Assembly (NCBI RefSeq): GCF_018141525.1 | Contig: NZ_CP064655.1 | Location: 3,256,501-3,320,500, forward strand | DNA length: 64,000 nucleotides | Source of the DNA: Miltoncostaea marina | GTDB lineage: Bacteria; Actinomycetota; Thermoleophilia; Miltoncostaeales; Miltoncostaeaceae | Direction of reading: 5' to 3' | Part shown: positions 1 to 64,000 of the stretch, in pieces | How the letters are laid out: the number at the start of each line of letters is the position of its first letter | Position numbering within the stretch: position 1 is the stretch's first letter | The notes under the pieces: generated by a model | The model's input: the letters and a program-made list of their open reading frames with translations, nothing else | What the model was told of the DNA's origin: nothing | Database searches by the model: none | Program-made: the position numbers and the translations under genes

Positions 1-1
1 G

Positions 2-499
2 GGGCTGATCGGCTACTCGTTCACGCAGGACCAGGACGTGCTCAACGTGGTCGCCGGCAGCCTGCTGATCGCCATGGGGCTCGCGATGGTGGCCCTGCCG
101 CAGCTCGGGCTGATGCAGACGGAGCGGCGCATCCCGGTGGCCCGCCGCCCCACCACGCTCGTCGGCGCGGGCTTCGTGGGCGCCGCCTTCGCCGTGGGCT
201 GGACCCCGTGCATCGGCCCCATCCTGGGCAGCATCCTCTCCTACGCCGCCCCCACCGGGTCGCCGGGGCTCGGCGCGAGCCTGCTGTTCACCTACTCGCT
301 GGGGCTCGGCATCCCCTTCCTGCTGTCGGGGCTGTTCGTGACCCGCCTGATGGCCGCCTTCCGCTGGATGCGCGACCGCTGGCGGGTGGTCAACGCGGCA
401 GCCGCGAGCGTGTTCGTCGTGATCGGCGTGCTCGTGGCGACCGGCCGCTTCGAGGTCATCACGCAGCGCCTGTCGGGCGTCGGGTTCACCGGCATATGA
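2..499 (+). CDS. ccdA: CcdA/DsbD-type thiol-disulfide membrane protein, 3' part
   Basis: This is the C-terminal part of a polytopic membrane protein; the 5' end lies outside the window. The visible 165 codons hold several hydrophobic segments, including one around AGFVGAAFAVGWTPCIGPIL. The G-W-T-P-C-I-G-P stretch is the second conserved Cys-Pro motif of the CcdA/DsbD transmembrane domain, whose cysteines carry electrons across the membrane to periplasmic thioredoxin-like partners, for example in cytochrome c maturation. The stop overlaps the next start (ATGA), so the two are translationally coupled, although a WecB-type epimerase is not an obvious partner. Family assignment is good; the exact electron acceptor cannot be told from a fragment. 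Confidence 0.85.
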   Translation, partial: GLIGYSFTQDQDVLNVVAGSLLIAMGLAMVALPQLGLMQTERRIPVARRPTTLVGAGFVGAAFAVGWTPCIGPILGSILSYAAPTGSPGLGASLLFTYSLGLGIPFLLSGLFVTRLMAAFRWMRDRWRVVNAAAASVFVVIGVLVATGRFEVITQRLSGVGFTGI

Positions 500-1563
500 A
501 GGTCGTCTCGGTGGTGGGGAACCGCCCGCAGTTCGTGAAGGCGGCGCCGCTGTCGCGCGCGCTGCGCGCCCGGGTCGACGAGGTGCTCGTGCACAGCGGC
601 CAGCACTACGACCCCGAGCTGGCCGACCTCTTCTTCGACGAGCTCGGCGTGCCCCGGCCCGACCACGCGCTCGAGGTGGGCCACGGCACGCCCGTCACCC
701 AGCTGGCCGTGATGCTGCAGCGGCTCGAGCCGCTGCTCGCGGCCGAGCGGCCCGACATGGTGCTCGTCTACGGGGACACCACGACGACGCTCGCCGGGGC
801 CCTGGCCGCGGCGAAGCTCGGCGTGCCGCTGGGCCACGTCGAGGCCGGCCTGCGCTCGTTCGACCGCTCGATGCCGGAGGAGCAGAACCGGGTGGTCGCC
901 GACCACCTCTCGTCGCTGCTCCTGTGCCCCACCGACACCGCCGTGGAGAACCTCGCCCGCGAGGGCGTCGTCGCGGGCGTCCACCAGGTGGGCGACGTGA
1001 TGCTGGACGCGTCCCGCATGTTCGCGCCCGCCGCGGCGGCCCGGCCCGGCCCGGCCGCCCTCGGCCTCGAGCCCGGCCGCTACCTGCTCGTCACGGTGCA
1101 CCGCGCGGCCGCCACCGACACCGAGGCGGCCCTCGACGCCCTCGTGGAGGTGCTGCGCGCGATCGACGAGCCGGCGGTCTTCCCCGTGCACCCGCGCACG
1201 CGCCACCGGCTGGAGGCGACCGGCCGCTGGGACGCGCTGGCCGGCCACCCCACGCTGCGGCTCTCGCCGCCGGTCGGCTACCTCGACTTCACGGCCCTCC
1301 TCATGTCGGCGCGCGCGGTGGTGACCGACTCGGGCGGCGTGCAGAAGGAGGCCTACTTCCACGGCGTCCCCTGCGTGACCCTGCGCGACACCACCGAGTG
1401 GGTGGAGACGGTCGAGGGCGGCTTCAACCACCTGACCGGCATGGACCCGGCCCGGGTGCGGGCGGCCCTGGCGGACCTCGCCATGCCCGCCGAGCGCCCG
1501 CCGTACTACGGCGACGGCCGGGCCGCCGAGCGCATCGCCGCGGCGGTCGCCGCGGCGGCCTGA
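496..1563 (+). CDS. wecB: UDP-N-acetylglucosamine 2-epimerase, non-hydrolysing (WecB/WbpI-like)
   Basis: A 355-residue enzyme of normal family length that interconverts C2 epimers of UDP-GlcNAc-type sugars. The ATG at 496 is chosen because MKVVSVVGNRPQFVK is the conserved N-terminus (V-x-G-x-R-P-x-x-x-K) and it overlaps the preceding stop. Further family signatures are Y-G-D-T-T-T-T near residue 90, H-V-E-A-G-L-R-S near 115, P-E-E-Q-N-R just after, and T-D-S-G-G-V-Q-K-E in the C-terminal lobe. A UDP-sugar dehydrogenase, oxidoreductase and hexapeptide acyltransferase follow downstream, so it could act on UDP-ManNAc or, like WbpI, on a 2,3-diacetamido uronic acid. Which substrate it uses cannot be decided from sequence. 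Confidence 0.93.
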   Translation: MKVVSVVGNRPQFVKAAPLSRALRARVDEVLVHSGQHYDPELADLFFDELGVPRPDHALEVGHGTPVTQLAVMLQRLEPLLAAERPDMVLVYGDTTTTLAGALAAAKLGVPLGHVEAGLRSFDRSMPEEQNRVVADHLSSLLLCPTDTAVENLAREGVVAGVHQVGDVMLDASRMFAPAAAARPGPAALGLEPGRYLLVTVHRAAATDTEAALDALVEVLRAIDEPAVFPVHPRTRHRLEATGRWDALAGHPTLRLSPPVGYLDFTALLMSARAVVTDSGGVQKEAYFHGVPCVTLRDTTEWVETVEGGFNHLTGMDPARVRAALADLAMPAERPPYYGDGRAAERIAAAVAAAA

Positions 1564-1570
1564 GCACGGG

Positions 1571-1593
1571 GCGCCCTGCCGATCGGCGGGCGC
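1571..1593 (+). terminator. Hairpin after wecB
   Basis: GCGCCCTGCC-GATC-GGCGGGCGC forms a stem with one bulged T just after the wecB stop. There is no T-run, as is usual in very GC-rich actinobacteria, so terminator function is inferred from position and stem strength. Confidence 0.5.
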
Positions 1594-1670
1594 GATCCCG
1601 ACCGGGGGCGGGCCAAGCCTCGACCATCGGCCAGTTCCCGCGGGCGCCCTCGGCGGAGCAGGCTGCCGCA

Positions 1671-1676
1671 TACACT
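1671..1676 (+). promoter_or_regulatory. Candidate -10 element for the secreted Ig-like protein
   Basis: TACACT fits the TANNNT -10 pattern seen before many genes here. The predicted transcript would begin near 1683, about 30 nt before the tandem ATG codons at 1713 and 1716. No clear -35 was seen. Confidence 0.4.
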
Positions 1677-1712
1677 GCCCGCGGTATCTCCACGTCCCAG
1701 GCGGCCGCCCAC

Positions 1713-3647
1713 ATGATGCATCGCTCGTCCTCCCGCCCCCGTCTCGCCGCGTCGCTCGGCGCGGCCGCGCTCGGGCTGCTCGTCGCGGCCGGGTCCGCGC
1801 TCGGCGTCTCGGCGCCCGGCGGGCTCGGCACGGCCAACGCGCGCAACGACGCGGGGCCCTGGACGTTCACCTGGTCGGCCCCGGCCGACGCGGAGCCGGG
1901 CGTCTCGTACATCGGCGGGCTGACGACCGACCCGGCCGGCGAGCCGGCGACGCCGCTCGGGACGGGCACCTCGTTCCAGACGGAGGTCGCCGACGGGCCC
2001 CAGTTCCTGCGGATCGCGGCCGTCGACTCCTCGGGCACCAGCGCGTACGCGACCCTGGGCATCAACCCGGACCGGGTCGCCCCCACGCTCAGCGCCGCCT
2101 TCGCCGGCGCCCAGGGGGTCGAGGGCTGGTACCGCTCGCTCGTCGTCCGGCTGACGTGCTCGGACATCTGCTCGGACATCACCTGGACCACCGACGGCGA
2201 CTTCGCCGCCGGCGCGCAGACCGCGTCGGCGTCGGACTCCGCCGGCAACACCACCACGATCCCGCTGCCCGCCTTCAAGTTCGACGGCACGCGGCCCAAC
2301 CCGCCCGGCTCCGACGCCGGCGAGCCGCTGTCGCCGGGCATCAACGCCCTGGTCGCCGACGAGCCGACCTTCTCGTGGACGCGCGGCGTGGACGCCACCT
2401 CCGGCATCGACCGCTACGAGCTGCAGTACAAGCCGGCCACCGAGGACGCCTACACCACGCTCGCGACCGTCCGCGACCCCGCCATCGGCGACCCGTCCGC
2501 GGCGCCGGCCCAGTTCTCGGAGCGCCTGCCCGAGCGCCAGCCGCTCGACTGGCGCGTGGTGACGTTCGACAAGGCCGGCAACTCGCGCAACTCGCCGTCG
2601 CAGCGGCTGACGGTCGACCCGACCACGCCCGACGCGCCGGTCATCACGGGCGGCCCCGCGTCGCCGGTCTCCAACTCGCGGCCCACCTTCACCTGGAACG
2701 GCACCGAGGACGAGTACCGCTGGGACATCACGGCCGCGGGCGCGCAGCAGCCGAGCGACTCGGGCATCGCCTTCGCCACCAGCCGGCAGGCCACCCCGCG
2801 CGCCGCGCTGCCGGACGGCGACTACACCTTCCGCGTGCACCAGGTGACCGCCGCCGGCCGGCGCAGCGCGGAGGCCACCCGGACGTTCAAGGTCGACACC
2901 ATCCCGCCCGACCCGCCGCGCATCCTGGTGCAGCCGAGCTTCCCGTCGGCGACGGCCCCGGTCTTCACCTGGGCCACCGAGCCGGGCGCCTACTCGCGCT
3001 GGGTGCTGCTGAACGCGGCCGGCGAGCCCGTGGCCGGCCCGACCGACACGCCGGCGACCTCGGCGACGCTCTCGGAGCACCTCGCCGAGGGGCCGTACAC
3101 CTTCCAGGTCTGGCAGATCGACCCGGCCGGCAACCTCTCGCAGCCGGCGGTCGTGCCGTTCACGGTGCTCGGCTCGCTCGCGCCCGCCCCGCCCCCGAAC
3201 AGCAACGCGGCCCTCATCGCCATCCTGCCGCGGCAGAACGCCAAGCGGCTCACGCCGAAGGCGGGCAAGACGCTGCACACGCGCTCGCCCACCCTGCGGT
3301 GGTCCCGCGGCCCGCGCGGCACGAAGCTCTACAACCTGCAGGTCTTCCGGGTGCAGAAGGTCGCCGGCCGGCGCACGCCGAAGGTCACGAAGGTGCTCTC
3401 GCGGTTCCCCCGGACGCGCAACTACAAGGCGCCCAAGCGGATCCTGAAGCCGAGCACCTGCTACGTGTGGCGGGTGTGGCCGTACACCGGCCGGGCCTTC
3501 ACGCCCAAGCCCGTCGGCGTGAGCAACTTCTGCATCGCCAACGCCCGCGTGGTGAAGCGCGCCGAGCTGCGGGCGAAGGCCCGCAAGAAGGCCGCCGCGC
3601 GGGCGAAGGCCCTCAGGGTGGCCCGGGCGAAGGCGCTGCGCCGGTAG
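1713..3647 (+). CDS. Large secreted protein with Ig/fibronectin-like repeats
   Basis: 644 residues, function unknown. The N-terminus has a basic start, a hydrophobic core (around LGAAALGLLVAAGSALG) and an Ala/Gly-rich exit, a typical Sec signal. The rest is a string of about five beta-sandwich-like modules sharing F-T-W or F-S-W cores, D-Y/Y-T-F-x-V endings and linkers such as V-D-x-x-P-P-D-P-P, as in bacterial Ig-like and FN3 domains. The last 40 residues are a Lys/Arg/Ala-rich tail that could bind anionic wall polymers or nucleic acid. No catalytic motif was seen. It lies between nucleotide-sugar genes and ends at a strong palindrome. ATG 1713 is used because it precedes the signal peptide; ATG 1716 is equally possible. 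Confidence 0.75.
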   Translation: MMHRSSSRPRLAASLGAAALGLLVAAGSALGVSAPGGLGTANARNDAGPWTFTWSAPADAEPGVSYIGGLTTDPAGEPATPLGTGTSFQTEVADGPQFLRIAAVDSSGTSAYATLGINPDRVAPTLSAAFAGAQGVEGWYRSLVVRLTCSDICSDITWTTDGDFAAGAQTASASDSAGNTTTIPLPAFKFDGTRPNPPGSDAGEPLSPGINALVADEPTFSWTRGVDATSGIDRYELQYKPATEDAYTTLATVRDPAIGDPSAAPAQFSERLPERQPLDWRVVTFDKAGNSRNSPSQRLTVDPTTPDAPVITGGPASPVSNSRPTFTWNGTEDEYRWDITAAGAQQPSDSGIAFATSRQATPRAALPDGDYTFRVHQVTAAGRRSAEATRTFKVDTIPPDPPRILVQPSFPSATAPVFTWATEPGAYSRWVLLNAAGEPVAGPTDTPATSATLSEHLAEGPYTFQVWQIDPAGNLSQPAVVPFTVLGSLAPAPPPNSNAALIAILPRQNAKRLTPKAGKTLHTRSPTLRWSRGPRGTKLYNLQVFRVQKVAGRRTPKVTKVLSRFPRTRNYKAPKRILKPSTCYVWRVWPYTGRAFTPKPVGVSNFCIANARVVKRAELRAKARKKAAARAKALRVARAKALRR

Positions 3648-3653
3648 CGCCCG

Positions 3654-3681
3654 GCCGGCCCGGGCGGCCGCCCGGGCCGGC
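3654..3681. terminator. Bidirectional terminator: perfect 28-bp palindrome
   Basis: A perfect palindrome (core CCCGGGCGGCCGCCCGGG) fills the gap between two convergent stops (3647 and 3683). Position and symmetry fit a shared terminator. Confidence 0.65.
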
Positions 3682-3682
3682 G

Positions 3683-4294
3683 CTAGATCTCGAGGTCGAA
3701 GGGGCTCGGCTCGTGACGGCGCTCGCGCCCCGCGCCCGGGCGCGGGGTCTCGTAGACCTCCTGCGGCGCGAGCCGCGGCGAGAGGGCGTCGGGGCGCACG
3801 ATCACGAAGATGCGCGTCTCGCGCTCGCGCTCGGCCGACTCCCAGCGGTGCGACTCGACCCAGTCCGAGGCGCCCAGGCCGGCCAGGAGGCCCGCGACGA
3901 GGCCGGCCATCACGCCCCCGCCGCCGGTGAAGTGATCGAACAGCAGCAGCGCGACGATGCCGGTGAGCACGACCGACGCCAGGCGCATGCGGCGGTCGCG
4001 GGACGCGGCGAGCGTCTCGTGCAACGTCGACCGCGGCGGGCGCACCGCGCCGAGGAGCGTGCGCCGTACGCGCCGCGCGCCGCCCAGCGTGCCGGCCACC
4101 AGCGGCGGCACGGCGCTCGCGGCGGCGGCGAGGGCCGTGCGGTCGGGGCGCACCGGCTCGCCGAGCAGCCAGGTGCAGGCCCAGAAGGCGGCGACGACCA
4201 GCGCGGCGGCCACGGAGCACTGGCCGCGCCAGCGGGTCTCGTCGGCCACGCGCACCAGCCGGGGGAGCCCGGCGAGCAGGGTCTCCGGTCGCAT
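3683..4294 (-). CDS. Small polytopic membrane protein, unknown function
   Basis: 203 residues with three or four hydrophobic stretches: one near residues 22-45, one around the T-A-L-A-A-A-A-S-A-V-P segment, and a Gly-rich pair around V-L-T-G-I-V-A-L-L-L-F and G-L-V-A-G-L-L-A-G-L. The C-terminal third is soluble and charged. ATG 4294 is preferred over longer readings because AAGGAG lies three nt upstream and the upstream codons are low complexity. Its promoter region is shared with the divergent dehydrogenase gene at 4389 (TACTCT on this strand, TAGAGT on the other, both near 4326-4336). I do not recognise the family. Confidence 0.6.
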   Translation of the reverse strand: MRPETLLAGLPRLVRVADETRWRGQCSVAAALVVAAFWACTWLLGEPVRPDRTALAAAASAVPPLVAGTLGGARRVRRTLLGAVRPPRSTLHETLAASRDRRMRLASVVLTGIVALLLFDHFTGGGGVMAGLVAGLLAGLGASDWVESHRWESAERERETRIFVIVRPDALSPRLAPQEVYETPRPGAGRERRHEPSPFDLEI

Positions 4295-4388
4295 CGGCTC
4301 CTTCCCCTCGTCAGCGCCGTTCCCTAGAGTAACCGCGTTTGACCCGCCGCCTCCCCTTCGCCCGGGCGCGCACCGCGCCGGGCCACAG

Positions 4389-5657
4389 ATGAGCGGCGAC
4401 GCCCCCCGGGTCGGCATCGTCGGCCTGGGCTACGTCGGACTGCCGCTCGCGGTCACGTTCGCCGAGGCCGGTGTCGCCGTGCTCGGCCTGGACGCCATCC
4501 AGGGCAAGGTCGACCAGATCAACGGCGGCCGCTCGTACATCGAGGACGTGCCCTCGGAGCGGCTGGCGCCGCTCGTGGCCGCCGGCACCGTGCGCGCGAC
4601 CACCTCGTGGGACGAGCTGCGCGCCGTCGAGGCGATCATCATCTGCCTGCCCACGCCGCTCACCGAGCACCGCGAGCCCGACCTGTCGGCCGTGCTCGGG
4701 GCGGCGGAGAGCCTGGCGAGCCGCCTGCGCCCCGGGCACCTGGTGGTGCTCGAGAGCACGACCTACCCCGGCACCACGCGGGAGGAGCTCGCGCCCGCGC
4801 TCGAGCGCTCGGGCCTGCGCGCGGGGCGCGACTTCAACGTGGCGTTCTCGCCCGAGCGGGTCGACCCCGGCCGCACCGACTGGACCACGGCCACCACGCC
4901 GAAGGTGATCGGCGGCCTCACGCCCGAGTGCACCCGGCGGGCGATGGACCTGTACGGCCTCGCGTGCGAGACGCTCGTGCCGGTCTCGACGCCCGAGGTC
5001 GCCGAGCTGACGAAGCTGCTCGAGAACATCTTCCGCGGCGTCAACATCGCGCTGGTCAACGAGCTCGCGGTGCTCTGCGACCGCATGGACATCGACGTGT
5101 GGGACGTCATCGACGCCGCCGCCACGAAGCCGTTCGGGTTCATGCCGTTCCGGCCCGGCCCCGGCCTGGGCGGGCACTGCATCCCGATCGACCCCTTCTA
5201 CCTCACCTGGAAGGCGCGCGAGTTCGGCCTCCACACCGAGTTCATCGAGCTGGCGGGCAAGATCAACTCGCAGATGCCGCTGTTCTGCGTCGAGAAGGTG
5301 ATGAAGGCGCTCAACAGCCGGCGCAAGGCGCTCAACGGCAGCCGCGTGCTGATCATCGGCGCCTCGTACAAGGCCGACGTCAACGACACGCGCGAGAGCC
5401 CCGCGCTGCGCATCATCGACCTGCTGCGCGCCGACGGCGCGCTGGTCGAGTACCACGACCCGCACGTGCACGACCTGCCCCGGCAGGGCCTCGCCAGCGT
5501 GCCGCTCGACGAGCGCACGCTGCGCGGGGCCGACGCGGTCGTGGTGGTGACCGCCCACACGGCGGTCGACTGGGCGATGGTGGCGCGGGAGTCGGACCTC
5601 GTCGTGGACTTCCGCAACGTCGTCCCGGAGAGCGACGGAAAGGTGTGGCGGCTGTGA
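4389..5657 (+). CDS. wecC: UDP-N-acetyl-hexosamine dehydrogenase (WecC/WbpA-type nucleotide-sugar dehydrogenase)
   Basis: 422 residues. It oxidises C6 of a UDP-N-acetylhexosamine to the uronic acid with NAD+. The Rossmann motif G-L-G-Y-V-G is at residues 12-17. The central domain carries L-P-T-P and E-S-T-T-Y-P-G-T. The catalytic cysteine is C264 in G-G-H-C-I-P-I-D-P, and the C-terminal NDP-sugar domain has G-A-S-Y-K-A-D-V-N-D-T-R-E-S-P. All three parts are complete. The ATG at 4389 gives the conserved R-V-G-I-V-G-L-G start. The stop overlaps the GTG of the following oxidoreductase, so the two are co-translated. With the next two genes it resembles the WbpA-WbpB-WbpD order of diacetamido-uronate pathways. 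Confidence 0.92.
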   Translation: MSGDAPRVGIVGLGYVGLPLAVTFAEAGVAVLGLDAIQGKVDQINGGRSYIEDVPSERLAPLVAAGTVRATTSWDELRAVEAIIICLPTPLTEHREPDLSAVLGAAESLASRLRPGHLVVLESTTYPGTTREELAPALERSGLRAGRDFNVAFSPERVDPGRTDWTTATTPKVIGGLTPECTRRAMDLYGLACETLVPVSTPEVAELTKLLENIFRGVNIALVNELAVLCDRMDIDVWDVIDAAATKPFGFMPFRPGPGLGGHCIPIDPFYLTWKAREFGLHTEFIELAGKINSQMPLFCVEKVMKALNSRRKALNGSRVLIIGASYKADVNDTRESPALRIIDLLRADGALVEYHDPHVHDLPRQGLASVPLDERTLRGADAVVVVTAHTAVDWAMVARESDLVVDFRNVVPESDGKVWRL

Positions 5658-6691
5658 GCGCGGACCCGCGGAGCGTGACCATCGGCGTGGTGGGGATGAA
5701 CTACTGGGGCCCCAACCTCGCCCGCAACTTCGACCGCCTCGACGGCGCCCGCCTGGCGTGGGTCTGCGACCGCGACGAGGCCGTGCTCGACCGCCACCGC
5801 TCCGCCTACCCCGGCGCGCGCTTCACCACCGACCTGGCCGACCTGCTCGCCGACGAGGCCCTGGACGCCGTCGCCGTGGCCACGCCCGTGCCGACGCACG
5901 CGCCGCTGGCGCGGGCCGTGCTCGAGGCGGGCAAGGATGCGTTCGTCGAGAAGCCGCTGGCCGTCGACGCGGCCGACGCCACCGCGCTGGCCGACCTCGC
6001 CGAGTCGTCGGGCCGGGTGCTGATGGTCGATCACCTGCTGGTGCACCACCCCGCGGTCGAGAAGCTGAAGGACCTGGTCGACGGGGGCTCGCTGGGGCGG
6101 ATCTTCTACCTCTACGGCAACCGGCAGAACCTCGGCATCGTGCGCCCCGACGAGAACGCGCTGTGGAGCCTGGGACCGCACGACATCTCGGTGATGCTGC
6201 ACCTGGTGGGCGAGCGCCCGGTCGAGGTCGCCGCCAGCGGCGAGAGCTACCTCCAGCCCGGCGTCGAGGACGTCGTCTTCGGGCGCATCCGCTTCCCCTC
6301 GGGGATCATCGGCCACCTGCACCTGAGCTGGCTCGACCCCCACAAGATGCGCAAGATGACCGTGATCGGCTCCGAGCGCATGGTCGTCTTCGACGACATG
6401 GAGACCGAGCGCAAGGTGACGGTCTACGACAAGGGCCCCATCCCCCGCACGGAGACGTACGGGGAGTACATCCAGGTGCGCTCGGGCGACATCCACATCC
6501 CGAAGATCCCCGCGGCCGAGCCGCTGCGCATCGTGTGCGAGCGGTTCGTCGCCGCGGTGCGCGACCGCACCCCGACCGCGTCGGACGGGCGGGCCGGCGC
6601 GGTGGTCGTCGAGGTGCTGGACGCCATGACCCGGTCGCTCGCCGCCTCCGGCGCGCCCGTGCAGCTGGCGCGGGCGCCCGCCCCCGCCTGA
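5654..6691 (+). CDS. Gfo/Idh/MocA-family nucleotide-sugar oxidoreductase (WbpB-like)
   Basis: 345 residues. An N-terminal NAD(P)-binding domain (V-G-M-N-Y-W-G-P-N near residues 13-21, C-D-R-D at the end of the second strand) is followed by E-K-P-L-A-V near residue 98, the lysine-bearing motif of this family, and a C-terminal alpha/beta substrate domain with H-D-I-S-V-M-L-H. It starts with GTG in a GTGA overlap with the UDP-sugar dehydrogenase. In Pseudomonas-type pathways the WbpB member oxidises C3 of the UDP-uronic acid before transamination. That role fits the neighbours, but no DegT-type aminotransferase is in the window, so the exact reaction is inferred. Confidence 0.85.
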   Translation: MSADPRSVTIGVVGMNYWGPNLARNFDRLDGARLAWVCDRDEAVLDRHRSAYPGARFTTDLADLLADEALDAVAVATPVPTHAPLARAVLEAGKDAFVEKPLAVDAADATALADLAESSGRVLMVDHLLVHHPAVEKLKDLVDGGSLGRIFYLYGNRQNLGIVRPDENALWSLGPHDISVMLHLVGERPVEVAASGESYLQPGVEDVVFGRIRFPSGIIGHLHLSWLDPHKMRKMTVIGSERMVVFDDMETERKVTVYDKGPIPRTETYGEYIQVRSGDIHIPKIPAAEPLRIVCERFVAAVRDRTPTASDGRAGAVVVEVLDAMTRSLAASGAPVQLARAPAPA

Positions 6692-6719
6692 GCGCCCCGG
6701 CCGCGAGAAGGAGCAGCAG

Positions 6720-7415
6720 ATGAGCCGCGAGAACCTCGTCATCGGCGAGGGCGTCGAGATCGGCGCCGACGTCGAGATCGGCGCCAACGTCGTCATCCAC
6801 GACGGCACGCGCATCGGCGACGGCTGCGTCGTCCAGGACAACGTCGTGCTCGGCAAGCAGCCCAAGCTGTCGTCGCGGTCCACGAGCAAGCGTGGCGAGC
6901 TGGCCCCGCTGGAGCTCGGCGCGGGCGCGGCGGTCTGCAGCGGCGCGCTCGTCTACGCCGGCACGGTCGTGGGCCCCGGCTGCGTGATCGGCGACCTCGC
7001 CACCGTGCGCGAGCGCTGCACGCTGGGCGAGGGCGTCGTCGTGGGCCGGGGGGTCTGCATCGAGAACGACGTGCCGATCGGCGCGTGGACCAAGATCCAG
7101 TCGAACGCGTACATCACCGCGTACTCGGAGCTGGAGGAGCACGTCTTCATCGCGCCCTGCGTGACGACGACGAACGACAACTTCATGGGCCGCACCGAGG
7201 CCCGCCACTCGCAGATCAAGGGCGCGATCATCCGCCGCGGCGCCCGCGTGGGCGGCGGCGTGGTGATCCTGCCGGGCATCGAGATCGGCGCCGAGGCGTT
7301 CGTCGCCGCCGGCGCGCTCGTGACCCGCGACGTGCCGCCGGGCAAGCTCGTGGCCGGGCTCCCCGCCCAGGTGTGGCGCGACGTGCCGGCCGAGGAGATG
7401 GTCGACGCCGGATGA
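6720..7415 (+). CDS. Left-handed beta-helix sugar N-acetyltransferase (WbpD/WlbB-like)
   Basis: 231 residues made almost wholly of hexapeptide repeats ([LIV]-G-x-x-x-x), forming a trimeric beta-helix acyltransferase that uses acetyl-CoA or another acyl-CoA. Repeats run from residue 7 to about 195 with a loop at K-Q-P-K-L-S-S-R-S-T-S and a conserved T-T-T-N-D-N-F-M stretch. A good ribosome site, AAGGAG at 6708-6713, sits 6 nt before the ATG. Position after a WbpA/WbpB-like pair suggests acetylation of a 3-amino sugar nucleotide. Other amino-sugar substrates are possible. Confidence 0.85.
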   Translation: MSRENLVIGEGVEIGADVEIGANVVIHDGTRIGDGCVVQDNVVLGKQPKLSSRSTSKRGELAPLELGAGAAVCSGALVYAGTVVGPGCVIGDLATVRERCTLGEGVVVGRGVCIENDVPIGAWTKIQSNAYITAYSELEEHVFIAPCVTTTNDNFMGRTEARHSQIKGAIIRRGARVGGGVVILPGIEIGAEAFVAAGALVTRDVPPGKLVAGLPAQVWRDVPAEEMVDAG

Positions 7416-7711
7416 GCGCGCGGCCGCGCCTCGGCGTCGAGGCGCGTGAGGGCCGCGTCGCCGTGGTCGACCGCGCCCGCCCGGGCGCGCGCGAGCTGGA
7501 GCTGACGCTGCCCGGCGGGCGCACCGTGCTCGTGCCCCGGCACCTCTGCGGATGGGCCGCCGCGCCGGCCGACGCACCCGGCGCGCCGTGGCCCACCGAG
7601 CGAGCGGCGCTCGACGCCCTCGGCGGCCGCCTGGCCGACGGCGAGCCGTGGCTCGACGTGCTGGAGGAGTGGGCGGCCGGCGGCGACGCGCCGCCCGCCG
7701 CCCGGCCCTAG
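7412..7711 (+). CDS. Hypothetical protein coupled to the acyltransferase
   Basis: 99 residues, no family recognised. The ATG overlaps the preceding stop (ATGA), which argues for a real co-translated gene. The sequence has a beta-rich start (R-V-A-V-V-D-R, L-E-L-T-L-P-G-G-R-T-V-L-V-P) and an acidic helical C-terminus ending in Pro/Ala. No signal peptide or membrane segment. The stop codon overlaps the convergent stop of the SpoIVB-like gene (7708-7711), leaving no spacer. Confidence 0.55.
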   Translation: MSARPRLGVEAREGRVAVVDRARPGARELELTLPGGRTVLVPRHLCGWAAAPADAPGAPWPTERAALDALGGRLADGEPWLDVLEEWAAGGDAPPAARP

Positions 7712-9486
7712 CGGACGACCACCCGGACGCCGGCGCGGCCGGCGTGGACGACGTACGGGACGGGCACGCGGACGCCGGCGCGCGCGTCGTCGGGGTCGTC
7801 GCCGGGCGCGAGCACCCGCACCGTGTCGTTGCGGTCGTCGGTGATGCGGCGCAGGCCGGCCATGAGGCGCGCCAGGCGGGTGCCGCCGGCCCGCGGCGCC
7901 GCCCGCTCGGCCGCGCGCACCGCCCGCGCGCGGGCGGCGGCGCCCAGGCCGACGCCGAGGTCCTGCGAGAGGTCGGCCGCCAGGGGGTCGAACCCGTCCG
8001 CGCCGCCCGGCAGCACGCGCAGGCCGGTCGGCCCGGGGCCGGCCTCGCCGGGCACCCGGAAGCGCGCGCGCACCGTCACCGCCGGCGCCCGCCACGGCTG
8101 CAGCCGCAGCACGAGGGTGGCCGCGCCCCCGGCCCGCACCCGGCGGGGCTGCACCCGCGCCGACACGAGGCGCGCGGCGCGCACCCGCGGCTCGAGGCGC
8201 TGGCTGATCGAGAGCTTCGTGATGCGCACGGGCCGGACGCCGTTCTGCAGCAGCACCTGCACGATGCGCGCGGCCTGGCCGCTCGCCAGCGTCGCCACGT
8301 CGCCCGCCGCAGCGTACGTGTTGCGGTAGGTGAACGGCCGGCGCAGGTCCGGGCTCGTCACGGACACCCGCAGCGTGAGCGTTCCCGCGGCCACCCCGTC
8401 GCGCGCCCGGACGACGGGCTCGTCCTGCAGCAGCAGGGCCACGATCGGTGCGGTGCGCTCGTCGGGCGCGATCGTGGTCCGCACCGTGCTGCGCGTGCCG
8501 CGGGCGACGTCGGTGGCCGTCGCCACCCCGGCGATGCCCTCGGCCGGGCCGATCACGCCGGTGACGCCGTCCGCGCGGTCGCCGGTCACCGTGCCCTGCA
8601 CGGCGCCGGGCTCGGCGAGCTTGTAGCTCGCGCCCGCGATCGGGGCCGGGATCGTCTGGTACACGTAGCCGTCGCCGAGCAGGAACCGCGCCCGGCCGGC
8701 CCGCAGGAAGGGGTGGCCGAAGCCCAGGACGGTCGCGCCGTCGACCCAGGTGGCGGTGCCGACGGCCCCGAGGGCCAGGTCGCCGCTCGAGAGCATCACG
8801 CTCATCGACGCCCCCGGCACGAGCGGCACGGCCGGGCGCGGCGTGCGCGGGCCGATCGCGGTGAGGGTCACGCCCGCGCTCCGCAGCTCGCGGGAGAGGC
8901 CCGCCAGCAGCGGGCGGGAGGCCCCGGCCACGCTCCAGCGGGCGAGCGGGTAGGCGCCGATGCGGCCCGGGTCGCGGCGCTCGAGCGCCACGGCCGCCGC
9001 GCGGTCGCGCACCAGCCGCACGCGCCGCACCGGTGCGGCGGCGCGCCGCGCGACCGCGTTCGCGCGCTGGCCGGAGGACGAGTCGATCATCTGCTCGATC
9101 GGCGTGACCCCCACGATGACGTTGGCCTGGTCGCCGGTGCCGTACGCCACCGCGCCGATCACGCGCGCCACGCCGTCCGCGCCGGTCACGTAGACCGGGC
9201 TGCCGCTCATGCCCTCGGCCACGCCGCCGGTGGCCTCCATGAGCGGCCCGGAGGCCCGCACGAGGATCAGCGTGCCGCCGGGGCCGTCGCCCGACCGCTG
9301 GACGTCGATGACCGTCACGGGGAACGTCTCGATCGCGGTGCCCCGCACCACCGTGCGCGCCTCGCCGGTCATGCCGGGCACGACGTCCGCGAGGGGCAGG
9401 ACGGGGTCGGCCGCCGCCGCGGGGCCCGCCGCCGCGAACGCCAGGCCGGCCGTCGCGACGGCGACGGCGGCCCGCCGGCCGCTCAC
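7708..9486 (-). CDS. SpoIVB-like S55-family serine peptidase, secreted
   Basis: 592 residues with an N-terminal signal-like segment rich in Ala and Val. The region M-T-G-E-A-R-T-V-V-R-G-T-A-I-E-T-F and the nucleophile motif E-G-M-S-G-S-P-V-Y near residue 95 are those of the SpoIVB peptidase S55 domain; a G-F-G-H-P-F motif near residue 250 supplies the conserved His. The C-terminal third looks like a beta-sandwich followed by a charged region. In Bacillus SpoIVB is a sigma-K checkpoint signalling protease, but relatives occur in non-sporulating actinobacteria with unknown roles. GTG 9486 overlaps the stop of the upstream SpoIID-like gene, so the two are coupled. Confidence 0.85.
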   Translation of the reverse strand: MSGRRAAVAVATAGLAFAAAGPAAAADPVLPLADVVPGMTGEARTVVRGTAIETFPVTVIDVQRSGDGPGGTLILVRASGPLMEATGGVAEGMSGSPVYVTGADGVARVIGAVAYGTGDQANVIVGVTPIEQMIDSSSGQRANAVARRAAAPVRRVRLVRDRAAAVALERRDPGRIGAYPLARWSVAGASRPLLAGLSRELRSAGVTLTAIGPRTPRPAVPLVPGASMSVMLSSGDLALGAVGTATWVDGATVLGFGHPFLRAGRARFLLGDGYVYQTIPAPIAGASYKLAEPGAVQGTVTGDRADGVTGVIGPAEGIAGVATATDVARGTRSTVRTTIAPDERTAPIVALLLQDEPVVRARDGVAAGTLTLRVSVTSPDLRRPFTYRNTYAAAGDVATLASGQAARIVQVLLQNGVRPVRITKLSISQRLEPRVRAARLVSARVQPRRVRAGGAATLVLRLQPWRAPAVTVRARFRVPGEAGPGPTGLRVLPGGADGFDPLAADLSQDLGVGLGAAARARAVRAAERAAPRAGGTRLARLMAGLRRITDDRNDTVRVLAPGDDPDDARAGVRVPVPYVVHAGRAGVRVVVR

Positions 9487-10715
9487 CGGACCGCCGGGTG
9501 GGCCGTCACGGTGAACCAGGTGTCGCGCAGGCCGAGCCGGGCGCGCAGGGTGGCGCCGCTGAAGGTCGCCCGCCGGCCGGCGCGGGTGGTCACCAGCGCG
9601 CTCAGCACCCGCGGCGAGGCGCCGCGGCGCAGCACCCGCACCTCGCGCACCGGGCCGCCCAGGCCGAGCAGGGCGCCGAGGCGCTCCGCGCTGAAGGTGG
9701 GCGGGTCGGGCCAGCGGTGGAGCGGCGAGATGCGGTCGTAGGGATCGGGGACGCTCCGCAGGTAGGGCATCGGGCCGCCGCCCGGGAACACGTTCTCCAC
9801 GTCCTCTGTCTCGCCGCCGGAGGTGGAGAAGAAGAACGCCGTGACGACCCGGCCATCGTATGTCAGCACCCTGCCGCGGGTGGCGTCGACCGCGCGGCTG
9901 GTGCGCGGGTCCTCGGCCGCGCGGCCGCCGTAGACCTGGCTGCGGGTGTCGTCGAAGACGTCGTAGTGCGCCGTCGGGCGCATCGTGGCCAGCGCGTAGG
10001 AGCGGGCCGCCACCGCCTGGGCGCGCAGGGCGGCCGGGGCGTCGTCGCCCCAGCCGGCCGGCATCTCGCGCGGCACGACCCCCTTGAGGTAGTCCTCCAT
10101 CCCGACCGCGTTGACCAGCGTCAGCGCGCCGCCCTCCGGCACGGCGCGCAGGCGGCCGCGGTAGGCGCGGGCGGGCTCGGGGCGGCGCGGGCCCCACGAC
10201 ACGGCGCGGTCGCGGCCGGGGCTGGTCGCCACCACGGGCCCGCGGAGGAGGGCCACCCGGCGGCGGCCCCGCTCCAGCGCGACCCGGTCGCCCCCGAGGG
10301 CGCGCAGCCGCAGCACGGCCCGGGCGGCGAGCCGCACGGTGCGCGGGCGGCCGTCGGCCCGCCGGCCCGCGATCCGCCACGGCGTGGCGCTGGTGAGCGC
10401 GGCCGTGCGCGGGCCGCTCGCGAGCAGCACCCGCACGGTGCGCGGCGGCGCCGTCGCGAGGGCGACGCCCTGGTAGTAGTGGCGCAGGATGCGGATGGCG
10501 CTCCAGCCCGCGAGCGCGCGGCCGCGCGCGCCGTACTGGGACATGCCCACGCCGTGGCCCCAGCCGCGGCCCTCGAAGGTGAAGGAGGCGGGCGGCGCGG
10601 GCGGCGTCGGGGCCGGGGCCGGCGCGGGCCCGGTCGTCTGGGCGGCGGCGGCGCCCGCCCCGACGGCGAGTGCGGCGGCGACCGCGGCGGCCGCGATGTG
10701 GCGTGGTCGGGTCAT
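9483..10715 (-). CDS. SpoIID/LytB-domain protein, secreted
   Basis: 410 residues. Residues 1-26 form a signal peptide, followed by a Pro/Ala spacer. The segment G-R-G-W-G-H-G-V-G-M-S-Q-Y-G-A is the C-terminal signature of SpoIID relatives moved near the N-terminus, and V-G-M-E-D-Y-L-K-G-V-V-P-R-E-M-P with A-L-R-A-Q-A-V-A-A-R-S-Y-A near residue 225 is the SpoIID core. SpoIID is a lytic transglycosylase acting on peptidoglycan. A TAACCT box lies about 35 bp before the ATG. It forms a coupled pair with the SpoIVB-like peptidase, suggesting joint envelope work. Confidence 0.85.
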   Translation of the reverse strand: MTRPRHIAAAAVAAALAVGAGAAAAQTTGPAPAPAPTPPAPPASFTFEGRGWGHGVGMSQYGARGRALAGWSAIRILRHYYQGVALATAPPRTVRVLLASGPRTAALTSATPWRIAGRRADGRPRTVRLAARAVLRLRALGGDRVALERGRRRVALLRGPVVATSPGRDRAVSWGPRRPEPARAYRGRLRAVPEGGALTLVNAVGMEDYLKGVVPREMPAGWGDDAPAALRAQAVAARSYALATMRPTAHYDVFDDTRSQVYGGRAAEDPRTSRAVDATRGRVLTYDGRVVTAFFFSTSGGETEDVENVFPGGGPMPYLRSVPDPYDRISPLHRWPDPPTFSAERLGALLGLGGPVREVRVLRRGASPRVLSALVTTRAGRRATFSGATLRARLGLRDTWFTVTAHPAVR

Positions 10716-10802
10716 GTGCGTGGGGACATCGGCGGGTGGCGCGGCGCAGGTTAGCGCCGGCGTCGCGGCGCGGCGACGGCGGCGGGCCTCGTCGCCGGTC
10801 CT

Positions 10803-11459
10803 CTACGCTGGGGCGGTGAGCCAGCGTGCGGCGAGCGCGAGGCCCGCGGCGAGCGCGGCGCCGGTCGAGGAGCCCAGGCGGCGCAGATCGGCGAGCGCGG
10901 CCTCGCGGGCCCCCGGGGCGACCAGGCGGGTCACCGGCTCGGGCGCCGCCCCGCCGGCCGCGAGGCCGAGCAGCGTGGCCGACAGCGCGCCCGTGCGCCC
11001 CGCGGACGGCGGCAGCAGCGCCGCCACCAGGGCGTCCGCCCGCTCCGGCGCCAGCCCCGCCGCCGGGGCGAGCGCCCGCACGCCGACCGCGGCGCCGCAC
11101 AGCACGTCGTCGCCCTCGGGCGTCAGGCCGGGGCCGCGGCCCATCAGGCGATCCGCCGCGTCCGCGGGGCCGACGTCCGGAGGCGACGTGCGCGCGGCCA
11201 GCCAGGCGGCCAGCTCGCGCACCTGCGCCGGCCCGCCGGCGAGCGGGGGCACGACGGGGTCCCAGAGCGGCGGCGCCAGCGGGTCCCACGCCACCCGGGG
11301 CGCCGCGGGGAGCGGGCCCGCCACCGCGATGCCGTTCGGCATGCGGGGGACCCCCGGCGCGGTGAGCGTGACCACGAACCCCCGCAGGTCGAGGTGCACG
11401 GCGCCCCGGCCGGCGCCCAGCACGCGCAGCGCGCACGGGCCGCGCAGCCGGCGCGCCAC
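10803..11459 (-). CDS. allH: AllH-like protein (DUF2877), oxamate carbamoyltransferase subunit homologue
   Basis: About 218 residues. The family signatures are visible: G-R-G-P-G-L-T-P-E-G-D-D-V-L-C-G-A in the middle, T-G-A-L-S-A-T-L-L after it, and L-G-S-S-T-G-A-A-L-A-A-G-L near the C-terminus. E. coli YlbF/AllH of this family, with FdrA (AllF) and YlbE (AllG), forms the transcarbamylase that turns oxalurate plus phosphate into oxamate and carbamoyl phosphate. Homologues of both partners are in this window (15193-16651 and 33663-35048). The start is uncertain: GTG 11459 gives a family-like N-terminus but lacks a clear ribosome site, and 15 bp separate it from the divergent GTG at 11475. Confidence 0.8.
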   Translation of the reverse strand: MARRLRGPCALRVLGAGRGAVHLDLRGFVVTLTAPGVPRMPNGIAVAGPLPAAPRVAWDPLAPPLWDPVVPPLAGGPAQVRELAAWLAARTSPPDVGPADAADRLMGRGPGLTPEGDDVLCGAAVGVRALAPAAGLAPERADALVAALLPPSAGRTGALSATLLGLAAGGAAPEPVTRLVAPGAREAALADLRRLGSSTGAALAAGLALAARWLTAPA

Positions 11460-11474
11460 CTGGGTGGAGAGCGC

Positions 11475-11807
11475 GTGAACGGCGACCGGTGGCTGCGCCC
11501 GGAGGTCGGCGCCCGGGTGCTCCAGCTCGTCGAGGTCGGCCCCTTCGTGGTCCAGCACCGCGAGGACCTGGGGTTCGGCGGCTGCCGGCTCACCCGGCAC
11601 CGCGGCGCGACCACCACGGTCTTCGAGGTCGTGGCCTACGCCGAGCGCTCCGAGATCGGGCTCTCCTGCCACGTGGTGCACCTCCGCGACGAGCGGGACG
11701 GGCGCGAGTACGTGCTGGACACGGGGATCTGCGGGCCCGGCATGCCCGCGGACGCGTTCCACGTGCTGCCGCCCGGCGACGGGTCGCTCAGCTCCTCCAG
11801 CGCTTGA
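11475..11807 (+). CDS. Hypothetical protein, 110 aa
   Basis: No family recognised. GTG 11475 has GGAG five nt upstream. The protein is beta-rich with paired valine/arginine strands, two cysteines (in G-F-G-G-C-R-L and S-C-H-V-V-H) plus one more near the C-terminus (G-I-C-G-P-G-M), and ends in a Ser-rich tail. No export signal. It is the only plus-strand gene inside a minus-strand block and splits the AllH-like gene from the rest. Its last 20 bp overlap the convergent gene at 11788-12222. Confidence 0.5.
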   Translation: MNGDRWLRPEVGARVLQLVEVGPFVVQHREDLGFGGCRLTRHRGATTTVFEVVAYAERSEIGLSCHVVHLRDERDGREYVLDTGICGPGMPADAFHVLPPGDGSLSSSSA

Positions 11808-12222
11808 CGCCCGAGGTCATCGAGACCATGCGCCGCTTGACCGGCCACGGGATGCGCGCGTAGACCGGCGCGAAGACGGCGTCCCAGAACCAGCCCGCCC
11901 CGCCGTGGGGCTCCGGCCCGCGCGCGGCGCGGCTGAAGCGCCGCTGCGACGCCGTCATGAGCGCCCGCTCGCCGGCCGAGCGCATCAGCCGCGGCGGCTT
12001 GGGGCGCGGCGGCACGACGGCCGGCCGGTCGCCGGGCCGCCGGCCCGGCGCGCCGACCTTCGACAGGGCGTCGGCGACGGCGTTCTGGCCCGCCTTGCGC
12101 GCGGTCGAGCCGGGGGGCGCCGGCGGCGCGGCCGGCATGCCGCCCCGGCCGTGGTGCGCCACCCGGTCGTGCCCGAAGTACTCGCGCACCGACTCCGGGA
12201 TGCGCTCGTCGTGCGCGCTCAC
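11788..12222 (-). CDS. Hypothetical basic protein downstream of the flavoprotein
   Basis: 144 residues, start GTG in a GTGA overlap with the upstream oxidoreductase. An acidic/His-containing N-terminus (R-I-P-E-S-V-R-E-Y-F-G-H-D) leads into a long Pro/Ala/Arg-rich, probably disordered middle, then an aromatic-basic C-terminus with W-F-W-D-A-V-F-A-P-V-Y and P-W-P-V-K-R-R-M. This end could sit on a membrane surface. No function can be assigned; translational coupling suggests it partners the flavoprotein. Confidence 0.55.
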   Translation of the reverse strand: MSAHDERIPESVREYFGHDRVAHHGRGGMPAAPPAPPGSTARKAGQNAVADALSKVGAPGRRPGDRPAVVPPRPKPPRLMRSAGERALMTASQRRFSRAARGPEPHGGAGWFWDAVFAPVYARIPWPVKRRMVSMTSGVKRWRS

Positions 12223-13553
12223 AGCTGCGCCATCCCGTTCTGGGCCGCCACCGAGAGCGGCTCGTAGAGGGCGCCGATCGGCGGGGAGTAGACGTTCTCC
12301 ATCCACGCGAGGTCCTCGAGCGTGGCGCCGCGCTTCAGCGCGAAGGCGAGGAAGTCGGCCCGCTCCTTGATGCCCTCGCCGCCCACGAACTGGCCGCCGA
12401 TCAGCCGGCCGGTGCCCGGCTCGGCGAGCAGCTTGACCCGCACCTGCTGCACGCCGGGGAAGTAGCGCGCGCGGCTGATGCCGTTGGCCGAGCCCACGAC
12501 GTACGGGATGCCGAGCGAGGTGGCGAGGTTCTCGCCCAGGCTGGCACCGCCGATCTGCACCTGCCCGCCGACCATGCCCCAGGGCAGGTTGACCGGGTCG
12601 TAGCGCCGGTCGCCGCCGGCGGCGTTGGCGCCGGCCACGCGGCCCTGCTGCATCGCGTGCGAGCCGGTGAGGCCCTGCACCGCGATGCCGGTCAGGTTCT
12701 GCGGCACCTCGACGACGTCGCCGGCCGCGTAGACGTCCTCCATCGACGTGCGCATGCGCTCGTCGACGACCAGCGCGCCGGTGGAGCCGATCTTGAGGCC
12801 CATCGCGCGGGCGAGGGTCGTCTCGGGCTCCTTGTGGGTGGAGATGACGCAGATGTCGGCCTCGATCTGCCCCTGCGTGGTGTCGACCGCCCGCAGGCGG
12901 CCGTTCTCGCCCACGAAGCCGCGCAGGCCCACGCCGAAGTGCAGCTGGCAGCCCAGCTCCTCCAGGCTCGTCTGGACCGGCTCGGCGATGTCCTGGTCGG
13001 CGATCTGCGCCAGCAGCCAGGCGTTCTCGTCGACGAGGTGGGTCTCGATGCCGCGGTGCGCGAGCGCGGTCAGCATCTCCACGCCCAGCGGGCCGGCCTC
13101 GAGCACGACCGCCTTCTTGACGTCGTCGAGCGTCTCGTTGAGCTCGATGCCGCGCCGGATGTTCTTGACGAAGACGAGGCCCTCGAGGTCGTTGCCCGGC
13201 ACGTCCGGCAGCGTGTAGTTCCACCCGGTGCACACCACCAGCCGGTCCCACGGCACCACGTCGCCGTTGGCCGTCATCGTGCGGTTGGCGACGTCGACCT
13301 CGGTCACCGCCGTCTGGGTGCGCAGGTCGATGCCCGCCTCCGCGTAGTTCTCCGGCCCCGCCAGGAAGAGGCGCTCGAAGTCGGGGATCTCACGGCCCAG
13401 CACGTAGGGGATGCCGCACGGCGAGTACGCGACGTCCTCGAACTCGGTGCAGACCACGACGGTGGCGTCGGGGTTGGTGCGCTTGGCCATCGAGCCCGCG
13501 CTGATGCCCGCGGCGCCGCCGCCGATCACGCAGATGCGGTGCGGTTCACCCAT
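12219..13553 (-). CDS. FAD-dependent CoA-disulfide reductase/NADH oxidase-like oxidoreductase
   Basis: 444 residues of the pyridine-nucleotide disulfide oxidoreductase class II type. The FAD dinucleotide motif I-G-G-G-A-A-G is at residues 10-16. A single redox cysteine, C46, lies in Y-S-P-C-G-I-P-Y, matching the active-site Cys of CoA-disulfide reductases and NADH oxidases. A-G-D-V-V-E-V in the second FAD motif and the C-terminal dimerisation domain are present. The NAD-binding motif reads L-E-A-G-P-L-G-V-E, so its first Gly is replaced by Glu-Ala. GAGGA lies 7 nt before ATG. It sits downstream of OsmC, suggesting thiol or peroxide stress work. Confidence 0.85.
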   Translation of the reverse strand: MGEPHRICVIGGGAAGISAGSMAKRTNPDATVVVCTEFEDVAYSPCGIPYVLGREIPDFERLFLAGPENYAEAGIDLRTQTAVTEVDVANRTMTANGDVVPWDRLVVCTGWNYTLPDVPGNDLEGLVFVKNIRRGIELNETLDDVKKAVVLEAGPLGVEMLTALAHRGIETHLVDENAWLLAQIADQDIAEPVQTSLEELGCQLHFGVGLRGFVGENGRLRAVDTTQGQIEADICVISTHKEPETTLARAMGLKIGSTGALVVDERMRTSMEDVYAAGDVVEVPQNLTGIAVQGLTGSHAMQQGRVAGANAAGGDRRYDPVNLPWGMVGGQVQIGGASLGENLATSLGIPYVVGSANGISRARYFPGVQQVRVKLLAEPGTGRLIGGQFVGGEGIKERADFLAFALKRGATLEDLAWMENVYSPPIGALYEPLSVAAQNGMAQL

Positions 13554-13598
13554 TCCGTGTCCTCGTCTCGTCGAGTGTGGCCGGGCGGGATCGTGACG

Positions 13599-14024
13599 CT
13601 AGCCCATCGGCGGGCCGTGGTGGTAGCGCAGCTCCGGCGGGTCGGTGATCGTGTTCGTGACCCAGCAGTAGCGCTTGGCGAGCTCCACGGCGGGCGCGAG
13701 CGTGGCCTGCGGGGTGGACGACTCGACCCAGAGGTCGTACGCGCCGTGGCGCGGCTCGCCCACCTGCCGGTGCGGCCGCACATGCACGCGCAGGTCGTCC
13801 AGGGGGATGCGCTTCTTGCGCGCGCCCCAGGCGACCGCGATGCAGAAGCACGAGGCCAGCGCGACCACCAGCATCTCGGTGGGCATGGGGCCCGTGTCAC
13901 CGCCGCCGAACTCCTCGGGCTCGTCGACGCGCACCGAGTGGCCCCGGCCGCTGACGTCGGTCGCCATGCCGCCGCGCCATTCGGCGGTCCAGACGGCGTA
14001 CTCGTGCGGCTCGTCGACCGGCAC
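13599..14024 (-). CDS. OsmC-family peroxidase-like protein
   Basis: 141 residues. OsmC/Ohr proteins reduce organic hydroperoxides with two cysteines. Both are present: one in V-V-A-L-A-S-C-F-C-I-A and one in A-K-R-Y-C-W-V-T-N-T, at the usual spacing. The first motif has an extra Cys two residues on. GTG 14024 starts 6 nt after the glycosyltransferase stop, so it is the next member of the minus-strand operon. A shorter ATG start (M-A-T-D-V-S-G) is possible but would lose the first strand. It probably protects against peroxides or reactive sulfur; the substrate is not determined. Confidence 0.85.
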   Translation of the reverse strand: MPVDEPHEYAVWTAEWRGGMATDVSGRGHSVRVDEPEEFGGGDTGPMPTEMLVVALASCFCIAVAWGARKKRIPLDDLRVHVRPHRQVGEPRHGAYDLWVESSTPQATLAPAVELAKRYCWVTNTITDPPELRYHHGPPMG

Positions 14025-14029
14025 GCCGT

Positions 14030-15196
14030 TCAGCCCCCCGGCAGGCCCGCGTAGAGCCGCTCGTGCGCCTCGGCGGCCGCCGGCCAGCCGAAGGCCGCCG
14101 CGGTGCGTCGCCCCCCGGCCACCAGGCGCTCCCGCAGCCCGTCGTCGCGGACCGCCTCGGCCAGGGCGCGCGCCAGCGCGGCGACGTCGCCGGCGGGCAC
14201 CATGCGGCAGTCGCGCCCGTCCTCGAGGAACTCGCGCAGCACGGGCAGGTCGCTGGCCACCACCGGCACCCCCGCCGCCTGGGCCTCGAGCACGACCAGG
14301 CCGAAGCCCTCGCGCTCCGACGGGAACGCGAACACGTCGGCGGCCCGGAAGAGGGCGGGCATGTCGTCGTCGGGCACGGGGCCCAGCACCGCGACGTCGG
14401 CGTCGTGCGGCGGCGCCGGGCCGCGGTGCACCCGCAGCCCGAGGCGCGCGGCGTCGTCCTCCCAGGCGGCCCGGTAGTCGGCGTAGTCGAACAGCGTCTC
14501 GCCGCCGGCGATCGCGAGCAGCGCCCCGGGTCCGAGCTCGCCGCGCGCCGCCGCGAACGCCGCGAGCAGCGCCCGGCTGCCCTTGCGCGGCTCGATCCCG
14601 CCCACGGCCAGCACGGCCGGCCGGTCGCCCCAGCCCATCCGCCGGCCCGCCTGCGCCCGGTCGAGCGGGCACCCGGCGAAGCGCTCGCCGTCGACGCCGT
14701 TCGGGATCACCGTGGCCGCGACGCCGTGGTCGCGGCGCAGCACCTCGGCCCAGTGGTGGCTGACGCACACCCGGTGGTCGACGTCCTCGATCGAGGCGCG
14801 CTGGCAGTCCGCCAGCACCGGGCTCGCGAAGTCGTCGACGTGGTGGACGGTGCGCACGATCGACGGCACGCGCCCCTCGGCGCGCAGCGCCAGCAGCGAG
14901 CGCGCCGACAGGCAGTCCTCGGAGTGGTGGACGTCGGCCGGCCCCGCCGCGCGCAGGCCGTCGGCGAGCGTGGCCGCGTAGCGCAGGATGCGCGGCTCCA
15001 CGTCCTCGCCGGGGCGGCGGTCGACCGGGACCAGGCGCACCGGCACGCGGGGCTCGCGGAAGAACCCGGCCCCGTCGGGCGACAGCGCCCACAGCTCGAC
15101 GTCGTGGCCGCGGTCGCCGAGGGCCTCGGCCAGGTGCAGCGCGTGCACCACCCCGCCGCGCGGCTTGACCGAGTAGGTGACCAGACGGATCCTCAC
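14030..15196 (-). CDS. MSMEG_0565-family glycosyltransferase (GT4 type)
   Basis: 388 residues. The N-terminus M-R-I-R-L-V-T-Y-S-V-K-P-R-G-G-V-V-H and the H-S-E-D-C-L-S-A stretch are characteristic of the glycosyltransferase family that accompanies the nitrogen-starvation (Nit1C) gene cluster. The C-terminal GT4 lobe has P-S-E-R-E-G-F-G-L-V-V-L-E, the NDP-sugar motif with two glutamates, near residue 300. GTG 15196 overlaps the FdrA stop, so it is co-translated with fdrA. Its partners (Sll0783-like, radical SAM, GNAT, AIR-synthase-like) lie 12-18 kb away, so the usual cluster is split here. Acceptor and product are unknown. Confidence 0.88.
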   Translation of the reverse strand: MRIRLVTYSVKPRGGVVHALHLAEALGDRGHDVELWALSPDGAGFFREPRVPVRLVPVDRRPGEDVEPRILRYAATLADGLRAAGPADVHHSEDCLSARSLLALRAEGRVPSIVRTVHHVDDFASPVLADCQRASIEDVDHRVCVSHHWAEVLRRDHGVAATVIPNGVDGERFAGCPLDRAQAGRRMGWGDRPAVLAVGGIEPRKGSRALLAAFAAARGELGPGALLAIAGGETLFDYADYRAAWEDDAARLGLRVHRGPAPPHDADVAVLGPVPDDDMPALFRAADVFAFPSEREGFGLVVLEAQAAGVPVVASDLPVLREFLEDGRDCRMVPAGDVAALARALAEAVRDDGLRERLVAGGRRTAAAFGWPAAAEAHERLYAGLPGG

Positions 15197-16651
15197 CCGG
15201 CGAGCGCGGCGGCCAGCCTGGCGGCGGCGGCGTTCGTCGGTGCGAGCCGCACCCCGGCGTCATGCAGCGCGGCCTCCTGGCGGCTGCGCACCTGGGGGTC
15301 GTCCTCCGTGCCGAGCACGTACCCGACCACCGCGAGCTGCGGCCGCGCGTCGAGCGCCTCGCGGATCACCGGCACCAGCACGGAGGCCGGGTCGGGGTGG
15401 CTCGCGTACCCCAGCACCACGTCGATCAGCAGCACGCCCACGTCGGGGTCGGCCGCCTCCTCGGCGAGGCGCTCGGCACGGGCCGCCGGGTCGATCATCG
15501 GGTGCGGCCGGCCGCGGGTGAACTCCTCCTCGCCGAGGTCGAGGCAGGCGTGGCCGCGCGGCTCGCCCTCGAGGCGCCGGGCGCGGCCGGCGGGGGCGTT
15601 GGACGACACCGTCCCGAGCTCCTCGGCCAGGATCGCGGCGGCCTCGCTGCAGAGCGTACCGCCGGAGAACAGCCCGCGCACCGCGCCGCCGGTCACCCAG
15701 CCCGCCCGCGGCGCGGGGGGCGGCGCGCGGCCGGCCGGCCAGGCGGGCGGCCTCGAGCGCCGCCGCCTCGAGCGTCGGCGCCAGGTGCACGCCCTCGACG
15801 GGCTCCACGCCCCCGCCGACCATGCAGGCCACCGCCGGCGTGCCGCAGCCCGCCAGCGCGCGCAGCACGCGCTCGGCCACCTCGGGCGAGGGCGGCTTCG
15901 AGACGCAGAGGATCACCTCGGTCGCCTCGTCGGCCGCCAGGCGCGCGATCGCGTCGAGGGCCGTGATCGCCCCCACGTCGTCCTTCAGGTCGCGCCCGCC
16001 GGTGCCGTAGCAGGCGCTGACGCCCGCGCCGGCCCGGTCGACGAGCACGGTCACCTCCTGCGCGCCCGTGCCCGCGGCGGCCACGACGCCCACCGGCCCG
16101 CGGGCGACCACGTTGGCGAAGCCGAGCGCCACGCCGTCGACGATCGCGGTGCCGGCGCCGGGCCCCATCACCAGCAGGCCCAGCTCGTGGGCGCGCCGCT
16201 TGAGCGCGACCTCGTCGGCGAGCGGCACGTTGTCGGAGAAGAGCAGCACGTCCATCCCCGCCCCGAGCGCCTTGTGGGCCTCCAGCGCGGCGTACTCGCC
16301 CGGCACCGAGACCACGGCCACGTCGGCCTCCACCCGGGTCAGGCTGCGCGGCGCCCGCTCGGCCGCCGCGGCCCCGCCCGCCCCGCCGCCGGACGACCCG
16401 AGCGCCTCCTCGGCCGCCGCCACCGCGGCCTCCGCGCCCTCGCCGCGCGCCGCGATCACGAGGTCGTCGGGACCCGCGCCGTCGATCGCCGGATCGCTGA
16501 TGCCGAGCCCCGCGGCCTCCTCCCGGTTGGCCGGCGTGCCCATGAAGCAGACGGCGCGCTCGACGCCGTCGACCGACTCCGCCGCGCGCGCGGCGGCCAT
16601 CATCTTGGCGCTGTCCGCCCAGCGGCCGGCGTGGACCCTCGCGACGATCAC
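15193..16651 (-). CDS. fdrA: FdrA/AllF-like protein, split by a one-base frameshift
   Basis: FdrA (AllF) resembles succinyl-CoA synthetases and is a subunit of E. coli oxamate carbamoyltransferase. The N-terminal half reads from GTG 16651 (V-A-R-V-H-A-G-R-W; M-G-P-G-A-G-T-A-I; Y-G-T-G-G-R-D-L-K-D-D) down to about 15720 in one frame. The C-terminal half (V-R-G-L-F-S-G-G-T-L-C-S-E-A, then V-L-L-I-D-V-V-L-G-Y) is in another frame and ends at 15193. A run of six C (15715-15720, minus strand) lies at the junction; one base fewer would join the halves into a full-length protein. The second half could also start at GTG 15696, and the first frame stays open to 15260. Frameshift, sequencing error and true split gene are all possible. 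It is coupled to both neighbours. Confidence 0.78.
15715..15720 (-). other. Probable frameshift site in fdrA (C6 run)
   Basis: Upstream codons follow the FdrA N-terminal half in one frame and downstream codons the C-terminal half one base on. The homopolymer CCCCCC sits in the low-conservation linker between the halves and is the simplest place for the shift. Confidence 0.55.
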
Positions 16652-18909
16652 GACGCCGACACCACGCGGCCTTCGGGCCCGGCGAGCAGCGGCTCGGCCT
16701 GGGCGCCGTGCGCCTCGTCGTCGGTCTCGCGCGCGCGCAGCAGCACGGCGTGGGCACCCTCGAGCATGACCGCCCCCGGTCGCAGGTGGATGAACGGCGA
16801 GGCCTGGGCCATCGCGTAGGCGCCGGTCTGGCCGATCCAGACGAGGTCGCCCACCTGCAGCGGCGGCAGCGGCACCTCGCGCGCCACGGCGTCGTGCTGC
16901 AGGCACAGCGGCCCGTAGAGGTCGGTCGGCCGCTCCGCGCCCTCGCGGGGCGCCACGGCGTGCACCGGCGAGCGCTTCCACTGGACGCACGGCACCTGGG
17001 TGATGCCGACGTCGACCACCGCCCGCCCGCGGCCGCGGCGGGCCACGACCCGGGTCAGCAGCCAGCCGGCGTCGCGGATCAGCGCGCGGCCCGGCTCCAG
17101 GATGAGCGGCGGGTGGCCGGGGCCCAGCGCGGCGCGCGCGGCGTCGAGGTGGCCCGCCAGGCCGGCCGCGGCCGGCCAGCCGCCGCCCAGGTTGAGCCAC
17201 TCCACGCCCCCCAGCCGGTCGGCGACGTCGCGCAGCATGGCGGCGGCGGCGGTGAAGCGCGACACGGGCACCGGGTACTCGACGGTCACCCCGTGGATGG
17301 GCGGGCCGCTCGGCGGCAGCTCGCCGAGCTGGTACGCGCCCAGGTGCACGTGCAGCCCCGTCAGCGGCAGGCCGGCGCGCGCCAGCACGGAGGCGGCCGC
17401 CGGGGCCATGCGCGGCGGCACGCCGAAGCGGTCGCGGCCCACGCGGTCGGGCGGCACCAGGCGCAGCCCGACGCGCGCCCCCGGCGCGGCGTGCCGCGCG
17501 AGGCGGGCGATCTCCCGCACCTGCTCCGCGCCGTCGGCGACGACCGTGGCGCCCTCGGCCAGCGCCCGGCGCAGCTCGTCGGCGGTCTTAAGCGGGCCGT
17601 TGAACACGATCCGCGAGCCGGGCACGCCCGCGCGCCGGGCCGTGCGGTACTCGAAGCCCGAGGCCACCTCGGCCCAGCAGCCGGCCCGGTGCAGGCGCGC
17701 CACGAGGCCCATCAGCGGGTTGGACTTGAGCGAGTAGGCGACGGTCACGTCCGGGCCGGCCGCCGCCCGGAAGGCGAGCGCCTCGGCCTCGATGCGCGGC
17801 CCCTCGAACACGTAGAGCGGCGTGCCGAAGCGCTCCGCCAGCTCCGCCGCGCGGGCCGGCGGCCGCGGCCCGGCCGCCCGCACGACGTTCGAGCGGCGCG
17901 GCGCCGGGGCGGCCCGCCGGGGGGCCGCCGCGCGCCGGGACACGACCCGCGGCCACACCTCGGCGCCCACCCTGCCGACCTCCTCCAGGTGCGGGTAGCC
18001 GGAGGCGATCACCAGGTCGACGCCCGCCTCGCGGTACTGCCGCAGCATCGCGGCCACCTGCGCGTACGAGCCCACGAGGGCGGTGCCGGCGCCGCCGCGC
18101 ACCGCGCGGATGCCGGCCCACAGGCCGGGCGCGACCCACCCCTCGCCGTCGGCCGGGATCGCGTTCATGCGCGCCTGGCCCACGCTGTCGAAGCCGGCGT
18201 ACTCGGCCTCGCGGTCGCCCGCCACCTGCGCGCGCGAGAGCAGCTCCGCCGCGGCCTGGCGGGCCTCCCGCTCGTCCGGGCGGGCGATGATGTGGATGCG
18301 CAGGCCGAACCGCATCGGCCGGTCGGCGCGGGCGCGGACGGCCGCCACCCGCTCGGCGATGCGCTCGGGCGGCTCGCCCCACATGAGGTAGGCCTCGGCC
18401 TGCTCCAGCGCCAGATCCACGGCCGCCTCGCTGGCGCCGCCGAGGTAGAACGGCCCGCCGAAGCGGCGGCGCACCGTGCGCGCCAGCCCGGCCAGACGGG
18501 CGTAGCGCTCGTCGTGCGGCAGCGGCGGGGTGCCGTAACGCGCGTCCGGCCCGCCGCCCGCGACGAGGTTGATCGCCACCCGCCCGGGCGCGGCGCGCTC
18601 GAGCGTCTCTGCCTGGTGCGCGGCGAGCTCGGCGGCGATCCCGGCCGGGTTGACCGCGGCGATGATCCGGATCGACCGGGTCAGCGCCGCGAGCGCGCTC
18701 GCCGTCGTCCAGCTCTCGGCGAACGGCGCGTCGGGGGCGAACGAGTCGTTGACCGTGCCCGTCGGCACGAGGATCTCGGTCGCGCCGGCGCGCTCGGCGG
18801 CGCGGGCCACCCGGGCCAGGTACGCCGGCTCAGGGGCGCGCTCGGGCCTGCGGGTGCCCAGCCACCGCCCGTCGCCCTCCGAGGGGCAGTACCAGCCGAG
18901 CGCGATCAC
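16648..18909 (-). CDS. Fusion of LLM-class flavin monooxygenase and PLP-dependent decarboxylase
   Basis: 753 residues without an internal stop. Residues 1-325 are a luciferase-like (LLM) flavin monooxygenase (E-I-L-V-P-T-G-T, V-N-P-A-G-I-A, I-N-L-V-A-G-G, A-Y-L-M-W-G-E, a T-A-L-V-G-S end). After a linker rich in Ala, Pro and Arg (326-348), residues 350-725 are a fold-III amino-acid decarboxylase of the DAP/ornithine group: PLP lysine K395 in Y-S-L-K-S-N, H-L-G (522-524), G-G-G (575-577), E-P-G-R (605-608), G-P-L-C with C669, and G-A-Y (697-699). Both active sites look intact. GTG 18909 is leaderless (TAGCAT, then 6 nt). The stop overlaps fdrA. The substrate is unknown; LLM enzymes such as RutA open nitrogen rings, a possible parallel. 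Confidence 0.85.
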   Translation of the reverse strand: MIALGWYCPSEGDGRWLGTRRPERAPEPAYLARVARAAERAGATEILVPTGTVNDSFAPDAPFAESWTTASALAALTRSIRIIAAVNPAGIAAELAAHQAETLERAAPGRVAINLVAGGGPDARYGTPPLPHDERYARLAGLARTVRRRFGGPFYLGGASEAAVDLALEQAEAYLMWGEPPERIAERVAAVRARADRPMRFGLRIHIIARPDEREARQAAAELLSRAQVAGDREAEYAGFDSVGQARMNAIPADGEGWVAPGLWAGIRAVRGGAGTALVGSYAQVAAMLRQYREAGVDLVIASGYPHLEEVGRVGAEVWPRVVSRRAAAPRRAAPAPRRSNVVRAAGPRPPARAAELAERFGTPLYVFEGPRIEAEALAFRAAAGPDVTVAYSLKSNPLMGLVARLHRAGCWAEVASGFEYRTARRAGVPGSRIVFNGPLKTADELRRALAEGATVVADGAEQVREIARLARHAAPGARVGLRLVPPDRVGRDRFGVPPRMAPAAASVLARAGLPLTGLHVHLGAYQLGELPPSGPPIHGVTVEYPVPVSRFTAAAAMLRDVADRLGGVEWLNLGGGWPAAAGLAGHLDAARAALGPGHPPLILEPGRALIRDAGWLLTRVVARRGRGRAVVDVGITQVPCVQWKRSPVHAVAPREGAERPTDLYGPLCLQHDAVAREVPLPPLQVGDLVWIGQTGAYAMAQASPFIHLRPGAVMLEGAHAVLLRARETDDEAHGAQAEPLLAGPEGRVVSAS

Positions 18910-18915
18910 CCGTCC

Positions 18916-18921
18916 ATGCTA
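18916..18921 (-). promoter_or_regulatory. Leaderless -10 element of the LLM-decarboxylase/fdrA operon
   Basis: TAGCAT on the minus strand is followed by six nt and the GTG at 18909, matching the leaderless arrangement repeated across the window. It supports the chosen start and marks the operon head. Confidence 0.6.
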
Positions 18922-18990
18922 GCCCGGCCGGGACGCGTCCGCCGATCCCATGCCTCCCGTAGGCTCGTGCGACGGCGAGGCGGGGGTGTC

Positions 18991-19260
18991 GTGGCGGGCT
19001 GGAGGGTGGTCATCGAGACGCGCGCGCCGGGCGACGCCGGGGCGTCAGCCGAGCGGTACGAGGTGACGCCGCCGCCCGAGCCGGGGACGGAGCGCGCCGT
19101 GCTGCGCCAGCTCGTCACCGGGATCCACCCCGGCGCCGTGGAGCTCGGCCACGACGGGGGCACGAGCCGCTTCGCCGACGGCGACCGCGAGATCGCGGCC
19201 CGGTTCGAGGGCGGCGGGCCCCCCGACGCCCCTGGGCAGGGGACGCTCTTCGACGCGTAG
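18991..19260 (+). CDS. Small hypothetical protein with a C-terminal QGTLF motif
   Basis: 89 residues, family not recognised. GTG 18991 follows a G-rich stretch that could serve as ribosome site. The sequence is short beta segments (W-R-V-V-I-E-T-R, Y-E-V-T-P-P) and a charged C-terminus ending G-Q-G-T-L-F-D-A. Q-x-x-L-F at an exposed C-terminus resembles the sliding-clamp (DnaN) binding motif, which is suggestive only. It is divergent from the monooxygenase operon; a TAGGCT box at 18960 is a possible -10. Confidence 0.5.
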   Translation: MAGWRVVIETRAPGDAGASAERYEVTPPPEPGTERAVLRQLVTGIHPGAVELGHDGGTSRFADGDREIAARFEGGGPPDAPGQGTLFDA

Positions 19261-19307
19261 GCCTCCGCGGCCGGGGTGCGGAGCGGGCGAGGGCCGTCCG
19301 TTGACGA

Positions 19308-19661
19308 CGTCGGCTGGGACCGGGTGGTCGAGGCCCGTCCCGTGACGGGGCCGTCGACGGACCGGGTCGGCTGGGGCCGATCCGTTGCGGGCGGGACCCG
19401 GCGCCCGCTTGACGAGGTCGTCGACGGACGGGGTCGGCTGGGGCCGATCCATTGCGCGGGCGGGACCCGGCGCCCGCTTGACGAGGTCGTCGACGGACGA
19501 GGGTCGGCGGGGGCCGATCCTCTGCGCGGGCGGGACGCGGCCCTGCGGGCCGGCTCGCGCTGGGCGGGTGGTCGCGGTGCGGGGTCGGCTGGGGCCGATC
19601 CTCTGCGCGGGCGGGACCCGGCCCTTCGGGCCGGCTCGCGCTGGGCACGTCGTCGACCGGC
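19308..19661. repeat. Degenerate tandem repeat, five copies of two subtypes
   Basis: The core GGGTCGGCTGGGGCCGATCC recurs with starts at 19364, 19431, 19501 and 19582, with a decayed copy near 19308. Copies at 19364 and 19431 (67 and 70 bp) share CGCCCGCTTGACGAGGTCG. Copies at 19501 and 19582 (about 80 bp) instead end in a GGCCC-loop-GGGCC hairpin and GGCTCGCGCTGGGC. The whole unit repeats, so it is not a CRISPR array. Confidence 0.7.
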
Positions 19662-19707
19662 GTGCCCCGAGCGCGGGGGCCGGCCCACTTGCGGGGCCGG
19701 CCACGCG

Positions 19708-19736
19708 GCAAATCGCCCCTGGCCGGGGCGATTTGC
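19708..19736. repeat. Perfect 12-bp inverted repeat with 5-nt loop
   Basis: GCAAATCGCCCC-TGGCC-GGGGCGATTTGC. The arms match exactly and are less GC-rich than anything nearby. It could be a terminator-like stem, an RNA hairpin or a protein-binding dyad. Confidence 0.7.
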
Positions 19737-20182
19737 GGACCGGCGCACCGCCTTCGGCGGGGCGGGCGCCGGAAACCCCACTGACGTGAGCGTCCGTGGT
19801 GCGCGTGGGGGTGTGCCCCGCGCCCTCGTGGCCGGTTTGTCCCGCTCCCGCCTTCGGCGGTCGTGTCTACGACCACCTCGTCCCTCGACCACGTCGTCCG
19901 GGACGGAGTGCGACCACCCCGCTCATGGACGGGTCCGCACCGCGACCGGGTCGCCGCGCGGCGCGCCCCGGCGGCGCGTCAGCGCCGACGGAGCCGCGCG
20001 GTTAGGGGCAATCTGCCGAATCGCCGCGCCCCGGCCGCCAGGCCGGAGCCATTCCGGCCGGCGCGCCAGCAAGCGTTCCTCGTTCGACGCAGCCCCATCG
20101 CTCGCCGCCGCGCGCCGGCCTGCGTCCCTCGGTCCGACGCGGCCCATACCCTTGCGTCTGTTGCTGCTACTGTTGCAACCCC

Positions 20183-21166
20183 ATGGAGCAGCCGGAGCTC
20201 GGCAACCGCCCGCTCATCGCCACGGCGCGGGATCAGGCGCTGGTCCTGCCGCGGGCGGAGGTCGCCCAGGTGGCGGATCTCGCGCGGCGGGGGCTCAACG
20301 TGCTGCTGGCCGGCGAGCGGGGGGCGGGCCGCACCACCGCGCTGCACGCGGCCGCGTTCGCGCTGCGCGAGGCGGGGGGCCGGGCGGAGGTGGTCGACGC
20401 CGCGCCCGCGCGGGTTCTCGACGACGTCGTGGCGGCGATCGACGCGGCCGTGGCGCGGCACGGCGGCGACGCCGGCGGCGGCGGGGTGGCGGCGGGCGGC
20501 GGCGCGCTCGAGCGGGTGCGGCGCTGGCGGGCGCTGGACGGCTCGGTGATCGTGATGCTCGACGACCTCGCCCCGGAGCTCGCCCAGCCGCTCTTCGGCC
20601 GCCTGCGGGACGAGCTGTGGCAGACGCCCGTGCGCTTCGTGGTGGCCGCGCCGGCAGCGGACGCGGGCGCGTTCCTCACGCCGCCGGCCGACGTCTTCTT
20701 CGAGGGCCGCGTGCGCCTGGAGCCGCTGGGGGTCGCCGAGCAGCTGGAGCTGCTCGGGCGGCGGCTGCCCCCGGAGGACGCCGAGCGGGCGATGCGGGCC
20801 GTTGCCGGGGCCGGGGCGTCGACGCCGCGCGAGGTGGTCGGCCTGGCGCGGCAGGCGCTCGTGGAGGGCGCGCAGCACGACGAGCTGGCGGCGGCGGCGC
20901 GGGTGCGCAGGGAGCGCGTCGAGCGCCTCGGCCCCGCCGCCTCGCGGCTGCTGGCCGAGCTCGAGGCGGCGGGCGGCGCCAGCGCGTCCGACCCGCGCCT
21001 GCTGGAGCGGCTCGGCTGGTCGCGCCAGCGCGTCGCCCAGGTGGCCGCGGCGCTGGAGGCGGCCGGCCTGGTGGCGGCCGCGCCGGTGCGCGGCGAGGAC
21101 CGGCGGGTGCGGCGGGTGTTCACCCCGCTCGCCGTGCCCGCCCCGCCGGCGGAGGGCCACGGGTGA
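20183..21166 (+). CDS. P-loop ATPase with C-terminal winged-helix domain
   Basis: 327 residues. A Walker A motif G-E-R-G-A-G-R-T-T at residues 44-52 (Arg in place of the usual Lys) and a Walker B-like V-I-V-M-L-D-D-L near residue 120 define a STAND/AAA-type ATPase. The C-terminal 80 residues (R-L-L-E-R-L-G-W-S-R-Q-R-V-A-Q-V) look like a winged helix, as in Orc1/Cdc6-type ATPases. TACTGT lies 9 nt before the ATG, so the transcript may be nearly leaderless. The stop overlaps the next ATPase gene. No function recognised; DNA binding is plausible. Confidence 0.7.
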   Translation: MEQPELGNRPLIATARDQALVLPRAEVAQVADLARRGLNVLLAGERGAGRTTALHAAAFALREAGGRAEVVDAAPARVLDDVVAAIDAAVARHGGDAGGGGVAAGGGALERVRRWRALDGSVIVMLDDLAPELAQPLFGRLRDELWQTPVRFVVAAPAADAGAFLTPPADVFFEGRVRLEPLGVAEQLELLGRRLPPEDAERAMRAVAGAGASTPREVVGLARQALVEGAQHDELAAAARVRRERVERLGPAASRLLAELEAAGGASASDPRLLERLGWSRQRVAQVAAALEAAGLVAAAPVRGEDRRVRRVFTPLAVPAPPAEGHG

Positions 21167-22245
21167 GCCGCGAGGCCCTCGTGGAGATCCGCGAGCGCAA
21201 CGCGCTCGGGATCCGCCACTACGAAGCGCTCGAGGCGCTGCACGTGCCCTGGGACGAGCTCGTGGGCGGCAGCCGCGTGGAGGGCGAGCTCGGCCGGCTG
21301 GCGCGCAGCGGCGGGCGGGTGGCCGTGGTGGGCCCGTCCGGCACGGGCAAGTCGAGCGTGCTCGCCGCGGTGCTGGGCCAGCTCGCGCCGGGGGTGCCCG
21401 ACCACCTGGTGCCCGTGCGCATCCCCATGAGCGTGGTGGAGCGCGACGTCATCGACTCGGGCGACTTCGCGCGCCACATCGTGCGCCAGGTGATCGACTG
21501 GGCGGCGCCCGACATGCCGTCGCGGCGGGAGCGCGAGGCGCTCGAGGCGCGCATCGCCGACCTGTCGCGGCGCAGCCGGCGGCCGCGCCGGCCCGGCTTC
21601 GCGCTCAACGTGCCGCTGTCGCTCGTGTCGCCGCGCCTCGGGACGCTGACCGCCGGCCTGGCGCGCGACATCCAGGCGGCCTCGGGCGAGTGGGAGACGC
21701 GGGTGCTGGCCGGCGAGCCCTGGCGGGCGCTGGCCGACCTCGTGGAGGTGGTGCGCGGGCGCGGCCTGGAGCCGTTCTTCGTGCTCGACGACACCGACGT
21801 GTGGCTGCGGTCGGTCTACGCGGGCGAGGCCGAGGCGATCGTGCGCGGCTTCGTCGCCAACGTGCGCACGATGATCACCGAGCTCGACTGCGGCCTCGCG
21901 CTGCAGGTGCACACGGAGTACCTGGAGTACCCGGCCATGGCCGAGACGGCCCGGCGCCTGACCCTCCTCGAGCTGCCCCGGCTGCCCGACCCGCCCGCGG
22001 GGCTGGCGCGCATCCTGGGGCGGCGCCTGGAGGTGGCCGGGGTGCCGGGCGGCGTGGCCGACGCCTTCGCGCCCGAGGCGCTCGAGGCCCTCGGCGACGT
22101 CTACGGCGCCGCGGGCGACCTGCGCCTGGTGCTCGCGGTGGCCGACGAGGCGGTGGGCGAGGCGCTGCAGGACGAGGGCGCCGCCCTGGTGGGGCCGCCG
22201 GCCCTGCGGGCCGCCCAGGCCAAGCGCACGCACCTGCTCGGCTGA
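21163..22245 (+). CDS. Second P-loop ATPase of the pair
   Basis: 360 residues, GTG in a GTGA overlap with the preceding ATPase. A canonical Walker A, G-P-S-G-T-G-K-S-S, lies near residue 60 and a Walker B, F-F-V-L-D-D-T-D, near residue 205. The N-terminus has a short helical lead (R-E-R-N-A-L-G-I-R-H-Y-E-A-L). No membrane segment or nuclease motif. Unlike its partner it has an intact Lys, so the pair may combine one active and one regulatory ATPase. Family not recognised beyond AAA/STAND. Confidence 0.7.
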   Translation: MSREALVEIRERNALGIRHYEALEALHVPWDELVGGSRVEGELGRLARSGGRVAVVGPSGTGKSSVLAAVLGQLAPGVPDHLVPVRIPMSVVERDVIDSGDFARHIVRQVIDWAAPDMPSRREREALEARIADLSRRSRRPRRPGFALNVPLSLVSPRLGTLTAGLARDIQAASGEWETRVLAGEPWRALADLVEVVRGRGLEPFFVLDDTDVWLRSVYAGEAEAIVRGFVANVRTMITELDCGLALQVHTEYLEYPAMAETARRLTLLELPRLPDPPAGLARILGRRLEVAGVPGGVADAFAPEALEALGDVYGAAGDLRLVLAVADEAVGEALQDEGAALVGPPALRAAQAKRTHLLG

Positions 22246-22273
22246 CGCCCGGCGCGCCACCGGGCCCCCCTTT

Positions 22274-22289
22274 ACCCGCCTCGGCGGGT
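22274..22289 (+). terminator. Hairpin between the ATPase pair and mmpL
   Basis: ACCCGCC-TC-GGCGGGT is a perfect stem 29 nt after the ATPase stop. It may end that transcript or take part in control of the transporter gene just downstream. Confidence 0.4.
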
Positions 22290-22319
22290 GGTGCGATCCT
22301 CGACCCCAGGCATCGCACC
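22290..22319. promoter_or_regulatory. Candidate operator upstream of the MMPL transporter
   Basis: Perfect 8-bp arms GGTGCGAT and ATCGCACC are separated by 14 nt and end 13 nt before the GTG at 22333. Spacing and place fit a TetR-like repressor site, but no regulator gene adjoins it. Confidence 0.4.
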
Positions 22320-22332
22320 GACGGGGGGCGTC

Positions 22333-24576
22333 GTGGCCGACGGGGGCCGAGCGCCGGCGCGGGGGACCGGGGTCACCGGGCGCGCGGCCCGTGCCTGCGC
22401 CCGCCACCCGTGGCGCACCATCACGACCTGGGTGCTGGCCCTCGTGGTGGCGGTGCTCGCGGCGGGCGCCCTGCTCGGCGACGGCCTGACGGCCGACGAG
22501 ACGCTCAGCAACCGCCCCGACTCGGTGGTCGCCAAGGAGCTGCTCGACGAGCGCCTGGGCGAGGGCGAGCTCGGCAGCGAGGTGGTCGTCGTGCGGGCCG
22601 CGCGGCCGGTCGGCGACCCGGCGGTGCGGGCGGCGGTGGCCCGCCTGGCCCGCGACCTGCGCCGCTCGGGCGGGGCCGAGGAGGTGCGCGTCGACCCGCG
22701 GGCGCCCGGCCCCGGCCGGGTGTCGGCCGACGGGCGGGCGCTGCTGGTGCCGGTGCAGCTCGCCGAGCCGCCCGAGGACGCCGTCGAGCCGGTGATCTCC
22801 GTCGTGGAGGCGGCCGACGGACGCGACGGCCTGGCGGTGGCGATCACGGGCGAGTTCACGCTCTCGCACGACTTCGACCTGATCGCCGAGCGCGACCTGC
22901 GCGAGGGCGAGTTCCGCATCGGCTTCCCGGCCGCCCTGATCGTGCTCGTCCTCGTGTTCGGCGCGCTCGTGGCGGCGGCCCTGCCGATCGTCCTGGCGCT
23001 CGTGTCGATCGCGGTGGCGCTCGGGCTGACGGCCGTCCTCTCGCAGGGCTTCCCGCTGTCGTTCTTCGTCGTGAACATGGTCGTGGCCATGGGCCTCGCC
23101 CTGGGCATCGACTACGCCCTGTTCGTGGTGTCGCGGGTGCGCGAGGAGCGCGCCGCGGGGCGCGACCGGGTCGAGGCGATCGCGATCGCCGGGTCGACCG
23201 CCAGCCGCGCCGTGCTGTTCAGCGGGAGCGCCTTCGTGCTCGCCATGCTCGGCCTGCTGCTGGTGCCGAGCACGGTGATGCGCAGCCTCGCGGCGGGCGC
23301 GATCCTGGTCGGCATCGTGACGGTGGCGGCGGCCCTCACGCTGCTGCCGGCCCTGCTGGCCCTGCTCGGCGACCGGATCGACGCCCTGCGGGTGCCCTGG
23401 GTCGGGCGGCGGCTCGAGCGCTCGCGCCACCGGGAGGGGCGGTTCTGGGTGCGGGTCGTCCGCGGCGTCACCGCCCACCCGGCGGTGAGCCTGGCGTGCG
23501 CGGTGGCCGTGCTGCTGGCGGCGGCCTCGCCGCTCGTCACGATGGACATCGGCGCCGCCGAGGTCGGCACGCTGCCCGGCGACTCGGTCACCAAGCGGGG
23601 CCTGATCGCGCTCGAGCGCTCGTTCCCCCAGGCGAGCGCCGAGCCGGCGGAGGTCGTCGTGGACGGCCCCGTCGGCGACCCCGCGGTGCGGACGGCCTTC
23701 ACGCGGCTGGAGGCGTCGCTCGCCGCGGATCCGCGGTTCGGCCCCGCCGAGCTGGTCGAGCTGCCGGGGCGCGACCTGTCGATCATGCGGGTGCAGATGG
23801 GCGGCGACCCGCTGTCGGACGAGGCCATCGCCGCCGTGCGCGAGCTGCGCGACCGGCTCGTGCCCGCGGCGTTCGCCGGGTCCGAGGCCGACGCGCTCGT
23901 CGGCGGGCCGACCGCGCTCAACCTCGACTACTTCGACGTGATGCGGCGGTGGCTGCCGCTGGTGATCAGCTTCGTGCTCGGGCTGAGCGTGATCCTGCTG
24001 ACCGTGGCGTTCCGCTCGGTGGTGGTCGCGGCGAGCTCCATCGTGATGAACCTGCTCTCGGTGGGCGCCGCCTACGGCCTGCTGGTGCTCGTCTTCCAGC
24101 ACGGGGTGGGGACCGACCTGCTCGGCTTCCAGCAGGTGGACACGATCGAGGCGTGGGTGCCGCTGTTCCTGTTCGCGGTGCTGTTCGGGCTCTCGATGGA
24201 CTACCAGGTGTTCCTGCTGAGCCGCATCCGCGAGCGCCACACGCAGACGGGCGACACGCGGGCCGCGGTCGTCTTCGGCATCGGCTCCACCGCCCGGATC
24301 ATCACCGGGGCGGCGCTGATCATCGTGGCGGTCTTCATCGGCTTCGCCGCCGGGGACCTCGTGATGTTCCAGCAGATGGGCTTCGGCGTGGCCGTCGCGC
24401 TGCTGATCGACGCGACGATCGTGCGCTCGGTGCTCGTGCCGGCCACCATGGCCCTGCTGGGCGGGTGGAACTGGTACCTGCCGGGCTGGCTGGGATGGCT
24501 GCCGCACGTGGAGGTCGAGGGCTCGGGCGACCGCCGCGCCGCGCGCGCGCCGTCGTCCTCGGTGCCGACCTCGTAG
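22333..24576 (+). CDS. MMPL-family (RND superfamily) membrane transporter
   Basis: 747 residues with the two-fold MMPL layout: one transmembrane helix near residue 35, a soluble loop, five or six helices (about 195-360), a second loop, then five or six more helices (about 540-710). G-I-D-Y-A-L-F-V-V-S-R near 260 and L-S-M-D-Y-Q-V-F-L-L-S-R near 620 are the paired family motifs carrying the proton-relay Asp-Tyr. These proteins export lipids or drugs in mycobacteria and relatives. GTG 22333 has a G-run five nt upstream and removes a non-conserved lead. It stands alone after a terminator and a candidate operator. Confidence 0.88.
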   Translation: MADGGRAPARGTGVTGRAARACARHPWRTITTWVLALVVAVLAAGALLGDGLTADETLSNRPDSVVAKELLDERLGEGELGSEVVVVRAARPVGDPAVRAAVARLARDLRRSGGAEEVRVDPRAPGPGRVSADGRALLVPVQLAEPPEDAVEPVISVVEAADGRDGLAVAITGEFTLSHDFDLIAERDLREGEFRIGFPAALIVLVLVFGALVAAALPIVLALVSIAVALGLTAVLSQGFPLSFFVVNMVVAMGLALGIDYALFVVSRVREERAAGRDRVEAIAIAGSTASRAVLFSGSAFVLAMLGLLLVPSTVMRSLAAGAILVGIVTVAAALTLLPALLALLGDRIDALRVPWVGRRLERSRHREGRFWVRVVRGVTAHPAVSLACAVAVLLAAASPLVTMDIGAAEVGTLPGDSVTKRGLIALERSFPQASAEPAEVVVDGPVGDPAVRTAFTRLEASLAADPRFGPAELVELPGRDLSIMRVQMGGDPLSDEAIAAVRELRDRLVPAAFAGSEADALVGGPTALNLDYFDVMRRWLPLVISFVLGLSVILLTVAFRSVVVAASSIVMNLLSVGAAYGLLVLVFQHGVGTDLLGFQQVDTIEAWVPLFLFAVLFGLSMDYQVFLLSRIRERHTQTGDTRAAVVFGIGSTARIITGAALIIVAVFIGFAAGDLVMFQQMGFGVAVALLIDATIVRSVLVPATMALLGGWNWYLPGWLGWLPHVEVEGSGDRRAARAPSSSVPTS

Positions 24577-24583
24577 CCCCACG

Positions 24584-24600
24584 CCGGCCCGCCGGGCCGG
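24584..24600. terminator. Shared terminator of mmpL and the aminotransferase-fold gene
   Basis: CCGGCCC-GCC-GGGCCGG is a perfect 7-bp stem between two convergent stops (24576 and 24606). Confidence 0.6.
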
Positions 24601-24605
24601 TCCGC

Positions 24606-25970
24606 CTACGCCGTCCCGCCGCGCTCCACGATGGCGGCGATGCGCCGGCCGCGCTCGGTGCCGTACGACAGGAACAGGTCCCGGACCGCCTCGCGGTAGG
24701 CGCCCGAGGCGGCCTCCTCGATCGCGCCGGGGAGGGCGTCGGCGAAGCGCTCGACCGCCGACGGGTCGGGGTCGCTCAGGTTGACCCGGATCGTGGTGGT
24801 GGCGCCGACCTCGCCCAGCCCGTCGCCCGGGTACACGGCCACCTTGCGCCGGCAGAGCGCCACGGTCAGCTCCTGCGCGCTCGCGCCGGCGCCCGACACG
24901 TCGAGCACGCACGAGAAGCCGTACTCGGGGTCGATGACCGGCGTCGCGACCCGCCGCACGGCCGCGAGGTTGCGCCGGATCACCTCCTCGCCGGCCGCGA
25001 GGTGGCCGCGGTCCGCGAGCGCGGCCGCGGCGCCCACCTGGGCGACGCGGTTCGTGTTGAGCCGCACGGCGGCGATCTTCACCTGCAGGCAGGCGCGCAC
25101 GAGGGCGGGGTCGCCGCCGAGGGCGCCGATGCGCGCGCCCGCCATGCCGTAGCCGTGGGCGAGCCCGCTGGACACGAGCAGGGTGGCGCCGGGGTGCTCC
25201 GCCTGGACCGCCGCCACGTGGTGGTGCCGCGCCGCGGGGTCGACCCGGTGGGCCGAGTGGGTCGTGTCGGCCAGCAGCACGATGCCGCGCTCGGCCGACA
25301 GGCGCAGCAGCGCGGCGAGCTCGTCGCGCCGCTGGACGGTCCCGAACGGGTTGACCGGGTCGCAGACCACGACCATCTTCGTGCGCGGCGTGACCGCGGC
25401 GGCGACCTCGTCGGGGTCGAGCCGCCAGCCGTTGCCGGGGCCGAGGCGCACCCAGACCGGCACCCCGCCGGCCAGCCGCAGGGCGGGGACGAAGTGGAAG
25501 TAGCCGGGGTCGGTGACGATGACCTCGTCGCCCGGGTCGACGCAGGCCAGCGCCGCGTAGCCCACGCCGGCCTGCGCGCCCTCGGTGCCGATGACGTCGA
25601 AGCCGTCGTCGCGCGCGCGGCCGAGCAGCTCGGTCGCCATGAGGTCGCGCAGGCCGGCGTCGAGGTCGGGCGAGTAGGGCCCCACGTGCTCGGCGTCGAC
25701 CGCCGCCCGCATCGCCTCGAGGGCGCGCGGCGACGGGCCGATGTGGTTGGCCATCCAGCCCAGGTCGGCCCACTCGCGCCGGTCGAGGTGGATCGCCCCG
25801 TCGCGGTAGACGTCGGCCGGGTCCCAGCCGAGGATCCGGTAGGCGTCGCGGTAGGTCATGTAGTTGCCGAAGCCCTGCGGGTCCTCGAGCAGGGCCCGGG
25901 CCCGCGCGGAGGCGAGCGGCACGTCGGCCGCCGCGGGCGGCCGCCAGGTGAGCACGGAGCGCCGGCTCAC
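24606..25970 (-). CDS. Aminotransferase class I/II-fold protein with His in place of the PLP lysine
   Basis: 454 residues. The fold-I landmarks are clear: G-T-E-G-A-Q-A-G near 130, D-P-G-Y-F-H near 155, the N-P-x-G element as D-P-V-N-P-F-G (204-210) and A-D-T-T-H near 235. The Schiff-base motif S-x-S-K-x-Y-G-[LM]-A-G-x-R reads A-H-G-Y-G-M-A-G-A-R: His272 (codon CAC) replaces the lysine, while R280 is kept. Lysines elsewhere are not at the active site. Sugar dehydratases ColD and E1 use such a Lys-to-His change with PMP, but they are DegT-type. GTG 25970 overlaps the carbamate kinase stop. Function unknown; ordinary transamination is unlikely. Confidence 0.85.
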   Translation of the reverse strand: MSRRSVLTWRPPAAADVPLASARARALLEDPQGFGNYMTYRDAYRILGWDPADVYRDGAIHLDRREWADLGWMANHIGPSPRALEAMRAAVDAEHVGPYSPDLDAGLRDLMATELLGRARDDGFDVIGTEGAQAGVGYAALACVDPGDEVIVTDPGYFHFVPALRLAGGVPVWVRLGPGNGWRLDPDEVAAAVTPRTKMVVVCDPVNPFGTVQRRDELAALLRLSAERGIVLLADTTHSAHRVDPAARHHHVAAVQAEHPGATLLVSSGLAHGYGMAGARIGALGGDPALVRACLQVKIAAVRLNTNRVAQVGAAAALADRGHLAAGEEVIRRNLAAVRRVATPVIDPEYGFSCVLDVSGAGASAQELTVALCRRKVAVYPGDGLGEVGATTTIRVNLSDPDPSAVERFADALPGAIEEAASGAYREAVRDLFLSYGTERGRRIAAIVERGGTA

Positions 25971-26905
25971 AGGGCCACGATCCGGGTGCCCGCGCGCCCG
26001 GCCAGCGCGTCCTCGACGCGCTCGAGCGAGGTCACCACGGCCGCCCCGCCGCTCGCCTCGGCGAACCGGGCGGCCGCGTCGATCTTCGGCCCCATGCTGC
26101 CGGGCGGGAACTGCCCGTCGGCCAGGTGGGCGCGCGCCTCGGCCACGGTCATCGAGGCCACCGGCCGCTCGTCGGGCGTGCCGAAGTCGAGCAGCACGTG
26201 GTCGACGCCGGTCACCAGCAGCAGCGTGGTGGCGCCCACGAGGCCGCCCACGAGCGCGGCCGCGAGGTCCTTGTCGATGACCGCATCGACCCCCGCCAGG
26301 CCCTCGCCGTCGCGCACCACCGGCACGCCGCCGCCGCCGCAGGCCACCACGACCTCGCCGGCCTCAAGCAGGCGGGCGATCTCGGGCGCCTCCACGATCT
26401 CCACGGGGTCGGGCGACGGCACGACGCGCCGCCAGCCGCGCCCCGAGTCCTCGGCCACCGCCCAGCCGCGGGCGTCGGCCAGGCGCCGGGCGCGGCCCTC
26501 GGGGAAGAAGGGCCCGATCGGCTTCGTGGGCCGCCCGAACGCCGCGTCGGACCGGTCGACCACGACCTGGGTCATCACCGCGGCCACCGAGCGGGGGGCG
26601 CCCTCGGCGGCGAGCGCGTCGCCGACCGCCTGGGCGAGCAGGTAGCCGAGCTGCCCCTGGGTCATGGCGCCGAGGGCGAACAGCGGCTGCGGCGGCACCT
26701 CGCGCGCCACGGCCTCCTGCGCCATGGCGAGGGCGCCCACCTGCGGGCCGTTGCCGTGCACGATGAGCAGGCGCGCGCCGCCGGCGACGATGCGGGCCGC
26801 GTGGACCGCGACCTCGCGCGCCCGGGCCATCTGGCCGTCGAAGTCGCCGAGCCCCGCGGGCGCGAGCGCGTTGCCGCCGATCGCCAGAACCACCGTCTCG
26901 TCCAG
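25967..26905 (-). CDS. arcC: Carbamate kinase
   Basis: About 312 residues. It interconverts carbamoyl phosphate + ADP and ATP + NH3 + CO2. Family motifs: A-I-G-G-N-A-L near the start, V-H-G-N-G-P-Q-V-G, T-Q-V-V-V-D, K-P-I-G-P-F, A-C-G-G-G-G-V-P-V, D-A-V-I-D-K-D, and G-S-M-G-P-K-I-D-A-A. GGAGGGAG lies five nt before a CTG at 26905, which is therefore taken as start; GTG 26893 is the conventional alternative, 17 nt from that ribosome site. With the AllF, AllG and AllH homologues in the window it probably consumes their carbamoyl phosphate, like the dedicated carbamate kinase (YbcF/AllK) of E. coli allantoin use. Confidence 0.92.
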   Translation of the reverse strand: MDETVVLAIGGNALAPAGLGDFDGQMARAREVAVHAARIVAGGARLLIVHGNGPQVGALAMAQEAVAREVPPQPLFALGAMTQGQLGYLLAQAVGDALAAEGAPRSVAAVMTQVVVDRSDAAFGRPTKPIGPFFPEGRARRLADARGWAVAEDSGRGWRRVVPSPDPVEIVEAPEIARLLEAGEVVVACGGGGVPVVRDGEGLAGVDAVIDKDLAAALVGGLVGATTLLLVTGVDHVLLDFGTPDERPVASMTVAEARAHLADGQFPPGSMGPKIDAAARFAEASGGAAVVTSLERVEDALAGRAGTRIVAL

Positions 26906-26937
26906 AACCGCTCCCTCCGCCGGTCCAGAGTCCCGCG

Positions 26938-26953
26938 TGTGATCTTCGTCACA
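26938..26953. promoter_or_regulatory. CRP/GlxR-like operator between carbamate kinase and the Sll0783-like operon
   Basis: TGTGATCTTCGTCACA matches TGTGA-N6-TCACA exactly, the consensus of CRP-family regulators including actinobacterial GlxR/Crp. It lies in the divergent intergenic region. A TACCTT -10 candidate at 26994-26999 would put the plus-strand start near 27006, so the dyad centre falls near -61, the class I activator position. Confidence 0.65.
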
Positions 26954-27064
26954 TCGGCCGCTTGCGCGGAGTGCTCGGGGTGGGCAAGGATCGTACCTTC
27001 CTGACAGCGGGTCGTCCGAAGCGGATCCGACGCCCCGCGTGCCCACATTCCGGGAGGAGCGAGC

Positions 27065-27550
27065 GTGGCGAAGATCGAGGGGATGAAGCCCGAGGCCGGC
27101 CAGGAGCTCTACGACGTCTCCGAGAAGGTGTTTCCGGACATCAAGGCCGAGCCGGGCGAGGAGGCGTGGATCTTCATGCACACCGTGCCCTACGAGGGCT
27201 CGGTCGGCCTGGTCAACCTGCTGACGGCGACGCGCCTGGGCCGCAAGGGCTTCCAGGTCAACCTGGTGCTCTACGGGCCCGGCGTGCTGATGGCGTCCGG
27301 CACCCGTGGATACCCGGCCGTCGGCCAGGAGGCCTTCCCGGGCCACATGGCGATCAACAACCAGCTCAAGACGCTCCTCTCCGAGGGCGCGAACATCTAC
27401 GCCTGCCGGTTCGCCATGGGCGCGCTCTACGGGTTCCGCGAGGACGACCTCATCGAGGGCGTCAAGGCGTTCAACCCGCTGGACGTGCTCGACTCGGCCC
27501 TGACCGCCTGGCGCAACAAGGCCTTCCAGCTCAACACCTGGACGGTCTGA
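27065..27550 (+). CDS. MSMEG_0572/Sll0783-family nitrogen-starvation response protein
   Basis: 161 residues. Diagnostic stretches are F-M-H-T-V-P-Y-E-G-S-V-G, N-L-L-T-A-T-R-L-G-R-K-G-F, L-Y-G-P-G-V and A-C-R-F-A-M-G-A-L-Y-G. The family founder, Synechocystis sll0783, is strongly induced by nitrogen starvation and needed for polyhydroxybutyrate build-up there; the biochemical role is unknown. GTG 27065 has GGGAGGAG five nt upstream. It heads a tight five-gene operon (gaps of 28 and 14 nt, then overlaps) and follows a CRP-like site. Confidence 0.9.
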   Translation: MAKIEGMKPEAGQELYDVSEKVFPDIKAEPGEEAWIFMHTVPYEGSVGLVNLLTATRLGRKGFQVNLVLYGPGVLMASGTRGYPAVGQEAFPGHMAINNQLKTLLSEGANIYACRFAMGALYGFREDDLIEGVKAFNPLDVLDSALTAWRNKAFQLNTWTV

Positions 27551-27578
27551 CGGGTCACCCGCGGAGCGCAACGCGCCG

Positions 27579-28205
27579 GTGACCGACCGGGAGGAGACCC
27601 TCCGGCGGTGGCGATCGGGTGAGCAGCGGCTCTACCCGGTCGCCACCACCCGGCCGGACCTCTACAAGTCGGTCATCGGCGTGGTGCGCGCCGTGGCGGA
27701 CCACCTCGCCGCGGTGCCGGACCTCGACGCGCTGCTCACGACGTTCCGGAACACCGACCGCGACGCGGAGCTCGACGCGGCCGGCGTCTCCCGGCTCGAC
27801 CTCTCGCCCGAGATCGACCTCGACATGGTGCGCGACGCCGCCTACCAGGTGCGCGCCCGCGAGCTGGAGGTGCGGGCCTCCGCCGAGCGCACCGAGACCG
27901 CCATCCGGCGGGCCCGGGCGGCCGGCGAGCCGACGGCGGTCATCTGGGCCGAGGGCGAGCGCGACCTCTGGCCGCCCTACCGGCGGGTGGAGATGTCGCT
28001 CGCGACCGGGCGCGCCGTGGCGGTGACCACGGAGATGGACCCCGACACGATGATGCCCCGCTACGCGGTCGAGAGCCTCGAGCTCGATCCCGAGACGGGG
28101 GCGGTCGCCTCCGACGAGGTGCTCGCCCCGCGGCGCGAGTTCACCGACCCCGAGGAGTGGCGCGCGGCCGCCGCGGAGCTGCGCCGCACACTGCTGAACC
28201 CCTAG
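27579..28205 (+). CDS. Hypothetical protein inside the nitrogen-starvation operon
   Basis: 208 residues, not recognised and not one of the usual conserved members of this cluster. It has helical segments (L-Y-K-S-V-I-G-V-V-R-A-V-A-D-H-L), an Arg/Glu-rich coiled-coil-like middle around residues 85-115 (R-A-R-E-L-E-V-R-A-S-A-E-R-T-E), and a beta-rich C-terminal domain with P-P-Y-R-R-V-E-M-S and D-P-D-T-M-M-P-R. No signal peptide. It starts 28 nt after the Sll0783-like gene and ends 14 nt before the amidohydrolase, so it should be co-expressed with them. Confidence 0.7.
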   Translation: MTDREETLRRWRSGEQRLYPVATTRPDLYKSVIGVVRAVADHLAAVPDLDALLTTFRNTDRDAELDAAGVSRLDLSPEIDLDMVRDAAYQVRARELEVRASAERTETAIRRARAAGEPTAVIWAEGERDLWPPYRRVEMSLATGRAVAVTTEMDPDTMMPRYAVESLELDPETGAVASDEVLAPRREFTDPEEWRAAAAELRRTLLNP

Positions 28206-28219
28206 ACGACGGGAGCGAC

Positions 28220-29083
28220 GTGCCTCTTCCCGAAGGAATCAAGCGCAACGTCATCGACGGCCACAGCCACATCGGCGAGATCGAGGCCTGGCCGTTCTAC
28301 GGTATCGACTACCCCGTGAAGCCGATCGTCTACGACTTCCCGCGGACGAAGGACTTCATCAAGTTCATGGACAAGTACGGCATCGAGCGCAGCCTCGCGA
28401 TGTCGAACTACGGCATCCCCAAGCCGGAGCAGCCCTTCTCGCTGAACCCGGTCGTGATGGAGGCCGCCACGTCCAGCGACCGCATCCGCGGCCTGCTGTG
28501 GGTGTCGTTCCTGCCGCGCGACCGCGAGCACACCCTCGAGGCGCTCAAGCACTGCGGCGAGGCCGGGATCATCGGGCTCAAGACGACGTTCCTGCTGGGC
28601 GGCAACCCCAACCCGGCCGAGTGGGACGAGGAGACCAAGCAGCTCGCGGACATGTGCTTCGACGCCTGCGAGAAGCACGACTACGTCTTCCACTTCCACA
28701 CCTCGCCCGGCGGCGCGAGCGACATCAACAACTTCATCCCGATGGTCGAGGAGTACGGGAAGCGCTGCAAGATCCACCTCGTGCACTTCGGCGGGGGCGT
28801 CAGCGGGCACATCAAGCTGGTGCCGAAGTTCCTGCAGTGGGTGCGCGACGGCTACAAGGTGTACACCGACACCTCGTGGGCGGTCGGCTTCGGCGCCCGC
28901 TGGCTGCTGGTGGAGATCGAGAAGCAGGGCGTGGGCGGCGACCGGGTGATCTTCGGCTCCGACGAGCCCTGGTCCGACTTCATGAGCGAGTACTGGAAGG
29001 TGGAGGGCGCCCCGGTCTCGGAGGAGCTCAAGCGCATGGTCTTCCGGGACAACTTCGAGAAGCTCCACGGGGCGCACTGGTGA
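28220..29083 (+). CDS. Amidohydrolase 2-family metal-dependent hydrolase
   Basis: 287 residues, TIM-barrel metal enzyme of the amidohydrolase-2 (ACMSD-like) group. Metal ligands: H-S-H in D-G-H-S-H-I-G (residues 13-17), H in F-H-F-H-T-S near 155, H in H-L-V-H-F-G-G near 185, and the Asp in F-G-S-D-E-P-W near 255. GTG 28220 follows GGGAG. The stop overlaps the radical SAM gene. In related clusters of cyanobacteria and other bacteria the gene between the Sll0783 and radical SAM genes is a nitrilase; here the slot holds this hydrolase or decarboxylase. No nitrilase Glu-Lys-Cys triad is present. Substrate unknown. Confidence 0.85.
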   Translation: MPLPEGIKRNVIDGHSHIGEIEAWPFYGIDYPVKPIVYDFPRTKDFIKFMDKYGIERSLAMSNYGIPKPEQPFSLNPVVMEAATSSDRIRGLLWVSFLPRDREHTLEALKHCGEAGIIGLKTTFLLGGNPNPAEWDEETKQLADMCFDACEKHDYVFHFHTSPGGASDINNFIPMVEEYGKRCKIHLVHFGGGVSGHIKLVPKFLQWVRDGYKVYTDTSWAVGFGARWLLVEIEKQGVGGDRVIFGSDEPWSDFMSEYWKVEGAPVSEELKRMVFRDNFEKLHGAHW

Positions 29084-30228
29084 GCACCACCGCCGGCCGG
29101 CCCGACCTGCGCACGCTGGCGGTCGAGCTCCAGTCGCTGGGCGTCCGCACGACCCACGCCGACGAGGGCCCCGGCGCCACGCGCGCCGGGGGCGCCGGCC
29201 CCTCGGACGCGGGCTTCATGTGGATGGACGGCACGCCGCTCACGGTGCCCGTGCACGGCGACTACGTGGCCTCCTCGCCCTACGAGCTGGTCATGACCGG
29301 CTCCGGTCGCGCGGGCACCCTCATGCGCGACGGCGTGGAGATCGGACCGGTGCGCCTGCACCCGCGACCGAAGATCTACGACCTCCAGACGGCCGACGGG
29401 ATCCCGTACTGGAAGATCGCGCTCATGCACCTGGACAGCCTCGCGTCCACGGTCATGCAGCGCTGCGTGTACTGGGGCACCCACGAGCAGTGCCACTTCT
29501 GCGCCATCGGCACCTCGCTCGCCAACGGCCGCACGATCCCCACCAAGACGCCCGCGCTGCTGGCCGAGGTCGCCGAGGCGGCGGCGCGCCTCGACGGCGC
29601 GAAGGACGTGACGCTCACCACCGGGTCGCCGAACCGCGACGACCGCGGCGCCTCGTACATGGCCCGCTGCGCCGAGGCCATCCGCGAGGCGAGCGGGCTG
29701 CCCGTGCAGGTGCAGCTCGAGCCGCCGTCCGACTTCGGCTGGTTCGCCCGCCTCAAGGACAGCGGCGTCGAGGCGCTCGGCCTGCACCTGGAGGTGTGGG
29801 ACGACGAGGTGCTGGCGCGCGTCGCCCCCGGCAAGCACGCCCAGGGGCGCGACCGCTACCTCGCGGCGTGGGAGGCGGCGGTCGGGGTGTTCGGCCCCGG
29901 CCAGGTGTCGACGTACTTCATCCTCGGCCTCGGCGAGACGCCGGAGTCGGTGATGGAGGGCTGCCGGGCCGCCATCGACCGCGGCGTCTACCCGTTCGTG
30001 GTGCCCCTGCGGCCCGCGCCGGGGAGCATCGTGGCCGACGGCGTGCCGCCCTCGGCCGAGTACGTGCGCGAGGTCTACGAGCAGGTGGCGCCGCTGCTGG
30101 CGGAGGCCGGGATGATGAGCCAGGACGCGCGCGCCGGCTGCGTGCGCTGCCAGGCCTGCTCCGCCCTCAGCACCTTCGAGCGGGCCTTCGGCGGCGGCCG
30201 GGACGGCGTGCCCGCCCAGGGGGCGTAG
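29080..30228 (+). CDS. MSMEG_0568/Sll0785-family radical SAM protein
   Basis: 382 residues. The [4Fe-4S]-SAM cysteines have the spaced pattern of this family, C129, C138 and C141 (C-V-Y-W-G-T-H-E-Q-C-H-F-C), rather than Cx3Cx2C. Radical SAM core features follow: T-L-T-T-G-S-P-N-R near 185, Q-L-E-P-P near 208, and a second small cysteine set near the C-terminus (C354, C357, C360 in C-V-R-C-Q-A-C), possibly another cluster. GTG 29080 overlaps the amidohydrolase stop. It is a core member of the nitrogen-starvation cluster; its reaction is not known to me. Confidence 0.9.
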   Translation: MSTTAGRPDLRTLAVELQSLGVRTTHADEGPGATRAGGAGPSDAGFMWMDGTPLTVPVHGDYVASSPYELVMTGSGRAGTLMRDGVEIGPVRLHPRPKIYDLQTADGIPYWKIALMHLDSLASTVMQRCVYWGTHEQCHFCAIGTSLANGRTIPTKTPALLAEVAEAAARLDGAKDVTLTTGSPNRDDRGASYMARCAEAIREASGLPVQVQLEPPSDFGWFARLKDSGVEALGLHLEVWDDEVLARVAPGKHAQGRDRYLAAWEAAVGVFGPGQVSTYFILGLGETPESVMEGCRAAIDRGVYPFVVPLRPAPGSIVADGVPPSAEYVREVYEQVAPLLAEAGMMSQDARAGCVRCQACSALSTFERAFGGGRDGVPAQGA

Positions 30229-30728
30229 TGCGCGGGGGCGGCCTGGACGTGCGGGTCGCCCGCGACGGCGAGGACCTCGCGGCCCACCACCGGGTGCGGC
30301 GCGCGGTCTTCGTCGAGGAGCAGGCCGTGTTCGAGGGCGACGACCGCGACGCGTGGGACGACCACGCCGTCAAGGTGGTCGCCGAGCTCGACGGCGAGGT
30401 GGTGGGCGCCGTGCGCCTCTACCCCCTCGACGAGGCCGGCCTGTGGAAGGGCGACCGCCTGGCAGTGCTGCCGGCCGCGCGGCCGCGCCGGGTGGGCGCA
30501 CCGCTCGTGCGCTTCGCCGTGCGCACCGCCGGCGAGCTCGGCGGCTCGCGGATGATCGCGCTCATCCAGCGCCGCAACGTCCCGTTCTTCCAGCACCTGG
30601 GCTGGACGACGATCGGCGGCGCGGCCGACTTCCGCGGCCGCAGCCACCAGGAGATGACGATCGCCCTGGCCGGGGCGGCACCGGGCTTCGCACCCGCGGG
30701 CTACCGCTGGGCGCTCGGCGGCGCGTAG
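30228..30728 (+). CDS. MSMEG_0567/Sll0786-family GNAT N-acetyltransferase
   Basis: 166 residues. R-R-A-V-F-V-E-E-Q-A-V-F-E-G-D-D-R-D near residue 27 and V-G-A-V-R-L-Y-P-L near 65 are typical of this GNAT subfamily, and F-F-Q-H-L-G-W near 125 marks the usual C-terminal beta-bulge. The pantetheine loop (R-P-R-R-V-G-A-P-L) is near 90. GTG shares its first base with the TAG stop of the radical SAM gene. It ends the five-gene operon. Substrate is unknown; the family always travels with the radical SAM gene in this cluster. Confidence 0.88.
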   Translation: MRGGGLDVRVARDGEDLAAHHRVRRAVFVEEQAVFEGDDRDAWDDHAVKVVAELDGEVVGAVRLYPLDEAGLWKGDRLAVLPAARPRRVGAPLVRFAVRTAGELGGSRMIALIQRRNVPFFQHLGWTTIGGAADFRGRSHQEMTIALAGAAPGFAPAGYRWALGGA

Positions 30729-30759
30729 CCTCCCGGCACCGTCCGTCCCGGAGGCGCCC

Positions 30760-32739
30760 GTGCAGCACCCCAGAACCGGCCCCGTCCCGCGCGCCCGCGC
30801 CGTGGCGGCCGCGGCCGTCGCCGCCGCCGCGCTCGCCGCGCCGGCCGGGGGCGCGGCGGCGCCCGCCGTGCTGCCGCCGGCCGACCTCTCCGCGCCCGGA
30901 GCGACCGTGGGCGACGCCGTCGCCGCGCTCGACGGCGCGGGCGCGGCCACCGTGGTGTGGGAGCGCCGGGCCGGCGACGCGACCTCGGTCGTGGCCGCGA
31001 CGCGCGCGCCGGGCGGCGCGTGGGGCGCGCCCGCTCCGCTCTCGGCCGCCGGCCGCCGCGCCGGCTCGCCCGCCGTGGCGGTCGCGCCCGACGGGGGCGC
31101 CGTGGCGGTGTGGCGCCGCGACGACGGCGGCGGCCGGGCGACGATCGAGGCGGCGGTCCGGCCGGCGGGCGGGGCCTTCGGCGCCCCCGTCGCCCTGTCC
31201 GCGCCCGACGCCCTCGGCGCGCTACGGCCGCGCGTGGCCATCGCGCCCTCGGGCGCGGCGGCGGCGGCCTGGCTGCGCTTCGACGGCCAGCACACCCTCG
31301 TGGAGGTCGCGACCCGTCCCCCGGGCGGCGCCTTCGGCGCGCCCCGCACGGTGTCGGCGCCCGGGGCGGACGCCCTCGCGCCCGCCGTGGCGGTCGACGG
31401 CGCGGGGCGCGCGACGGTGGCCTGGAACCGCGCGGACGGCGCGGGCTCCGTCGTGCAGGTCGCGCGCGGCGACGGGGCGGCGGGCTTCACCGCGCCGGCC
31501 GACGCCTCGCGCCCGGGCGCGACGGCCTTCGGCGCCGCGGTGGGCGTCGCGCCGTCGGGCGCCGGCGTGCTCCTGTGGAGCGAGGTCGCCGCCGACGGGG
31601 CGACCGTGGTGGTGACGACGCCGCTCGGCGCCGACGGCGGTCCGGGGGCGCCGGCGACGATCTCGCCCGAGGGCGACGCGTCGACGGCGCAGGTCGCGGT
31701 CGACGGCGCGGGTCGCGCGATCGCCACCTGGCGGCTGCAGGCCGGGGGGCGCAGCGTCGTGCAGGCGGCCGAGCGCCCGGCCGGCGGCGCGTGGGGGGCG
31801 CCCGTGGACCTGTCGGCGCCCGGCGTGCCCGCCGCCGACCCGCGTCCCGCCCTGGACGCGGCCGGGCGCGCCGCGATCACCTGGCGCCGCGCCGACGGCG
31901 CCGACCCGCGCGTGCAGCTGGCCGTCCGCGAGCCCGGCGCGACGTGGGGCGCGCCGTCCGACGTCTCCGCCCGCGGGGCGGTCGTCGCGGGGCCGGTCGT
32001 GGCGCTCGACGGCGCCGGCAACGGCCTGGTCGTGTGGCGGCGCGCGCTGGGCGCGGACGACGTGGTCCAGGCCGCCGGCCTCGACGGCGCGCCCCCGGTC
32101 GTGGAGGAGCTGGCCGTGCCGGCCGCGGGCGCCGCCGGGGCGGCCCTCACCCTGCGCGTGCGGGCGCGGGACGTGTGGTCGCCGCTCGACGAGCCGGTCT
32201 GGGACGTGCCGTCGGCCACGCTCACCGGCGCGTCGGTGGTGCACGCGTTCGCCGCCGGCCGCCACCGGGTGCGCGTGCGCGTGGCCGACGCGCTCGGCAA
32301 CGCGACGACCGCCGAGGGCGCGGTGACCGTCGTCGCCGCGACGCGGCCGCAGACGGCGGCGAGCGCCCCGGTGCGCCGCCAGACCGCCGTGGCGCCCCGC
32401 GCCAGGCGGTCTCCCCTGCTGCGGGCGAGCCTGCGGCTGGTGCGTCGGGGGCAGCGGGTCGAGCTGCGGGTGCGCGGGCGCGCCGGCAGCGCCCTCGCCG
32501 GGCGGCGGCTGATCGTGGAGCGCCGCGCCGGCCGCGCGAAGGCCCCGCGGCCGCTGTGCCGCGTGCTCGTGCGCCGCTCCGGGGCGTTCGACGGCCGCTG
32601 CCGGGTGGAGCGCCTGGTGCGCGGCGGGCAGGTGCTGCGGGTGCGGGTGCGCGCCGGCTCGACGCGCGCCACGCGGGCCCGGGCGCTGCCCTGGGTCAGC
32701 CGCCGGGCGGCCCCGGCCGGTCGGCCCGCAGACCGGTGA
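30760..32739 (+). CDS. Secreted repeat protein, beta-propeller-like
   Basis: 659 residues. A signal peptide rich in Ala is followed by eight repeats of about 50 residues, each built as A-V-D-G-A-G-R-A-x-x-x-W-R-R-x-D-G, x-V-Q-x-A-x-R-P-x-G-G-A-W/F-G-A-P, L-S-A-P-G, consistent with a seven- or eight-bladed propeller. Then come an Ig-like module (residues 445-520) and a basic beta-rich C-terminal domain with two Cys. No catalytic motif. It interrupts the nitrogen-starvation gene set between the GNAT and AIR-synthase-like genes, and its last 44 bp overlap the convergent AIR gene. Function unknown; extracellular binding is likely. Confidence 0.7.
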   Translation: MQHPRTGPVPRARAVAAAAVAAAALAAPAGGAAAPAVLPPADLSAPGATVGDAVAALDGAGAATVVWERRAGDATSVVAATRAPGGAWGAPAPLSAAGRRAGSPAVAVAPDGGAVAVWRRDDGGGRATIEAAVRPAGGAFGAPVALSAPDALGALRPRVAIAPSGAAAAAWLRFDGQHTLVEVATRPPGGAFGAPRTVSAPGADALAPAVAVDGAGRATVAWNRADGAGSVVQVARGDGAAGFTAPADASRPGATAFGAAVGVAPSGAGVLLWSEVAADGATVVVTTPLGADGGPGAPATISPEGDASTAQVAVDGAGRAIATWRLQAGGRSVVQAAERPAGGAWGAPVDLSAPGVPAADPRPALDAAGRAAITWRRADGADPRVQLAVREPGATWGAPSDVSARGAVVAGPVVALDGAGNGLVVWRRALGADDVVQAAGLDGAPPVVEELAVPAAGAAGAALTLRVRARDVWSPLDEPVWDVPSATLTGASVVHAFAAGRHRVRVRVADALGNATTAEGAVTVVAATRPQTAASAPVRRQTAVAPRARRSPLLRASLRLVRRGQRVELRVRGRAGSALAGRRLIVERRAGRAKAPRPLCRVLVRRSGAFDGRCRVERLVRGGQVLRVRVRAGSTRATRARALPWVSRRAAPAGRPADR

Positions 32740-33658
32740 GCGGCTCGGCCGCGAGGTCCCACACCGGCTCCTCGCGGCCGCCCGCGGCCAGCCGCAGCCG
32801 CCCGGAGTCGTCGAGCGTGCCCACCCGGGCGGCGGTGAGGCCGGCCGCGGCGGCGCGCGCCGCGAGCGCCGCCGGGTCGCCGACCACCAGGAACCCGTAG
32901 GACGGGAAGGTCAGGAGCCAGCGCTCGAGCGGCACGCCGGGGGGCGCCGGCAGCGCGTCGAGGTCGAGGGCGCAGCCCAGGCCGCCCGCGCTCTCGCACA
33001 GCTGCAGCAGCGAGCCGGCCACGCCCGGCATCGAGACGTCGCGCGCGGCCCACGCGTCGCCCGCCTCGGCGATCGCCGCCAGCAGCAGCAGGTCGTCGCC
33101 GGCGCGGGCGGCCCGGGGGCCGCGCAGGTGGCTGAAGAAGTCGCCCTCCTCGCCCGGCAGCATCTCGCCCTCGAGGCAGACCAGCAGCGTGACGGCGTCG
33201 CCCGGCGCGGCGTTGCGCGCCGACAGCGGCGCGCGCGCGCGGCCGACCGCGAACGTGGCGAGCGCCGGCGCCAGCCCGGGCGCCACGGTGGCGTGGCCGC
33301 CGACCACCGGCACGCCGTAGCGCTCGGCCCCGCCGCGCAGGCCGTCGAGCAGCGCGTCCGCGGCGTCCGGCGCGCCCGCGACCAGGCAGTCGAGCAGGGC
33401 CACCGGGCGGGCGCCCGTGGCCGCGAGGTCGTTGAGCACCGTGACCACGCCCGCCACCCCCGCGGCCCGCGGCTGGGCGGCGACGAACGCCGGGTGGATC
33501 GCCTCGGCCGCCAGCACCAGCTCGCCCGCGCCGTCGCCGGGCAGCACGGCCGCGTCGTCGCCGTCGCCGCCCAGCGCACGGGCCACGGCGGCAAGGTCGC
33601 GCTTGCCCCGCAGACCGGGGTGGCCGTTCACGAGCCGTGCCAGAGCCGGTAGGTTCAT
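32696..33658 (-). CDS. Sll0787-family AIR-synthase-like protein
   Basis: 320 residues of the PurM/HypE/ThiL fold. The N-terminus (G-K-R-D-L-A-A-V, then D-D-A-A-V-L-P) and V-V-G-G-H-A-T-V near 125 correspond to ATP/phosphate-binding elements; D-V-S-M-P-G-V-A-G-S near 215 is the C-terminal family motif. It belongs to the AIR-synthase-related family found with Sll0783-type clusters. ATG 33658 is chosen over 33682 because TAGGCT plus 7 nt precede it (leaderless) and it matches the family start. It is divergent from allG with start codons only four bases apart. Confidence 0.88.
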   Translation of the reverse strand: MNLPALARLVNGHPGLRGKRDLAAVARALGGDGDDAAVLPGDGAGELVLAAEAIHPAFVAAQPRAAGVAGVVTVLNDLAATGARPVALLDCLVAGAPDAADALLDGLRGGAERYGVPVVGGHATVAPGLAPALATFAVGRARAPLSARNAAPGDAVTLLVCLEGEMLPGEEGDFFSHLRGPRAARAGDDLLLLAAIAEAGDAWAARDVSMPGVAGSLLQLCESAGGLGCALDLDALPAPPGVPLERWLLTFPSYGFLVVGDPAALAARAAAAGLTAARVGTLDDSGRLRLAAGGREEPVWDLAAEPLTGLRADRPGPPGG

Positions 33659-33671
33659 CCCAGTGAGCCTA
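33650..33671. promoter_or_regulatory. Interlocked divergent leaderless promoters (AIR-like / allG)
   Basis: On the plus strand TAGGTT (33650-33655) lies 7 nt before GTG 33663. On the minus strand TAGGCT (33666-33671) lies 7 nt before ATG 33658. Each -10 box thus lies within the first codons of the opposite gene, with predicted start sites about five bases apart. Confidence 0.65.
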
Positions 33672-35048
33672 CGGATCGCCACAGCGGGCCTCGACCTGAT
33701 GGCCGAGGCGCTTCGCGCCCAGGGCGCCGCGGTGACGGCGGTCGACTGGCGGCCGCCCGGCGGCGGCGACCCGGACGCGGTCGCGACCCTGACCGCCGCC
33801 TACGGCGACGCCCGCATCGACGAGGCCAACGCCCGGGCGGTCGAGCGCCTGCAGGCGGCCCGCCCGGCGATCGTCGGCGCCGGCCGCGCCGACGAGCTGA
33901 TCCCCGGGCTGGAGGGCCGCCTCGTCCTGCACGCCGGGCCGCCGGTGGAGTGGGAGCGGATGTGCGCGCCGCAGCGCAACGCCGTGTGCGGGGCGATCGT
34001 GCTCGAGGGGTGGGCGGACTCGCTCGAGGAGGCCGCGCCGATGGTCGCCCGCGGGGACGTGCGCATCGCCCCCGCGCACTCGCTGAACGCCGCCGGCGCG
34101 ATGTGCGGCGTCATCTCGCCGTCGATGGCGGTCTGGGCGGCGCGCGACGAGGTGGGCGGCGGGGTGGGCTACAGCCCGTTCTGCGACGGCCCGGGCGAGG
34201 CCTTCTGGCTGGGCGTCGGCTCGCCCGAGGCGATCCGCCGCCAGCGGATCATGGCGGAGGAGATCGCGCCGGGGTTCGCCGCCGCGCTGCGCGCCGAGGG
34301 CCCGATCGACGCCTTCGCCCTGTGCGCCCAGGGCATCGCGATGGGCGACGACTGCCACATGCGCCACCAGGCCACGACCATGCTGCTGCTGCGCCAGACG
34401 CTGCCGGCCATGGCCGAGCACGCGCCGGCCGCGGTGCTGCCCACGGCGCGGATGCTGGCCGGCAACGGCCACTTCGCCCTCACGGTGACGATCGCGGCGG
34501 CCCGCGCGGCGCTGATGGGCATCCAGGGCACGCCGGCCTCGAGCGTGGTGGTCTTCATCAGCCGCAACGGCACCGACGCGGCGGTGCAGCTGGCCGGGCT
34601 GCCCGACCGCTGGTTCACCACGCCGGCGCCGCTCGTGGGCGACCCGCTCTACCGGCCGGGGTTCTCCGACGCCGACGCGGCCCCCGACATCGGCGACTCG
34701 GCGCTCGTGGAGTGCTGCGGCCTCGGCGCCGCCGCCAGCGCCGCCAGCCCGGGCGTCGCCGCCTTCCTCGGCGGCGGCCTGCAGGACGCGGTGGAGCGCA
34801 CGCGCCAGATGGAGGACATCTGCCTGTCGCGCAGCGAGCGCCTGCGCATCCCCACGCTCGACGGCGAGGGCACCCCGCTCGGCGTGGACGCCCGCGCCTG
34901 CGCCGACCTCGGCAGCACGCCGCTCATCAACACCGGCATCCTGCACCGGGTGGACGGCGGGCAGATCGGCGCCGGCATCGCGCGCACGCCGCTCGAGCCG
35001 ATCCGCGACGGCCTCGCCGCCCTGGTGGAGCACCTGGGGCCCGCCTGA
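33663..35048 (+). CDS. allG: AllG-like protein (DUF1116), oxamate carbamoyltransferase subunit homologue
   Basis: 461 residues, full length for DUF1116 (YlbE). Recognisable segments include H-A-G-P-P-V-E-W-E-R-M-C-x-P, G-A-I-V-L-E-G-W-A, A-P-A-H-S-L-N-A-A-G-A-M-C-G-V-I-S-P-S-M, C-A-Q-G-I-A-M-G-D-D-C-H-M-R-H-Q-A and I-S-R-N-G-T-D-A. In E. coli AllG acts with AllF and AllH to convert oxalurate and phosphate to oxamate and carbamoyl phosphate. GTG 33663 is supported by its leaderless -10. A methyltransferase gene follows in a CTGA overlap. Whether the substrate here is oxalurate is not shown by the sequence. Confidence 0.88.
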   Translation: MSLRIATAGLDLMAEALRAQGAAVTAVDWRPPGGGDPDAVATLTAAYGDARIDEANARAVERLQAARPAIVGAGRADELIPGLEGRLVLHAGPPVEWERMCAPQRNAVCGAIVLEGWADSLEEAAPMVARGDVRIAPAHSLNAAGAMCGVISPSMAVWAARDEVGGGVGYSPFCDGPGEAFWLGVGSPEAIRRQRIMAEEIAPGFAAALRAEGPIDAFALCAQGIAMGDDCHMRHQATTMLLLRQTLPAMAEHAPAAVLPTARMLAGNGHFALTVTIAAARAALMGIQGTPASSVVVFISRNGTDAAVQLAGLPDRWFTTPAPLVGDPLYRPGFSDADAAPDIGDSALVECCGLGAAASAASPGVAAFLGGGLQDAVERTRQMEDICLSRSERLRIPTLDGEGTPLGVDARACADLGSTPLINTGILHRVDGGQIGAGIARTPLEPIRDGLAALVEHLGPA

Positions 35049-35827
35049 GCGCGCACCGCGAGTGGGACGCGCAGGCCTACCAGCGCGTCTCGGGGCCCCA
35101 GGCGGCGTGGGGCGAGCGGGTGGTCGGGCGCATCCGGCTGCGCGGCGACGAGGACGCGCTCGACGCGGGCTGCGGCACCGGGCGCATCACGCGCCTGCTG
35201 GCCGGGCGGCTGCCGCGCGGCACCGTGCTGGCGGTCGACGCCTCCGAGCGGATGGCCGAGGAGGCGACCCGGCGGCTGGCCGACCTCGCCCCCCGGGTGC
35301 GGGTGCGCCGCGCCGACCTCACGACCCTGGAGCTCGACGAGCCGGTCGACCTCGTGGTCTCGACGGCCACCTTCCACTGGATCCTCGACCACGAGGGGCT
35401 GTTCCAGCGCCTGCACGCCGCCCTGCGCCCCGGCGGGCGCCTCGTGGCCCAGTGCGGCGGCGCGGGCAACATCGCCGCCACGCTCGACGCGGCGCGCGAG
35501 GTGGCCGGTCGCGAGCCGTATGCGGCGGCGCTCGCCGGCATGCCGGAGGACTGGCTGTTCGCCGCCCCGGGGGAGACCGAGGCGCGCCTGCGCCGGGCCG
35601 GCTTCGCCGAGGCGCGCGCGTGGCTCGAGGAGGCGCCGGCGGTCTTCCCCGACGTGGCGGCCGGCGCGGAGTTCCTCGCCACGGTGGTGCTGCGCACCCA
35701 CCTGCCGCGGCTGACCGCGGAGGCCGGCCGCGCCTACGCGCGCGAGGTGGCCGAGGCGCGGGCGGGGCGCGACGGCCGGGTGGTGATCGACTACGTGCGC
35801 CTCAACATGGAGGCGCGCCGGGGCTGA
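35045..35827 (+). CDS. Trans-aconitate-methyltransferase-like SAM methyltransferase
   Basis: 260 residues, class I SAM methyltransferase. The SAM site D-A-G-C-G-T-G-R-I-T-R-L-L is near residue 40, acidic strand end V-L-A-V-D-A-S-E near 62, and F-H-W-I-L-D near 112, as in the Tam group. The start is CTG in a CTGA overlap with allG: the conserved opening W-D-A-Q-A-Y-Q-R-V-S begins at residue 6, and no ATG or GTG precedes it in frame within the available space. Co-translation with allG hints that it methylates an intermediate or acid related to that pathway, but Tam-like enzymes are often misassigned. Confidence 0.8.
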   Translation: MSAHREWDAQAYQRVSGPQAAWGERVVGRIRLRGDEDALDAGCGTGRITRLLAGRLPRGTVLAVDASERMAEEATRRLADLAPRVRVRRADLTTLELDEPVDLVVSTATFHWILDHEGLFQRLHAALRPGGRLVAQCGGAGNIAATLDAAREVAGREPYAAALAGMPEDWLFAAPGETEARLRRAGFAEARAWLEEAPAVFPDVAAGAEFLATVVLRTHLPRLTAEAGRAYAREVAEARAGRDGRVVIDYVRLNMEARRG

Positions 35828-35837
35828 CGGGGGCGCC

Positions 35838-35866
35838 GGCGGGCCCCGGAGCGCTCCCGGCCCGCC
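35838..35866. terminator. Terminator between convergent methyltransferase and rfbB
   Basis: Arms GGCGGGCC and GGCCCGCC enclose a GGAGCGCTCC palindrome, giving a long stem in the 40-bp convergent gap. Confidence 0.6.
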
Positions 35867-35867
35867 G

Positions 35868-36860
35868 TCAGCGGGTCCCGTACTGCTCCTCGTAGTACCG
35901 GCGGTACTCGCCGCTCTTGATGGGCTCCCACCAGGCTCGGTTGTCGCGGTACCACGCGACGGTCGCGGCGAGCGCCTCCTCGAACGAGTGGCGCGGCTCC
36001 CAGCCGAGCCCCCGCAGGCGGGCCGTGTCGAGCGCGTAGCGGCGGTCGTGCCCCGGGCGGTCGGCGACGTGGCGCACCAGCGAGGCGTCGCGTCCTGTCA
36101 GCTCGAGGATGCGGCGGGTGATGCCGAGGTTGGCCTCCTCGTTGCCGCCGCCGACGTTGTAGACCTCGCCGGCGACGCCCTGGTCGAGCACGGCCCAGAT
36201 GCCCTCGCAGTGGTCGTCCACGAAGATCCAGTCGCGCACCTGCATGCCGTCGCCGTAGACCGGCAGCTCCAGGCCGTCGAGCGCGTTGGTGACGAACAGG
36301 GGGATCAGCTTCTCGGGGTACTGCCGCGGCCCGAACGTGTTCGAGCCGCGGGTGATGACCGCGTCGAGGCCGAAGGTGCGGTGCCAGGCGAGCACCTGCA
36401 GGTCGCCGCCGGCCTTCGAGGCCGAGTACGGGCTCGACGGCGCGAGCGGGTCGGTCTCGTGGAAGGCCCCCGACCGGATCGAGCCGTAGACCTCGTCGGT
36501 GGACACCTGCACGAAGCGCCCCACGTCGGCGCGGCGGGCGGCGTCGAGCAGCACCGCCGTGCCCACCACGTCGGTCGTGATGAAGTCGGCCGGCGACAGG
36601 ATGGAGCGGTCGACGTGGCTCTCGGCCGCGAAGTTGACCACCGCGTCGGCGCCGCGGATGGCGTCGGCGACCGCGTCCGCGTCGGCGATGTCGGCGTGCA
36701 CGAAGGTGTAGCCCGGGTGGTCCGCGACGTCGGCGACGTTCTCCGGGTTGCCCGCGTACGTCAGCTTGTCGAGGTTCACCACGGCCGCGCCGCGCGCCAG
36801 CGCGAGTCGCACGAACGCCGAGCCGATGAACCCGCAGCCGCCGGTGACGAGCAGCTTCAT
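35868..36860 (-). CDS. rfbB: dTDP-glucose 4,6-dehydratase
   Basis: 330 residues, extended SDR. T-G-G-C-G-F-I-G-S is at residues 6-14, the catalytic region S-T-D-E-V-Y-G near 115 gives the T/D/E triad, and Y-S-A-S-K supplies the Tyr-Lys pair near 145. R-G-S-N-T-F-G-P-R-Q-Y-P-E-K-L and G-D-G-M-Q-V-R-D-W are dTDP-sugar elements. It makes dTDP-4-keto-6-deoxyglucose for L-rhamnose. ATG overlaps the rfbD stop by one base, so rfbA-rfbD-rfbB form one coupled operon. Confidence 0.95.
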   Translation of the reverse strand: MKLLVTGGCGFIGSAFVRLALARGAAVVNLDKLTYAGNPENVADVADHPGYTFVHADIADADAVADAIRGADAVVNFAAESHVDRSILSPADFITTDVVGTAVLLDAARRADVGRFVQVSTDEVYGSIRSGAFHETDPLAPSSPYSASKAGGDLQVLAWHRTFGLDAVITRGSNTFGPRQYPEKLIPLFVTNALDGLELPVYGDGMQVRDWIFVDDHCEGIWAVLDQGVAGEVYNVGGGNEEANLGITRRILELTGRDASLVRHVADRPGHDRRYALDTARLRGLGWEPRHSFEEALAATVAWYRDNRAWWEPIKSGEYRRYYEEQYGTR

Positions 36861-37684
36861 CACGTCCCCCTGATGTAGTCGTGGAGCGCCTCCCGCCACG
36901 GGCGCAGGCGCGGCGCGCCGGGGCGGGCCGAGCGGAGCGCCGAGCACGCCGGCCGGGGCGCCGGCCGGCCGAGCTCGGCGGTGGTCTGGGGCCGCACCGC
37001 GCAGGCGATGCCCGCCTCCTCGAAGACGGCCCGGGCGAGGCCCGCCCAGGTCACCGCGCCCGCCCCGGCCGTGTGGTAGACGCCGGCCGGCAGCGCGAGG
37101 AGGGCCTCGAGCGCGGGCGCGAGGTCGGCGGTCCAGGTGGGCGAGCCGGTCTGGTCGTCGACCACCGCGACCTCGTCGCGCTCGGCGCCCAGGCGGCGCA
37201 TGGTGTCGACGAAGTTGCGCCCGCCCGCCCCGTAGAGCCAGGCGGTGCGCGCCACCCGCACGCCGCCCGGGTGGGCGGCCGCGGCGGCCCGCTCGCCGGC
37301 CAGCTTCGTGCGGCCGTAGGCGCCGAGCGGGGCCGGCGCGGCGTCCTCGTCGTACGGCGCCCCGGCCCGGCCGTCGAAGACGTAGTCGGTCGAGGGGAGC
37401 ACCATCGCCGCCCCGGCGGCGGCGGCGGCGGCGGCCACGTTGCGCGCGCCGAGCTCGTTGACCGCGGCGGCCTCCGCCTCGCGCGCCTCGGCGCCGTCGA
37501 CGTCGGTCCAGGCCGCGAGGTGGAAGACCGCCTCCGGGCGGACCTCCCGGGCGCACGCCCTCACCGCGCCGGCGTCGGTCACGTCGACGTCCAGGTCGAC
37601 CGCGGTCACCTCGTGCCGGCCGTCCAGGTGGGCGAGCAGGTCGCGGCCCAGCATCCCGGCCGCGCCGGTCACCAGCACCCTCAC
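36860..37684 (-). CDS. rfbD: dTDP-4-dehydrorhamnose reductase
   Basis: 274 residues. T-G-A-A-G-M-L-G at residues 6-13 binds NADPH, S-T-D-Y-V-F-D-G near 108 and Y-G-R-T-K-L-A-G-E near 135 are the RmlD signatures (catalytic Tyr/Lys). It reduces dTDP-4-keto-L-rhamnose in the last step. GTG 37684 overlaps the rfbA stop. The 3,5-epimerase RfbC, needed before this step, is not in the window. Confidence 0.93.
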   Translation of the reverse strand: MRVLVTGAAGMLGRDLLAHLDGRHEVTAVDLDVDVTDAGAVRACAREVRPEAVFHLAAWTDVDGAEAREAEAAAVNELGARNVAAAAAAAGAAMVLPSTDYVFDGRAGAPYDEDAAPAPLGAYGRTKLAGERAAAAAHPGGVRVARTAWLYGAGGRNFVDTMRRLGAERDEVAVVDDQTGSPTWTADLAPALEALLALPAGVYHTAGAGAVTWAGLARAVFEEAGIACAVRPQTTAELGRPAPRPACSALRSARPGAPRLRPWREALHDYIRGT

Positions 37685-38754
37685 AGCAGGCCGATGGTGG
37701 ACGAGTCGCCCACCATGAACCGGTACGCCCGCGGCTTCTCGCCCGTGCGCCGGATCGTCACGCCCCGGCCGATGAGGGAGCTCTCCACGCGGGCGTCGAT
37801 CTCCTCCACGCGGCTGTCCTCCAGCAGGATGGAGTGCTCGACCTCGGCGCGGCGCACGACCACCCGGTCCGAGATCGCGGTGTACGGGCCGATGTAGGCG
37901 TCCTCGATGAGCGCCCCGGCGCCGATCACCGCCGGCCCGCGGATGGACGAGCGCACCACCCGGGCGCCGGCCTCGATCACGATGCGCCCCTCGAGGGCGG
38001 CGTCGACCAGCTCGCCCTCGACGCGCGGCTCGATCACCTCGAGGATGAGGCGGTTGGCCTCCAGCATGTCGTCGATGCGGCCGGTGTCCTTCCACCAGCC
38101 GGTCACCTCGTGCGGCTCCACGGCCAGGCCGCGGTCGATCATGTGCTGGATCGCGTCGGTGATCTCGAGCTCGCCGCGGCCGGACGGGCGGATCGCCTTC
38201 GCCGAGTCCATGATCGCCGGGCTGAACATGTAGACGCCCACGAGCGCCAGGTCGGACACCGGCTCGCGCGGCTTCTCCACCAGCCGCACCACGCGGCCGT
38301 CGCGCAGCTCGGCGACGCCGTACGACTGGGGGTCGGACACGCGCTGCAGCAGGATCATCGCGTCGCTGGTGCCCGCCCGGAACCGCTCGACGAGCTCCGT
38401 GATGCCGTCGCGCAGCAGGTTGTCGCCCAGGTACATGACGAAGGGCGACCCGTCGAGGAACTCCTCGGCGGTCAGCACGGCGTGCGCGAGCCCGAGCGGG
38501 GCCGCCTGGCGGATGTAGGTGGCGCGGATGCCGAGCGCGGAGCCGTCGCCGACGGCGGCCTCGATCTCGGCGTGCGTGTCGCCGACCACGATGCCGACGT
38601 CCGTCACGCCCGCGTCGCGCAGCGCCTCCAGGCCGTAGAAGAGCACGGGCCTGTTCGCCACCGGCACGAGCTGCTTGGCGCTGGTGTGCGTGATCGGGCG
38701 CAGGCGCGTGCCCGCGCCCCCCGAGAGCACGAGGCCCTTCAGCGTGGCGCCCAC
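37681..38754 (-). CDS. rfbA: Glucose-1-phosphate thymidylyltransferase, long form
   Basis: 357 residues: an N-terminal nucleotidyltransferase (G-L-V-L-S-G-G-A-G-T-R-L-R-P at residues 7-20, then A-K-Q-L-V-P-V-A-N-R-P, Y-L-G-D-N near 108 and V-E-K-P near 165) plus a C-terminal hexapeptide-repeat extension, the layout of the long RmlA type. It makes dTDP-glucose from glucose-1-phosphate and dTTP. TAGGGT 7 nt before GTG 38754 indicates a leaderless operon start, divergent from gpgS. Confidence 0.93.
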   Translation of the reverse strand: MGATLKGLVLSGGAGTRLRPITHTSAKQLVPVANRPVLFYGLEALRDAGVTDVGIVVGDTHAEIEAAVGDGSALGIRATYIRQAAPLGLAHAVLTAEEFLDGSPFVMYLGDNLLRDGITELVERFRAGTSDAMILLQRVSDPQSYGVAELRDGRVVRLVEKPREPVSDLALVGVYMFSPAIMDSAKAIRPSGRGELEITDAIQHMIDRGLAVEPHEVTGWWKDTGRIDDMLEANRLILEVIEPRVEGELVDAALEGRIVIEAGARVVRSSIRGPAVIGAGALIEDAYIGPYTAISDRVVVRRAEVEHSILLEDSRVEEIDARVESSLIGRGVTIRRTGEKPRAYRFMVGDSSTIGLL

Positions 38755-38761
38755 GGGCGTG

Positions 38762-38811
38762 ACCCTACCAGCGGCGGCCGGGGGGTCGGTTGGCGGCCGC
38801 CCGGGTACGAT
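38762..38811. promoter_or_regulatory. Divergent leaderless promoters of rfbA and gpgS
   Basis: Minus strand: TAGGGT (38762-38767), 7 nt, GTG 38754. Plus strand: TACGAT (38806-38811), 6 nt, GTG 38818. Both fit the leaderless pattern and fix the two starts. Confidence 0.6.
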
Positions 38812-38817
38812 GGCCGC

Positions 38818-39768
38818 GTGGAGAGGGACGAGTGGCTCGCGCGGCGCACCTACCGGGGGGCGGACTTCGACCCCGAGCGCCTCGCGCACACGGCCACCCG
38901 CGACGGCGTCAGCATCTCGGTGTGTCTGCCGGCCCTCAACGAGGCGGCGACGATCGGCGAGATCGTCACGCGCATCCGCGAGCGCCTGGTGGAGGAGGTG
39001 CCGCTCGTCGGCGAGATCGTGGTCATGAACAGCCGCAGCACCGACGCCACCGAGGCGGTCGCCCTCGAGGCCGGCGCGCGGGTGGTGGACGACGATCGCG
39101 TGCTGCCCGAGGCCGGGCCCGGGCACGGCAAGGGCGAGGCCATGTGGAAGAGCCTCGCCGTGCTCGGCGGCGACCTCATCGTGTGGCTCGACTCCGACGT
39201 GGTCGACTTCGACACCGGGTTCGTCACCGGCCTGGTGGGCCCGCTGCTCGCCGACCCCGAGGTGGGCTACGTGAAGGGCCTCTACCGGCGCAGCCTCGGC
39301 GACGACGCCGACGGCGGCGGCCGGGTCACGGAGATCTGCGCCCGGCCGCTCATCAACCTGTTCCACCCGGAGCTGGCCGGCTTCGCGCAGCCCCTCTCCG
39401 GCGAGGCCGCCGGGCGGCGCGACCTGCTGCGCTCGGTGCCCTTCTTCACCGGGTACGCGGTCGAGATCGGCCTGCTCATCGACCTCGTCCGGGTGGCCGG
39501 GCTCGGCGCGCTCGCCCAGGTCGACCTGGGGCGCCGCCACCACACCAACCAGCCGACGGCCGCCCTCGGCGCGATGGCCTCCACCATCCACCAGGCGGTG
39601 CTGCGGCGGCTGGCCGAGGCGGGGCGGCTGCCCGAGGGCGTCGACGGGGACGGCCGCTACGCGCGCCCGGTGCGGCAGGACGGCCGGCTGGTGATGACCG
39701 AGACCGTCACGCGGCCGCAGGAGCGCCCGCCGATGCGCGACCTGCTGTCGTCGTCGGTCCGGGCGTGA
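38818..39768 (+). CDS. gpgS: Glucosyl-3-phosphoglycerate synthase
   Basis: 316 residues, GT81/GT2-like. It transfers glucose from an NDP-glucose to 3-phosphoglycerate. L-P-A-L-N-E-A-A-T-I-G near residue 38 is the nucleotide motif, V-W-L-D-S-D-V-V-D near 122 holds the metal-binding D-x-D, and P-L-S-G-E-A-A-G-R-R near 200 with R-H-H-T-N-Q near 240 are typical of GpgS. The leaderless GTG 38818 matches the mycobacterial-type start. It is coupled to the phosphatase gene that completes glucosylglycerate synthesis, used in methylglucose polysaccharides or as a compatible solute. Confidence 0.92.
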   Translation: MERDEWLARRTYRGADFDPERLAHTATRDGVSISVCLPALNEAATIGEIVTRIRERLVEEVPLVGEIVVMNSRSTDATEAVALEAGARVVDDDRVLPEAGPGHGKGEAMWKSLAVLGGDLIVWLDSDVVDFDTGFVTGLVGPLLADPEVGYVKGLYRRSLGDDADGGGRVTEICARPLINLFHPELAGFAQPLSGEAAGRRDLLRSVPFFTGYAVEIGLLIDLVRVAGLGALAQVDLGRRHHTNQPTAALGAMASTIHQAVLRRLAEAGRLPEGVDGDGRYARPVRQDGRLVMTETVTRPQERPPMRDLLSSSVRA

Positions 39769-40526
39769 GCGGCGTGCCGCGCCGTGTCGTCTACCTCGAC
39801 CTCGACGGGACCCTCCTCGGCCCCGGCGGGTCGATGCTGCGCAACGCGGACGGCCGCTTCTCGGTCGCCTCGGTGCGGGCGCTGGAGCTGCTGCACGGGG
39901 CGGGCGTGCCGATCGTGCTGGTCAGCGGCCGCAGCCGCCCGCGGCTGGAGGCCGTCGCGTCCCTGCTGGGGGCGGCCGGGGTGCTGCCGGAGATGGGCGC
40001 CACCGACGCCGGCTACCCCACCGCGCCGGGGCAGACGGTGCACGAGGCGATCGAGGCCAGCGGCGTGCCGGCCGCGCTGCGCGAGGCCGAGCCCGGCCTG
40101 GCGCCCCACCCGCTCGCGGCGTGGGGGCGGGAGGGCAGCCACGTGATGCTCGGCCGCGCCGGCCCGGACGCGCCCGCGCTCGTGGAGCGCCTGAGCCGCG
40201 GCGCCCTGCGCCTGGCCGACAACGGCGAGATCGGCACGGACGGCGCCCACGTGTACCACCTGCTGCCGGCCGGGGCGAGCAAGGCCGCCGCGGTCGAGCG
40301 CGACGTGGCCGCGCGCGGCGCCGATCCTGCGGCCTGCCTGGCCGTGGGCGACAGCCGGCAGGACCTCGACGTGGGACGGGTCGTGGGCGCCGTGGCGATC
40401 GTGGCCAACGGCGCCGCCGCCGACCCGGAGATCGCGGCCCGGGCCGCCTGGGTGACCCGCGGCGCCTACGGCGAGGGCGTGCTCGAGGCCGTCGAGGCCT
40501 GGCTCGGGGGCGCTACGGGAGCGTGA
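39765..40526 (+). CDS. gpgP: HAD-IIB glucosyl/mannosyl-3-phosphoglycerate phosphatase
   Basis: 253 residues. Motif I Y-L-D-L-D-G-T-L-L (residues 10-18), motif II V-S-G-R-S near 53, motif III Lys in G-A-S-K-A-A-A-V near 172, and motif IV G-D-S-R-Q-D-L-D near 198 are all intact. The cap resembles the MPGP family. GTG overlaps the gpgS stop, so the dephosphorylation of glucosyl-3-phosphoglycerate is the natural role. Actinobacterial GpgP in mycobacteria is instead of the phosphoglycerate-mutase fold, so this is the other, mannosyl-type solution. Confidence 0.88.
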   Translation: MSGVPRRVVYLDLDGTLLGPGGSMLRNADGRFSVASVRALELLHGAGVPIVLVSGRSRPRLEAVASLLGAAGVLPEMGATDAGYPTAPGQTVHEAIEASGVPAALREAEPGLAPHPLAAWGREGSHVMLGRAGPDAPALVERLSRGALRLADNGEIGTDGAHVYHLLPAGASKAAAVERDVAARGADPAACLAVGDSRQDLDVGRVVGAVAIVANGAAADPEIAARAAWVTRGAYGEGVLEAVEAWLGGATGA

Positions 40527-40818
40527 CGGACGGCATGGGGACGGGCCGCGCGCACTCGCGCGCCACCCCCTGCCAGCTGCGCACCGCCGCGCGCGCGCGC
40601 CGCACCCGCGGGCGCGGCGCCGTGGTGCGCCGGGCCTGGGCGAGCACCCGGTGGGCCGTGCGCGCCGTGGGGCAGCGCCCCCACTGCGCCGCCATCGCGT
40701 CCGCGCGGGCCACGAGCCGATCGCCGGGGGCCGGGGCGCCGTGGCCAGGGGCGCCGGCGGCGAGCGCGGGCGTCAGCGCGGCGAGGGCGGTGAGGGCGAT
40801 GGCGAGCGCGGTGCGCAT
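40513..40818 (-). CDS. Small secreted hypothetical protein
   Basis: 101 residues. Residues 1-21 form a signal peptide (A-L-T-A-L-A-A-L-T-P-A-L-A-A-G). The mature part has two Cys (in W-G-R-C-P-T and A-R-E-C-A-R) that could form one disulfide and many Arg. No family recognised. GGAGG lies upstream of ATG 40818. Its 3' end overlaps the convergent gpgP by 14 bp. Confidence 0.55.
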   Translation of the reverse strand: MRTALAIALTALAALTPALAAGAPGHGAPAPGDRLVARADAMAAQWGRCPTARTAHRVLAQARRTTAPRPRVRRARAAVRSWQGVARECARPVPMPSVTLP

Positions 40819-40901
40819 GCGGCGGGGTCCTCCCGGGCGGGGCGTCGTTCCGTGACGCCACCGAGGGTGCCGTCGACGGGCGCCGGCGCCCCGGGGCGCG
40901 C

Positions 40902-40920
40902 GGGGGGTCCGCTCCCCCCC
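40902..40920 (-). terminator. Terminator after glycerate kinase
   Basis: GGGGGG-TCCGCT-CCCCCC stem, immediately downstream of the stop at 40927; a further palindrome GGGCGCCGGCGCCC lies just beyond. Confidence 0.55.
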
Positions 40921-40926
40921 GGCCGT

Positions 40927-42075
40927 TCAGTCCGCGGCCGCCCCCCGGCCGGCGGCCCACACCCCGGCGACGGCCGCGCCGGCGGCGGCGAGGTCGCGCT
41001 CCGTCGCCTCCAGGGCGTCCGGCAGCGGCAGCGGGCCGCGGCCGATCGCGAGCGCCGCGGCGAAGCCCGCGCGCCGCACCGCCCCGGGACCGAGCGCCAC
41101 CTGGCCGCAGAGCGCCACGCAGGGCACGCCGGCCGCGCGGCACGCCGCGGCGACCGCGGCCGGCGCCTTGCCCGCGAGCGAGGTCTCGTCGAGGCGGCCC
41201 TCGCCGGTCACGCACAGCGCCGCGCCCTCCAGCCGGCGCCCGAAGTCGAGGGCCTCCAGCACCAGGGCGGCGCCGGGGGTGAGCTGCGCGCCGAGCAGGG
41301 CGGCGAGGCCGCCCGCCGCGCCGCCCGCCGCCCCCGCCCCGGGCAGGGCCTGCAGGTCGGCGCCGGTCGCCTCCCGCACCACGGCCGCCAGCGCCGCCAG
41401 GCCGGCGTCGAGGCGCTCCACGGCGGCCGGGCCGGCGCCCTTCTGCGGGCCGAACACCCGGGCGGCGCCGCGCGGGCCGTGGAACGGGTTGTCGACGTCG
41501 CAGGCCACCTGGACGACCGTGTCGTCCAGGCGCGGGTCGCGCCCGCTCAGGTCGAGGCGCGCCACGCGGGCCATGTCGGCGCCGCGCCCCTCCAGCTCGC
41601 GGCCCTCGGCGTCCAGCGCGCGCACGCCGAGGGCGCGGGCGAGGCCGAGGCCGCCGTCGGTCGTGGCGCTGCCCCCGAGCCCCACGACGATGCGGCGCGC
41701 GCCGAGGTCCAGCGCCGCGCGGATGAGCTCGCCGGTGCCGCGGGTCGTGGTCGCCTCGGGGTCGCGCTCGGCGTCGGTGAGCCGCTCGAAGCCGGAGGCC
41801 TGGGCCAGCTCCACGACGGCGATCGCGTTGGGCAGCTCGCCGAGGGCGGCCTCGACCGGCCTGCCGAGCGGGTCGGCCACCGTCAGCGCCCGCCGCCGGC
41901 CGCCCGCGGCGCTCACCAGCGCGTCGAGCGTGCCCTCGCCGCCGTCGGCCACCGGCACCTGCACGGTGGCGACGCGCGGCGCCGCCAGGCGCACGCCGGC
42001 CGCCACCGCGCGGGTGGCCGCCCCGGCCGCCAGCGCGCCCTTGAAGGGCGCCATGGCGACCGCGACCGTGGTCAC
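40927..42075 (-). CDS. garK: Glycerate kinase, GarK/GlxK type
   Basis: 382 residues. A-P-F-K-G-A-L-A-A near residue 9, P-V-A-D-G-G-E-G-T-L-D near 42, G-L-G-G-S-A-T-T-D-G-G near 130, and T-G-E-G-R-L-D near 285 with G-K-A-P are the signatures of the type I glycerate kinases that make 2-phosphoglycerate. GTG overlaps the stop of the SDR gene. The nearby gpgS/gpgP pair makes glucosylglycerate, whose breakdown releases glycerate, so a link is possible. It is the last gene of the operon that begins with the response regulator at 45405. Confidence 0.92.
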   Translation of the reverse strand: MTTVAVAMAPFKGALAAGAATRAVAAGVRLAAPRVATVQVPVADGGEGTLDALVSAAGGRRRALTVADPLGRPVEAALGELPNAIAVVELAQASGFERLTDAERDPEATTTRGTGELIRAALDLGARRIVVGLGGSATTDGGLGLARALGVRALDAEGRELEGRGADMARVARLDLSGRDPRLDDTVVQVACDVDNPFHGPRGAARVFGPQKGAGPAAVERLDAGLAALAAVVREATGADLQALPGAGAAGGAAGGLAALLGAQLTPGAALVLEALDFGRRLEGAALCVTGEGRLDETSLAGKAPAAVAAACRAAGVPCVALCGQVALGPGAVRRAGFAAALAIGRGPLPLPDALEATERDLAAAGAAVAGVWAAGRGAAAD

Positions 42076-42938
42076 CGGGTGCGGGCGGGGCGCCGCCGGG
42101 GCCAGTCCAGGCGCAGGAAGGCCACCAGGTCGTCGTGCCAGGCGGCGTCGTCGGGCGCCGCCGTGCGCCCCCCGTACAGCTCGTCCGCGTCGGAGCCCAC
42201 GGGCACGCGGAAGGGGCCCTCGCCGTCCGCCGCGGCGACGACGGCGCGCGCGACCTCGTCGGCCGGGGTGGGGTTGCGCTCGCGCCAGGCGGCGAAGCCG
42301 GCGCGCAGCCCGCTCAGCAGCGGCGCGTAGGGCCCCTCGCCGCGCGGCGCGCGGCCGGTGGGCCGGGTGGCGCGCGGGAAGTCGGTGTCGACCATGCCCG
42401 GCTCGACGGAGGCGACCCGGACCCCGAACGGCCGGCACTCCACGGCGAGCGCCTCGGCAGCGGCCAGCAGCGCGTACTTCGACGCGTGGTACATGCCGAC
42501 GAGCGGGTTGGAGATGCGCGAGCCCACCGACGACACGAAGACCACCGTGCCGCCGCCGGCCTCGCGCATCGCCGGGAGGGCGGCCTGCACGGTCGCCACG
42601 GCGCCGAACAGGTTGGTCTCGAACATCGCCCGGACCTCGTCGAGGTCGACCTCCTCGATCGCCCCCATCACCGCGTAGCCCGCGTTGCTGACCACGCAGT
42701 CCAGCGCGCCGCCGGCGACCCGCTCGGCCTCGGCGACCGCCTCGCGCACGCTCGCCGCGTCGGTGACGTCGAGGCGCGCGACGTGCACCCCCTGCCGCCC
42801 GGCGTACGCCTCGCGCGCCGCCGCGACGTCGCGCACCCCGGCGACGACCCGCCAGCCGTCGTCGGCGAAGCGCTCGACGGCGGCGCGGCCGATGCCGCGC
42901 CCTGCGCCGGTGACGAGGACGGTGCGGGGTGCGCTCAC
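42072..42938 (-). CDS. Short-chain dehydrogenase/reductase
   Basis: 288 residues, classical SDR. T-G-A-G-R-G-I-G at residues 10-17, N-A-G near 88, catalytic S-S-V near 140 and Y-H-A-S-K near 153 are complete. The C-terminal extension past residue 240 holds S-D-A-D-E-L-Y-G and is typical of oxidoreductases that act on bulky alcohols. GTG 42938 overlaps the histidine kinase stop. The substrate is not predictable. Confidence 0.85.
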   Translation of the reverse strand: MSAPRTVLVTGAGRGIGRAAVERFADDGWRVVAGVRDVAAAREAYAGRQGVHVARLDVTDAASVREAVAEAERVAGGALDCVVSNAGYAVMGAIEEVDLDEVRAMFETNLFGAVATVQAALPAMREAGGGTVVFVSSVGSRISNPLVGMYHASKYALLAAAEALAVECRPFGVRVASVEPGMVDTDFPRATRPTGRAPRGEGPYAPLLSGLRAGFAAWRERNPTPADEVARAVVAAADGEGPFRVPVGSDADELYGGRTAAPDDAAWHDDLVAFLRLDWPRRRPARTR

Positions 42939-44713
42939 GGGGCGAAGGCTACCCGGCGCGCACGCGCGCGGAGCGGCAGCCGCACCGTGAACGCGCTGCC
43001 CTCGCCGAGCCGCGACTCGAGGGCGATCGACCCGCCGTGCGCCTGCGCCAGGCCGCGGGCGATCGCCAGGCCGAGCCCCGCGCTGCGACCCTCCCGCGAG
43101 CCGTCGGCCCGGTAGAAGCGGTCGAACACGAAGGGCTGGTCGTCGTCGGCGATGCCCTCGCCGGTGTCGCGCACGGTGAGGGTGGCCTCGCCGCCCTCGC
43201 GGCCCACGACGACGTCGACCCGCCCGCCGGACGGCGTGTGGCGCTGCGCGTTGTCGAGCAGGATCAGCAGGATCTGCTCGACGCGGGCCGGGTCGACCTC
43301 GGCCACGGCCTCGCCGGCGGGGGCACGCGTCACGGCCAGGGTGACGCCCTCGCGCGCGGCGAGCGCGATGCGGGGGCCGGCGACCACCTCGGCGACGTCG
43401 CTCAGGTCGACCCGCTGCAGCTCGAGCGGCACCGCGCCCGCGTCGAGGCGGGCGAGCTGCAGCTGCTCCTCCACCAGCCGCTCCAGGCGCGAGGTCTCCC
43501 GCGTCATGGCGGCGACGAACTCACGGCGGTGGCGTTCGTCGACGCCGTCCTCCAGCAGCTCGAGGAAGCCCTTCAGCGCCGCGATCGGCGTCTTGAGCTC
43601 GTGCGAGACGTTGGCGACCAGGTCGCGGCGCGCCCGCTCCAGGCGCCGCTGCTCGGTGACGTCGCGCAGGGTGATGACGGTGCCGCCGGCCGGGTCGTCG
43701 GCCAGCGCGACGACGTGCACCTCCAGCTCGGCGCCGTCCGGCAGCGCCACGACGCGCCCCTCCGCCGGCGGGGGCGCGCCCGCCCGCGCGGCGAGCACGG
43801 CGTCCACGACCGGGGCCGGCAGGTCCTCGAGGCGCGCCGCGCCCTCCTGCTCGGGCAGCCGCAGCAGGCGCGTCGCGGCCTCGTTTGCGACGGTCACGGC
43901 GCCGTCGCCGCCCACCGTGAGCACGCCCTCGGCGAGCGAGCCGATCAGCGCTCGGTCGCGGTCGCGCTCGCCGCGCAGCTGGTCGACGAGCGACTGCAGC
44001 CGCGCCGCCATGCCGTTGAGGCCCTCGCCCAGGGTGACGAGCTCCTCGGGCGCCAGGCGGGCCCGCGGCGCACGGGCGGTGAGGTCGCCGGCGGCCAGCG
44101 CGGCCGACGTGCCGGCCAGGCGCCGGATGCGCCCGCCCAGGACGTTGGCCAGCGCGACCCCCGCCAGCGCGGCGAGCCCCAGCACGACCGCCATGGCGAT
44201 GATCACGCGCCGGCGCACGATCGCAAGCTCGGGGGCGAGCCCGGTCACCGCGCGGGCGGCCGACACGGTGCCGCCGCCGCCGAGCCCGCCGTCGATCTCC
44301 GCGGCGGCCGCCACCACGGTGTCCTCGCGCAGCACGGTCGCGCGCCCGGGGACCAGCGCCGGCCCCTCGTCGAGGAGCGGGGTGCGCACCGGCGCCCGCA
44401 CGTCGATCGCGACCCCGCCGGCGCCCACCGGGCCGGCGTAGCGCACGCGCACCTCGGCGCCGGTCTCGCCGCGCAGCCGGGCCGCGAGGGCGCGCAGGCG
44501 CGCCTCGGCCGGCAGGCCGCCCTCCGCGTCGGCGGCGGTGCGGGCCACCGCGGCCTGGAGCGCCTGGGCGTCGCGCTTGGCGCGGTCGCTGCGGGCGCTC
44601 GACTCGAGCGTGGGGAGCACCACCAGCAGCACCGACAGGCTCGCCGCCATGCCCACGGCGAGCAGGGCCCCCACGAGCCAGCCCTGCAGCCCGAGCGCGC
44701 GGCCGCGGCTCAC
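42935..44713 (-). CDS. PhoR-type membrane sensor histidine kinase
   Basis: 592 residues. Transmembrane helices near residues 12-34 and 170-195 flank an extracytoplasmic sensor domain. HAMP (about 195-245), PAS (about 260-355), HisKA with phospho-acceptor H371 (V-S-H-E-L-K-T-P-I), then HATPase with L-L-D-N-A-Q-R-H near 475, D-T-G-E-G-I and G-L-G-L-A-I follow. GTG overlaps the response regulator stop. The partner is at 44710-45405; a divergent HtrA protease gene suggests an envelope stress signal. Confidence 0.92.
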   Translation of the reverse strand: MSRGRALGLQGWLVGALLAVGMAASLSVLLVVLPTLESSARSDRAKRDAQALQAAVARTAADAEGGLPAEARLRALAARLRGETGAEVRVRYAGPVGAGGVAIDVRAPVRTPLLDEGPALVPGRATVLREDTVVAAAAEIDGGLGGGGTVSAARAVTGLAPELAIVRRRVIIAMAVVLGLAALAGVALANVLGGRIRRLAGTSAALAAGDLTARAPRARLAPEELVTLGEGLNGMAARLQSLVDQLRGERDRDRALIGSLAEGVLTVGGDGAVTVANEAATRLLRLPEQEGAARLEDLPAPVVDAVLAARAGAPPPAEGRVVALPDGAELEVHVVALADDPAGGTVITLRDVTEQRRLERARRDLVANVSHELKTPIAALKGFLELLEDGVDERHRREFVAAMTRETSRLERLVEEQLQLARLDAGAVPLELQRVDLSDVAEVVAGPRIALAAREGVTLAVTRAPAGEAVAEVDPARVEQILLILLDNAQRHTPSGGRVDVVVGREGGEATLTVRDTGEGIADDDQPFVFDRFYRADGSREGRSAGLGLAIARGLAQAHGGSIALESRLGEGSAFTVRLPLRARARRVAFAP

Positions 44714-45405
44714 CCCCGCGCGTCCTCCCCGCCGAAGGCGTAGCCCACCCCGCGCACCGTGCGGATCAGGACGGGCGCCGAGGCGTCCTCCTCCACCTTC
44801 TGGCGCAGGTGGCGCACGTGCACGTCAACGCTGCGCAGGTCCCCGTAGAAGGTGCCCTTCCACAGGTGGTTCATCAGCTCCTCGCGGGTGAACACCCGGC
44901 GCGGCGAGGAGGCCAGCTTGTGGAGGATCTCGAACTCCGAGTAGGTCAGCTCGATCTCATGGCCGTCGCGGGTGACGGTGCGCGAGACGGCGTCGATCTC
45001 GAGGCCGCCGGCGCGCAGCGGCGCCGAGCGGTCGGGCTCGAGGCGGGCGCGGCGCAGGTTGGCCCGCACGCGCGAGACCAGCTCGCGCGGCGAGAACGGC
45101 TTCGTGACGTAGTCGTCGGCCCCGAGCTCGAGCCCGAGCACCTTGTCGAGCTCCTCCCCGCGGGCCGACAGGATGATGATCGGCGTGCCGCGCTCGGCGC
45201 GGATGCGCCGGCACACCTCCAGGCCGTCCATGCCGGGCAGCATCACGTCGAGCACCACCAGGTCGACCGGCTCGCGCTCGATCAGCTCGAGCGCCTCGTC
45301 GCCGCGGCCGGCCCCGATCACGGCGAAGCCGGCGTCGCGCAGCGCGTACTCCACGATGGTGCGGATGGACTGCTCGTCCTCGACGACCAGGATCCGGTCG
45401 GACAT
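44710..45405 (-). CDS. OmpR/PhoB-family response regulator
   Basis: 231 residues. Receiver with acidic pair E9-D10, phospho-acceptor D53 (V-L-D-V-M-L-P-G) and K-P-F near 105; DNA-binding winged helix with T-Y-S-E-F-E-I-L, S-S-P-R-R-V-F-T-R-E-E-L and R-S-V-D-V-H-V-R-H-L-R-Q-K. GGGAGGAG lies five nt before ATG, and TACGAT (45430-45435) is a good -10. First gene of a four-gene operon. Confidence 0.93.
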   Translation of the reverse strand: MSDRILVVEDEQSIRTIVEYALRDAGFAVIGAGRGDEALELIEREPVDLVVLDVMLPGMDGLEVCRRIRAERGTPIIILSARGEELDKVLGLELGADDYVTKPFSPRELVSRVRANLRRARLEPDRSAPLRAGGLEIDAVSRTVTRDGHEIELTYSEFEILHKLASSPRRVFTREELMNHLWKGTFYGDLRSVDVHVRHLRQKVEEDASAPVLIRTVRGVGYAFGGEDARG

Positions 45406-45429
45406 GGGGGCTCCTCCCGCCTCACGGCG

Positions 45430-45455
45430 ATCGTAGCGGCGGGCGGCGCTACCCT
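45430..45455. promoter_or_regulatory. Divergent promoters of the two-component operon and htrA
   Basis: Minus strand TACGAT at 45430-45435 serves the response regulator. Plus strand TACCCT at 45450-45455 lies 6 nt before GTG 45462, a leaderless start for the protease. The two -10 boxes are 14 bp apart. Confidence 0.55.
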
Positions 45456-45461
45456 GGCCCC

Positions 45462-46697
45462 GTGCCGTACCAGGGCCCGCCCCGCCAGAACCCCTACCCG
45501 CCCCCGGCGCGGCCGCCAGCGGGACGCCGGCGCCGCCTGCCGGCCGCGCTGGCAGGCGGCCTGGTGCCGGCGATCGTGGGGGGCGTCGTCGCCCTCGGCG
45601 GCGCCGCGCTGACCGGCAACCTGGGCGGCGGCGCCACGACGATCGTGAACGACCCGACGCCGCTGCCCGCGGCGCCGGTCGCGACCGCGGGCCCCGCCGG
45701 CGACGCCGGCGCCGGGTCGCGCGGGGTGCAGGGCGTCGTGGCGCGCAGCTCGCCGGCGGTCGTGACGGTGACCGTGGGCGAGCGGCCCGGGCGGCGCCTC
45801 GGCTCCGGCTTCCTGGTCGACCGGCGCGGCCGGGTGCTGACCAACGCCCACGTCGTCGGCGACGCCTCCCGCGCGATGGTGACCCTGGAGGACGGCAGCG
45901 AGCGCTCGGCCCGGGTGCTCGGCACCGACGAGAGCACCGACCTCGCGGTGCTGGCGGTGGAGCGGCCGCTCGCCGGGGTGGCGCCCCTGCCGCTGGGCCG
46001 CAGCGCCGGCCTGGTGGTGGGCGACCCCGTGGTCGCGATCGGCAACCCGTTCGGCCTCGACCGCACGGCCACGACCGGCATCGTCTCAGCCCTGAAGCGC
46101 CGCATCACGGCGCCGAACAACTTCGAGATCCAGAACGTCATCCAGACCGACGCCGCCATCAACCAGGGCAACTCGGGCGGGCCGCTGCTCGACCTGCGCG
46201 GCCGCGTGCTCGGCATCAACTCGCAGATCGCCAGCGAGAGCGGCGGCAACGACGGCATCGGCTTCGCGGTGCCCATCGACACGATCCGGCCGGTCGCGGA
46301 CGCCATCATCGCCACCGGCGAGCCGGCCCACGCCTGGGTGGGCGTCACCGGCCGCGCGATCTCGCCCGACGTCGCCGAGGCCCTCGGCGACCCGCGCCTG
46401 CGCGGCGTGGCGGTGGTCGGGGTCGACGACCGCGGCCCGGCCCGGCGGGCGGGGCTGCGGGCCGCCACGACCGCGCCGGAGGCCGACGTGCCGCGCGGCG
46501 GCGACGTGATCGTGGCGGTCGACGGCCGCCCGGTGGAGGACATGGCCGACGTGAGCCTGGCCGTCTCGTCGCGCGCCGTCGGCGACGCGGTCACGCTGAC
46601 GCTGCTGCGGGAGGGCGCGCGACGGGACCTGCGCATCGTGCTCGCCGACCGCCCACCGGACGTCGGCGTGGCGCCCGCCGCGCCCTCGCGGCCCTAG
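45462..46697 (+). CDS. HtrA/DegP-like membrane serine protease with PDZ domain
   Basis: 411 residues. A Pro-rich cytoplasmic start and one membrane anchor (about 29-52) precede a trypsin-like domain with the triad H130 (L-T-N-A-H-V-V), D160 (S-T-D-L-A-V-L) and S238 (Q-G-N-S-G-G-P-L), then a PDZ domain (about 285-395). It degrades or folds damaged envelope proteins. The layout, divergent from a two-component system, parallels mycobacterial MprAB-PepD. Confidence 0.92.
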   Translation: MPYQGPPRQNPYPPPARPPAGRRRRLPAALAGGLVPAIVGGVVALGGAALTGNLGGGATTIVNDPTPLPAAPVATAGPAGDAGAGSRGVQGVVARSSPAVVTVTVGERPGRRLGSGFLVDRRGRVLTNAHVVGDASRAMVTLEDGSERSARVLGTDESTDLAVLAVERPLAGVAPLPLGRSAGLVVGDPVVAIGNPFGLDRTATTGIVSALKRRITAPNNFEIQNVIQTDAAINQGNSGGPLLDLRGRVLGINSQIASESGGNDGIGFAVPIDTIRPVADAIIATGEPAHAWVGVTGRAISPDVAEALGDPRLRGVAVVGVDDRGPARRAGLRAATTAPEADVPRGGDVIVAVDGRPVEDMADVSLAVSSRAVGDAVTLTLLREGARRDLRIVLADRPPDVGVAPAAPSRP

Positions 46698-46705
46698 GAG
46701 CGCCC

Positions 46706-48808
46706 CTACCGGACCCGCACGCGCACCCCGCGCGAGGCGCGCGGGCGCATCTGCGGGGTGCCCATGAACCGCGCGGTCACGACCACCAGGCGCGCGCGCC
46801 TGACGCGCTTGGGCGCCGGCCGCAGCACGGCCCGGTAGGTGCACGCGCCCGCCCGGGTGCGACGCAGCTTGACGGTGCGGCCGGCGACGGTGCGCTTGCC
46901 GGCCCGGGCCAGCACCCGCACGCTGCCGGCGCAGCGCGGCGCGGGCCGCACGCGCGGCGGCAGCAGCCGGCCGGCGACGGTGACGCGCTTCGCCCGCCCG
47001 CGCTTCGGCGCGCGAACGGCCCTGACCGACACCGCCCGCGGCAGCGGACGGGTGCGCGGCTTCGAGCCGTCGGTCGACTGGCGGCCGGTGCGCGCGACCT
47101 GGGGCACGACGAAGACCACCGACGCCCGGTCGTCCTCGGCCGCGCCGTTCGCGGGGATGGAGGTCGGATCCCACGCGGACGTGGTCAGGACCTCCGCCGC
47201 GATCTCGTGCGAGCCGGGGGCGGTCGCGGACACCGCGACCTGCAACGTGGCGGTGGCGCCCGGCCCGAGCGCGCCGACCTGCCAGACGCTCCCGCCGAAG
47301 GTGCCCTGCGTGGCCGTGGCGGCGCCGTAGGCGATGCCGGCGGGCGGGGGCAGCGCGACGGACACCCCGGCGGCGGGGTCGGGCCCCGCGTTGACCACGG
47401 TCACGCTGACCGCGGCGGCGCCGCCGAGGGCCACCTGGCCCACGCTGGCGGCCATCCGCAGGCTGAGGTCGGCGGCCCGCGGCGGGACGGCCCCGCCGGC
47501 GGGCACCGGGCCCGCGGCGGCGACGCCGCGCGACGGGCTGTCGCCCACGCTCGTCTCGTTGCCGTAGCCCAGGCGGCCGCTGCCGCCGAAGCCCCAGCAG
47601 CGCAGCGTGCCGTCGTCGAGCAGCGCGCAGGTGTGCGAGAAGCCGAGCGAGATCGCGTGGGCGACGCGCCCGGCGCCCAGGGCGACCGGCCCCGCGCTCG
47701 CGGGCGTCTCGCCGGCCTCGTCGGCGATCGCGTCGGTCGAGCCGTAGCCGAGCCGGCCGTTGCCGCCGAAGCCCCAGCAGCGTACGGCGCCGGTGTCGAG
47801 GATCGCGCAGGAGTGCGCCTCGCCGGCCGAGATGCCGACCGCCGTGCGGCCCGGGCCCAGGGCGATCGGGCCGGCGCTCGCCGCGCTCGGGATGTCGGCG
47901 CGGCCCCCGTAGCCCAGGCGCCCGTCGCCGCCGAAGCCCCAGCAGCGCGCCGAGCCGTCGTCGAGCACGACGCAGGTGTGCGCCGTGCCGCCGGCCACGG
48001 CGCGCACGCGGCGGCCGTTGAGGTTCACCGGCCCGGCGGCGGCCGGCGTCTCGTCGTCGCCGATGTCGGCGGTGCCGCCGTGGCCGAGCTGCCCCCCCTG
48101 GCCGAAGCCCCAGCACACGAGGGCGCCGTCGTCGCGGATCACGCAGGTGTGGAAGTCGCCGGCGGCGATGGCGACGGCGCGCCGGCCCGCGCCGATGTCC
48201 ACCGGCGGGACGGCCCCAGGCACCTCGTCGTCGCCGATCGACGCCTGGGTGCCGAGGCCCATGCGGCCCGACGAGCCGGCGCCCCAGCAGCGCACCGTGC
48301 CGTCGTCGAGGATCGCGCAGGTGTGCGCGGAGCCGGCCGTGATGGCCATGGCGCGCCGGCCGGGGCCGAGCGGCACCGGCGGCGCGAAGGCCGGCGAGGT
48401 GACGTTGACGGTGCTGCCGTAGCCCAGCCGGCCGTTCGCGCCGAAGCCCCAGCAGCGGACGGTGGCGTCGTCGAGGATCGCGCAGGTGTGGTAGTCGCCG
48501 GCCGCCACGGCGCGCGCCGTGCGGCCCGGCCCGAGGTTGACCGGTCCGCCGCCGCCGGCCGAGAGCTGGTTCACCTCGTTGCCGTAGCCCAGGCGCCCGG
48601 CCAGGCCGCGGCCCCAGCAGCGCACCGTGCGGTCGGCGAGGACCGCGCATGTGTGCTCCTCGCCCGCGTCGAGCAGGCCGGCCTGCGCCGGCCGGACCGC
48701 CGACGAGGCGGACTCCCCGACCGCGGAGGAGGTGACGGTGAGCACCGAGGCGACGAGGGCCAGGAGGGCCACGGTCATCCAGGCACGGCGAAGGGGGCGA
48801 CTGCGCAT
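46706..48808 (-). CDS. Secreted RCC1-repeat protein with DUF11 domain
   Basis: 700 residues. After a signal peptide (1-32) come seven RCC1-type repeats of about 55 residues, each with H-T-C-A-x-L-x-D-x-x-x-R-C-W-G-x-G and G-R-L-G-Y-G; every repeat keeps two cysteines, likely an intrablade disulfide in this exported propeller. A DUF11 beta-sandwich (about 430-550) and a basic beta-rich C-terminus follow. No catalytic motif. Probably a cell-surface binding protein. Confidence 0.85.
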   Translation of the reverse strand: MRSRPLRRAWMTVALLALVASVLTVTSSAVGESASSAVRPAQAGLLDAGEEHTCAVLADRTVRCWGRGLAGRLGYGNEVNQLSAGGGGPVNLGPGRTARAVAAGDYHTCAILDDATVRCWGFGANGRLGYGSTVNVTSPAFAPPVPLGPGRRAMAITAGSAHTCAILDDGTVRCWGAGSSGRMGLGTQASIGDDEVPGAVPPVDIGAGRRAVAIAAGDFHTCVIRDDGALVCWGFGQGGQLGHGGTADIGDDETPAAAGPVNLNGRRVRAVAGGTAHTCVVLDDGSARCWGFGGDGRLGYGGRADIPSAASAGPIALGPGRTAVGISAGEAHSCAILDTGAVRCWGFGGNGRLGYGSTDAIADEAGETPASAGPVALGAGRVAHAISLGFSHTCALLDDGTLRCWGFGGSGRLGYGNETSVGDSPSRGVAAAGPVPAGGAVPPRAADLSLRMAASVGQVALGGAAAVSVTVVNAGPDPAAGVSVALPPPAGIAYGAATATQGTFGGSVWQVGALGPGATATLQVAVSATAPGSHEIAAEVLTTSAWDPTSIPANGAAEDDRASVVFVVPQVARTGRQSTDGSKPRTRPLPRAVSVRAVRAPKRGRAKRVTVAGRLLPPRVRPAPRCAGSVRVLARAGKRTVAGRTVKLRRTRAGACTYRAVLRPAPKRVRRARLVVVTARFMGTPQMRPRASRGVRVRVR

Positions 48809-48913
48809 GGTCGCGTGCTTCGTACCACAGCGGCGAGCGGCGCGTCACCACGCGGGGGCCCGCCCGCAACGCCACGGCGCGGCCGCGTTGCGGACGACTA
48901 CACTCGTGGGATC

Positions 48914-49432
48914 GTGGAGCCGCCATTCGTGATCCGCCCCGCCCGGCGCGAGGACGCGGGCGCCATCGGGGCGATCTACGACGAGGCCGCCGCCAGCGGC
49001 GTCGCCACCTTCGCGACCGGGCCCCACACCGCCGAGGAGCGCGAGCGCTGGCTCGCCGCCCGCGGCGAGCGCGCGCCGGTGTGGTGCGGCGAGGCCGGCG
49101 GCAGCGTGGTGGCCTGGTCGGCGCTGGCGCCGTTCTCGCACCGCGACTGGTACTCGGGCGTCGGCGAGTACACCGTGTACGTGGCCCGGGCCTGGCACGG
49201 GCGCGGCGTGGGGCGGAGGATGCTGGACGCCCTGGCCGAGGAGGCCCCCCGCTTCGGCTACTGGAAGATCGTCGGGATGATCCTGGCCGACAACGCCGCG
49301 GGCCTCGCGCTGGCGCGGCGCAACGGCTTCCGCGAGGTCGGCACCCACCGCGCCCACGCCCGCCGCGAGGGCGTGTGGCGCGACGTGACGGTGGTGGAGC
49401 GGCACCTCGCCGCACCGGAGGGCGCCCGGTGA
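48914..49432 (+). CDS. GNAT acetyltransferase, phosphinothricin acetyltransferase-like
   Basis: 172 residues. I-R-P-A-R-R-E-D start, T-V-Y-V-A-R-A-W-H-G-R-G-V-G-R-R near residue 88 (acetyl-CoA loop), and D-N-A-A-G-L-A-L-A-R-R-N-G-F near 130 place it in the COG1247 group that acetylates phosphinothricin, methionine sulfoximine or similar amino acids. TACACT lies 9 nt before GTG. It is coupled to lipB by GTGA. Confidence 0.85.
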   Translation: MEPPFVIRPARREDAGAIGAIYDEAAASGVATFATGPHTAEERERWLAARGERAPVWCGEAGGSVVAWSALAPFSHRDWYSGVGEYTVYVARAWHGRGVGRRMLDALAEEAPRFGYWKIVGMILADNAAGLALARRNGFREVGTHRAHARREGVWRDVTVVERHLAAPEGAR

Positions 49433-50124
49433 CGCGGCCCGGCCTGCTCCTGCGCACGGAGCGCATCGGCTACGCGGAGGCGTGGGACGCGCAGCGGCGC
49501 CTGGCCGCGCTGCGCGCCGCGGGCGAGGTGCCCGACGTGCTGTGGCTGCTCGAGCACCCGCCCACGTTCACCGCCGGCCGCCACGGCAGGCGGGAGGATC
49601 TCTTCCTCTCCGACGAGGCGCTCGCCGGCTCCGGGGCCACGTTCGTGCGCGTCGACCGCGGCGGCCAGATGACGTGGCACGGCCCCGGCCAGAGCGTGGG
49701 CTACGCGATCTGCGACCTGCGCCCCGGCCGGCGCGTGCGCGCCTTCGTGGAGGCGATGGTCGAGGCGATGCGCGAGGCGGCGGCCCTGCCGGGCGCGGCC
49801 GCCGGCGACGACGCGATGGGCCTGTACGCGGGCGGTCGTAAGCTGGGCAGCGTGGGCATCCGGGTCGCCGGCGGCATCACCACCCACGGCCTCGCCCTCA
49901 ACCGCGACCCCGACCTCGACTGGTTCCGGATCATGACCGCCTGCGGCGCGCCGGGGGTGGAGGCGACCTCCATCGCGGCCGAGGGCGGCGACCCCGGTCG
50001 CGAGCGGGTCGACGCGGCCCTCGCCGACGGGCTCGCCCGGCGGCTCGGCCTGCGGCTGGAGCCCGCGGCGCTCGACGACCTGCTGGGCGCCCCGACCCCC
50101 GGCGGCCGGGGCGCGGCGGACTAG
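49429..50124 (+). CDS. lipB: Octanoyltransferase LipB
   Basis: 231 residues. It moves octanoyl from acyl carrier protein to lipoyl domains. R-G-G-Q-M-T-W-H-G-P-G-Q (77-88), active-site K138 (G-G-R-K-L-G-S) and C172 (T-A-C-G-A-P-G-V) are intact. GTG overlaps the GNAT stop. The lipoyl synthase gene lipA is not in the window. Confidence 0.94.
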   Translation: MTRPGLLLRTERIGYAEAWDAQRRLAALRAAGEVPDVLWLLEHPPTFTAGRHGRREDLFLSDEALAGSGATFVRVDRGGQMTWHGPGQSVGYAICDLRPGRRVRAFVEAMVEAMREAAALPGAAAGDDAMGLYAGGRKLGSVGIRVAGGITTHGLALNRDPDLDWFRIMTACGAPGVEATSIAAEGGDPGRERVDAALADGLARRLGLRLEPAALDDLLGAPTPGGRGAAD

Positions 50125-50179
50125 GGCACGCGCGAGGGCGCGCACCCGCCCGCCGCGGGGGCATCCGCCCGCACCCCGC

Positions 50180-50365
50180 TCAGGGCAGGAGCGACTCCCA
50201 CGCGACCAGGGTCGCCGCGACGAGGGCGTCGTCGGCCGGGTCGCCGCCGGCAGCGGCGACGGCCTCGGCCAGCTCGTCGGCCGGCAGCTCGAACGGCTCC
50301 GCCTCGGGCAGGGCCGCCCGGAGCGCCCGGGCGAGCGACTCGGGGTCGGCGGGCCGGCCGGTCAG
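50180..50365 (-). CDS. Small acidic hypothetical protein with a CTG start
   Basis: 61 residues, helical and acidic (S-L-A-R-A-L-R-A-A-L-P-E-A-E-P-F-E; E-L-A-E-A-V-A-A-A-G-G). The frame is open upstream only into the neighbouring gene, and CTG 50365 overlaps the preceding stop as CTGA, the same arrangement as the methyltransferase at 35045. No family recognised. A spurious frame cannot be excluded. Confidence 0.4.
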   Translation of the reverse strand: MTGRPADPESLARALRAALPEAEPFELPADELAEAVAAAGGDPADDALVAATLVAWESLLP

Positions 50366-50568
50366 AGCAGGTTGACCGCCGCGGCGGCGGCGAGGATGAG
50401 GATGATGCCCCCGTACCCCATGTAGCCGGAGGCCAGGAGCAGCACCCCCAGGCCCACCAGCAGCACCGCGAGGACGCCCCACGAGACCTTCCCGAGGCCC
50501 CCGGCGCCGAGCTCCCAGCCGCGCTCGGGCGGGCGCGCCCGGCGCTGCTTGCGCGGTTCGACCGTCAC
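50362..50568 (-). CDS. Small membrane protein, two transmembrane segments
   Basis: 68 residues: a basic cytoplasmic start (E-P-R-K-Q-R-R-A-R-P-P-E-R-G), then two hydrophobic helices separated by a Gly turn (G-V-L-A-V-L-L-V-G-L and G-I-I-L-I-L-A-A-A-A). TAACGT plus 7 nt precede GTG 50568, a leaderless start that supports the gene. Function unknown. Confidence 0.65.
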   Translation of the reverse strand: MTVEPRKQRRARPPERGWELGAGGLGKVSWGVLAVLLVGLGVLLLASGYMGYGGIILILAAAAAVNLL

Positions 50569-50606
50569 GGCGGGCACGTTAGCCCACCGCGCGGGCGACG
50601 CGGCCC

Positions 50607-51608
50607 CTACGCGCGGGCGAGCTGGCCGCAGGCGGCGGCCACGTCGGCCCCGCGCGAGCGGCGCACGGACGCCTCGAGCCCCGCGTCCGCGAGGGCGCCG
50701 AGGAACGCCCTGCGGCGCTCCGGCGGGCTGGCGCGGTAGGGCCCGGCGGTGGGGTTGTACTCGATCACGTTGACGTGGAAGCGCCCGTCGCGCAGCAGGC
50801 GGGCCAGGCGCCGGGCGTCGGCCGGCGCGTCGTTGACGCCGTCGAGCAGCAGGTACTCGATGAACACCCGCCGGCCGGTCGTGTCGCAGTAGCGCCGGCA
50901 CGCGCTCAGCAGGTTGGCGATCGGGTAGCGGGCGTTGATCGGCATGAGCGCCGAGCGGGTGTCGTCGTCGGCCGCGTGCAGGGAGATCGCCAGCCGCACC
51001 GCCAGCGGGTGGTCGGCGAGCCGGGCGATGCCCGGCACCCAGCCGACGGTCGAGATCGCGATGCGCCGCGGCGAGATGCCGAGGCCCTCCGGGGCGGCGA
51101 TGCCGCCGCACGCCTCGAGCACGGCGTCGAGGTTCTGCATGGGCTCGCCCATGCCCATGAAGACCACGTTCGTCAGGCGGGCGTCCTGCGCGGCCGCCTC
51201 GCGCGCCGCGAGCACGGCCTGGTCGAGGATCTCGGCCGGGGTGAGGTCCCGGCCCGGGCCCATCGCGCCCGTCGCGCAGAACCGGCAGGCGAGCGCGCAC
51301 CCGGCCTGGCTGGACACGCACACGGTGCGCCGGCCCTCCTCGTGGGCGATCAGCACCGCCTCGACGAAGGCGCCGTCGCCGGCGCGCAGGCCCCACTTGA
51401 CGGTGCCGTCGCGCGAGACGACCCGCTGCCGCGGCTCGAGGGTCCAGAACGGCAGGTGCTCCTCGAGGCGCGCCCGCAGCGCGGCGGGGAACGCCGAGAC
51501 GTCGGCCCAGCCGTCGGCGCCGGCGCGCTGGGCCTCGGCGGCCTGGCGGGCGCGGTACGGGGGCTGACCCCACTCGGCGAGGAGGCTGGCGAGGGCGGCG
51601 CGGTCCAC
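50607..51608 (-). CDS. rlmN: 23S rRNA/tRNA adenine-C2 methyltransferase RlmN
   Basis: 333 residues, radical SAM methyltransferase. Cluster cysteines C104, C108 and C111 (C-A-L-A-C-R-F-C), G-M-G-E-P near 150, and the second catalytic cysteine near the C-terminus (A-A-C-G-Q, about residue 327) are intact. It methylates C2 of A2503 in 23S rRNA and A37 in some tRNAs. TACCCT plus 6 nt precede GTG 51608 (leaderless). Confidence 0.94.
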   Translation of the reverse strand: MDRAALASLLAEWGQPPYRARQAAEAQRAGADGWADVSAFPAALRARLEEHLPFWTLEPRQRVVSRDGTVKWGLRAGDGAFVEAVLIAHEEGRRTVCVSSQAGCALACRFCATGAMGPGRDLTPAEILDQAVLAAREAAAQDARLTNVVFMGMGEPMQNLDAVLEACGGIAAPEGLGISPRRIAISTVGWVPGIARLADHPLAVRLAISLHAADDDTRSALMPINARYPIANLLSACRRYCDTTGRRVFIEYLLLDGVNDAPADARRLARLLRDGRFHVNVIEYNPTAGPYRASPPERRRAFLGALADAGLEASVRRSRGADVAAACGQLARA

Positions 51609-51645
51609 CCGCGGAGGGTAGCTGGTGCGGCGGGTGGGTACAGGT

Positions 51646-51690
51646 GGTTGCGTACGCAACCAGATCGACGTATCATTGAGTGCGCAACGA
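51646..51690 (+). promoter_or_regulatory. Promoter and operator of the mhqO-mhqD-like operon
   Basis: A sigma-70-type promoter, TTGCGT (51648-51653), 17 nt, TATCAT (51671-51676), is overlapped at its -35 by the perfect 16-bp palindrome GGTTGCGTACGCAACC (51646-51661). A partial copy, TTGAGTGCGCAAC (51676-51688), lies over the predicted start site. This is a classic repressor arrangement, probably for a MarR- or TetR-type regulator encoded elsewhere. Confidence 0.7.
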
Positions 51691-51707
51691 CCACCTCGGG
51701 AGGGGCC

Positions 51708-52637
51708 ATGCGGCTCGACGGCATCCATCACATCAGCGCGATCACGGCGGACGCGCCGGGCAACCTCGACTTCTACACGCGCGTGCTCGGGATGCGGCTG
51801 GCCGCGAAGACGGTCAACCAGGACGATCCGGGCGTCTACCACCTCTTCTACGCCGACGAGCGGGGCCGGCCGGGGTCGGAGATGACCTTCTTCGAGTACC
51901 CGGGCCTGCCGCGCGGCCGCGCCGGCTCGGGGATGGTGCACCGGGTCGTCTGGCGGGTCGGCTCGGACGCCGCCCTCGACTTCTGGGCCGCCCGGCTCGG
52001 CGACGAGGGGCACGCCGCCGAGCGGCTCGACGGGGCCGTGCGCTTCGCCGACCCGGAGGGCCTCGCGCACGAGCTCGTCGTCGACCACGCCGACGAGCCG
52101 CTGGCGGCCGAGCACCCCGACGTGCCCGCGGAGCACGCGCTCGGCGGGTTCGTCGGCGTGCGCGCGTACGCCCGCGCGCCGGAGCGCTCGGGCGCGCTGC
52201 TGGAGGGCCTGCTCGGCGCCCGGGCGCTCGGCGCCGGGGCGTACGAGGTGCGCGGCGCGCGCCGCGGCGGCCTGATCGCCTTCGACCCGCCGCCCGCCGA
52301 GCGGGCGCTGGCGGGCGCGGGCACCGTGCACCACGTCGCCTGGGGCACGACGGTCGACGACCTCCCGCGCTGGGCGGAGCGCGTCGCGGCGGCCGGCGTG
52401 CGCGCGACGGGGGTGATCGACCGCCACTGGTTCCACTCCGTCTACTTCCGCGAGCCCAGCGGCGTGCTCTACGAGATCGCCGACGACGGCCCGGGCTTCA
52501 CGCGCGACATGCCGCTGGAGGAGCTCGGCTCGCGGCTGGTGCTGCCCGCCTGGCTCGAGCCGCGCCGCGCGGAGATCGAGGCCCGGCTCACGCCGCTGGC
52601 CGACCCGCGGGCGGCCCGGCCGCGGGTGGCGGCATGA
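51708..52637 (+). CDS. mhqO: Ring-cleaving dioxygenase of the MhqO type (VOC family)
   Basis: 309 residues, two vicinal-oxygen-chelate modules. First module: I-H-H-I-S-A-I-T-A with the first His metal ligand near residue 7, then F-F-E-Y-P. Second module: V-H-H-V-A-W near 205 and the Glu in G-V-L-Y-E-I-A near 258. MhqO/LinE-like enzymes open hydroquinones or related rings. GGGAGGGG lies just before ATG. The stop overlaps the hydrolase gene. In Bacillus mhqO and mhqD form a quinone-stress operon under MhqR, and the operator here fits such control. Confidence 0.87.
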   Translation: MRLDGIHHISAITADAPGNLDFYTRVLGMRLAAKTVNQDDPGVYHLFYADERGRPGSEMTFFEYPGLPRGRAGSGMVHRVVWRVGSDAALDFWAARLGDEGHAAERLDGAVRFADPEGLAHELVVDHADEPLAAEHPDVPAEHALGGFVGVRAYARAPERSGALLEGLLGARALGAGAYEVRGARRGGLIAFDPPPAERALAGAGTVHHVAWGTTVDDLPRWAERVAAAGVRATGVIDRHWFHSVYFREPSGVLYEIADDGPGFTRDMPLEELGSRLVLPAWLEPRRAEIEARLTPLADPRAARPRVAA

Positions 52638-53299
52638 GCGACGCCGCGATCCTCGACGGCTGGCGGCACCTCGTGGAGCCGGGCGCGCCGGAGGGCGCCG
52701 TGCTGCTGATGCTGCACGGCACGGGCGGCGACGAGCGCGACATGGCGGCCCTCGGCCGCGCGCTCGCGCCCGGCGCGCCGCTCGTGGCGCCGCGCGGGCG
52801 GGTGTCCGAGGGCGGCATGGCGCGGTTCTTCAGCCGCACGCCGGCCGACCCGTTCCGCTTCCCCGACCTGCCGGAGCGCATCGACGAGCTCGCCGCCTTC
52901 GTGCGTGCCGCCACCGCCGCCCACGGCCTCGCGGGACGGCCCGTGGTCGCCGTGGGCTACTCCAACGGCGCCAACGCCGCCGCGGCGCTCATGCTGCGCC
53001 ACCCCGGGCTGCTGGCCGGCGGGGCGCTGCTGCGGCCGATGCTGCCGGCCGAGCCGCCGCCCGGGCTCGACCTGGCGGGCACGCGCGTGCTCGTGGCCGC
53101 CGGCAGCGCCGACACTATGATCCCGCCCCCGCGGGTGGAGGCCCTGGTGGCGGCGCTGCGCGGCGCCGGCGCCGACGTGCAGGAGCGCTGGGAGGCGACC
53201 GGCCACGGCCTCACCCAGGACGACCTCGCGGCGACCGCGCGCTGGCTGGCGGAGGGGGCGGCGGGGCGCTCGCCGGACGCCCCTCCGGCTCGTGGCTGA
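52634..53299 (+). CDS. mhqD: MhqD-like carboxylesterase/phospholipase (alpha/beta hydrolase)
   Basis: 221 residues. L-M-L-H-G-T-G-G-D oxyanion region near residue 32, nucleophile S in V-G-Y-S-N-G-A-N near 113, acid D in A-G-S-A-D near 160, and His in E-A-T-G-H-G-L-T near 195 complete the triad. Full family length. ATG overlaps the mhqO stop. The last 89 bp, including the His codon region, overlap the tail of the convergent exporter gene. Confidence 0.87.
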   Translation: MSDAAILDGWRHLVEPGAPEGAVLLMLHGTGGDERDMAALGRALAPGAPLVAPRGRVSEGGMARFFSRTPADPFRFPDLPERIDELAAFVRAATAAHGLAGRPVVAVGYSNGANAAAALMLRHPGLLAGGALLRPMLPAEPPPGLDLAGTRVLVAAGSADTMIPPPRVEALVAALRGAGADVQERWEATGHGLTQDDLAATARWLAEGAAGRSPDAPPARG

Positions 53300-54740
53300 G
53301 GCGGGGCATGCGCGCCGCGGCCAGGGCCGCGAGCAGCAGCGAGGCCGTCGCCACCGCGAGGGCGGCCCGGAAGCCGTCCGCCACGAGCGCGCGGCCCGCG
53401 GCGTCGACCCGGCCGGCGGCGTCGTGGAGGCCCGGGGTGAGGCGGGCGTGCAGCACCGCGCCGAGCACGGCGCCCCCGAGCGCGCCGCCCGTGTAGCGGC
53501 TGATGTTGGGCAGCGCCGACGCCACCCCGAGGCGGGCCGCCGGGACGCCGTGGATCGCCGTGGTGGTGATGGCCGACGTGGAGGCCGCGAGGCCGACGCC
53601 GAACGCCACCAGGCCGGGCAGCAGGGCGGCGTAGTCCTGCGCCGGCGCGGCGAGGGCCATGCCCGCCGCGCCCGCCGCCGACACGAGGAAGCCCGCGGTC
53701 GCGAGGCGGTCGGACCCGGCCCGGCCCATCGAGCGCCCCGCCAGCGGCGCCACGAGCACGAACGACGCCGCGACGGGGGTGATCGCCAGGCCGAGCGCCA
53801 CGGCCCCGAACCCCATGACGGCGGTCAGGTGGAAGGGCAGTAGGATGAGCACGCCGAACAGGGCCGCCGACGACGCCATGGCGGCGAGGTTCGCCGTCTG
53901 GAGCGACCGCAGCCGCAGCAGCCGCAGGTCGAGCATCGGATGCGCCGCGCGCGACTCGTGGACGGCGAAGGCGGCCAGCGCGAGCGGGCCGATCGCCGCC
54001 GCCGCGACCGTGGGCGGCGCGGTCCAGCCCCACGCCCCGCCGCGCGAGAGGGCGATCAGGATCGCGAACAGGCCGGCGGCGGCCAGGGCGGCGCCCGGCA
54101 GGTCGAAGCGCCGCCCGGCGCCGGGCGAGCGCGCCTCCTCGAGCACGAGCGCCGCGCCGGCCAGCACGACCGCGCCCATCACCGGGCTGAACCAGAACAC
54201 GCTGCGCCACCCGAAGGCGCCCACGAGGACGCCCGCCAGGTTGAGCGCCAGGACCGGCGCCAGGCCCAGCACGCCGCCCATCACGCCGAGGGCCGCCGCG
54301 CGCTCGCGGGGCCCGAACAGCTCGGCCGCGTACGCGTAGGCGGTGGGCGCCATCGCGCACGCGCCCACCGCCTGCACGATGCGGAACGCCACCAGCGCCG
54401 GCGCGGTGGGGGCGAGCGCGCAGAGCACCGAGCCGGCGCACAGCACGAGCACGCCCGCCACGAACACGCGGCGGCGGCCGTAGAGGTCGCCCGCCCGGCC
54501 GGCGAGCGCCAGCAGGGTCGCCTGGGTGACGAGGAAGCCGGTCACCACCCACGAGATGCCGGGGACGTCCACGCCGAGGTCGGCCGCCATGGCCGGCAGG
54601 GCGATGTTGACGATGCTGACGTTGACGACCGAGAGCATCATCCCGCTCGCCACCACCAGCAGCGCCATCCAGCGCCAGCGCGGGTGGGCCCGCAGCCGCG
54701 CCCGCGCCGCGGCGAGGCGTGATGCGGCGCGGTCCCTCAC
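53211..54740 (-). CDS. MFS drug exporter, DHA2/EmrB-QacA type
   Basis: 509 residues with about 14 hydrophobic helices. Motif A appears as G-R-A-G-D-L-Y-G-R-R-R near residue 90, and the first helix has V-N-V-S-I-V-N-I-A-L-P, typical of this group. The C-terminal 35 residues are a Pro/Ala/Arg tail lying over the convergent hydrolase gene. TACACT plus 7 nt precede GTG 54740 (leaderless). Neighbouring quinone-stress genes suggest export of toxic aromatics. Confidence 0.88.
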   Translation of the reverse strand: MRDRAASRLAAARARLRAHPRWRWMALLVVASGMMLSVVNVSIVNIALPAMAADLGVDVPGISWVVTGFLVTQATLLALAGRAGDLYGRRRVFVAGVLVLCAGSVLCALAPTAPALVAFRIVQAVGACAMAPTAYAYAAELFGPRERAAALGVMGGVLGLAPVLALNLAGVLVGAFGWRSVFWFSPVMGAVVLAGAALVLEEARSPGAGRRFDLPGAALAAAGLFAILIALSRGGAWGWTAPPTVAAAAIGPLALAAFAVHESRAAHPMLDLRLLRLRSLQTANLAAMASSAALFGVLILLPFHLTAVMGFGAVALGLAITPVAASFVLVAPLAGRSMGRAGSDRLATAGFLVSAAGAAGMALAAPAQDYAALLPGLVAFGVGLAASTSAITTTAIHGVPAARLGVASALPNISRYTGGALGGAVLGAVLHARLTPGLHDAAGRVDAAGRALVADGFRAALAVATASLLLAALAAARMPRLSHEPEGRPASAPPPPPPASARSPRGRPG

Positions 54741-54747
54741 CGGGGGG

Positions 54748-54773
54748 AGTGTAGTGCGGCCGTGGAGTACGCT
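54748..54773. promoter_or_regulatory. Divergent leaderless promoters of the exporter and the 54781 gene
   Basis: Minus strand TACACT (54748-54753), 7 nt, GTG 54740. Plus strand TACGCT (54768-54773), 7 nt, GTG 54781. Confidence 0.6.
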
Positions 54774-54780
54774 GAGGGGC

Positions 54781-55344
54781 GTGGCTGTGACGGGCGAGAA
54801 GCTGTGGCGGTACGCGAGCCTGGCTCGCCTGTGGTCGTGGACGCTGATCGGCGTCGCGGGGCTGCTGCTGCTGCTCTCCATCGCGCTGCAGGCCGGCACC
54901 GACGAGGGCATCGACCTGCGCTGGTGGGCCGCCGCGCTCGGCATCACCGGCGTGACCGGGGTGATCTGCTATCCGCTGTTCCGGGTGTGGCTGCGGCGCA
55001 CCGCGCTGCCATCGGTCCGCCTGCCGCAGGCCGTGCGCGCCACGGGCCCTCGGCGCCTCGAGGCCACCCCGCGCGACTGGCGGCGCTGGGCGGCCTTCAC
55101 GGCGCTCGTGCTGCTCGTGGGCGGCGGCGCGATGCTCGTCTTCCTGGTCGGCGTGCTCGGCCGCGGCGGCACGGCGGAGGGCGTGGTGGTCGGCATGATC
55201 GCCGCCTGGGGGGCCGCCACGCTCGAGGACGTCCGGCGCATCCGCGCCGCCGAGGCGGCGGAGGGCCGCCGCTACTTCGCCGCCTGCCGGCGCCCCACGG
55301 GCGTGGGCAACCACCTCGTGTGGCTGCCCCGGCGCCCCGCCTAG
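54781..55344 (+). CDS. Membrane protein with four predicted helices, unknown
   Basis: 187 residues. Hydrophobic segments near residues 17-37, 47-64, 103-124 and 130-145, an Arg-rich loop between the second and third (R-R-T-A-L-P, R-R-L-E-A-T-P-R-D-W-R-R-W), and a short soluble end (R-R-Y-F-A-A-C-R-R-P). The leaderless GTG 54781 supports the start; GTG 54787 is the alternative. Family not recognised. Confidence 0.65.
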   Translation: MAVTGEKLWRYASLARLWSWTLIGVAGLLLLLSIALQAGTDEGIDLRWWAAALGITGVTGVICYPLFRVWLRRTALPSVRLPQAVRATGPRRLEATPRDWRRWAAFTALVLLVGGGAMLVFLVGVLGRGGTAEGVVVGMIAAWGAATLEDVRRIRAAEAAEGRRYFAACRRPTGVGNHLVWLPRRPA

Positions 55345-55410
55345 CGGCGCCGGGTGCCGCGGCGCGCCGCCGCGCGGATCCGGGCCGCCCGAGGCTCACC
55401 GGAGGGAGCC

Positions 55411-55426
55411 GGGGGGTACCACCCCC
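55411..55426 (+). terminator. Hairpin after the 54781 gene
   Basis: GGGGGGT-ACC-ACCCCC stem about 65 nt after the stop and before the thioredoxin promoter. Confidence 0.4.
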
Positions 55427-55472
55427 TCGCAGAGCCGCGCCCCCGCCGTGGGGCGGCGGCGGACGGCGGTGC

Positions 55473-55494
55473 TAGGATACCCCCGAGGGTATCC
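55473..55494 (+). promoter_or_regulatory. CsoR-family operator over the trxB -10 element
   Basis: GGATACCC-CCGA-GGGTATCC (55475-55494) is a perfect dyad of the ATACCC...GGGTAT type used by CsoR/RicR/CstR regulators. TAGGAT (55473-55478) is a -10 candidate inside it, so a bound repressor would block the start. A CsoR-family gene is the fourth gene of this operon. Confidence 0.72.
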
Positions 55495-55515
55495 GTGCGA
55501 GCGGAGGAGGACCGC

Positions 55516-56487
55516 GTGGCGGACGTCCACGACATGATCATCATCGGCGGCGGGCCCGCCGGGTACACGGCCGCCGTGTACGCGGCGCGGGCGAACCTGT
55601 CGCCGCTCGTGGCGGAGGGCTTCGCGGCCGGCGGGCAGCTCATGCTGACCACCGACGTCGAGAACTACCCCGGGTTCCCGCAGGGGATCCAGGGCCCCGA
55701 GCTGATGCAGCAGATGCGCGAGCAGGCCGAGCGCTTCGGCGCCACGCTGGTGGCGGCCGACGTCACGCGCGTCGACCTCTCGGAGCGGCCCTTCCGGGTG
55801 TGGATCGACGACGACGAGCACCTCGCGCGCTCCGTGGTCATCTCCACCGGCGCGTCCGCGCGCTGGCTGGACCTGCCGAGCGAGACCCGGCTGCGCGGCT
55901 TCGGCGTCTCCACCTGCGCCACCTGCGACGGCTTCTTCTTCCGCGACCGGCCGATGGTGGTCGTGGGCGGCGGCGACTCCGCCATGGAGGAGGCCCTCTT
56001 CCTGGCGCGCATGGCGTCGAAGGTCACGATCGTGCACCGCCGGGACGAGTTCCGCGCCTCGCGCATCATGGCCGAGCGGGCGCTGGCGCACGAGCGCATC
56101 GACGTGCGCTGGAACGCCGTCGTCGAGGAGGTCCTCGGCGCCGACACGGTCGAGGCCGTGCGCGTGCGCGACACCGTGACGGGCGAGGCCGAGGACATCC
56201 CGGCCGCGGCGATGTTCGTCGCCATCGGGCACGACCCCAACACGACGCTCTTCCGCGGGCAGATCGCGCTCGACCCGGCCGGCTACGTCGAGACCGACGG
56301 CACCCGGACGAGCGTCGAGGGCGTGTTCGCGTGCGGCGACGTGCAGGACACGGTCTACCGGCAGGCGATCACCGCCGCCGCGAGCGGGTGCATGGCCGCG
56401 ATGGACGCGGAGCGGTGGCTCGAGGCCGCCGACGACACAACGAGCGACGCGCCGACCGGCGCGGTCGCGTCAGGAAAGGACGCATAG
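55516..56487 (+). CDS. trxB: Thioredoxin reductase
   Basis: 323 residues. FAD motif G-G-G-P-A-G (11-16), redox pair C134-A-T-C137 and NADPH motif G-G-G-D-S-A (151-156) with H-R-R near 175; C-terminal FAD element F-A-C-G-D-V. It reduces thioredoxin with NADPH. GGAGGAGG lies five nt before GTG 55516. First gene of trxB-trxA-zinc ribbon-csoR-like, under a CsoR-type operator. Confidence 0.95.
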
Positions 56488-56489
56488 CG

Positions 56490-56813
56490 ATGGCCGAGGG
56501 CGTGGTCGAGATCACCGCGGACAACTTCCAGGGCACCGTGCTCGAGAACGAGAAGCCGGTGCTCGTCGACTTCTGGGCCGAGTGGTGCGGGCCGTGCCGC
56601 ATGATCGCCCCCGTGGTCGAGCAGATCGCGAAGGAGCGGGCGGACAGCCTCGTCGTCGGCAAGCTCGACGTCGACGCGCACGGCGCGATCGCCCAGCGCT
56701 ACAACGTGCAGGGCATCCCCTTCATCGGGCTCTTCGAGAACGGGCGCCTGGCCCGTCACGCCGTCGGCGCGATGCCGAAGGCGCAGCTCGAGCGCGCGCT
56801 GGGCCTGGAGTAG
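56490..56813 (+). CDS. trxA: Thioredoxin
   Basis: 107 residues with the W-C-G-P-C active site (C33, C36), D-F-W-A-E before it and the cis-Pro in G-I-P-F-I. It starts just after the trxB stop, with AAAGGA 9 nt upstream. Standard disulfide reductase partner of the preceding enzyme. Confidence 0.96.
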   Translation: MAEGVVEITADNFQGTVLENEKPVLVDFWAEWCGPCRMIAPVVEQIAKERADSLVVGKLDVDAHGAIAQRYNVQGIPFIGLFENGRLARHAVGAMPKAQLERALGLE

Positions 56814-56817
56814 CGAC

Positions 56818-57054
56818 GTGCCCAGCTACGACCTGGTCTGCGGGTCCTGCGACACGGCGTTCGAGGCGTTCCGCCAGGGCTTCCTGCGCGACGAGGACCG
56901 GGTCTGCCCGACGTGCGGGGCGCCCGAGGCCCGGCAGCTCTTCACCGGCTTCGTGACCGCGCGGCCCGCCCGTGAGGGGGCCGCGCCGTCGGTGGTCGGG
57001 TTCGGCGGCGGCGGCGGGGGCTGCTGCGGCGGCTCCTGCGGCTGCGGCGGCTAG
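56818..57054 (+). CDS. FmdB-family zinc-ribbon protein with Cys/Gly tail
   Basis: 78 residues. Two C-x-x-C knuckles (C-G-S-C at 8-11, C-P-T-C near 31) form the FmdB zinc ribbon. The C-terminus is a Gly run followed by a five-cysteine tail (C-C-G-G-S-C-G-C-G-G) that could bind metal or be redox active. GTG starts 5 nt after trxA. Being inside a thioredoxin operon with a CsoR-like regulator, it may buffer or sense metal or thiol state. Confidence 0.8.
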   Translation: MPSYDLVCGSCDTAFEAFRQGFLRDEDRVCPTCGAPEARQLFTGFVTARPAREGAAPSVVGFGGGGGGCCGGSCGCGG

Positions 57055-57064
57055 GGCGGATGCC

Positions 57065-57349
57065 GTGGCGACCGCGACACCGCGCCGCCCGAGCACCGAT
57101 CAGCTGATCGTCCGCCTCCGGCGGGCCGAGGGCCAGCTGCGGGGCGTCCAGCGGATGCTGGAGGAGGGCTCCGAGACGCAGAAGGTCCTCACCCAGCTGG
57201 CCGCCGTCACGGCGGCCATCGACCAGGTGGGGCTCCACCTGATCTCCGAGCGCCTCCGGACGTGCGTCGCGGACGGGGAGGATGGCTGCGCCGAGTCGTT
57301 CGAGGAGGCGATGGCCACCCTGCTGCGCTTCGCGTCGATGGGGCGGTAG
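57065..57349 (+). CDS. CsoR-family (DUF156) repressor lacking the copper ligands
   Basis: 94 residues, all-helical CsoR/RcnR/FrmR fold (R-L-R-R-A-E-G-Q-L-R-G-V-Q-R-M-L, then V-L-T-Q-L-A-A-V, A-I-D-Q-V-G-L-H-L). Copper CsoR uses C-x-H-x-C ligands; here the first Cys is Thr (E-T-Q-K-V-L) and the His is replaced, leaving C67 (L-R-T-C-V) and an extra C75 (E-D-G-C-A). Such a pattern suits a thiol or redox sensor better than a copper sensor. The CsoR-type dyad at 55475-55494 is its likely operator. GTG 57065 gives the family start. Confidence 0.83.
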   Translation: MATATPRRPSTDQLIVRLRRAEGQLRGVQRMLEEGSETQKVLTQLAAVTAAIDQVGLHLISERLRTCVADGEDGCAESFEEAMATLLRFASMGR

Positions 57350-57360
57350 CAGCCGCAGGG

Positions 57361-57451
57361 GGACGGCCGGTCGGTCGCGCCGCGCGCTCCGGCCGGGGCG
57401 CGGCCGCGCGCCAGCCGCCCACCACCCGGCGGCGCGCGCCGCCGGCCGTCC
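57361..57451. repeat. Long-range inverted repeat in the gap after csoR
   Basis: GGACGGCCGG (57361-57370) and CCGGCCGTCC (57442-57451) are exact inverse copies 71 nt apart, and a GGCGGCGCGCGCCGCC palindrome overlaps the right arm. The 213-bp gap holds no gene that I can support. It may end the thioredoxin operon. Confidence 0.45.
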
Positions 57452-57562
57452 CGATGGTCACGCCGCCCCGGGCGGCGGACCGGACGCCGCGGAGCACGCG
57501 CCCCGCGCGGCGTCCCGTCCAGCGCCGCGCGCCCGCGGCGCGCCGGCCCGATCGCGCGCGCA

Positions 57563-57988
57563 TCACAGCGCCGCCACCCGGACCGACGTGCCGTCGCGGC
57601 CGGCGCGCTCGAGCGCGCTCTGGCGCAGCGCCTGGCAGACGCTGAGGGCGACCCGGTAGCCGGCGTCGGACTCGGCGCCGGTCATCACCATCGTGCCCGC
57701 CGGGCGGCCCGAGAGGGCGCGCACCAGCCGGCGCGGGGCGTCGGAGACGATCATCAGCGGCCGCTCGTCGGCCTGCAGGGCCTCGGTGACCCCGCGCCAG
57801 TCGGCCGACTCGTCGCGCAGGTCGACCATCACGATGTCGCCGGCGGCCGGCGGGATGCGGTGGGGGCGCGCCTCGGCGGCCATCACCACGTAGCCCAGGC
57901 GGGTGAGCGTCTGCTCGAGGGCGGAGCGCCCGGCCCCCTCGGGCCCGAGAACCAGGATCTGCATCGGCTGCATTTCAGGGAACCCCAT
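57563..57988 (-). CDS. Receiver-like protein with a degenerate P-loop
   Basis: Up to 141 residues. The fold pattern resembles a response-regulator receiver: I-L-V-L-G at the first strand, V-M-V-D-L-R-D-E-S with an Asp at the usual position, and P-L-M-I-V-S-D-A later. A G-P-E-G-A-G-R-S segment near residue 15 imitates a Walker A motif with Arg instead of Lys. No output domain. ATG 57988 is used; internal ATGs at 57973 and 57964 are possible. Function unknown. Confidence 0.6.
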   Translation of the reverse strand: MGFPEMQPMQILVLGPEGAGRSALEQTLTRLGYVVMAAEARPHRIPPAAGDIVMVDLRDESADWRGVTEALQADERPLMIVSDAPRRLVRALSGRPAGTMVMTGAESDAGYRVALSVCQALRQSALERAGRDGTSVRVAAL

Positions 57989-58081
57989 CTGTCGCGAAAG
58001 GTGGTGCGCCGGCGCGGGACGCGCGCGGCGCGGGACGCGATGCCCCGGTCCCGAGGCGCACCTCGGCGGGGCGGGGGTCGC

Positions 58082-59137
58082 TCAGCCGGGCCTGCAGACC
58101 GCCGTGCCGTGGCCGGTGGAGTGGCGCAGCAGGCCGAGCGCCACCACGCGCTCGGACAGGCGGGGGCGCGGCGCGTAGAGCGCCGCGCTCAGCATGCCGA
58201 CCAGCACGATCAGCAGCAGGGTGGTCGGGGGCGTGCCCGAGCCGGGCAGCACGTAGCCGGCCAGCACCGCCAGCAGGCTGGCGTTGCCGGCGTCGCCGAC
58301 GGGCGCCACCAGGCGCGGGCCGGCGAGGGCGTCGGGGTCGAGGTCAGCCGCGGCGGCCTGTGCGACGGCCGTGGCCGGCGGCGGCTCGACGGCCTCGGCC
58401 GGGGTGGCGCCGAAGGCGGAGTCGATGCCGAACGGGGCCCGCGCCTCGCCCGCGAAGGACGGCGCGGCGGCGGGCGGCTCGGACGGCTCCGCGAGCGCCG
58501 CAAGCGGCTCGACGACGCCCGTGGCGGGCGCCGTGGGCCGGCCGAGCGCCGGCGAGATGACGTCCTTCGACGGCGGGGCGGCGACGGCCGGCGTCACCGG
58601 CTCCTGCGGCTGCGCGAGCGGCAGCTCGACGCGGACGACCGGGGCGGCGGGTGGCGTCGGGTCGATGCGCACCGGCACGACCACGACCGGCGGCGCGGGC
58701 GGCGCGCCCGGCACCGGGACGGCGTCGGGCAGCACGGGCGCCTCGACCGGCTCCTGCGCGGCCGGCGGGATCACGGGGACCTCGACCGGCGTCGGCGCGG
58801 GGGCCGGCGTGCTCGGCACGGGCGCCGGGGCGGGCCGGTCGGCGGCCGGCGGGGCCGGCGGCTCGGCGGGCGCCGGCTGCTCGGCGGCCGGCGGAGCCGG
58901 CGCCGGCTCGGCCGGCTCGGCCGGGGCCGGCTCGGGCTGGGCGGCCTGCGGCTCGTCGGCCGGCTCGGCCGGGGCCGGGGCGGGGGTCGCCTCCTGCACC
59001 GTCGGGTCGGCCGGCGGCGCCTCGGTCTGGGCGGCGGCGACGGCCGGCACGAGCAGGGCGACCACGAGCACGGCGAGGAGCGCCCGGACGATGGCCGGGA
59101 CGCGCTCGATCGCGGTGATGGTCTGCCGGGCCGTCAT
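58082..59137 (-). CDS. Pro/Ala-rich surface protein with C-terminal membrane anchor
   Basis: 351 residues. Signal or anchor helix near residues 16-36, then about 220 residues of Pro/Ala/Glu low complexity probably spanning the wall, a less biased region, and a hydrophobic helix near 305-325 followed by a basic tail. No enzyme motif. A TATGTT -10 candidate lies at 59194-59199. Likely an envelope spacer or attachment protein. Confidence 0.6.
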   Translation of the reverse strand: MTARQTITAIERVPAIVRALLAVLVVALLVPAVAAAQTEAPPADPTVQEATPAPAPAEPADEPQAAQPEPAPAEPAEPAPAPPAAEQPAPAEPPAPPAADRPAPAPVPSTPAPAPTPVEVPVIPPAAQEPVEAPVLPDAVPVPGAPPAPPVVVVPVRIDPTPPAAPVVRVELPLAQPQEPVTPAVAAPPSKDVISPALGRPTAPATGVVEPLAALAEPSEPPAAAPSFAGEARAPFGIDSAFGATPAEAVEPPPATAVAQAAAADLDPDALAGPRLVAPVGDAGNASLLAVLAGYVLPGSGTPPTTLLLIVLVGMLSAALYAPRPRLSERVVALGLLRHSTGHGTAVCRPG

Positions 59138-59221
59138 GCGGATGTCGCCACTCGCTCCAGGGGTCGCTGCGGAAACCGTCTCCGGGCGCGCTGAACATAC
59201 ACCGAACCCGGCCCGCGAGCA

Positions 59222-59914
59222 CTACCCCCCGGGCACCCGTTTCCGCATGTCGTCGCCGAGGACCATGCGGGCGAGGTCCACGAGGCTCGTCACGCGCGGG
59301 CACGGGCCGCCCGCGCCGCCCGCGCCGCGGTCGATCAGCACCGCCCGCAGGCCCGCGCTGCGGGCGCCCAGGCAGTCCTTCGCGGGCAGGTCGCCGCAGT
59401 GCAGCGCGCGGCCCGCGGGCACGCCGAGGCGCGCCAGCGCGACGTGGAAGATCGCCGGGTCGGGCTTGGCGACGCCGGCGGTGGCGCTCGCGACGACCGC
59501 GTCGAAGCGGTCGGCCACGCCGAGGTGCGCGAGCACCTCCTCGAGGCCGTGGTCCCAGTTGCTCACCACCGCCAGCGCGACCCCCGCGCCCCGGAGGGCG
59601 TCCAGGGCCGGCAGGGCGTCCGGGAAGAGCCGGAAGCGCAGGCTGTCCACCAGGAGCTCGGCGGTGCGCGCCGGCGCGGGGGCGCGGCCGCCCAGCGCGG
59701 CGGCGAGCACCTCCGCGCACTCGAGGCGCAGCGCGGCCAGCGACGGCGCGTCGCGGCCCAGGTCCATGTGGCGCCGATAGTGGCGAACCTCCGCGGCGAG
59801 CGCCTCGGCCACGGCGCCCTCGTCGTGGTGGTGGCCCTCGCGCGCGAGCGCGGCGCGCAGGCGCGGCACGGGGGCCTCCAGCTCGACGAGGGTGCCGTGC
59901 GCGTCGAGGAGCAC
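59222..59914 (-). CDS. HAD-superfamily hydrolase with DAHGT motif
   Basis: About 230 residues. Motif I L-L-D-A-H-G-T-L (the second Asp of D-x-D is His, as in dehalogenase-like members with D-A-Y-G-T), motif II V-S-N-W-D near 105, motif III Lys in G-V-A-K-P-D-P near 150, motif IV C-G-D-L-P-A-K-D near 175. Missing the general-acid Asp, it may not be an ordinary phosphatase. GTG 59914 is used; GGAGG is only two nt away, so the start is uncertain. Confidence 0.75.
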   Translation of the reverse strand: MLLDAHGTLVELEAPVPRLRAALAREGHHHDEGAVAEALAAEVRHYRRHMDLGRDAPSLAALRLECAEVLAAALGGRAPAPARTAELLVDSLRFRLFPDALPALDALRGAGVALAVVSNWDHGLEEVLAHLGVADRFDAVVASATAGVAKPDPAIFHVALARLGVPAGRALHCGDLPAKDCLGARSAGLRAVLIDRGAGGAGGPCPRVTSLVDLARMVLGDDMRKRVPGG

Positions 59915-59962
59915 CGCCTCCGGCGGCCGACCGTCGCGCTCGGGATGGGATCTGCGAGGGGC

Positions 59963-59968
59963 TATGAT
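59963..59968 (+). promoter_or_regulatory. Candidate -10 for the membrane protein/PBP operon
   Basis: TATGAT, one base from the sigma-70 consensus, with a predicted start near 59975. Confidence 0.5.
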
Positions 59969-59983
59969 GCGGTGCTCGTCTCG

Positions 59984-60481
59984 GTGCAGGGGGTGCGCGG
60001 CATCGTCGGATCCCGCGGGCGGGTCGCACTCGCGGTCGCCCTCGTCATCATGCTCGTCGTGCTCGTCGCCCCGGCATTCGTGGCGGGGCGCTACTCGGAC
60101 GGTCCCGGCGGGGCGGAGGTGGGCGGTGCCAGGCTCGATCAGGGATGGGCGTTCCTCTATCACGCCGTGCGCCTCTCCCGCGGCGCGGAGCTGGGCTCCG
60201 CCGACCTGGCGCTCGTCCGCGCCCGCGGCACCTGGGCGGGCGCGCCCGCCGTCGCCGAGGACGTGGAGCTCGTGTACTCGGACGGCGCCTTCACCGTGCC
60301 CGTCCCGCCCGGCGGCACGCCGCCGGCGCCCGATGACCGGGTGGCCGAGCCGCGCTCGCGCCTGGGCTGGGTGGTCCACGGGCGCGTGGGCACGGGGCCG
60401 CGCCAGATGATCGGCCTCATCGACTACGCCTCGGGCCGGGTGGCCTGGGACATCCGCCCGCTGCCGGAGGGCGGCGCATGA
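59984..60481 (+). CDS. Single-pass membrane protein coupled to the penicillin-binding protein
   Basis: 165 residues. A basic start and one strong helix (V-A-L-A-V-A-L-V-I-M-L-V-V-L) lead to an extracytoplasmic beta-rich domain with G-L-I-D-Y-A-S-G-R-V-A-W near the end. GTG 59984 or 59993 are both possible. The stop overlaps the PBP start (ATGA), suggesting a partner in wall synthesis. Family not recognised. Confidence 0.65.
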   Translation: MQGVRGIVGSRGRVALAVALVIMLVVLVAPAFVAGRYSDGPGGAEVGGARLDQGWAFLYHAVRLSRGAELGSADLALVRARGTWAGAPAVAEDVELVYSDGAFTVPVPPGGTPPAPDDRVAEPRSRLGWVVHGRVGTGPRQMIGLIDYASGRVAWDIRPLPEGGA

Positions 60482-62712
60482 GCGACCTGCGTCGCCGGCG
60501 CCTGGGTCGCCGGCGCCGCGCGCGGCGTCGGCGGACGAACCTCCTGCTGATCGTGGCGGGCGTCCTCGCCGCGGTCGTGGGGGGCGCCGTGCTGGCGTCC
60601 GCGCTGGCGGTGCACTCGGTGGGCGAGGCCCTCGCGGAGGAGAAGCCCAAGGAGATCCGCCTCGGGCAGAACACGCGCATCTACGACAAGAACGGCCGGC
60701 TGCTCGGCATCGTCGCGGGCGAGACGAACCGCACGCTGGTGCCGGCGAAGCGCATCCCGCAGGTGCTGAAGGACGCGACCGTCGCCATCGAGGACAAGCG
60801 CTTCTACTCGCACGACGGCGTCGACTACTACCGGCTGATCGGCGCCGGCCTGCGCGACCTGCAGAGCGGCGCGGCGCGCCAGGGCGGCTCCACGATCACG
60901 ATGCAGCTCGTCAAGAACCTCTACAACCCGGAGGGCGGCGGGCGCACCGCCTCGCTGGAGACCAAGATCACGGAGGCGTACCTGGCCTTCCGGTACGAGG
61001 ACCGGTTCACGAAGGAGCAGATCCTCACCCGGTACCTCAACAGCGTCTTCTACGGCCAGAACGCCATCGGCGTGCAGGCCGCCTCGCTGACGTTCTTCGA
61101 CCGGGACGTGCAGGACCTCACCCTCCCCCAGGCCGCGCTGCTCGCCGGCCTGCCGCAGGCGCCGAGCGCCTACAACCCGTTCGCCAACCCCGAGGCGGCC
61201 AAGGCGCGGCGCAACCTCGTGCTCGACTCGATGGCGGACCAGGGCTACATCGATCGGGGGCGCGCCGAGCAGGCCAAGCGGGCCGGCCTCGGGCTGAAGC
61301 GCGGCAGGGCCTACCGGCGCAAGCGTGAGGAGTACTTCTTCGAGTACGTGCGCCAGCTCCTGATCGACCGCTACGGCGAGAAGGAGGTCCAGCTCGGCGG
61401 CTTCAAGGTCTACACGACGATCGACCCGGCCCTGCAGGCGGCCGCGCGACGGTCGATCCGCGAGCAGCTGCCCTACGACGACGACCCCGCCTCGGCGGTG
61501 GTCACGGTCGACTCGAAGAAGGGCTACATCCGGGCCATGGCCTCGAGCGAGCGGTTCACCGACAATCAGTTCAACTTCGCCACCCAGGCCGAGCGCCAGC
61601 CCGGCTCGACCTTCAAGACCTTCGTGCTCACGGAGGCCATCCGGCAGGGCATCAACCCCTACACGACCCTCTACGGCAGCCGGCGGCTGAACTTCACCCA
61701 CGAGAAGTGGGGCCCGATCGACGTGTCGACCTACTCGGACTCGTACCGCGGCGCGATCCCGATCGCCTCGGCCACGCTCTCGTCCGACAACTCCGTGTAC
61801 CAGCAGCTCACCATCGACGTGGGCCCGGAGAAGGTCATCCGCACGGCGTACGAGATGGGCGTCTCGAAGGCCCGCGACCTGCCGGTGGTCGCCTCCATCG
61901 GCCTCGGCGCCGGCGAGGTGACCCCGCTCGACATGGCGGCCGCCTACGCGCCGCTGTCGAACGGCGGCTACCGGGTGGCGCCGATCGCGATCTCGCGCAT
62001 CGAGCGGCCCAACGGCACGGTCGACCGCTTCACGCCGAGGCGGTGGAAGGTCTTCGAGGACGGCGTCGCCTACGAGGTGACCCGCATCCTCCAGAACAAC
62101 ATGACCTCCGGCACCGGCACGGCGGCGCAGATCGGCGTGCCGGCGGCCGGCAAGACGGGCACGACCGACGACTTCGGCGACGCCTGGTTCGTCGGCTACA
62201 CGCCCGAGTACTCCACCGCCGTCTGGGTCGGCTACCCCAACTCCGAGGGGCCGAAGCGCTACATGACCAGCGTCCACGGCATCGCCGTTGCCGGCGGCAC
62301 GTTCCCGGCGCGCATCTGGGGCGCGTACATGGGCGAGCTGATCGAGCGGCTGGGCGAGTCGGGCTCGTTCCCGCTGCCCGAGGAGCCGGTCGAGTGGTCG
62401 CCGTTCTCGAGCAGCTTCACCCGGGCCGCGGGCGAGGCCGACCGCGAGCGCTCGGCCGCGAGCGCCGCGTCGACGGAGGCCACCGAGTCGACCGGCTCGG
62501 GCTCGACGGCGGCGACCGCGCCGCGGGCCCCTGAGGCGCCGGCCGCCCCGGAGCCCCCGACCCCGCCGGCGCCCGCGCCGGCGCCCGCCCCCGCGCCGAC
62601 CCCGGCGCCGGCCCCCGCCCCGGCGCCCGCGCCGGCGCCGCCCGCCAGCCCGCCCCCGCCCGCGCCGGGCCCGGCCCCGCCCCCGCCGGCGGCCCCGCCG
62701 CCGACCCCCTAG
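60478..62712 (+). CDS. Bifunctional penicillin-binding protein (class A)
   Basis: 744 residues. Basic cytoplasmic start, membrane anchor (20-45), glycosyltransferase 51 domain with catalytic E105 (I-E-D-K-R-F-Y-S-H-D-G) and G-G-S-T-I-T-M-Q-L-V-K-N, then a transpeptidase with S377-T-F-K (nucleophile), S-D-N near 436 and K-T-G-T-T near 559. The last 100 residues are a Ser/Thr then Pro/Ala tail. It polymerises and cross-links peptidoglycan. Confidence 0.94.
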   Translation: MSDLRRRRLGRRRRARRRRTNLLLIVAGVLAAVVGGAVLASALAVHSVGEALAEEKPKEIRLGQNTRIYDKNGRLLGIVAGETNRTLVPAKRIPQVLKDATVAIEDKRFYSHDGVDYYRLIGAGLRDLQSGAARQGGSTITMQLVKNLYNPEGGGRTASLETKITEAYLAFRYEDRFTKEQILTRYLNSVFYGQNAIGVQAASLTFFDRDVQDLTLPQAALLAGLPQAPSAYNPFANPEAAKARRNLVLDSMADQGYIDRGRAEQAKRAGLGLKRGRAYRRKREEYFFEYVRQLLIDRYGEKEVQLGGFKVYTTIDPALQAAARRSIREQLPYDDDPASAVVTVDSKKGYIRAMASSERFTDNQFNFATQAERQPGSTFKTFVLTEAIRQGINPYTTLYGSRRLNFTHEKWGPIDVSTYSDSYRGAIPIASATLSSDNSVYQQLTIDVGPEKVIRTAYEMGVSKARDLPVVASIGLGAGEVTPLDMAAAYAPLSNGGYRVAPIAISRIERPNGTVDRFTPRRWKVFEDGVAYEVTRILQNNMTSGTGTAAQIGVPAAGKTGTTDDFGDAWFVGYTPEYSTAVWVGYPNSEGPKRYMTSVHGIAVAGGTFPARIWGAYMGELIERLGESGSFPLPEEPVEWSPFSSSFTRAAGEADRERSAASAASTEATESTGSGSTAATAPRAPEAPAAPEPPTPPAPAPAPAPAPTPAPAPAPAPAPAPPASPPPPAPGPAPPPPAAPPPTP

Positions 62713-62716
62713 CGGC

Positions 62717-64000
62717 ATGGGCTCCCCGAGGACGGCGACGCGGTGGCTCGGGTGGCTCGCCTCGTCGGCGCCGGCCCGCGCGCGCCGCGGCGCCCGCCTG
62801 GTCGCGCGGCCCGTGGGCGCCGCGGCGACGGCCGCCGTGCTCGCGACCGTGCTGGTGCTGGTCGGGCCGCCGGGCGGCGACGCCGCGGCCCACCTCTACC
62901 TGACCCAGTCCTGGCGCGAGCACGGCTGGGAGCTCTGGGACAACTTCTGGTACTCGGGCCGCTACGCCCAGATCAACTACAGCCTGCTCTTCTATCCGCT
63001 CGCCGCCCTGCTCACCCAGGGCGTGGTCGTGGTCGGGGCGTGCGCCGCCGCCGCCGGGGGCTTCGCCGCCCTGCTGCGGCGCCGCTGGCCCGCGATCGCC
63101 CTGGGCCCGGCGGCGGCGTTCGGCCTGCTGGTGCCCCTCGCCGTGGTCGCGGGGACGTACCCCTTCCTGCTCGGGCTGGCGGTGGCGCTGTGGGGCCTCG
63201 TGGCGCTGGACCGCGGACGCCCGCTGACCGCCCTGGCGGCGGTGCTGGTGACGGCGCTCGCCCACCCGCTGGCGCTCGCCTTCCTGCTCATCGCGCTGTG
63301 CGCCGTCGCGGCGTCCACCCGCGGCTGGTGGCGGCGGCCGCGTCCGCTCGCCCTCGCCGCGGGCACCGCGGTCGTGGCCGGCGCCCAGGCGCTGCTGCTG
63401 CGCGGCTTCTCGAGCGGCGACGCCGAGTACCCCTTCGACCCCAAGGACGCGATCGCCATCGCCGGCTTCTGCGCCGCCGGGCTGCTGCTGACCCGCGGCC
63501 TCGCCGACCAGCGCGCCCTGCGGGCGCTGTTCGTGGGCTACGGGCTGCTCGGCGCCGCGGCGTTCGCCGTCTCCTCCCCGCTCGGCGGCAACGCGGTGCG
63601 CCTGACCCTGCTGATGGGGCTGCCCCTGCTGCTGCTGCCGCTCGCCGCCCGGGGCTTCCGGCCCCGCGGGATCGCCGTCGCGTGCCTCGCGGGCATGCTC
63701 CTGTGGCAGTCGCTGCCGGCGGTGGCCGGGTGGCGCACGGCCGCCGAGTCGCGCGCGCAGCAGGAGCGCTTCTGGTACCCGGTGATCGCGTTCATGGAGG
63801 AGCACGGCGACCCGGACCACCGCGCCCACGTGGTGGCCACCGCCGACAACTGGGAGGCGTACTGGCTCGCCCGGCGCGACGTGCCGCTGGCGCGCGGCTG
63901 GTTCCGCCAGGACGACTTCCCCGCCAACGCCGTGCTGTACGGCGAGCTGACCCCGCGCGGGTACACGGCCTGGCTGCGCCGCACCGGCGTGCGCTACGTG
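62717..64000 (+). CDS. Large polytopic membrane protein, 3' end outside the window
   Basis: 428 codons are visible and open to the edge. About ten hydrophobic helices follow a short basic start; the first extracytoplasmic loop (G-G-D-A-A-A-H-L-Y-L, then D-N-F-W-Y-S-G-R-Y) resembles GT-C type membrane glycosyltransferases, where an early acidic loop is catalytic. A soluble domain begins near residue 345 (M-E-E-H-G-D-P-D-H-R-A-H-V-V). ATG is 4 nt after the PBP stop. Glycosyltransferase function is only a suggestion. Confidence 0.65.
   Translation, partial: MGSPRTATRWLGWLASSAPARARRGARLVARPVGAAATAAVLATVLVLVGPPGGDAAAHLYLTQSWREHGWELWDNFWYSGRYAQINYSLLFYPLAALLTQGVVVVGACAAAAGGFAALLRRRWPAIALGPAAAFGLLVPLAVVAGTYPFLLGLAVALWGLVALDRGRPLTALAAVLVTALAHPLALAFLLIALCAVAASTRGWWRRPRPLALAAGTAVVAGAQALLLRGFSSGDAEYPFDPKDAIAIAGFCAAGLLLTRGLADQRALRALFVGYGLLGAAAFAVSSPLGGNAVRLTLLMGLPLLLLPLAARGFRPRGIAVACLAGMLLWQSLPAVAGWRTAAESRAQQERFWYPVIAFMEEHGDPDHRAHVVATADNWEAYWLARRDVPLARGWFRQDDFPANAVLYGELTPRGYTAWLRRTGVRYV

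Follow-up and report, generated by a model that had tools for sequence, protein, structure and literature searches.

A luciferase-like monooxygenase and a PLP decarboxylase in one reading frame within a Nit1C–allFGH locus of Miltoncostaea marina

In a 64,000-nucleotide stretch of the Miltoncostaea marina genome (hereafter the window; the genome, G000, is a single contig), one long open reading frame had been annotated as a luciferase-like (LLM) flavin monooxygenase joined to a PLP-dependent decarboxylase. The locus raises two questions: whether such a frame represents a genuine gene fusion, and what a protein with these two domains might do. The features discussed here are collected in Table 1.

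A monooxygenase and a decarboxylase in one frame

The frame is encoded on the minus strand, a detail absent from the initial annotation, and runs from a GTG at 18909 to a TGA at 16650–16648. Both of the proposed domains are recovered in frame by Pfam, with matches to Bac_luciferase (PF00296) at aa 5–298 (E 2e-33) and to Orn_Arg_deC_N at aa 373–525 (E 1e-17), in addition to Orn_DAP_Arg_deC (E 1e-10). Since the protein is 60–85% identical to its relatives over both domains and dN/dS is low for each (~0.15), a chance reading frame is excluded. An AlphaFold2 model built with 12 sequences (mean pLDDT 73.5) has two barrel cores that are mostly confident, a poorly resolved C-terminal part and a disordered linker between the domains.

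SsuD/MsuD (TIGR03565; PDB 1m41, 7jv3) provide the best sequence and fold match for the LLM domain, MsuD and SsuD being the top Foldseek matches for this part of the protein. Residues W177, R204, H206, R271 and Y305 align with SsuD active-site positions, which besides Cys54 we take to be W196, R226, H228, R297 and Y331, and are invariant in relatives; the SsuD/MsuD motifs RxH, WGEPP, RGGAGTALVG and GYPHLEE are also retained. Unlike SsuD/MsuD, however, the domain lacks Cys54, the loop being replaced by a conserved insert (NDSFAPDAPFxESW; TVNDSFAPDAPFA in the window), is some 20 residues shorter in the stretch before LGGAS (between aa 148 and 152) and is fused to a decarboxylase. Its TIGR03565 (SsuD) score of 246.9 bits lies below the curated cut-off of 518.2. 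On these alignments the domain is predicted to be a reduced-flavin monooxygenase of the SsuD/MsuD type whose substrate pocket is altered. Flavin reductase genes are found elsewhere in the genome, with none in the LLM–PLP operon.

The C-terminal domain has all the hallmarks of a fold-III PLP decarboxylase that had been listed for it (the PLP lysine K395, HLG at 522–524, GGG, EPGR and the catalytic Cys C669) and these are conserved in relatives. Foldseek matches for this part comprise D-ornithine/D-lysine decarboxylase and DAP decarboxylase, and in this broad sense the initial assignment to a DAP/ornithine-type fold stands. It is not a DAP decarboxylase, however: although it shares the fold-III architecture of LysA, it scores 151–153 bits against TIGR01048 (cut-off 297.9) and carries GPLCLQHD, invariant in relatives, where DAP decarboxylases have GPxCESxD. 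That it might serve as the cell's LysA was rejected on this score and because a separate, true LysA (459 bits) is encoded at C1:2170116. The GPLCLQHD...FIHLRP signature matches instead that of N-citrylornithine decarboxylase FslC (NF041039; PDB 7kh2), with which the domain shares C-[LM]-Q-H-D, P-x4-[WY]-[KR] and a FIHL+P C-terminus, its C-terminal half following that enzyme. The NF041039 score is nevertheless far under the cut-off (104 versus 500 bits) and the genomic context is different. We therefore describe it as a predicted fold-III PLP decarboxylase resembling N-citrylornithine decarboxylase.

Upstream of the frame, the leaderless promoter proposed earlier is plausible: TAGCAT is followed after 6 nt by the GTG start, and equivalents (TAGGAT-N6-GTG) are present in G001 and G013, but a scan of the upstream region for a consensus sigma-70 promoter gave no match. 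Downstream, the proposed overlap with fdrA is confirmed, fdrA having a possible start (GTG ATC GTC at 16651) that gives a 4-nt overlap with the end (TGA) of the fused gene.

Table 1. Features of the fused gene and of the surrounding locus in the window
Feature	Position	Strand	Remarks
Fused LLM–PLP gene	16648..18909	-	753 codons, GTG start
LLM domain (SsuD/MsuD-like FMN monooxygenase)	17941..18909	-	aa 1-323; Pfam PF00296; PDB SsuD/MsuD by sequence and fold
Family-specific insert	18718..18756	-	aa 52-64, at SsuD Cys54 loop position; alignment; conserved in relatives
Ala/Pro/Arg linker core	17869..17934	-	aa 326-347; predicted disordered (AlphaFold2 pLDDT <50); stop-free in all frames
In-frame GTG (V343)	17881..17883	-	near start position of relatives' separate decarboxylase gene; possible residual internal start
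Fold-III PLP decarboxylase domain	16648..17850	-	aa 354-753; K395, H522, GGG 575-577, EPGR 605-608, C669; Pfam, alignments
Putative -10 element TAGCAT	18916..18921	-	leaderless type; 6 nt before GTG start; equivalents in G001, G013
fdrA/allF	15193..16651	-	4-nt overlap with fused gene; frame broken near 15715-15720 at C6 run
MSMEG_0565-family glycosyltransferase	14030..15196	-	
OsmC-like protein	13599..14024	-	
FAD/NAD(P) disulfide-oxidoreductase family protein	12219..13529	-	
AllH (oxamate carbamoyltransferase subunit)	10803..11558	-	
Fold-I PLP aminotransferase-like protein	24606..25955	-	weakly GntC/VioD-like; beside LLM in relatives
Carbamate kinase	25967..26893	-	
MSMEG_0572/Sll0783 family protein	27065..27550	+	Nit1C type
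Amidohydro_2 amidohydrolase	28220..29083	+	
MSMEG_0568 family radical SAM protein	29080..30228	+	Nit1C type
MSMEG_0567 GNAT	30228..30728	+	Nit1C type
sll0787-like AIR-synthase-related protein	32696..33631	-	Nit1C type
AllG (oxamate carbamoyltransferase subunit)	33663..35048	+	

Fused and separate forms among relatives

The Ala/Pro/Arg linker that had been noted between the domains extends over approximately aa 324–352. A congener, G002, has the same fused frame, on a contig that breaks off within the LLM domain. The homologous linkers, SRRAAAPRRAAPAPRRSNVVRAAGPRPP in the window genome and GGTPAAAIAPRPAPRTSNVTAMEPRPP in G002, differ in length by a codon and contain no stop in any of the three frames, so a single base error cannot hide a coupled stop/start arrangement in either. 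Purifying selection acts on both domains: between these two species dN/dS comes to 0.15 over the LLM stretch and 0.16 over the PLP domain, and to 0.48 in the linker. When the window genome is compared with G001 the values are 0.37 for the LLM domain versus 0.20 for the PLP domain, the former being the less constrained.

In six other Miltoncostaeaceae genomes (G001, G005, G008, G011, G013 and G020) the two genes are separate and overlap by 4 nt, the TGA of the LLM gene lying inside an ATGA or GTGA that also holds the decarboxylase start, a pattern that suggests translational coupling. Homologues are thus of both kinds, and the proposition that all close relatives encode two separate proteins, on which the fusion might have been dismissed as a local mutation or error, does not hold. 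A third fused case, G014, is uncertain: it comes from a MAG contig of 3x coverage, one of the other frames of its linker contains a TGA, and in a tree of the PLP domain it groups with the unfused G020 and G011, so that it represents a second fusion or else an artefact. A scan of contigs gave members of the family only, and a sample of 396 genomes from the phylum contained no additional LLM–PLP fusion. By its distribution the fusion is young and local, within part of the genus. SsuD-like proteins from elsewhere (G378, G358 and G340) share no neighbours with the LLM–PLP locus.

Could the single frame be an artefact of sequencing or assembly, in which an indel in the linker has joined two separate genes? 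The linker does contain a C6 run, six relatives are unfused, and another C6 run, some 2.2 kb downstream of the junction, marks the break in the fdrA frame, with further frame breaks near the locus in G002, indicating that local sequence accuracy is imperfect; for G014, with its low coverage and its TGA in another linker frame, an error of this kind may indeed be the answer. In the window genome and G002, however, with all three linker frames open, no single indel would restore a coupled stop and start, and the second of these is an independent sequence with the same frame. Given the shared frame, the stop-free linkers and the purifying selection on both domains, error is probably not the explanation; we consider it very improbable, and the fusion very probably genuine. 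A genuine fusion could still be functionally neutral, loss of a stop having joined two enzymes of the same operon whose domains continue to act independently, perhaps with some free decarboxylase made from the GTG at 17883. The unfused state of most relatives, the fast evolution of the linker and the in-frame start codons left near the old start (GTG in the window genome, ATG at the equivalent place in the G002 linker) all fit such a scenario, but the ATGA-type overlap has gone, there is no obvious ribosome binding site, and the fused frame has been retained in two species with linkers one codon apart. Neutrality is on this evidence possible, if somewhat unlikely.

The initial annotation knew of no described enzyme with this pair of domains, and none combining LLM and Orn/DAP-decarboxylase domains was found in the open-licence literature. 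The pairing is apparently new, and an ordinary gene fusion produced it: both domains come from known superfamilies, and coupled neighbours commonly fuse.

A composite Nit1C–allFGH locus

The fused gene lies within a large divergent locus of nitrogen metabolism (10803–35048) common to its relatives. On one side are the MSMEG_0572-type, hypothetical, amidohydrolase, radical SAM and GNAT genes, together with those for the AIR-synthase-like protein and AllG; on the other are the genes for carbamate kinase, the aminotransferase, LLM, PLP, FdrA, glycosyltransferase, OsmC, the FAD oxidoreductase, a hypothetical protein and AllH. The Nit1C-type profiles TIGR04044, TIGR04043 and TIGR04045 score over their cut-offs and TIGR04049 below it. 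All three AllFGH subunit genes are present. The fdrA gene is split over two frames at CCCCCC in the window, reflecting either a sequencing error or a real frameshift, and is intact in G001, G008, G013, G014 and G020.

The locus has parts in common with two known systems, the Nit1C gene cluster (PMC1199592), which functions in cyanide assimilation in Pseudomonas (PMC11049912), and AllFGH, the oxamic transcarbamylase of allantoin degradation in E. coli (PMC11326118). With the former it shares the MSMEG_0572, radical SAM, GNAT, AIR-synthase-like and glycosyltransferase genes; unlike it, the window locus has no subfamily-1 nitrilase, no CN_hydrolase gene being found in or near the window, and includes the amidohydrolase, allFGH, carbamate kinase and LLM–PLP genes. 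With the latter it shares FdrA/AllF, AllG, AllH and carbamate kinase, here embedded among Nit1C-type genes. A search of the open-licence literature for Nit1C together with carbamate kinase gave no match, and this composite locus, conserved in the family, is apparently undescribed.

The order aminotransferase–LLM–PLP–FdrA–glycosyltransferase is kept in the six unfused genomes, within contig limits, and several relatives have the aminotransferase gene next to the LLM gene, the order ArcC–aminotransferase–LLM being uninterrupted in G008, G011, G014 and G020. This is unlike the window, where four plus-strand genes (g18–g21, 19006–24576; a small ORF, two ATPase-like genes and an MMPL transporter) split the aminotransferase from the LLM gene. 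Because these genes intervene, the fused gene is the head of its operon in the window, as had been proposed. The aminotransferase-like protein itself is weakly similar to VioD and GntC, both enzymes of cyclic arginine biosynthesis.

Elsewhere in the phylum an allFGH–Nit1C core is found without LLM, PLP or aminotransferase genes (G175, G188, G233, G301, G321 and G498), from which it follows that these three are accessory; classical Nit1C loci without allFGH also occur. In some of the phylum loci the gene calls are noisy, and only those with tblastn support were used. One classical Nit1C locus (G217; L058, 16712–19319) has two LLM genes directly downstream of the glycosyltransferase gene, the sole LLM case among 15 loci. 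In a variant of the locus (L071, L048 and L049) seen in two genomes of the same family (G018 and G009) and one of another family of the class Thermoleophilia (G113), the aminotransferase is accompanied by a divergent decarboxylase and there is no LLM gene. Its slot is filled by a Methyltransf_20 gene and a protein with no Pfam match, which on our own reading of the sequence is probably ferritin-like and may replace the oxygenase. Such an occupancy is as expected if the slot represents an oxygenase step.

A possible role in nitrogen salvage

What might the fused protein do? The best reading, and a plausible one, is that the two domains act sequentially on one amino-acid-derived metabolite. Our overall explanation, held tentatively, is that of a genuine and recently formed bifunctional protein working in a nitrogen-salvage route. 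Comparison shows that part of the genus has lost the ATGA or GTGA shared by two coupled genes, and some 20–28 codons of Ala/Pro/Arg-rich linker now join the LLM and PLP domains, a tether that would hold both catalysts together. The former would carry out FMNH2-dependent oxygenation and the latter decarboxylation of the same compound, with the neighbouring fold-I aminotransferase-like protein providing a third step, either transamination or elimination. By analogy with E. coli AllFGH, the products may enter a route whose last step converts a ureido compound by phosphorolysis into carbamoyl phosphate, from which carbamate kinase would make ATP. Replacement in the LLM slot of the variant loci, the conserved gene order, the coupling seen in relatives, the fused frame of G002 and the completeness, conservation and purifying selection of both domains were all counted in favour of this explanation. 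Counted against it were the accessory status of the LLM, PLP and aminotransferase genes in the wider locus, the imperfect local sequence accuracy and the weaker constraint on the LLM domain in the comparison with G001. The most specific form of the proposal, that coupled oxidation–decarboxylation by a new bifunctional enzyme feeds a composite Nit1C–AllFGH pathway in which nitrogen and ATP are recovered from a ureido intermediate, is speculative and, taken whole, unlikely.

Other pathways have to be weighed against nitrogen salvage. The resemblance of the LLM domain to SsuD/MsuD, with five active-site residues in place, and the nearby OsmC and CoA-disulfide-reductase-like genes might indicate organosulfonate catabolism, in which decarboxylation of a sulfonated amino acid (cysteate, for example) by the PLP domain would be followed by desulfonation of the product by the LLM domain, with release of sulfite. 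Against this, the Cys54 loop has given way to an insert and the aa 148–152 segment is shortened, the operon was found to carry neither a sulfonate transporter gene nor one for a flavin reductase, and the surrounding genes are nitrogen genes; the idea is improbable. The decarboxylase signature held in common with FslC raises, by analogy with the N-citrylornithine decarboxylase of rhizoferrin synthesis, the prospect of a siderophore or other secondary metabolite, yet no siderophore synthetase stood out among the annotated neighbours, the conserved ones being allFGH and arcC, and a biosynthetic role of this type is very improbable.

Whilst the biochemistry of Nit1C is unsettled, the oxamate transcarbamylase activity of AllFGH has recently been solved, and since the window belongs to a single-contig genome of what is probably a cultured genus, the pathway is directly testable. 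The fusion of two genes is direct evidence for a shared pathway, and in Miltoncostaea it points to an oxygenase–decarboxylase–aminotransferase module in a locus that joins Nit1C-type genes to AllFGH.

Follow-up and report, generated by a model that had tools for sequence, protein, structure and literature searches.

The window analysed here, a stretch of 64,000 nucleotides from Miltoncostaea marina, contains an ORF with a GTG start that encodes a protein of 454 amino acids with the class I/II aminotransferase fold but without the Schiff-base lysine. This ORF lies within a cluster of genes on both strands, which we annotated as follows (positions are those of the window):

12219-13529, minus strand: CoA-disulfide-reductase-like flavoprotein
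13599-14024, minus strand: OsmC-like protein
14030-15196, minus strand: MSMEG_0565 family glycosyltransferase (TIGR04047, 403 bits)
15193-16657 (start approximate), minus strand: AllF/FdrA-like subunit, in two frames in the window genome
16648-18909, minus strand: luciferase-like flavin monooxygenase (N-terminal) fused to a DAP-decarboxylase-like fold-III PLP enzyme (C-terminal)
24606-25970, minus strand: the Lys-less aminotransferase-fold protein
25967-26893, minus strand: carbamate kinase (TIGR00746, 358.4 bits, cut-off 358.25), whose stop overlaps the start of the aminotransferase-fold gene as GTGA (25967-25970)
27065-27550, plus strand: NitB-like MSMEG_0572/Sll0783 family protein (TIGR04044, 199 bits)
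27579-28205, plus strand: conserved protein c12, no assigned function
28220-29083, plus strand: amidohydrolase-2 family protein (PF04909)
29080-30228, plus strand: radical SAM protein of the MSMEG_0568 family, NitD-like (TIGR04043, 418 bits)
30228-30728, plus strand: GNAT acetyltransferase of the MSMEG_0567 family, NitE-like (TIGR04045)
32696-33631, minus strand: AIR-synthase-like protein of the sll0787 family, NitF-like (TIGR04049, 224 bits, below the cut-off of 321)
33699-35048, plus strand: AllG-like oxamate carbamoyltransferase subunit (PF06545, 196 bits)

Several features of the locus are particular to the window genome or lie at the edge of the cluster. The two halves of the fused flavin monooxygenase/DAP-decarboxylase-like ORF are separate genes in relatives. 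The frame of the AllF/FdrA-like gene shifts near a C/G-rich run (15690-15815) and the gene is a single ORF in the same-genus relative L116, and the two-frame gene may reflect a frameshift, a split gene or an assembly error; the ORF at 15693-16757 (c17) was rejected as a gene, since it runs across the AllF-like gene in the wrong frame. A G+C-rich tandem repeat array (19343-19617; period ~69, 2.9 copies, 91% match) separates the fused gene from an inserted ATPase/MMPL segment (20183-24576), and the gap at the place of this insert is only ~1.9 kb in L116. In addition, a dTDP-glucose 4,6-dehydratase gene (RmlB; TIGR01181, 442 bits; 35868-36863, minus strand) at the cluster edge may mark where a deoxysugar locus begins.

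Aminotransferases are defined by their Schiff-base lysine. A Pfam search assigned the window protein to PF00155 (122 bits, E 4e-35, 335 residues covered), compared with 42 bits over ~100 residues for PF01041 (DegT), and showed one domain only, with neither an effector nor a DNA-binding module beside it. The PDB matches returned by phmmer were aspartate aminotransferases (AspATs), the top ones being 18-26% identical to the window protein. In the phmmer alignment, LVSSGLAHGYGMAGAR of the window protein lay opposite CSGFAKTYAMTGWR of the Phormidium AspAT 1j32; therefore, H272 occupies the Schiff-base lysine position, and reading the minus strand gave CAC as its codon, just as the earlier note had described. 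An AlphaFold2 model built from a 37-row alignment (pLDDT 88.3, pTM 0.89) had the T. thermophilus AspAT, the Phormidium AspAT and a prephenate aminotransferase as its best Foldseek matches, with TM scores up to 0.84 (target length). The PF00155 match and the AspAT matches from phmmer and Foldseek also bore out the placement of the protein in the Asp-aminotransferase branch.

Homologues were sought by single-protein search of genome contigs and by profile and protein searches of sampled genomes. The family was discrete: full-length members reached at least ~650 bits with the family profile, and no other protein exceeded 176 bits. It was also rare: members were found in 16/399 genomes of the class Thermoleophilia, in 22/58 of the Dadabacterial group and in 1/301 Chloroflexota, 1/299 Pseudomonadota and 1/199 Bacillota sampled genomes, the last three matches being genomes already known as carriers. 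Forty distinct His-type sequences were recovered, 44-85% identical to the window protein and at least 41% identical to one another, and His272 was present in every one (codon CAC in 24, CAT in 16). Their hosts are Thermoleophilia, including one member of the Miltoncostaeaceae, the family of the window genome; Dadabacteria/Desulfobacterota; and one Chloroflexota (Dehalococcoidia) MAG. One genome of the Dadabacteria group (G611) holds two His-type copies (L118 and L119) in two partial clusters. Six further members (L046, L047, L048, L049, L051 and L055) carry Lys272 and form a sister clade from Pseudomonadota and Bacillota (Rhizobium herbae, Pararhizobium, Rhodobacteraceae, Rhodospirillaceae and Tissierellia). 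These Lys-type proteins show 35-50% identity to the His type and share the T237-H238 pair and other family residues with it; their genes adjoin a GntR/PhnR-like regulator where checked, and the Lys-type protein was not found in a search of plasmids. The active-site positions compared across both clades and 18 outgroup proteins were the following:

25155-25157, minus strand: CAC codon of His272, which aligns with the Schiff-base Lys258; His in 40/40 of its own clade, Lys in 6/6 of the sister clade and in 18/18 outgroup proteins
25266-25268, minus strand: Asp235, equivalent to Asp222 (pyridine nitrogen); invariant among His-type proteins, replaced by Asn in every Lys-type relative
25257-25259, minus strand: His238, at the Tyr225 position; His in 46/46 across both clades, in the outgroup Tyr in 17 and Phe in 1
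25350-25352, minus strand: Asn207 of NPFG, equivalent to Asn194; invariant
25131-25133, minus strand: Arg280, equivalent to Arg266 (phosphate); invariant
24786-24788, minus strand: Arg395, equivalent to Arg386 (alpha-carboxylate); present in 38/38 His-type sequences that reach this position and in 6/6 Lys-type

Furthermore, Y99 (equivalent to Tyr70*) is invariant throughout the His clade. The window protein reads 'DTTH', ending in H238, where 'DEIY' is usual, and T237-H238 marks the family as a whole. The only fully conserved lysine is Lys298, invariant in 46/46 family members and mostly replaced by other residues in the outgroups; the family alignment contained no lysine conserved specifically in the His clade and no invariant cysteine. 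The earlier note had called the change a single clean substitution unlike decay, with R280 and the N-P-F-G element retained, and this description now extends to the whole clade, in which His is fixed and the remaining cofactor and carboxylate residues are invariant. One member, from genome G019 (L016/L117) and not counted among the 40, has lost exactly the H272 codon (SGLA-GLGLAS) while retaining every other position that is at least 97% conserved in the His clade, and it still lies in a full gene cluster. This lineage may recently have become inactive; alternatively, the gene may be retained for another role, or the His may not be essential there.

The pyridine-nitrogen Asp is near-universal in PLP fold-type I enzymes. 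The six Lys-type members all combine Lys272 with Asn235, whereas His-type and outgroup proteins have Asp at that position, and the outgroup reads Lys/Asp/Tyr (or Phe) at 272/235/238. The Lys-type sister enzyme is thus also out of the ordinary, and its reaction is probably a different one. With columns 235, 238 and 272 left out of the tree, support was 100/100 for the whole family and 100/99 for the Lys clade, and weak (55/17) for the His clade by itself; with the Lys outgroup, one Lys-to-His change suffices. The earlier note had reasoned that homologues with Lys at this position would reduce the histidine to a sporadic mutation or an error. Such homologues do exist, but they group apart in a clade of their own, where D235N co-varies with the lysine and the gene neighbourhood differs; the change to His is therefore not a sporadic one. 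The probability of a chance mutation, a sequencing or assembly error or a pseudogene is negligible, as nothing beyond the view from a single genome spoke for it and 40 distinct His272 homologues with intact ORFs rule it out. The window gene is a member of a small, ancient aminotransferase-like family with a strictly conserved His in place of the essential lysine.

At least one gene of the cluster was found in each of the 37 His-type loci and in none of the six Lys-type loci; of these six, four span 15-17 kb. The cluster comprises Nit1C-like genes, AllF/AllG/AllH-like subunits with carbamate kinase, a fold-III decarboxylase and a flavin or haem-oxygenase-like oxygenase. Among the His-type loci, the decarboxylase occurred in 28 and a methyltransferase in 27. 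The earlier claim of coupling to carbamate kinase held for the window, where the two genes overlap, but the kinase makes up just one part of the neighbourhood: it was found in 17/37 His-type loci, some of these loci being short contigs. Three versions of the cluster were distinguished. Version A (the window type, and in part Dehalococcoidia) has the order carbamate kinase, aminotransferase-fold protein, flavin monooxygenase, decarboxylase, AllF, glycosyltransferase, OsmC and CoA-disulfide reductase, with divergent NitB, c12, amidohydrolase, radical SAM and GNAT genes. Version B (other Thermoleophilia) reads carbamate kinase, AllF, glycosyltransferase, OsmC, four-helix protein, methyltransferase, aminotransferase-fold protein, decarboxylase and CoA-disulfide reductase. 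Version C (Dadabacteria) reads NitB, radical SAM, CoA-disulfide reductase, AllH, glycosyltransferase, OsmC, AllF piece, four-helix protein, methyltransferase, aminotransferase-fold protein, in some cases a cysteine-synthase-like protein, and decarboxylase. The four-helix protein (L056:6550-7113, 188 aa, unannotated, and its homologues) has a predicted fold (pLDDT 92) whose nearest solved structures are the haem-oxygenase-like dimetal oxidases CADD and BesC (TM 0.6-0.75, E only 3e-3). Because version A has the flavin monooxygenase in place of the four-helix protein, they may be alternatives for the same oxidation step. The occurrence of AllF/AllG/AllH and carbamate kinase pieces suggests a carbamoyl-phosphate step in the cluster pathway, which could run in either direction.

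The family, its fixed His, the intact pocket, the split into two clades and the cluster are established at the level of sequence, and the family probably performs chemistry different from that of ordinary aminotransferases within an unstudied gene cluster. We favour a noncovalent PLP/PMP enzyme that acts on an amino or keto acid by means of His272 (probability about 0.6, judged from conserved residues), because the pyridine Asp and the phosphate and carboxylate residues are intact. Such a Lys-less branch of the class I/II fold would bind its cofactor, PLP or PMP, noncovalently; His272, at the former Schiff-base position, would act in acid-base catalysis and move a proton between C-alpha/C4' and the substrate, a putative alpha-amino or alpha-keto acid gripped by Arg395. 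The reaction might be a one-way PMP/PLP half-reaction or an elimination of the dehydration, deamination or cyclisation type, elimination being our best guess for a His272 enzyme. A substrate intermediate may be oxidised, at a step whose order we can only guess, by the neighbouring flavin enzyme (version A) or haem-oxygenase-like enzyme (versions B and C), in a pathway that would also include the fold-III decarboxylase and a transcarbamylase/carbamate-kinase module of the AllFGHK type. That the family is a naturally Lys-less, His-based PLP/PMP class of the AspAT branch, working in a multi-phylum pathway of Nit1C-type and carbamoyl-phosphate genes, we regard as an even bet.

A special case of the favoured reading, brought up in the earlier note, is PMP-dependent dehydration like that of ColD and E1, in which PMP would condense with an alpha-keto acid bearing a beta-leaving group, His272 would take the C4' proton and the group would be expelled. 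The identical Lys-to-His swap in ColD, E1 and SpnQ makes this plausible by analogy, the Asp kept at the pyridine nitrogen would favour carbanion chemistry, and the leaving group could be installed by the cluster oxygenase. However, ColD belongs to the DegT branch, Arg395 points to a carboxylate substrate rather than a sugar, and no amino-donor partner was identified, so we consider it unlikely in this specific form. The invariant pocket might also serve binding without catalysis, and the protein could be a regulatory binder of PLP (or a PLP-amino acid) or a scaffold of a cluster enzyme complex, consistent with the absent Schiff-base lysine and with the loss of even the His in one lineage (L016). 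Yet residue 272 is a fixed His rather than a drifting position in 40 sequences, the other pocket residues are invariant and the single domain offers no effector or DNA-binding module, which leaves a non-catalytic role rather doubtful. A relocated lysine, either Lys298 or one from the partner subunit, might instead form the internal aldimine; the family-wide invariance of Lys298, mostly not Lys in outgroups, pointed that way. Since Lys298 is equally invariant in the six Lys272 relatives, it did not arise as a replacement, and the AlphaFold model places it in the helix that follows the active-site loop, making this explanation very improbable.

For the noncovalent His272 enzyme that we favour, the closest structural references are the Thermus and Phormidium AspATs (1bjw, 1j32; PF00155), which have the same fold and the Tyr70*, Asn194, Asp222, Arg266 and Arg386 equivalents, but whose Schiff-base Lys and Tyr225 are replaced here by His272 and His238. 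Slow half-reactions persist in the K258H variant of aspartate aminotransferase. As for natural fold-type I enzymes with His at the Schiff-base position, the examples that we were able to document are sugar dehydratases from a different branch, and they set a precedent for the proposed role of His272: in ColD, E1 and SpnQ the Lys-to-His swap gives PMP enzymes in which His is the acid-base residue (PMC8987622). They are likewise natural active-site swaps, but in the sugar-aminotransferase (DegT-type) branch and on nucleotide sugars, whereas the window protein keeps the carboxylate Arg; membership of the ColD family was rejected on the Pfam branch (PF00155, not DegT/PF01041). E1 and SpnQ also carry a [2Fe-2S] cluster on four cysteines, of which the window family has no invariant counterpart. 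The window family represents a second, independent Lys-to-His branch; a search of the open-access literature found no Lys-less class I/II aminotransferase, which is no proof of absence. With a sister clade that keeps Lys, swaps at positions 272 and 235 offer a direct test of how lysine-free B6 chemistry evolved. For the proteins of both clades, the NCBIfam models with better scores included PRK06225, GntC (guanitoxin cyclodehydratase) and VioD (capreomycidine synthase). GntC and VioD are PLP cyclodehydratases, which speaks for the favoured reading, but the window protein scored far below their cut-offs (123 bits vs 415 and 67 vs 391, respectively); the VioD-like actinobacterial relatives that we fetched have Lys, Asp and Tyr/Phe.

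In E. coli, AllF-AllG-AllH form the oxamic transcarbamylase, encoded in one operon with the carbamate kinase AllK (PMC11326118). The window has the AllF-like gene in two frames, AllG-like and carbamate kinase genes and no tblastn match to AllH, whereas Dadabacteria have AllH-like genes, AllF pieces and, in some, carbamate kinase; all three subunits were not found in one locus in any genome examined. The Nit1C cluster had no known function when first described (PMC1199592) and has been tied to cyanide assimilation in Pseudomonas (PMC11049912). Homologues of NitB, NitD, NitE and NitF (the last below cut-off) and the MSMEG_0565 glycosyltransferase occur together in the window. The cluster also provides an entry point to Nit1C-type genes; what these do overall has been an open question since 2005. 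The best match in the window genome to the Nit1C nitrilase (subfamily 1, NitC/Nit6803; TIGR04048) reached 161 bits against a cut-off of 503 and lay outside the cluster, and a canonical Nit1C with nitrilase was rejected. Because the genome has no nitrilase above the curated cut-off, the window cluster is best described as Nit1C-like minus the nitrilase, with PLP enzymes and transcarbamylase genes added.
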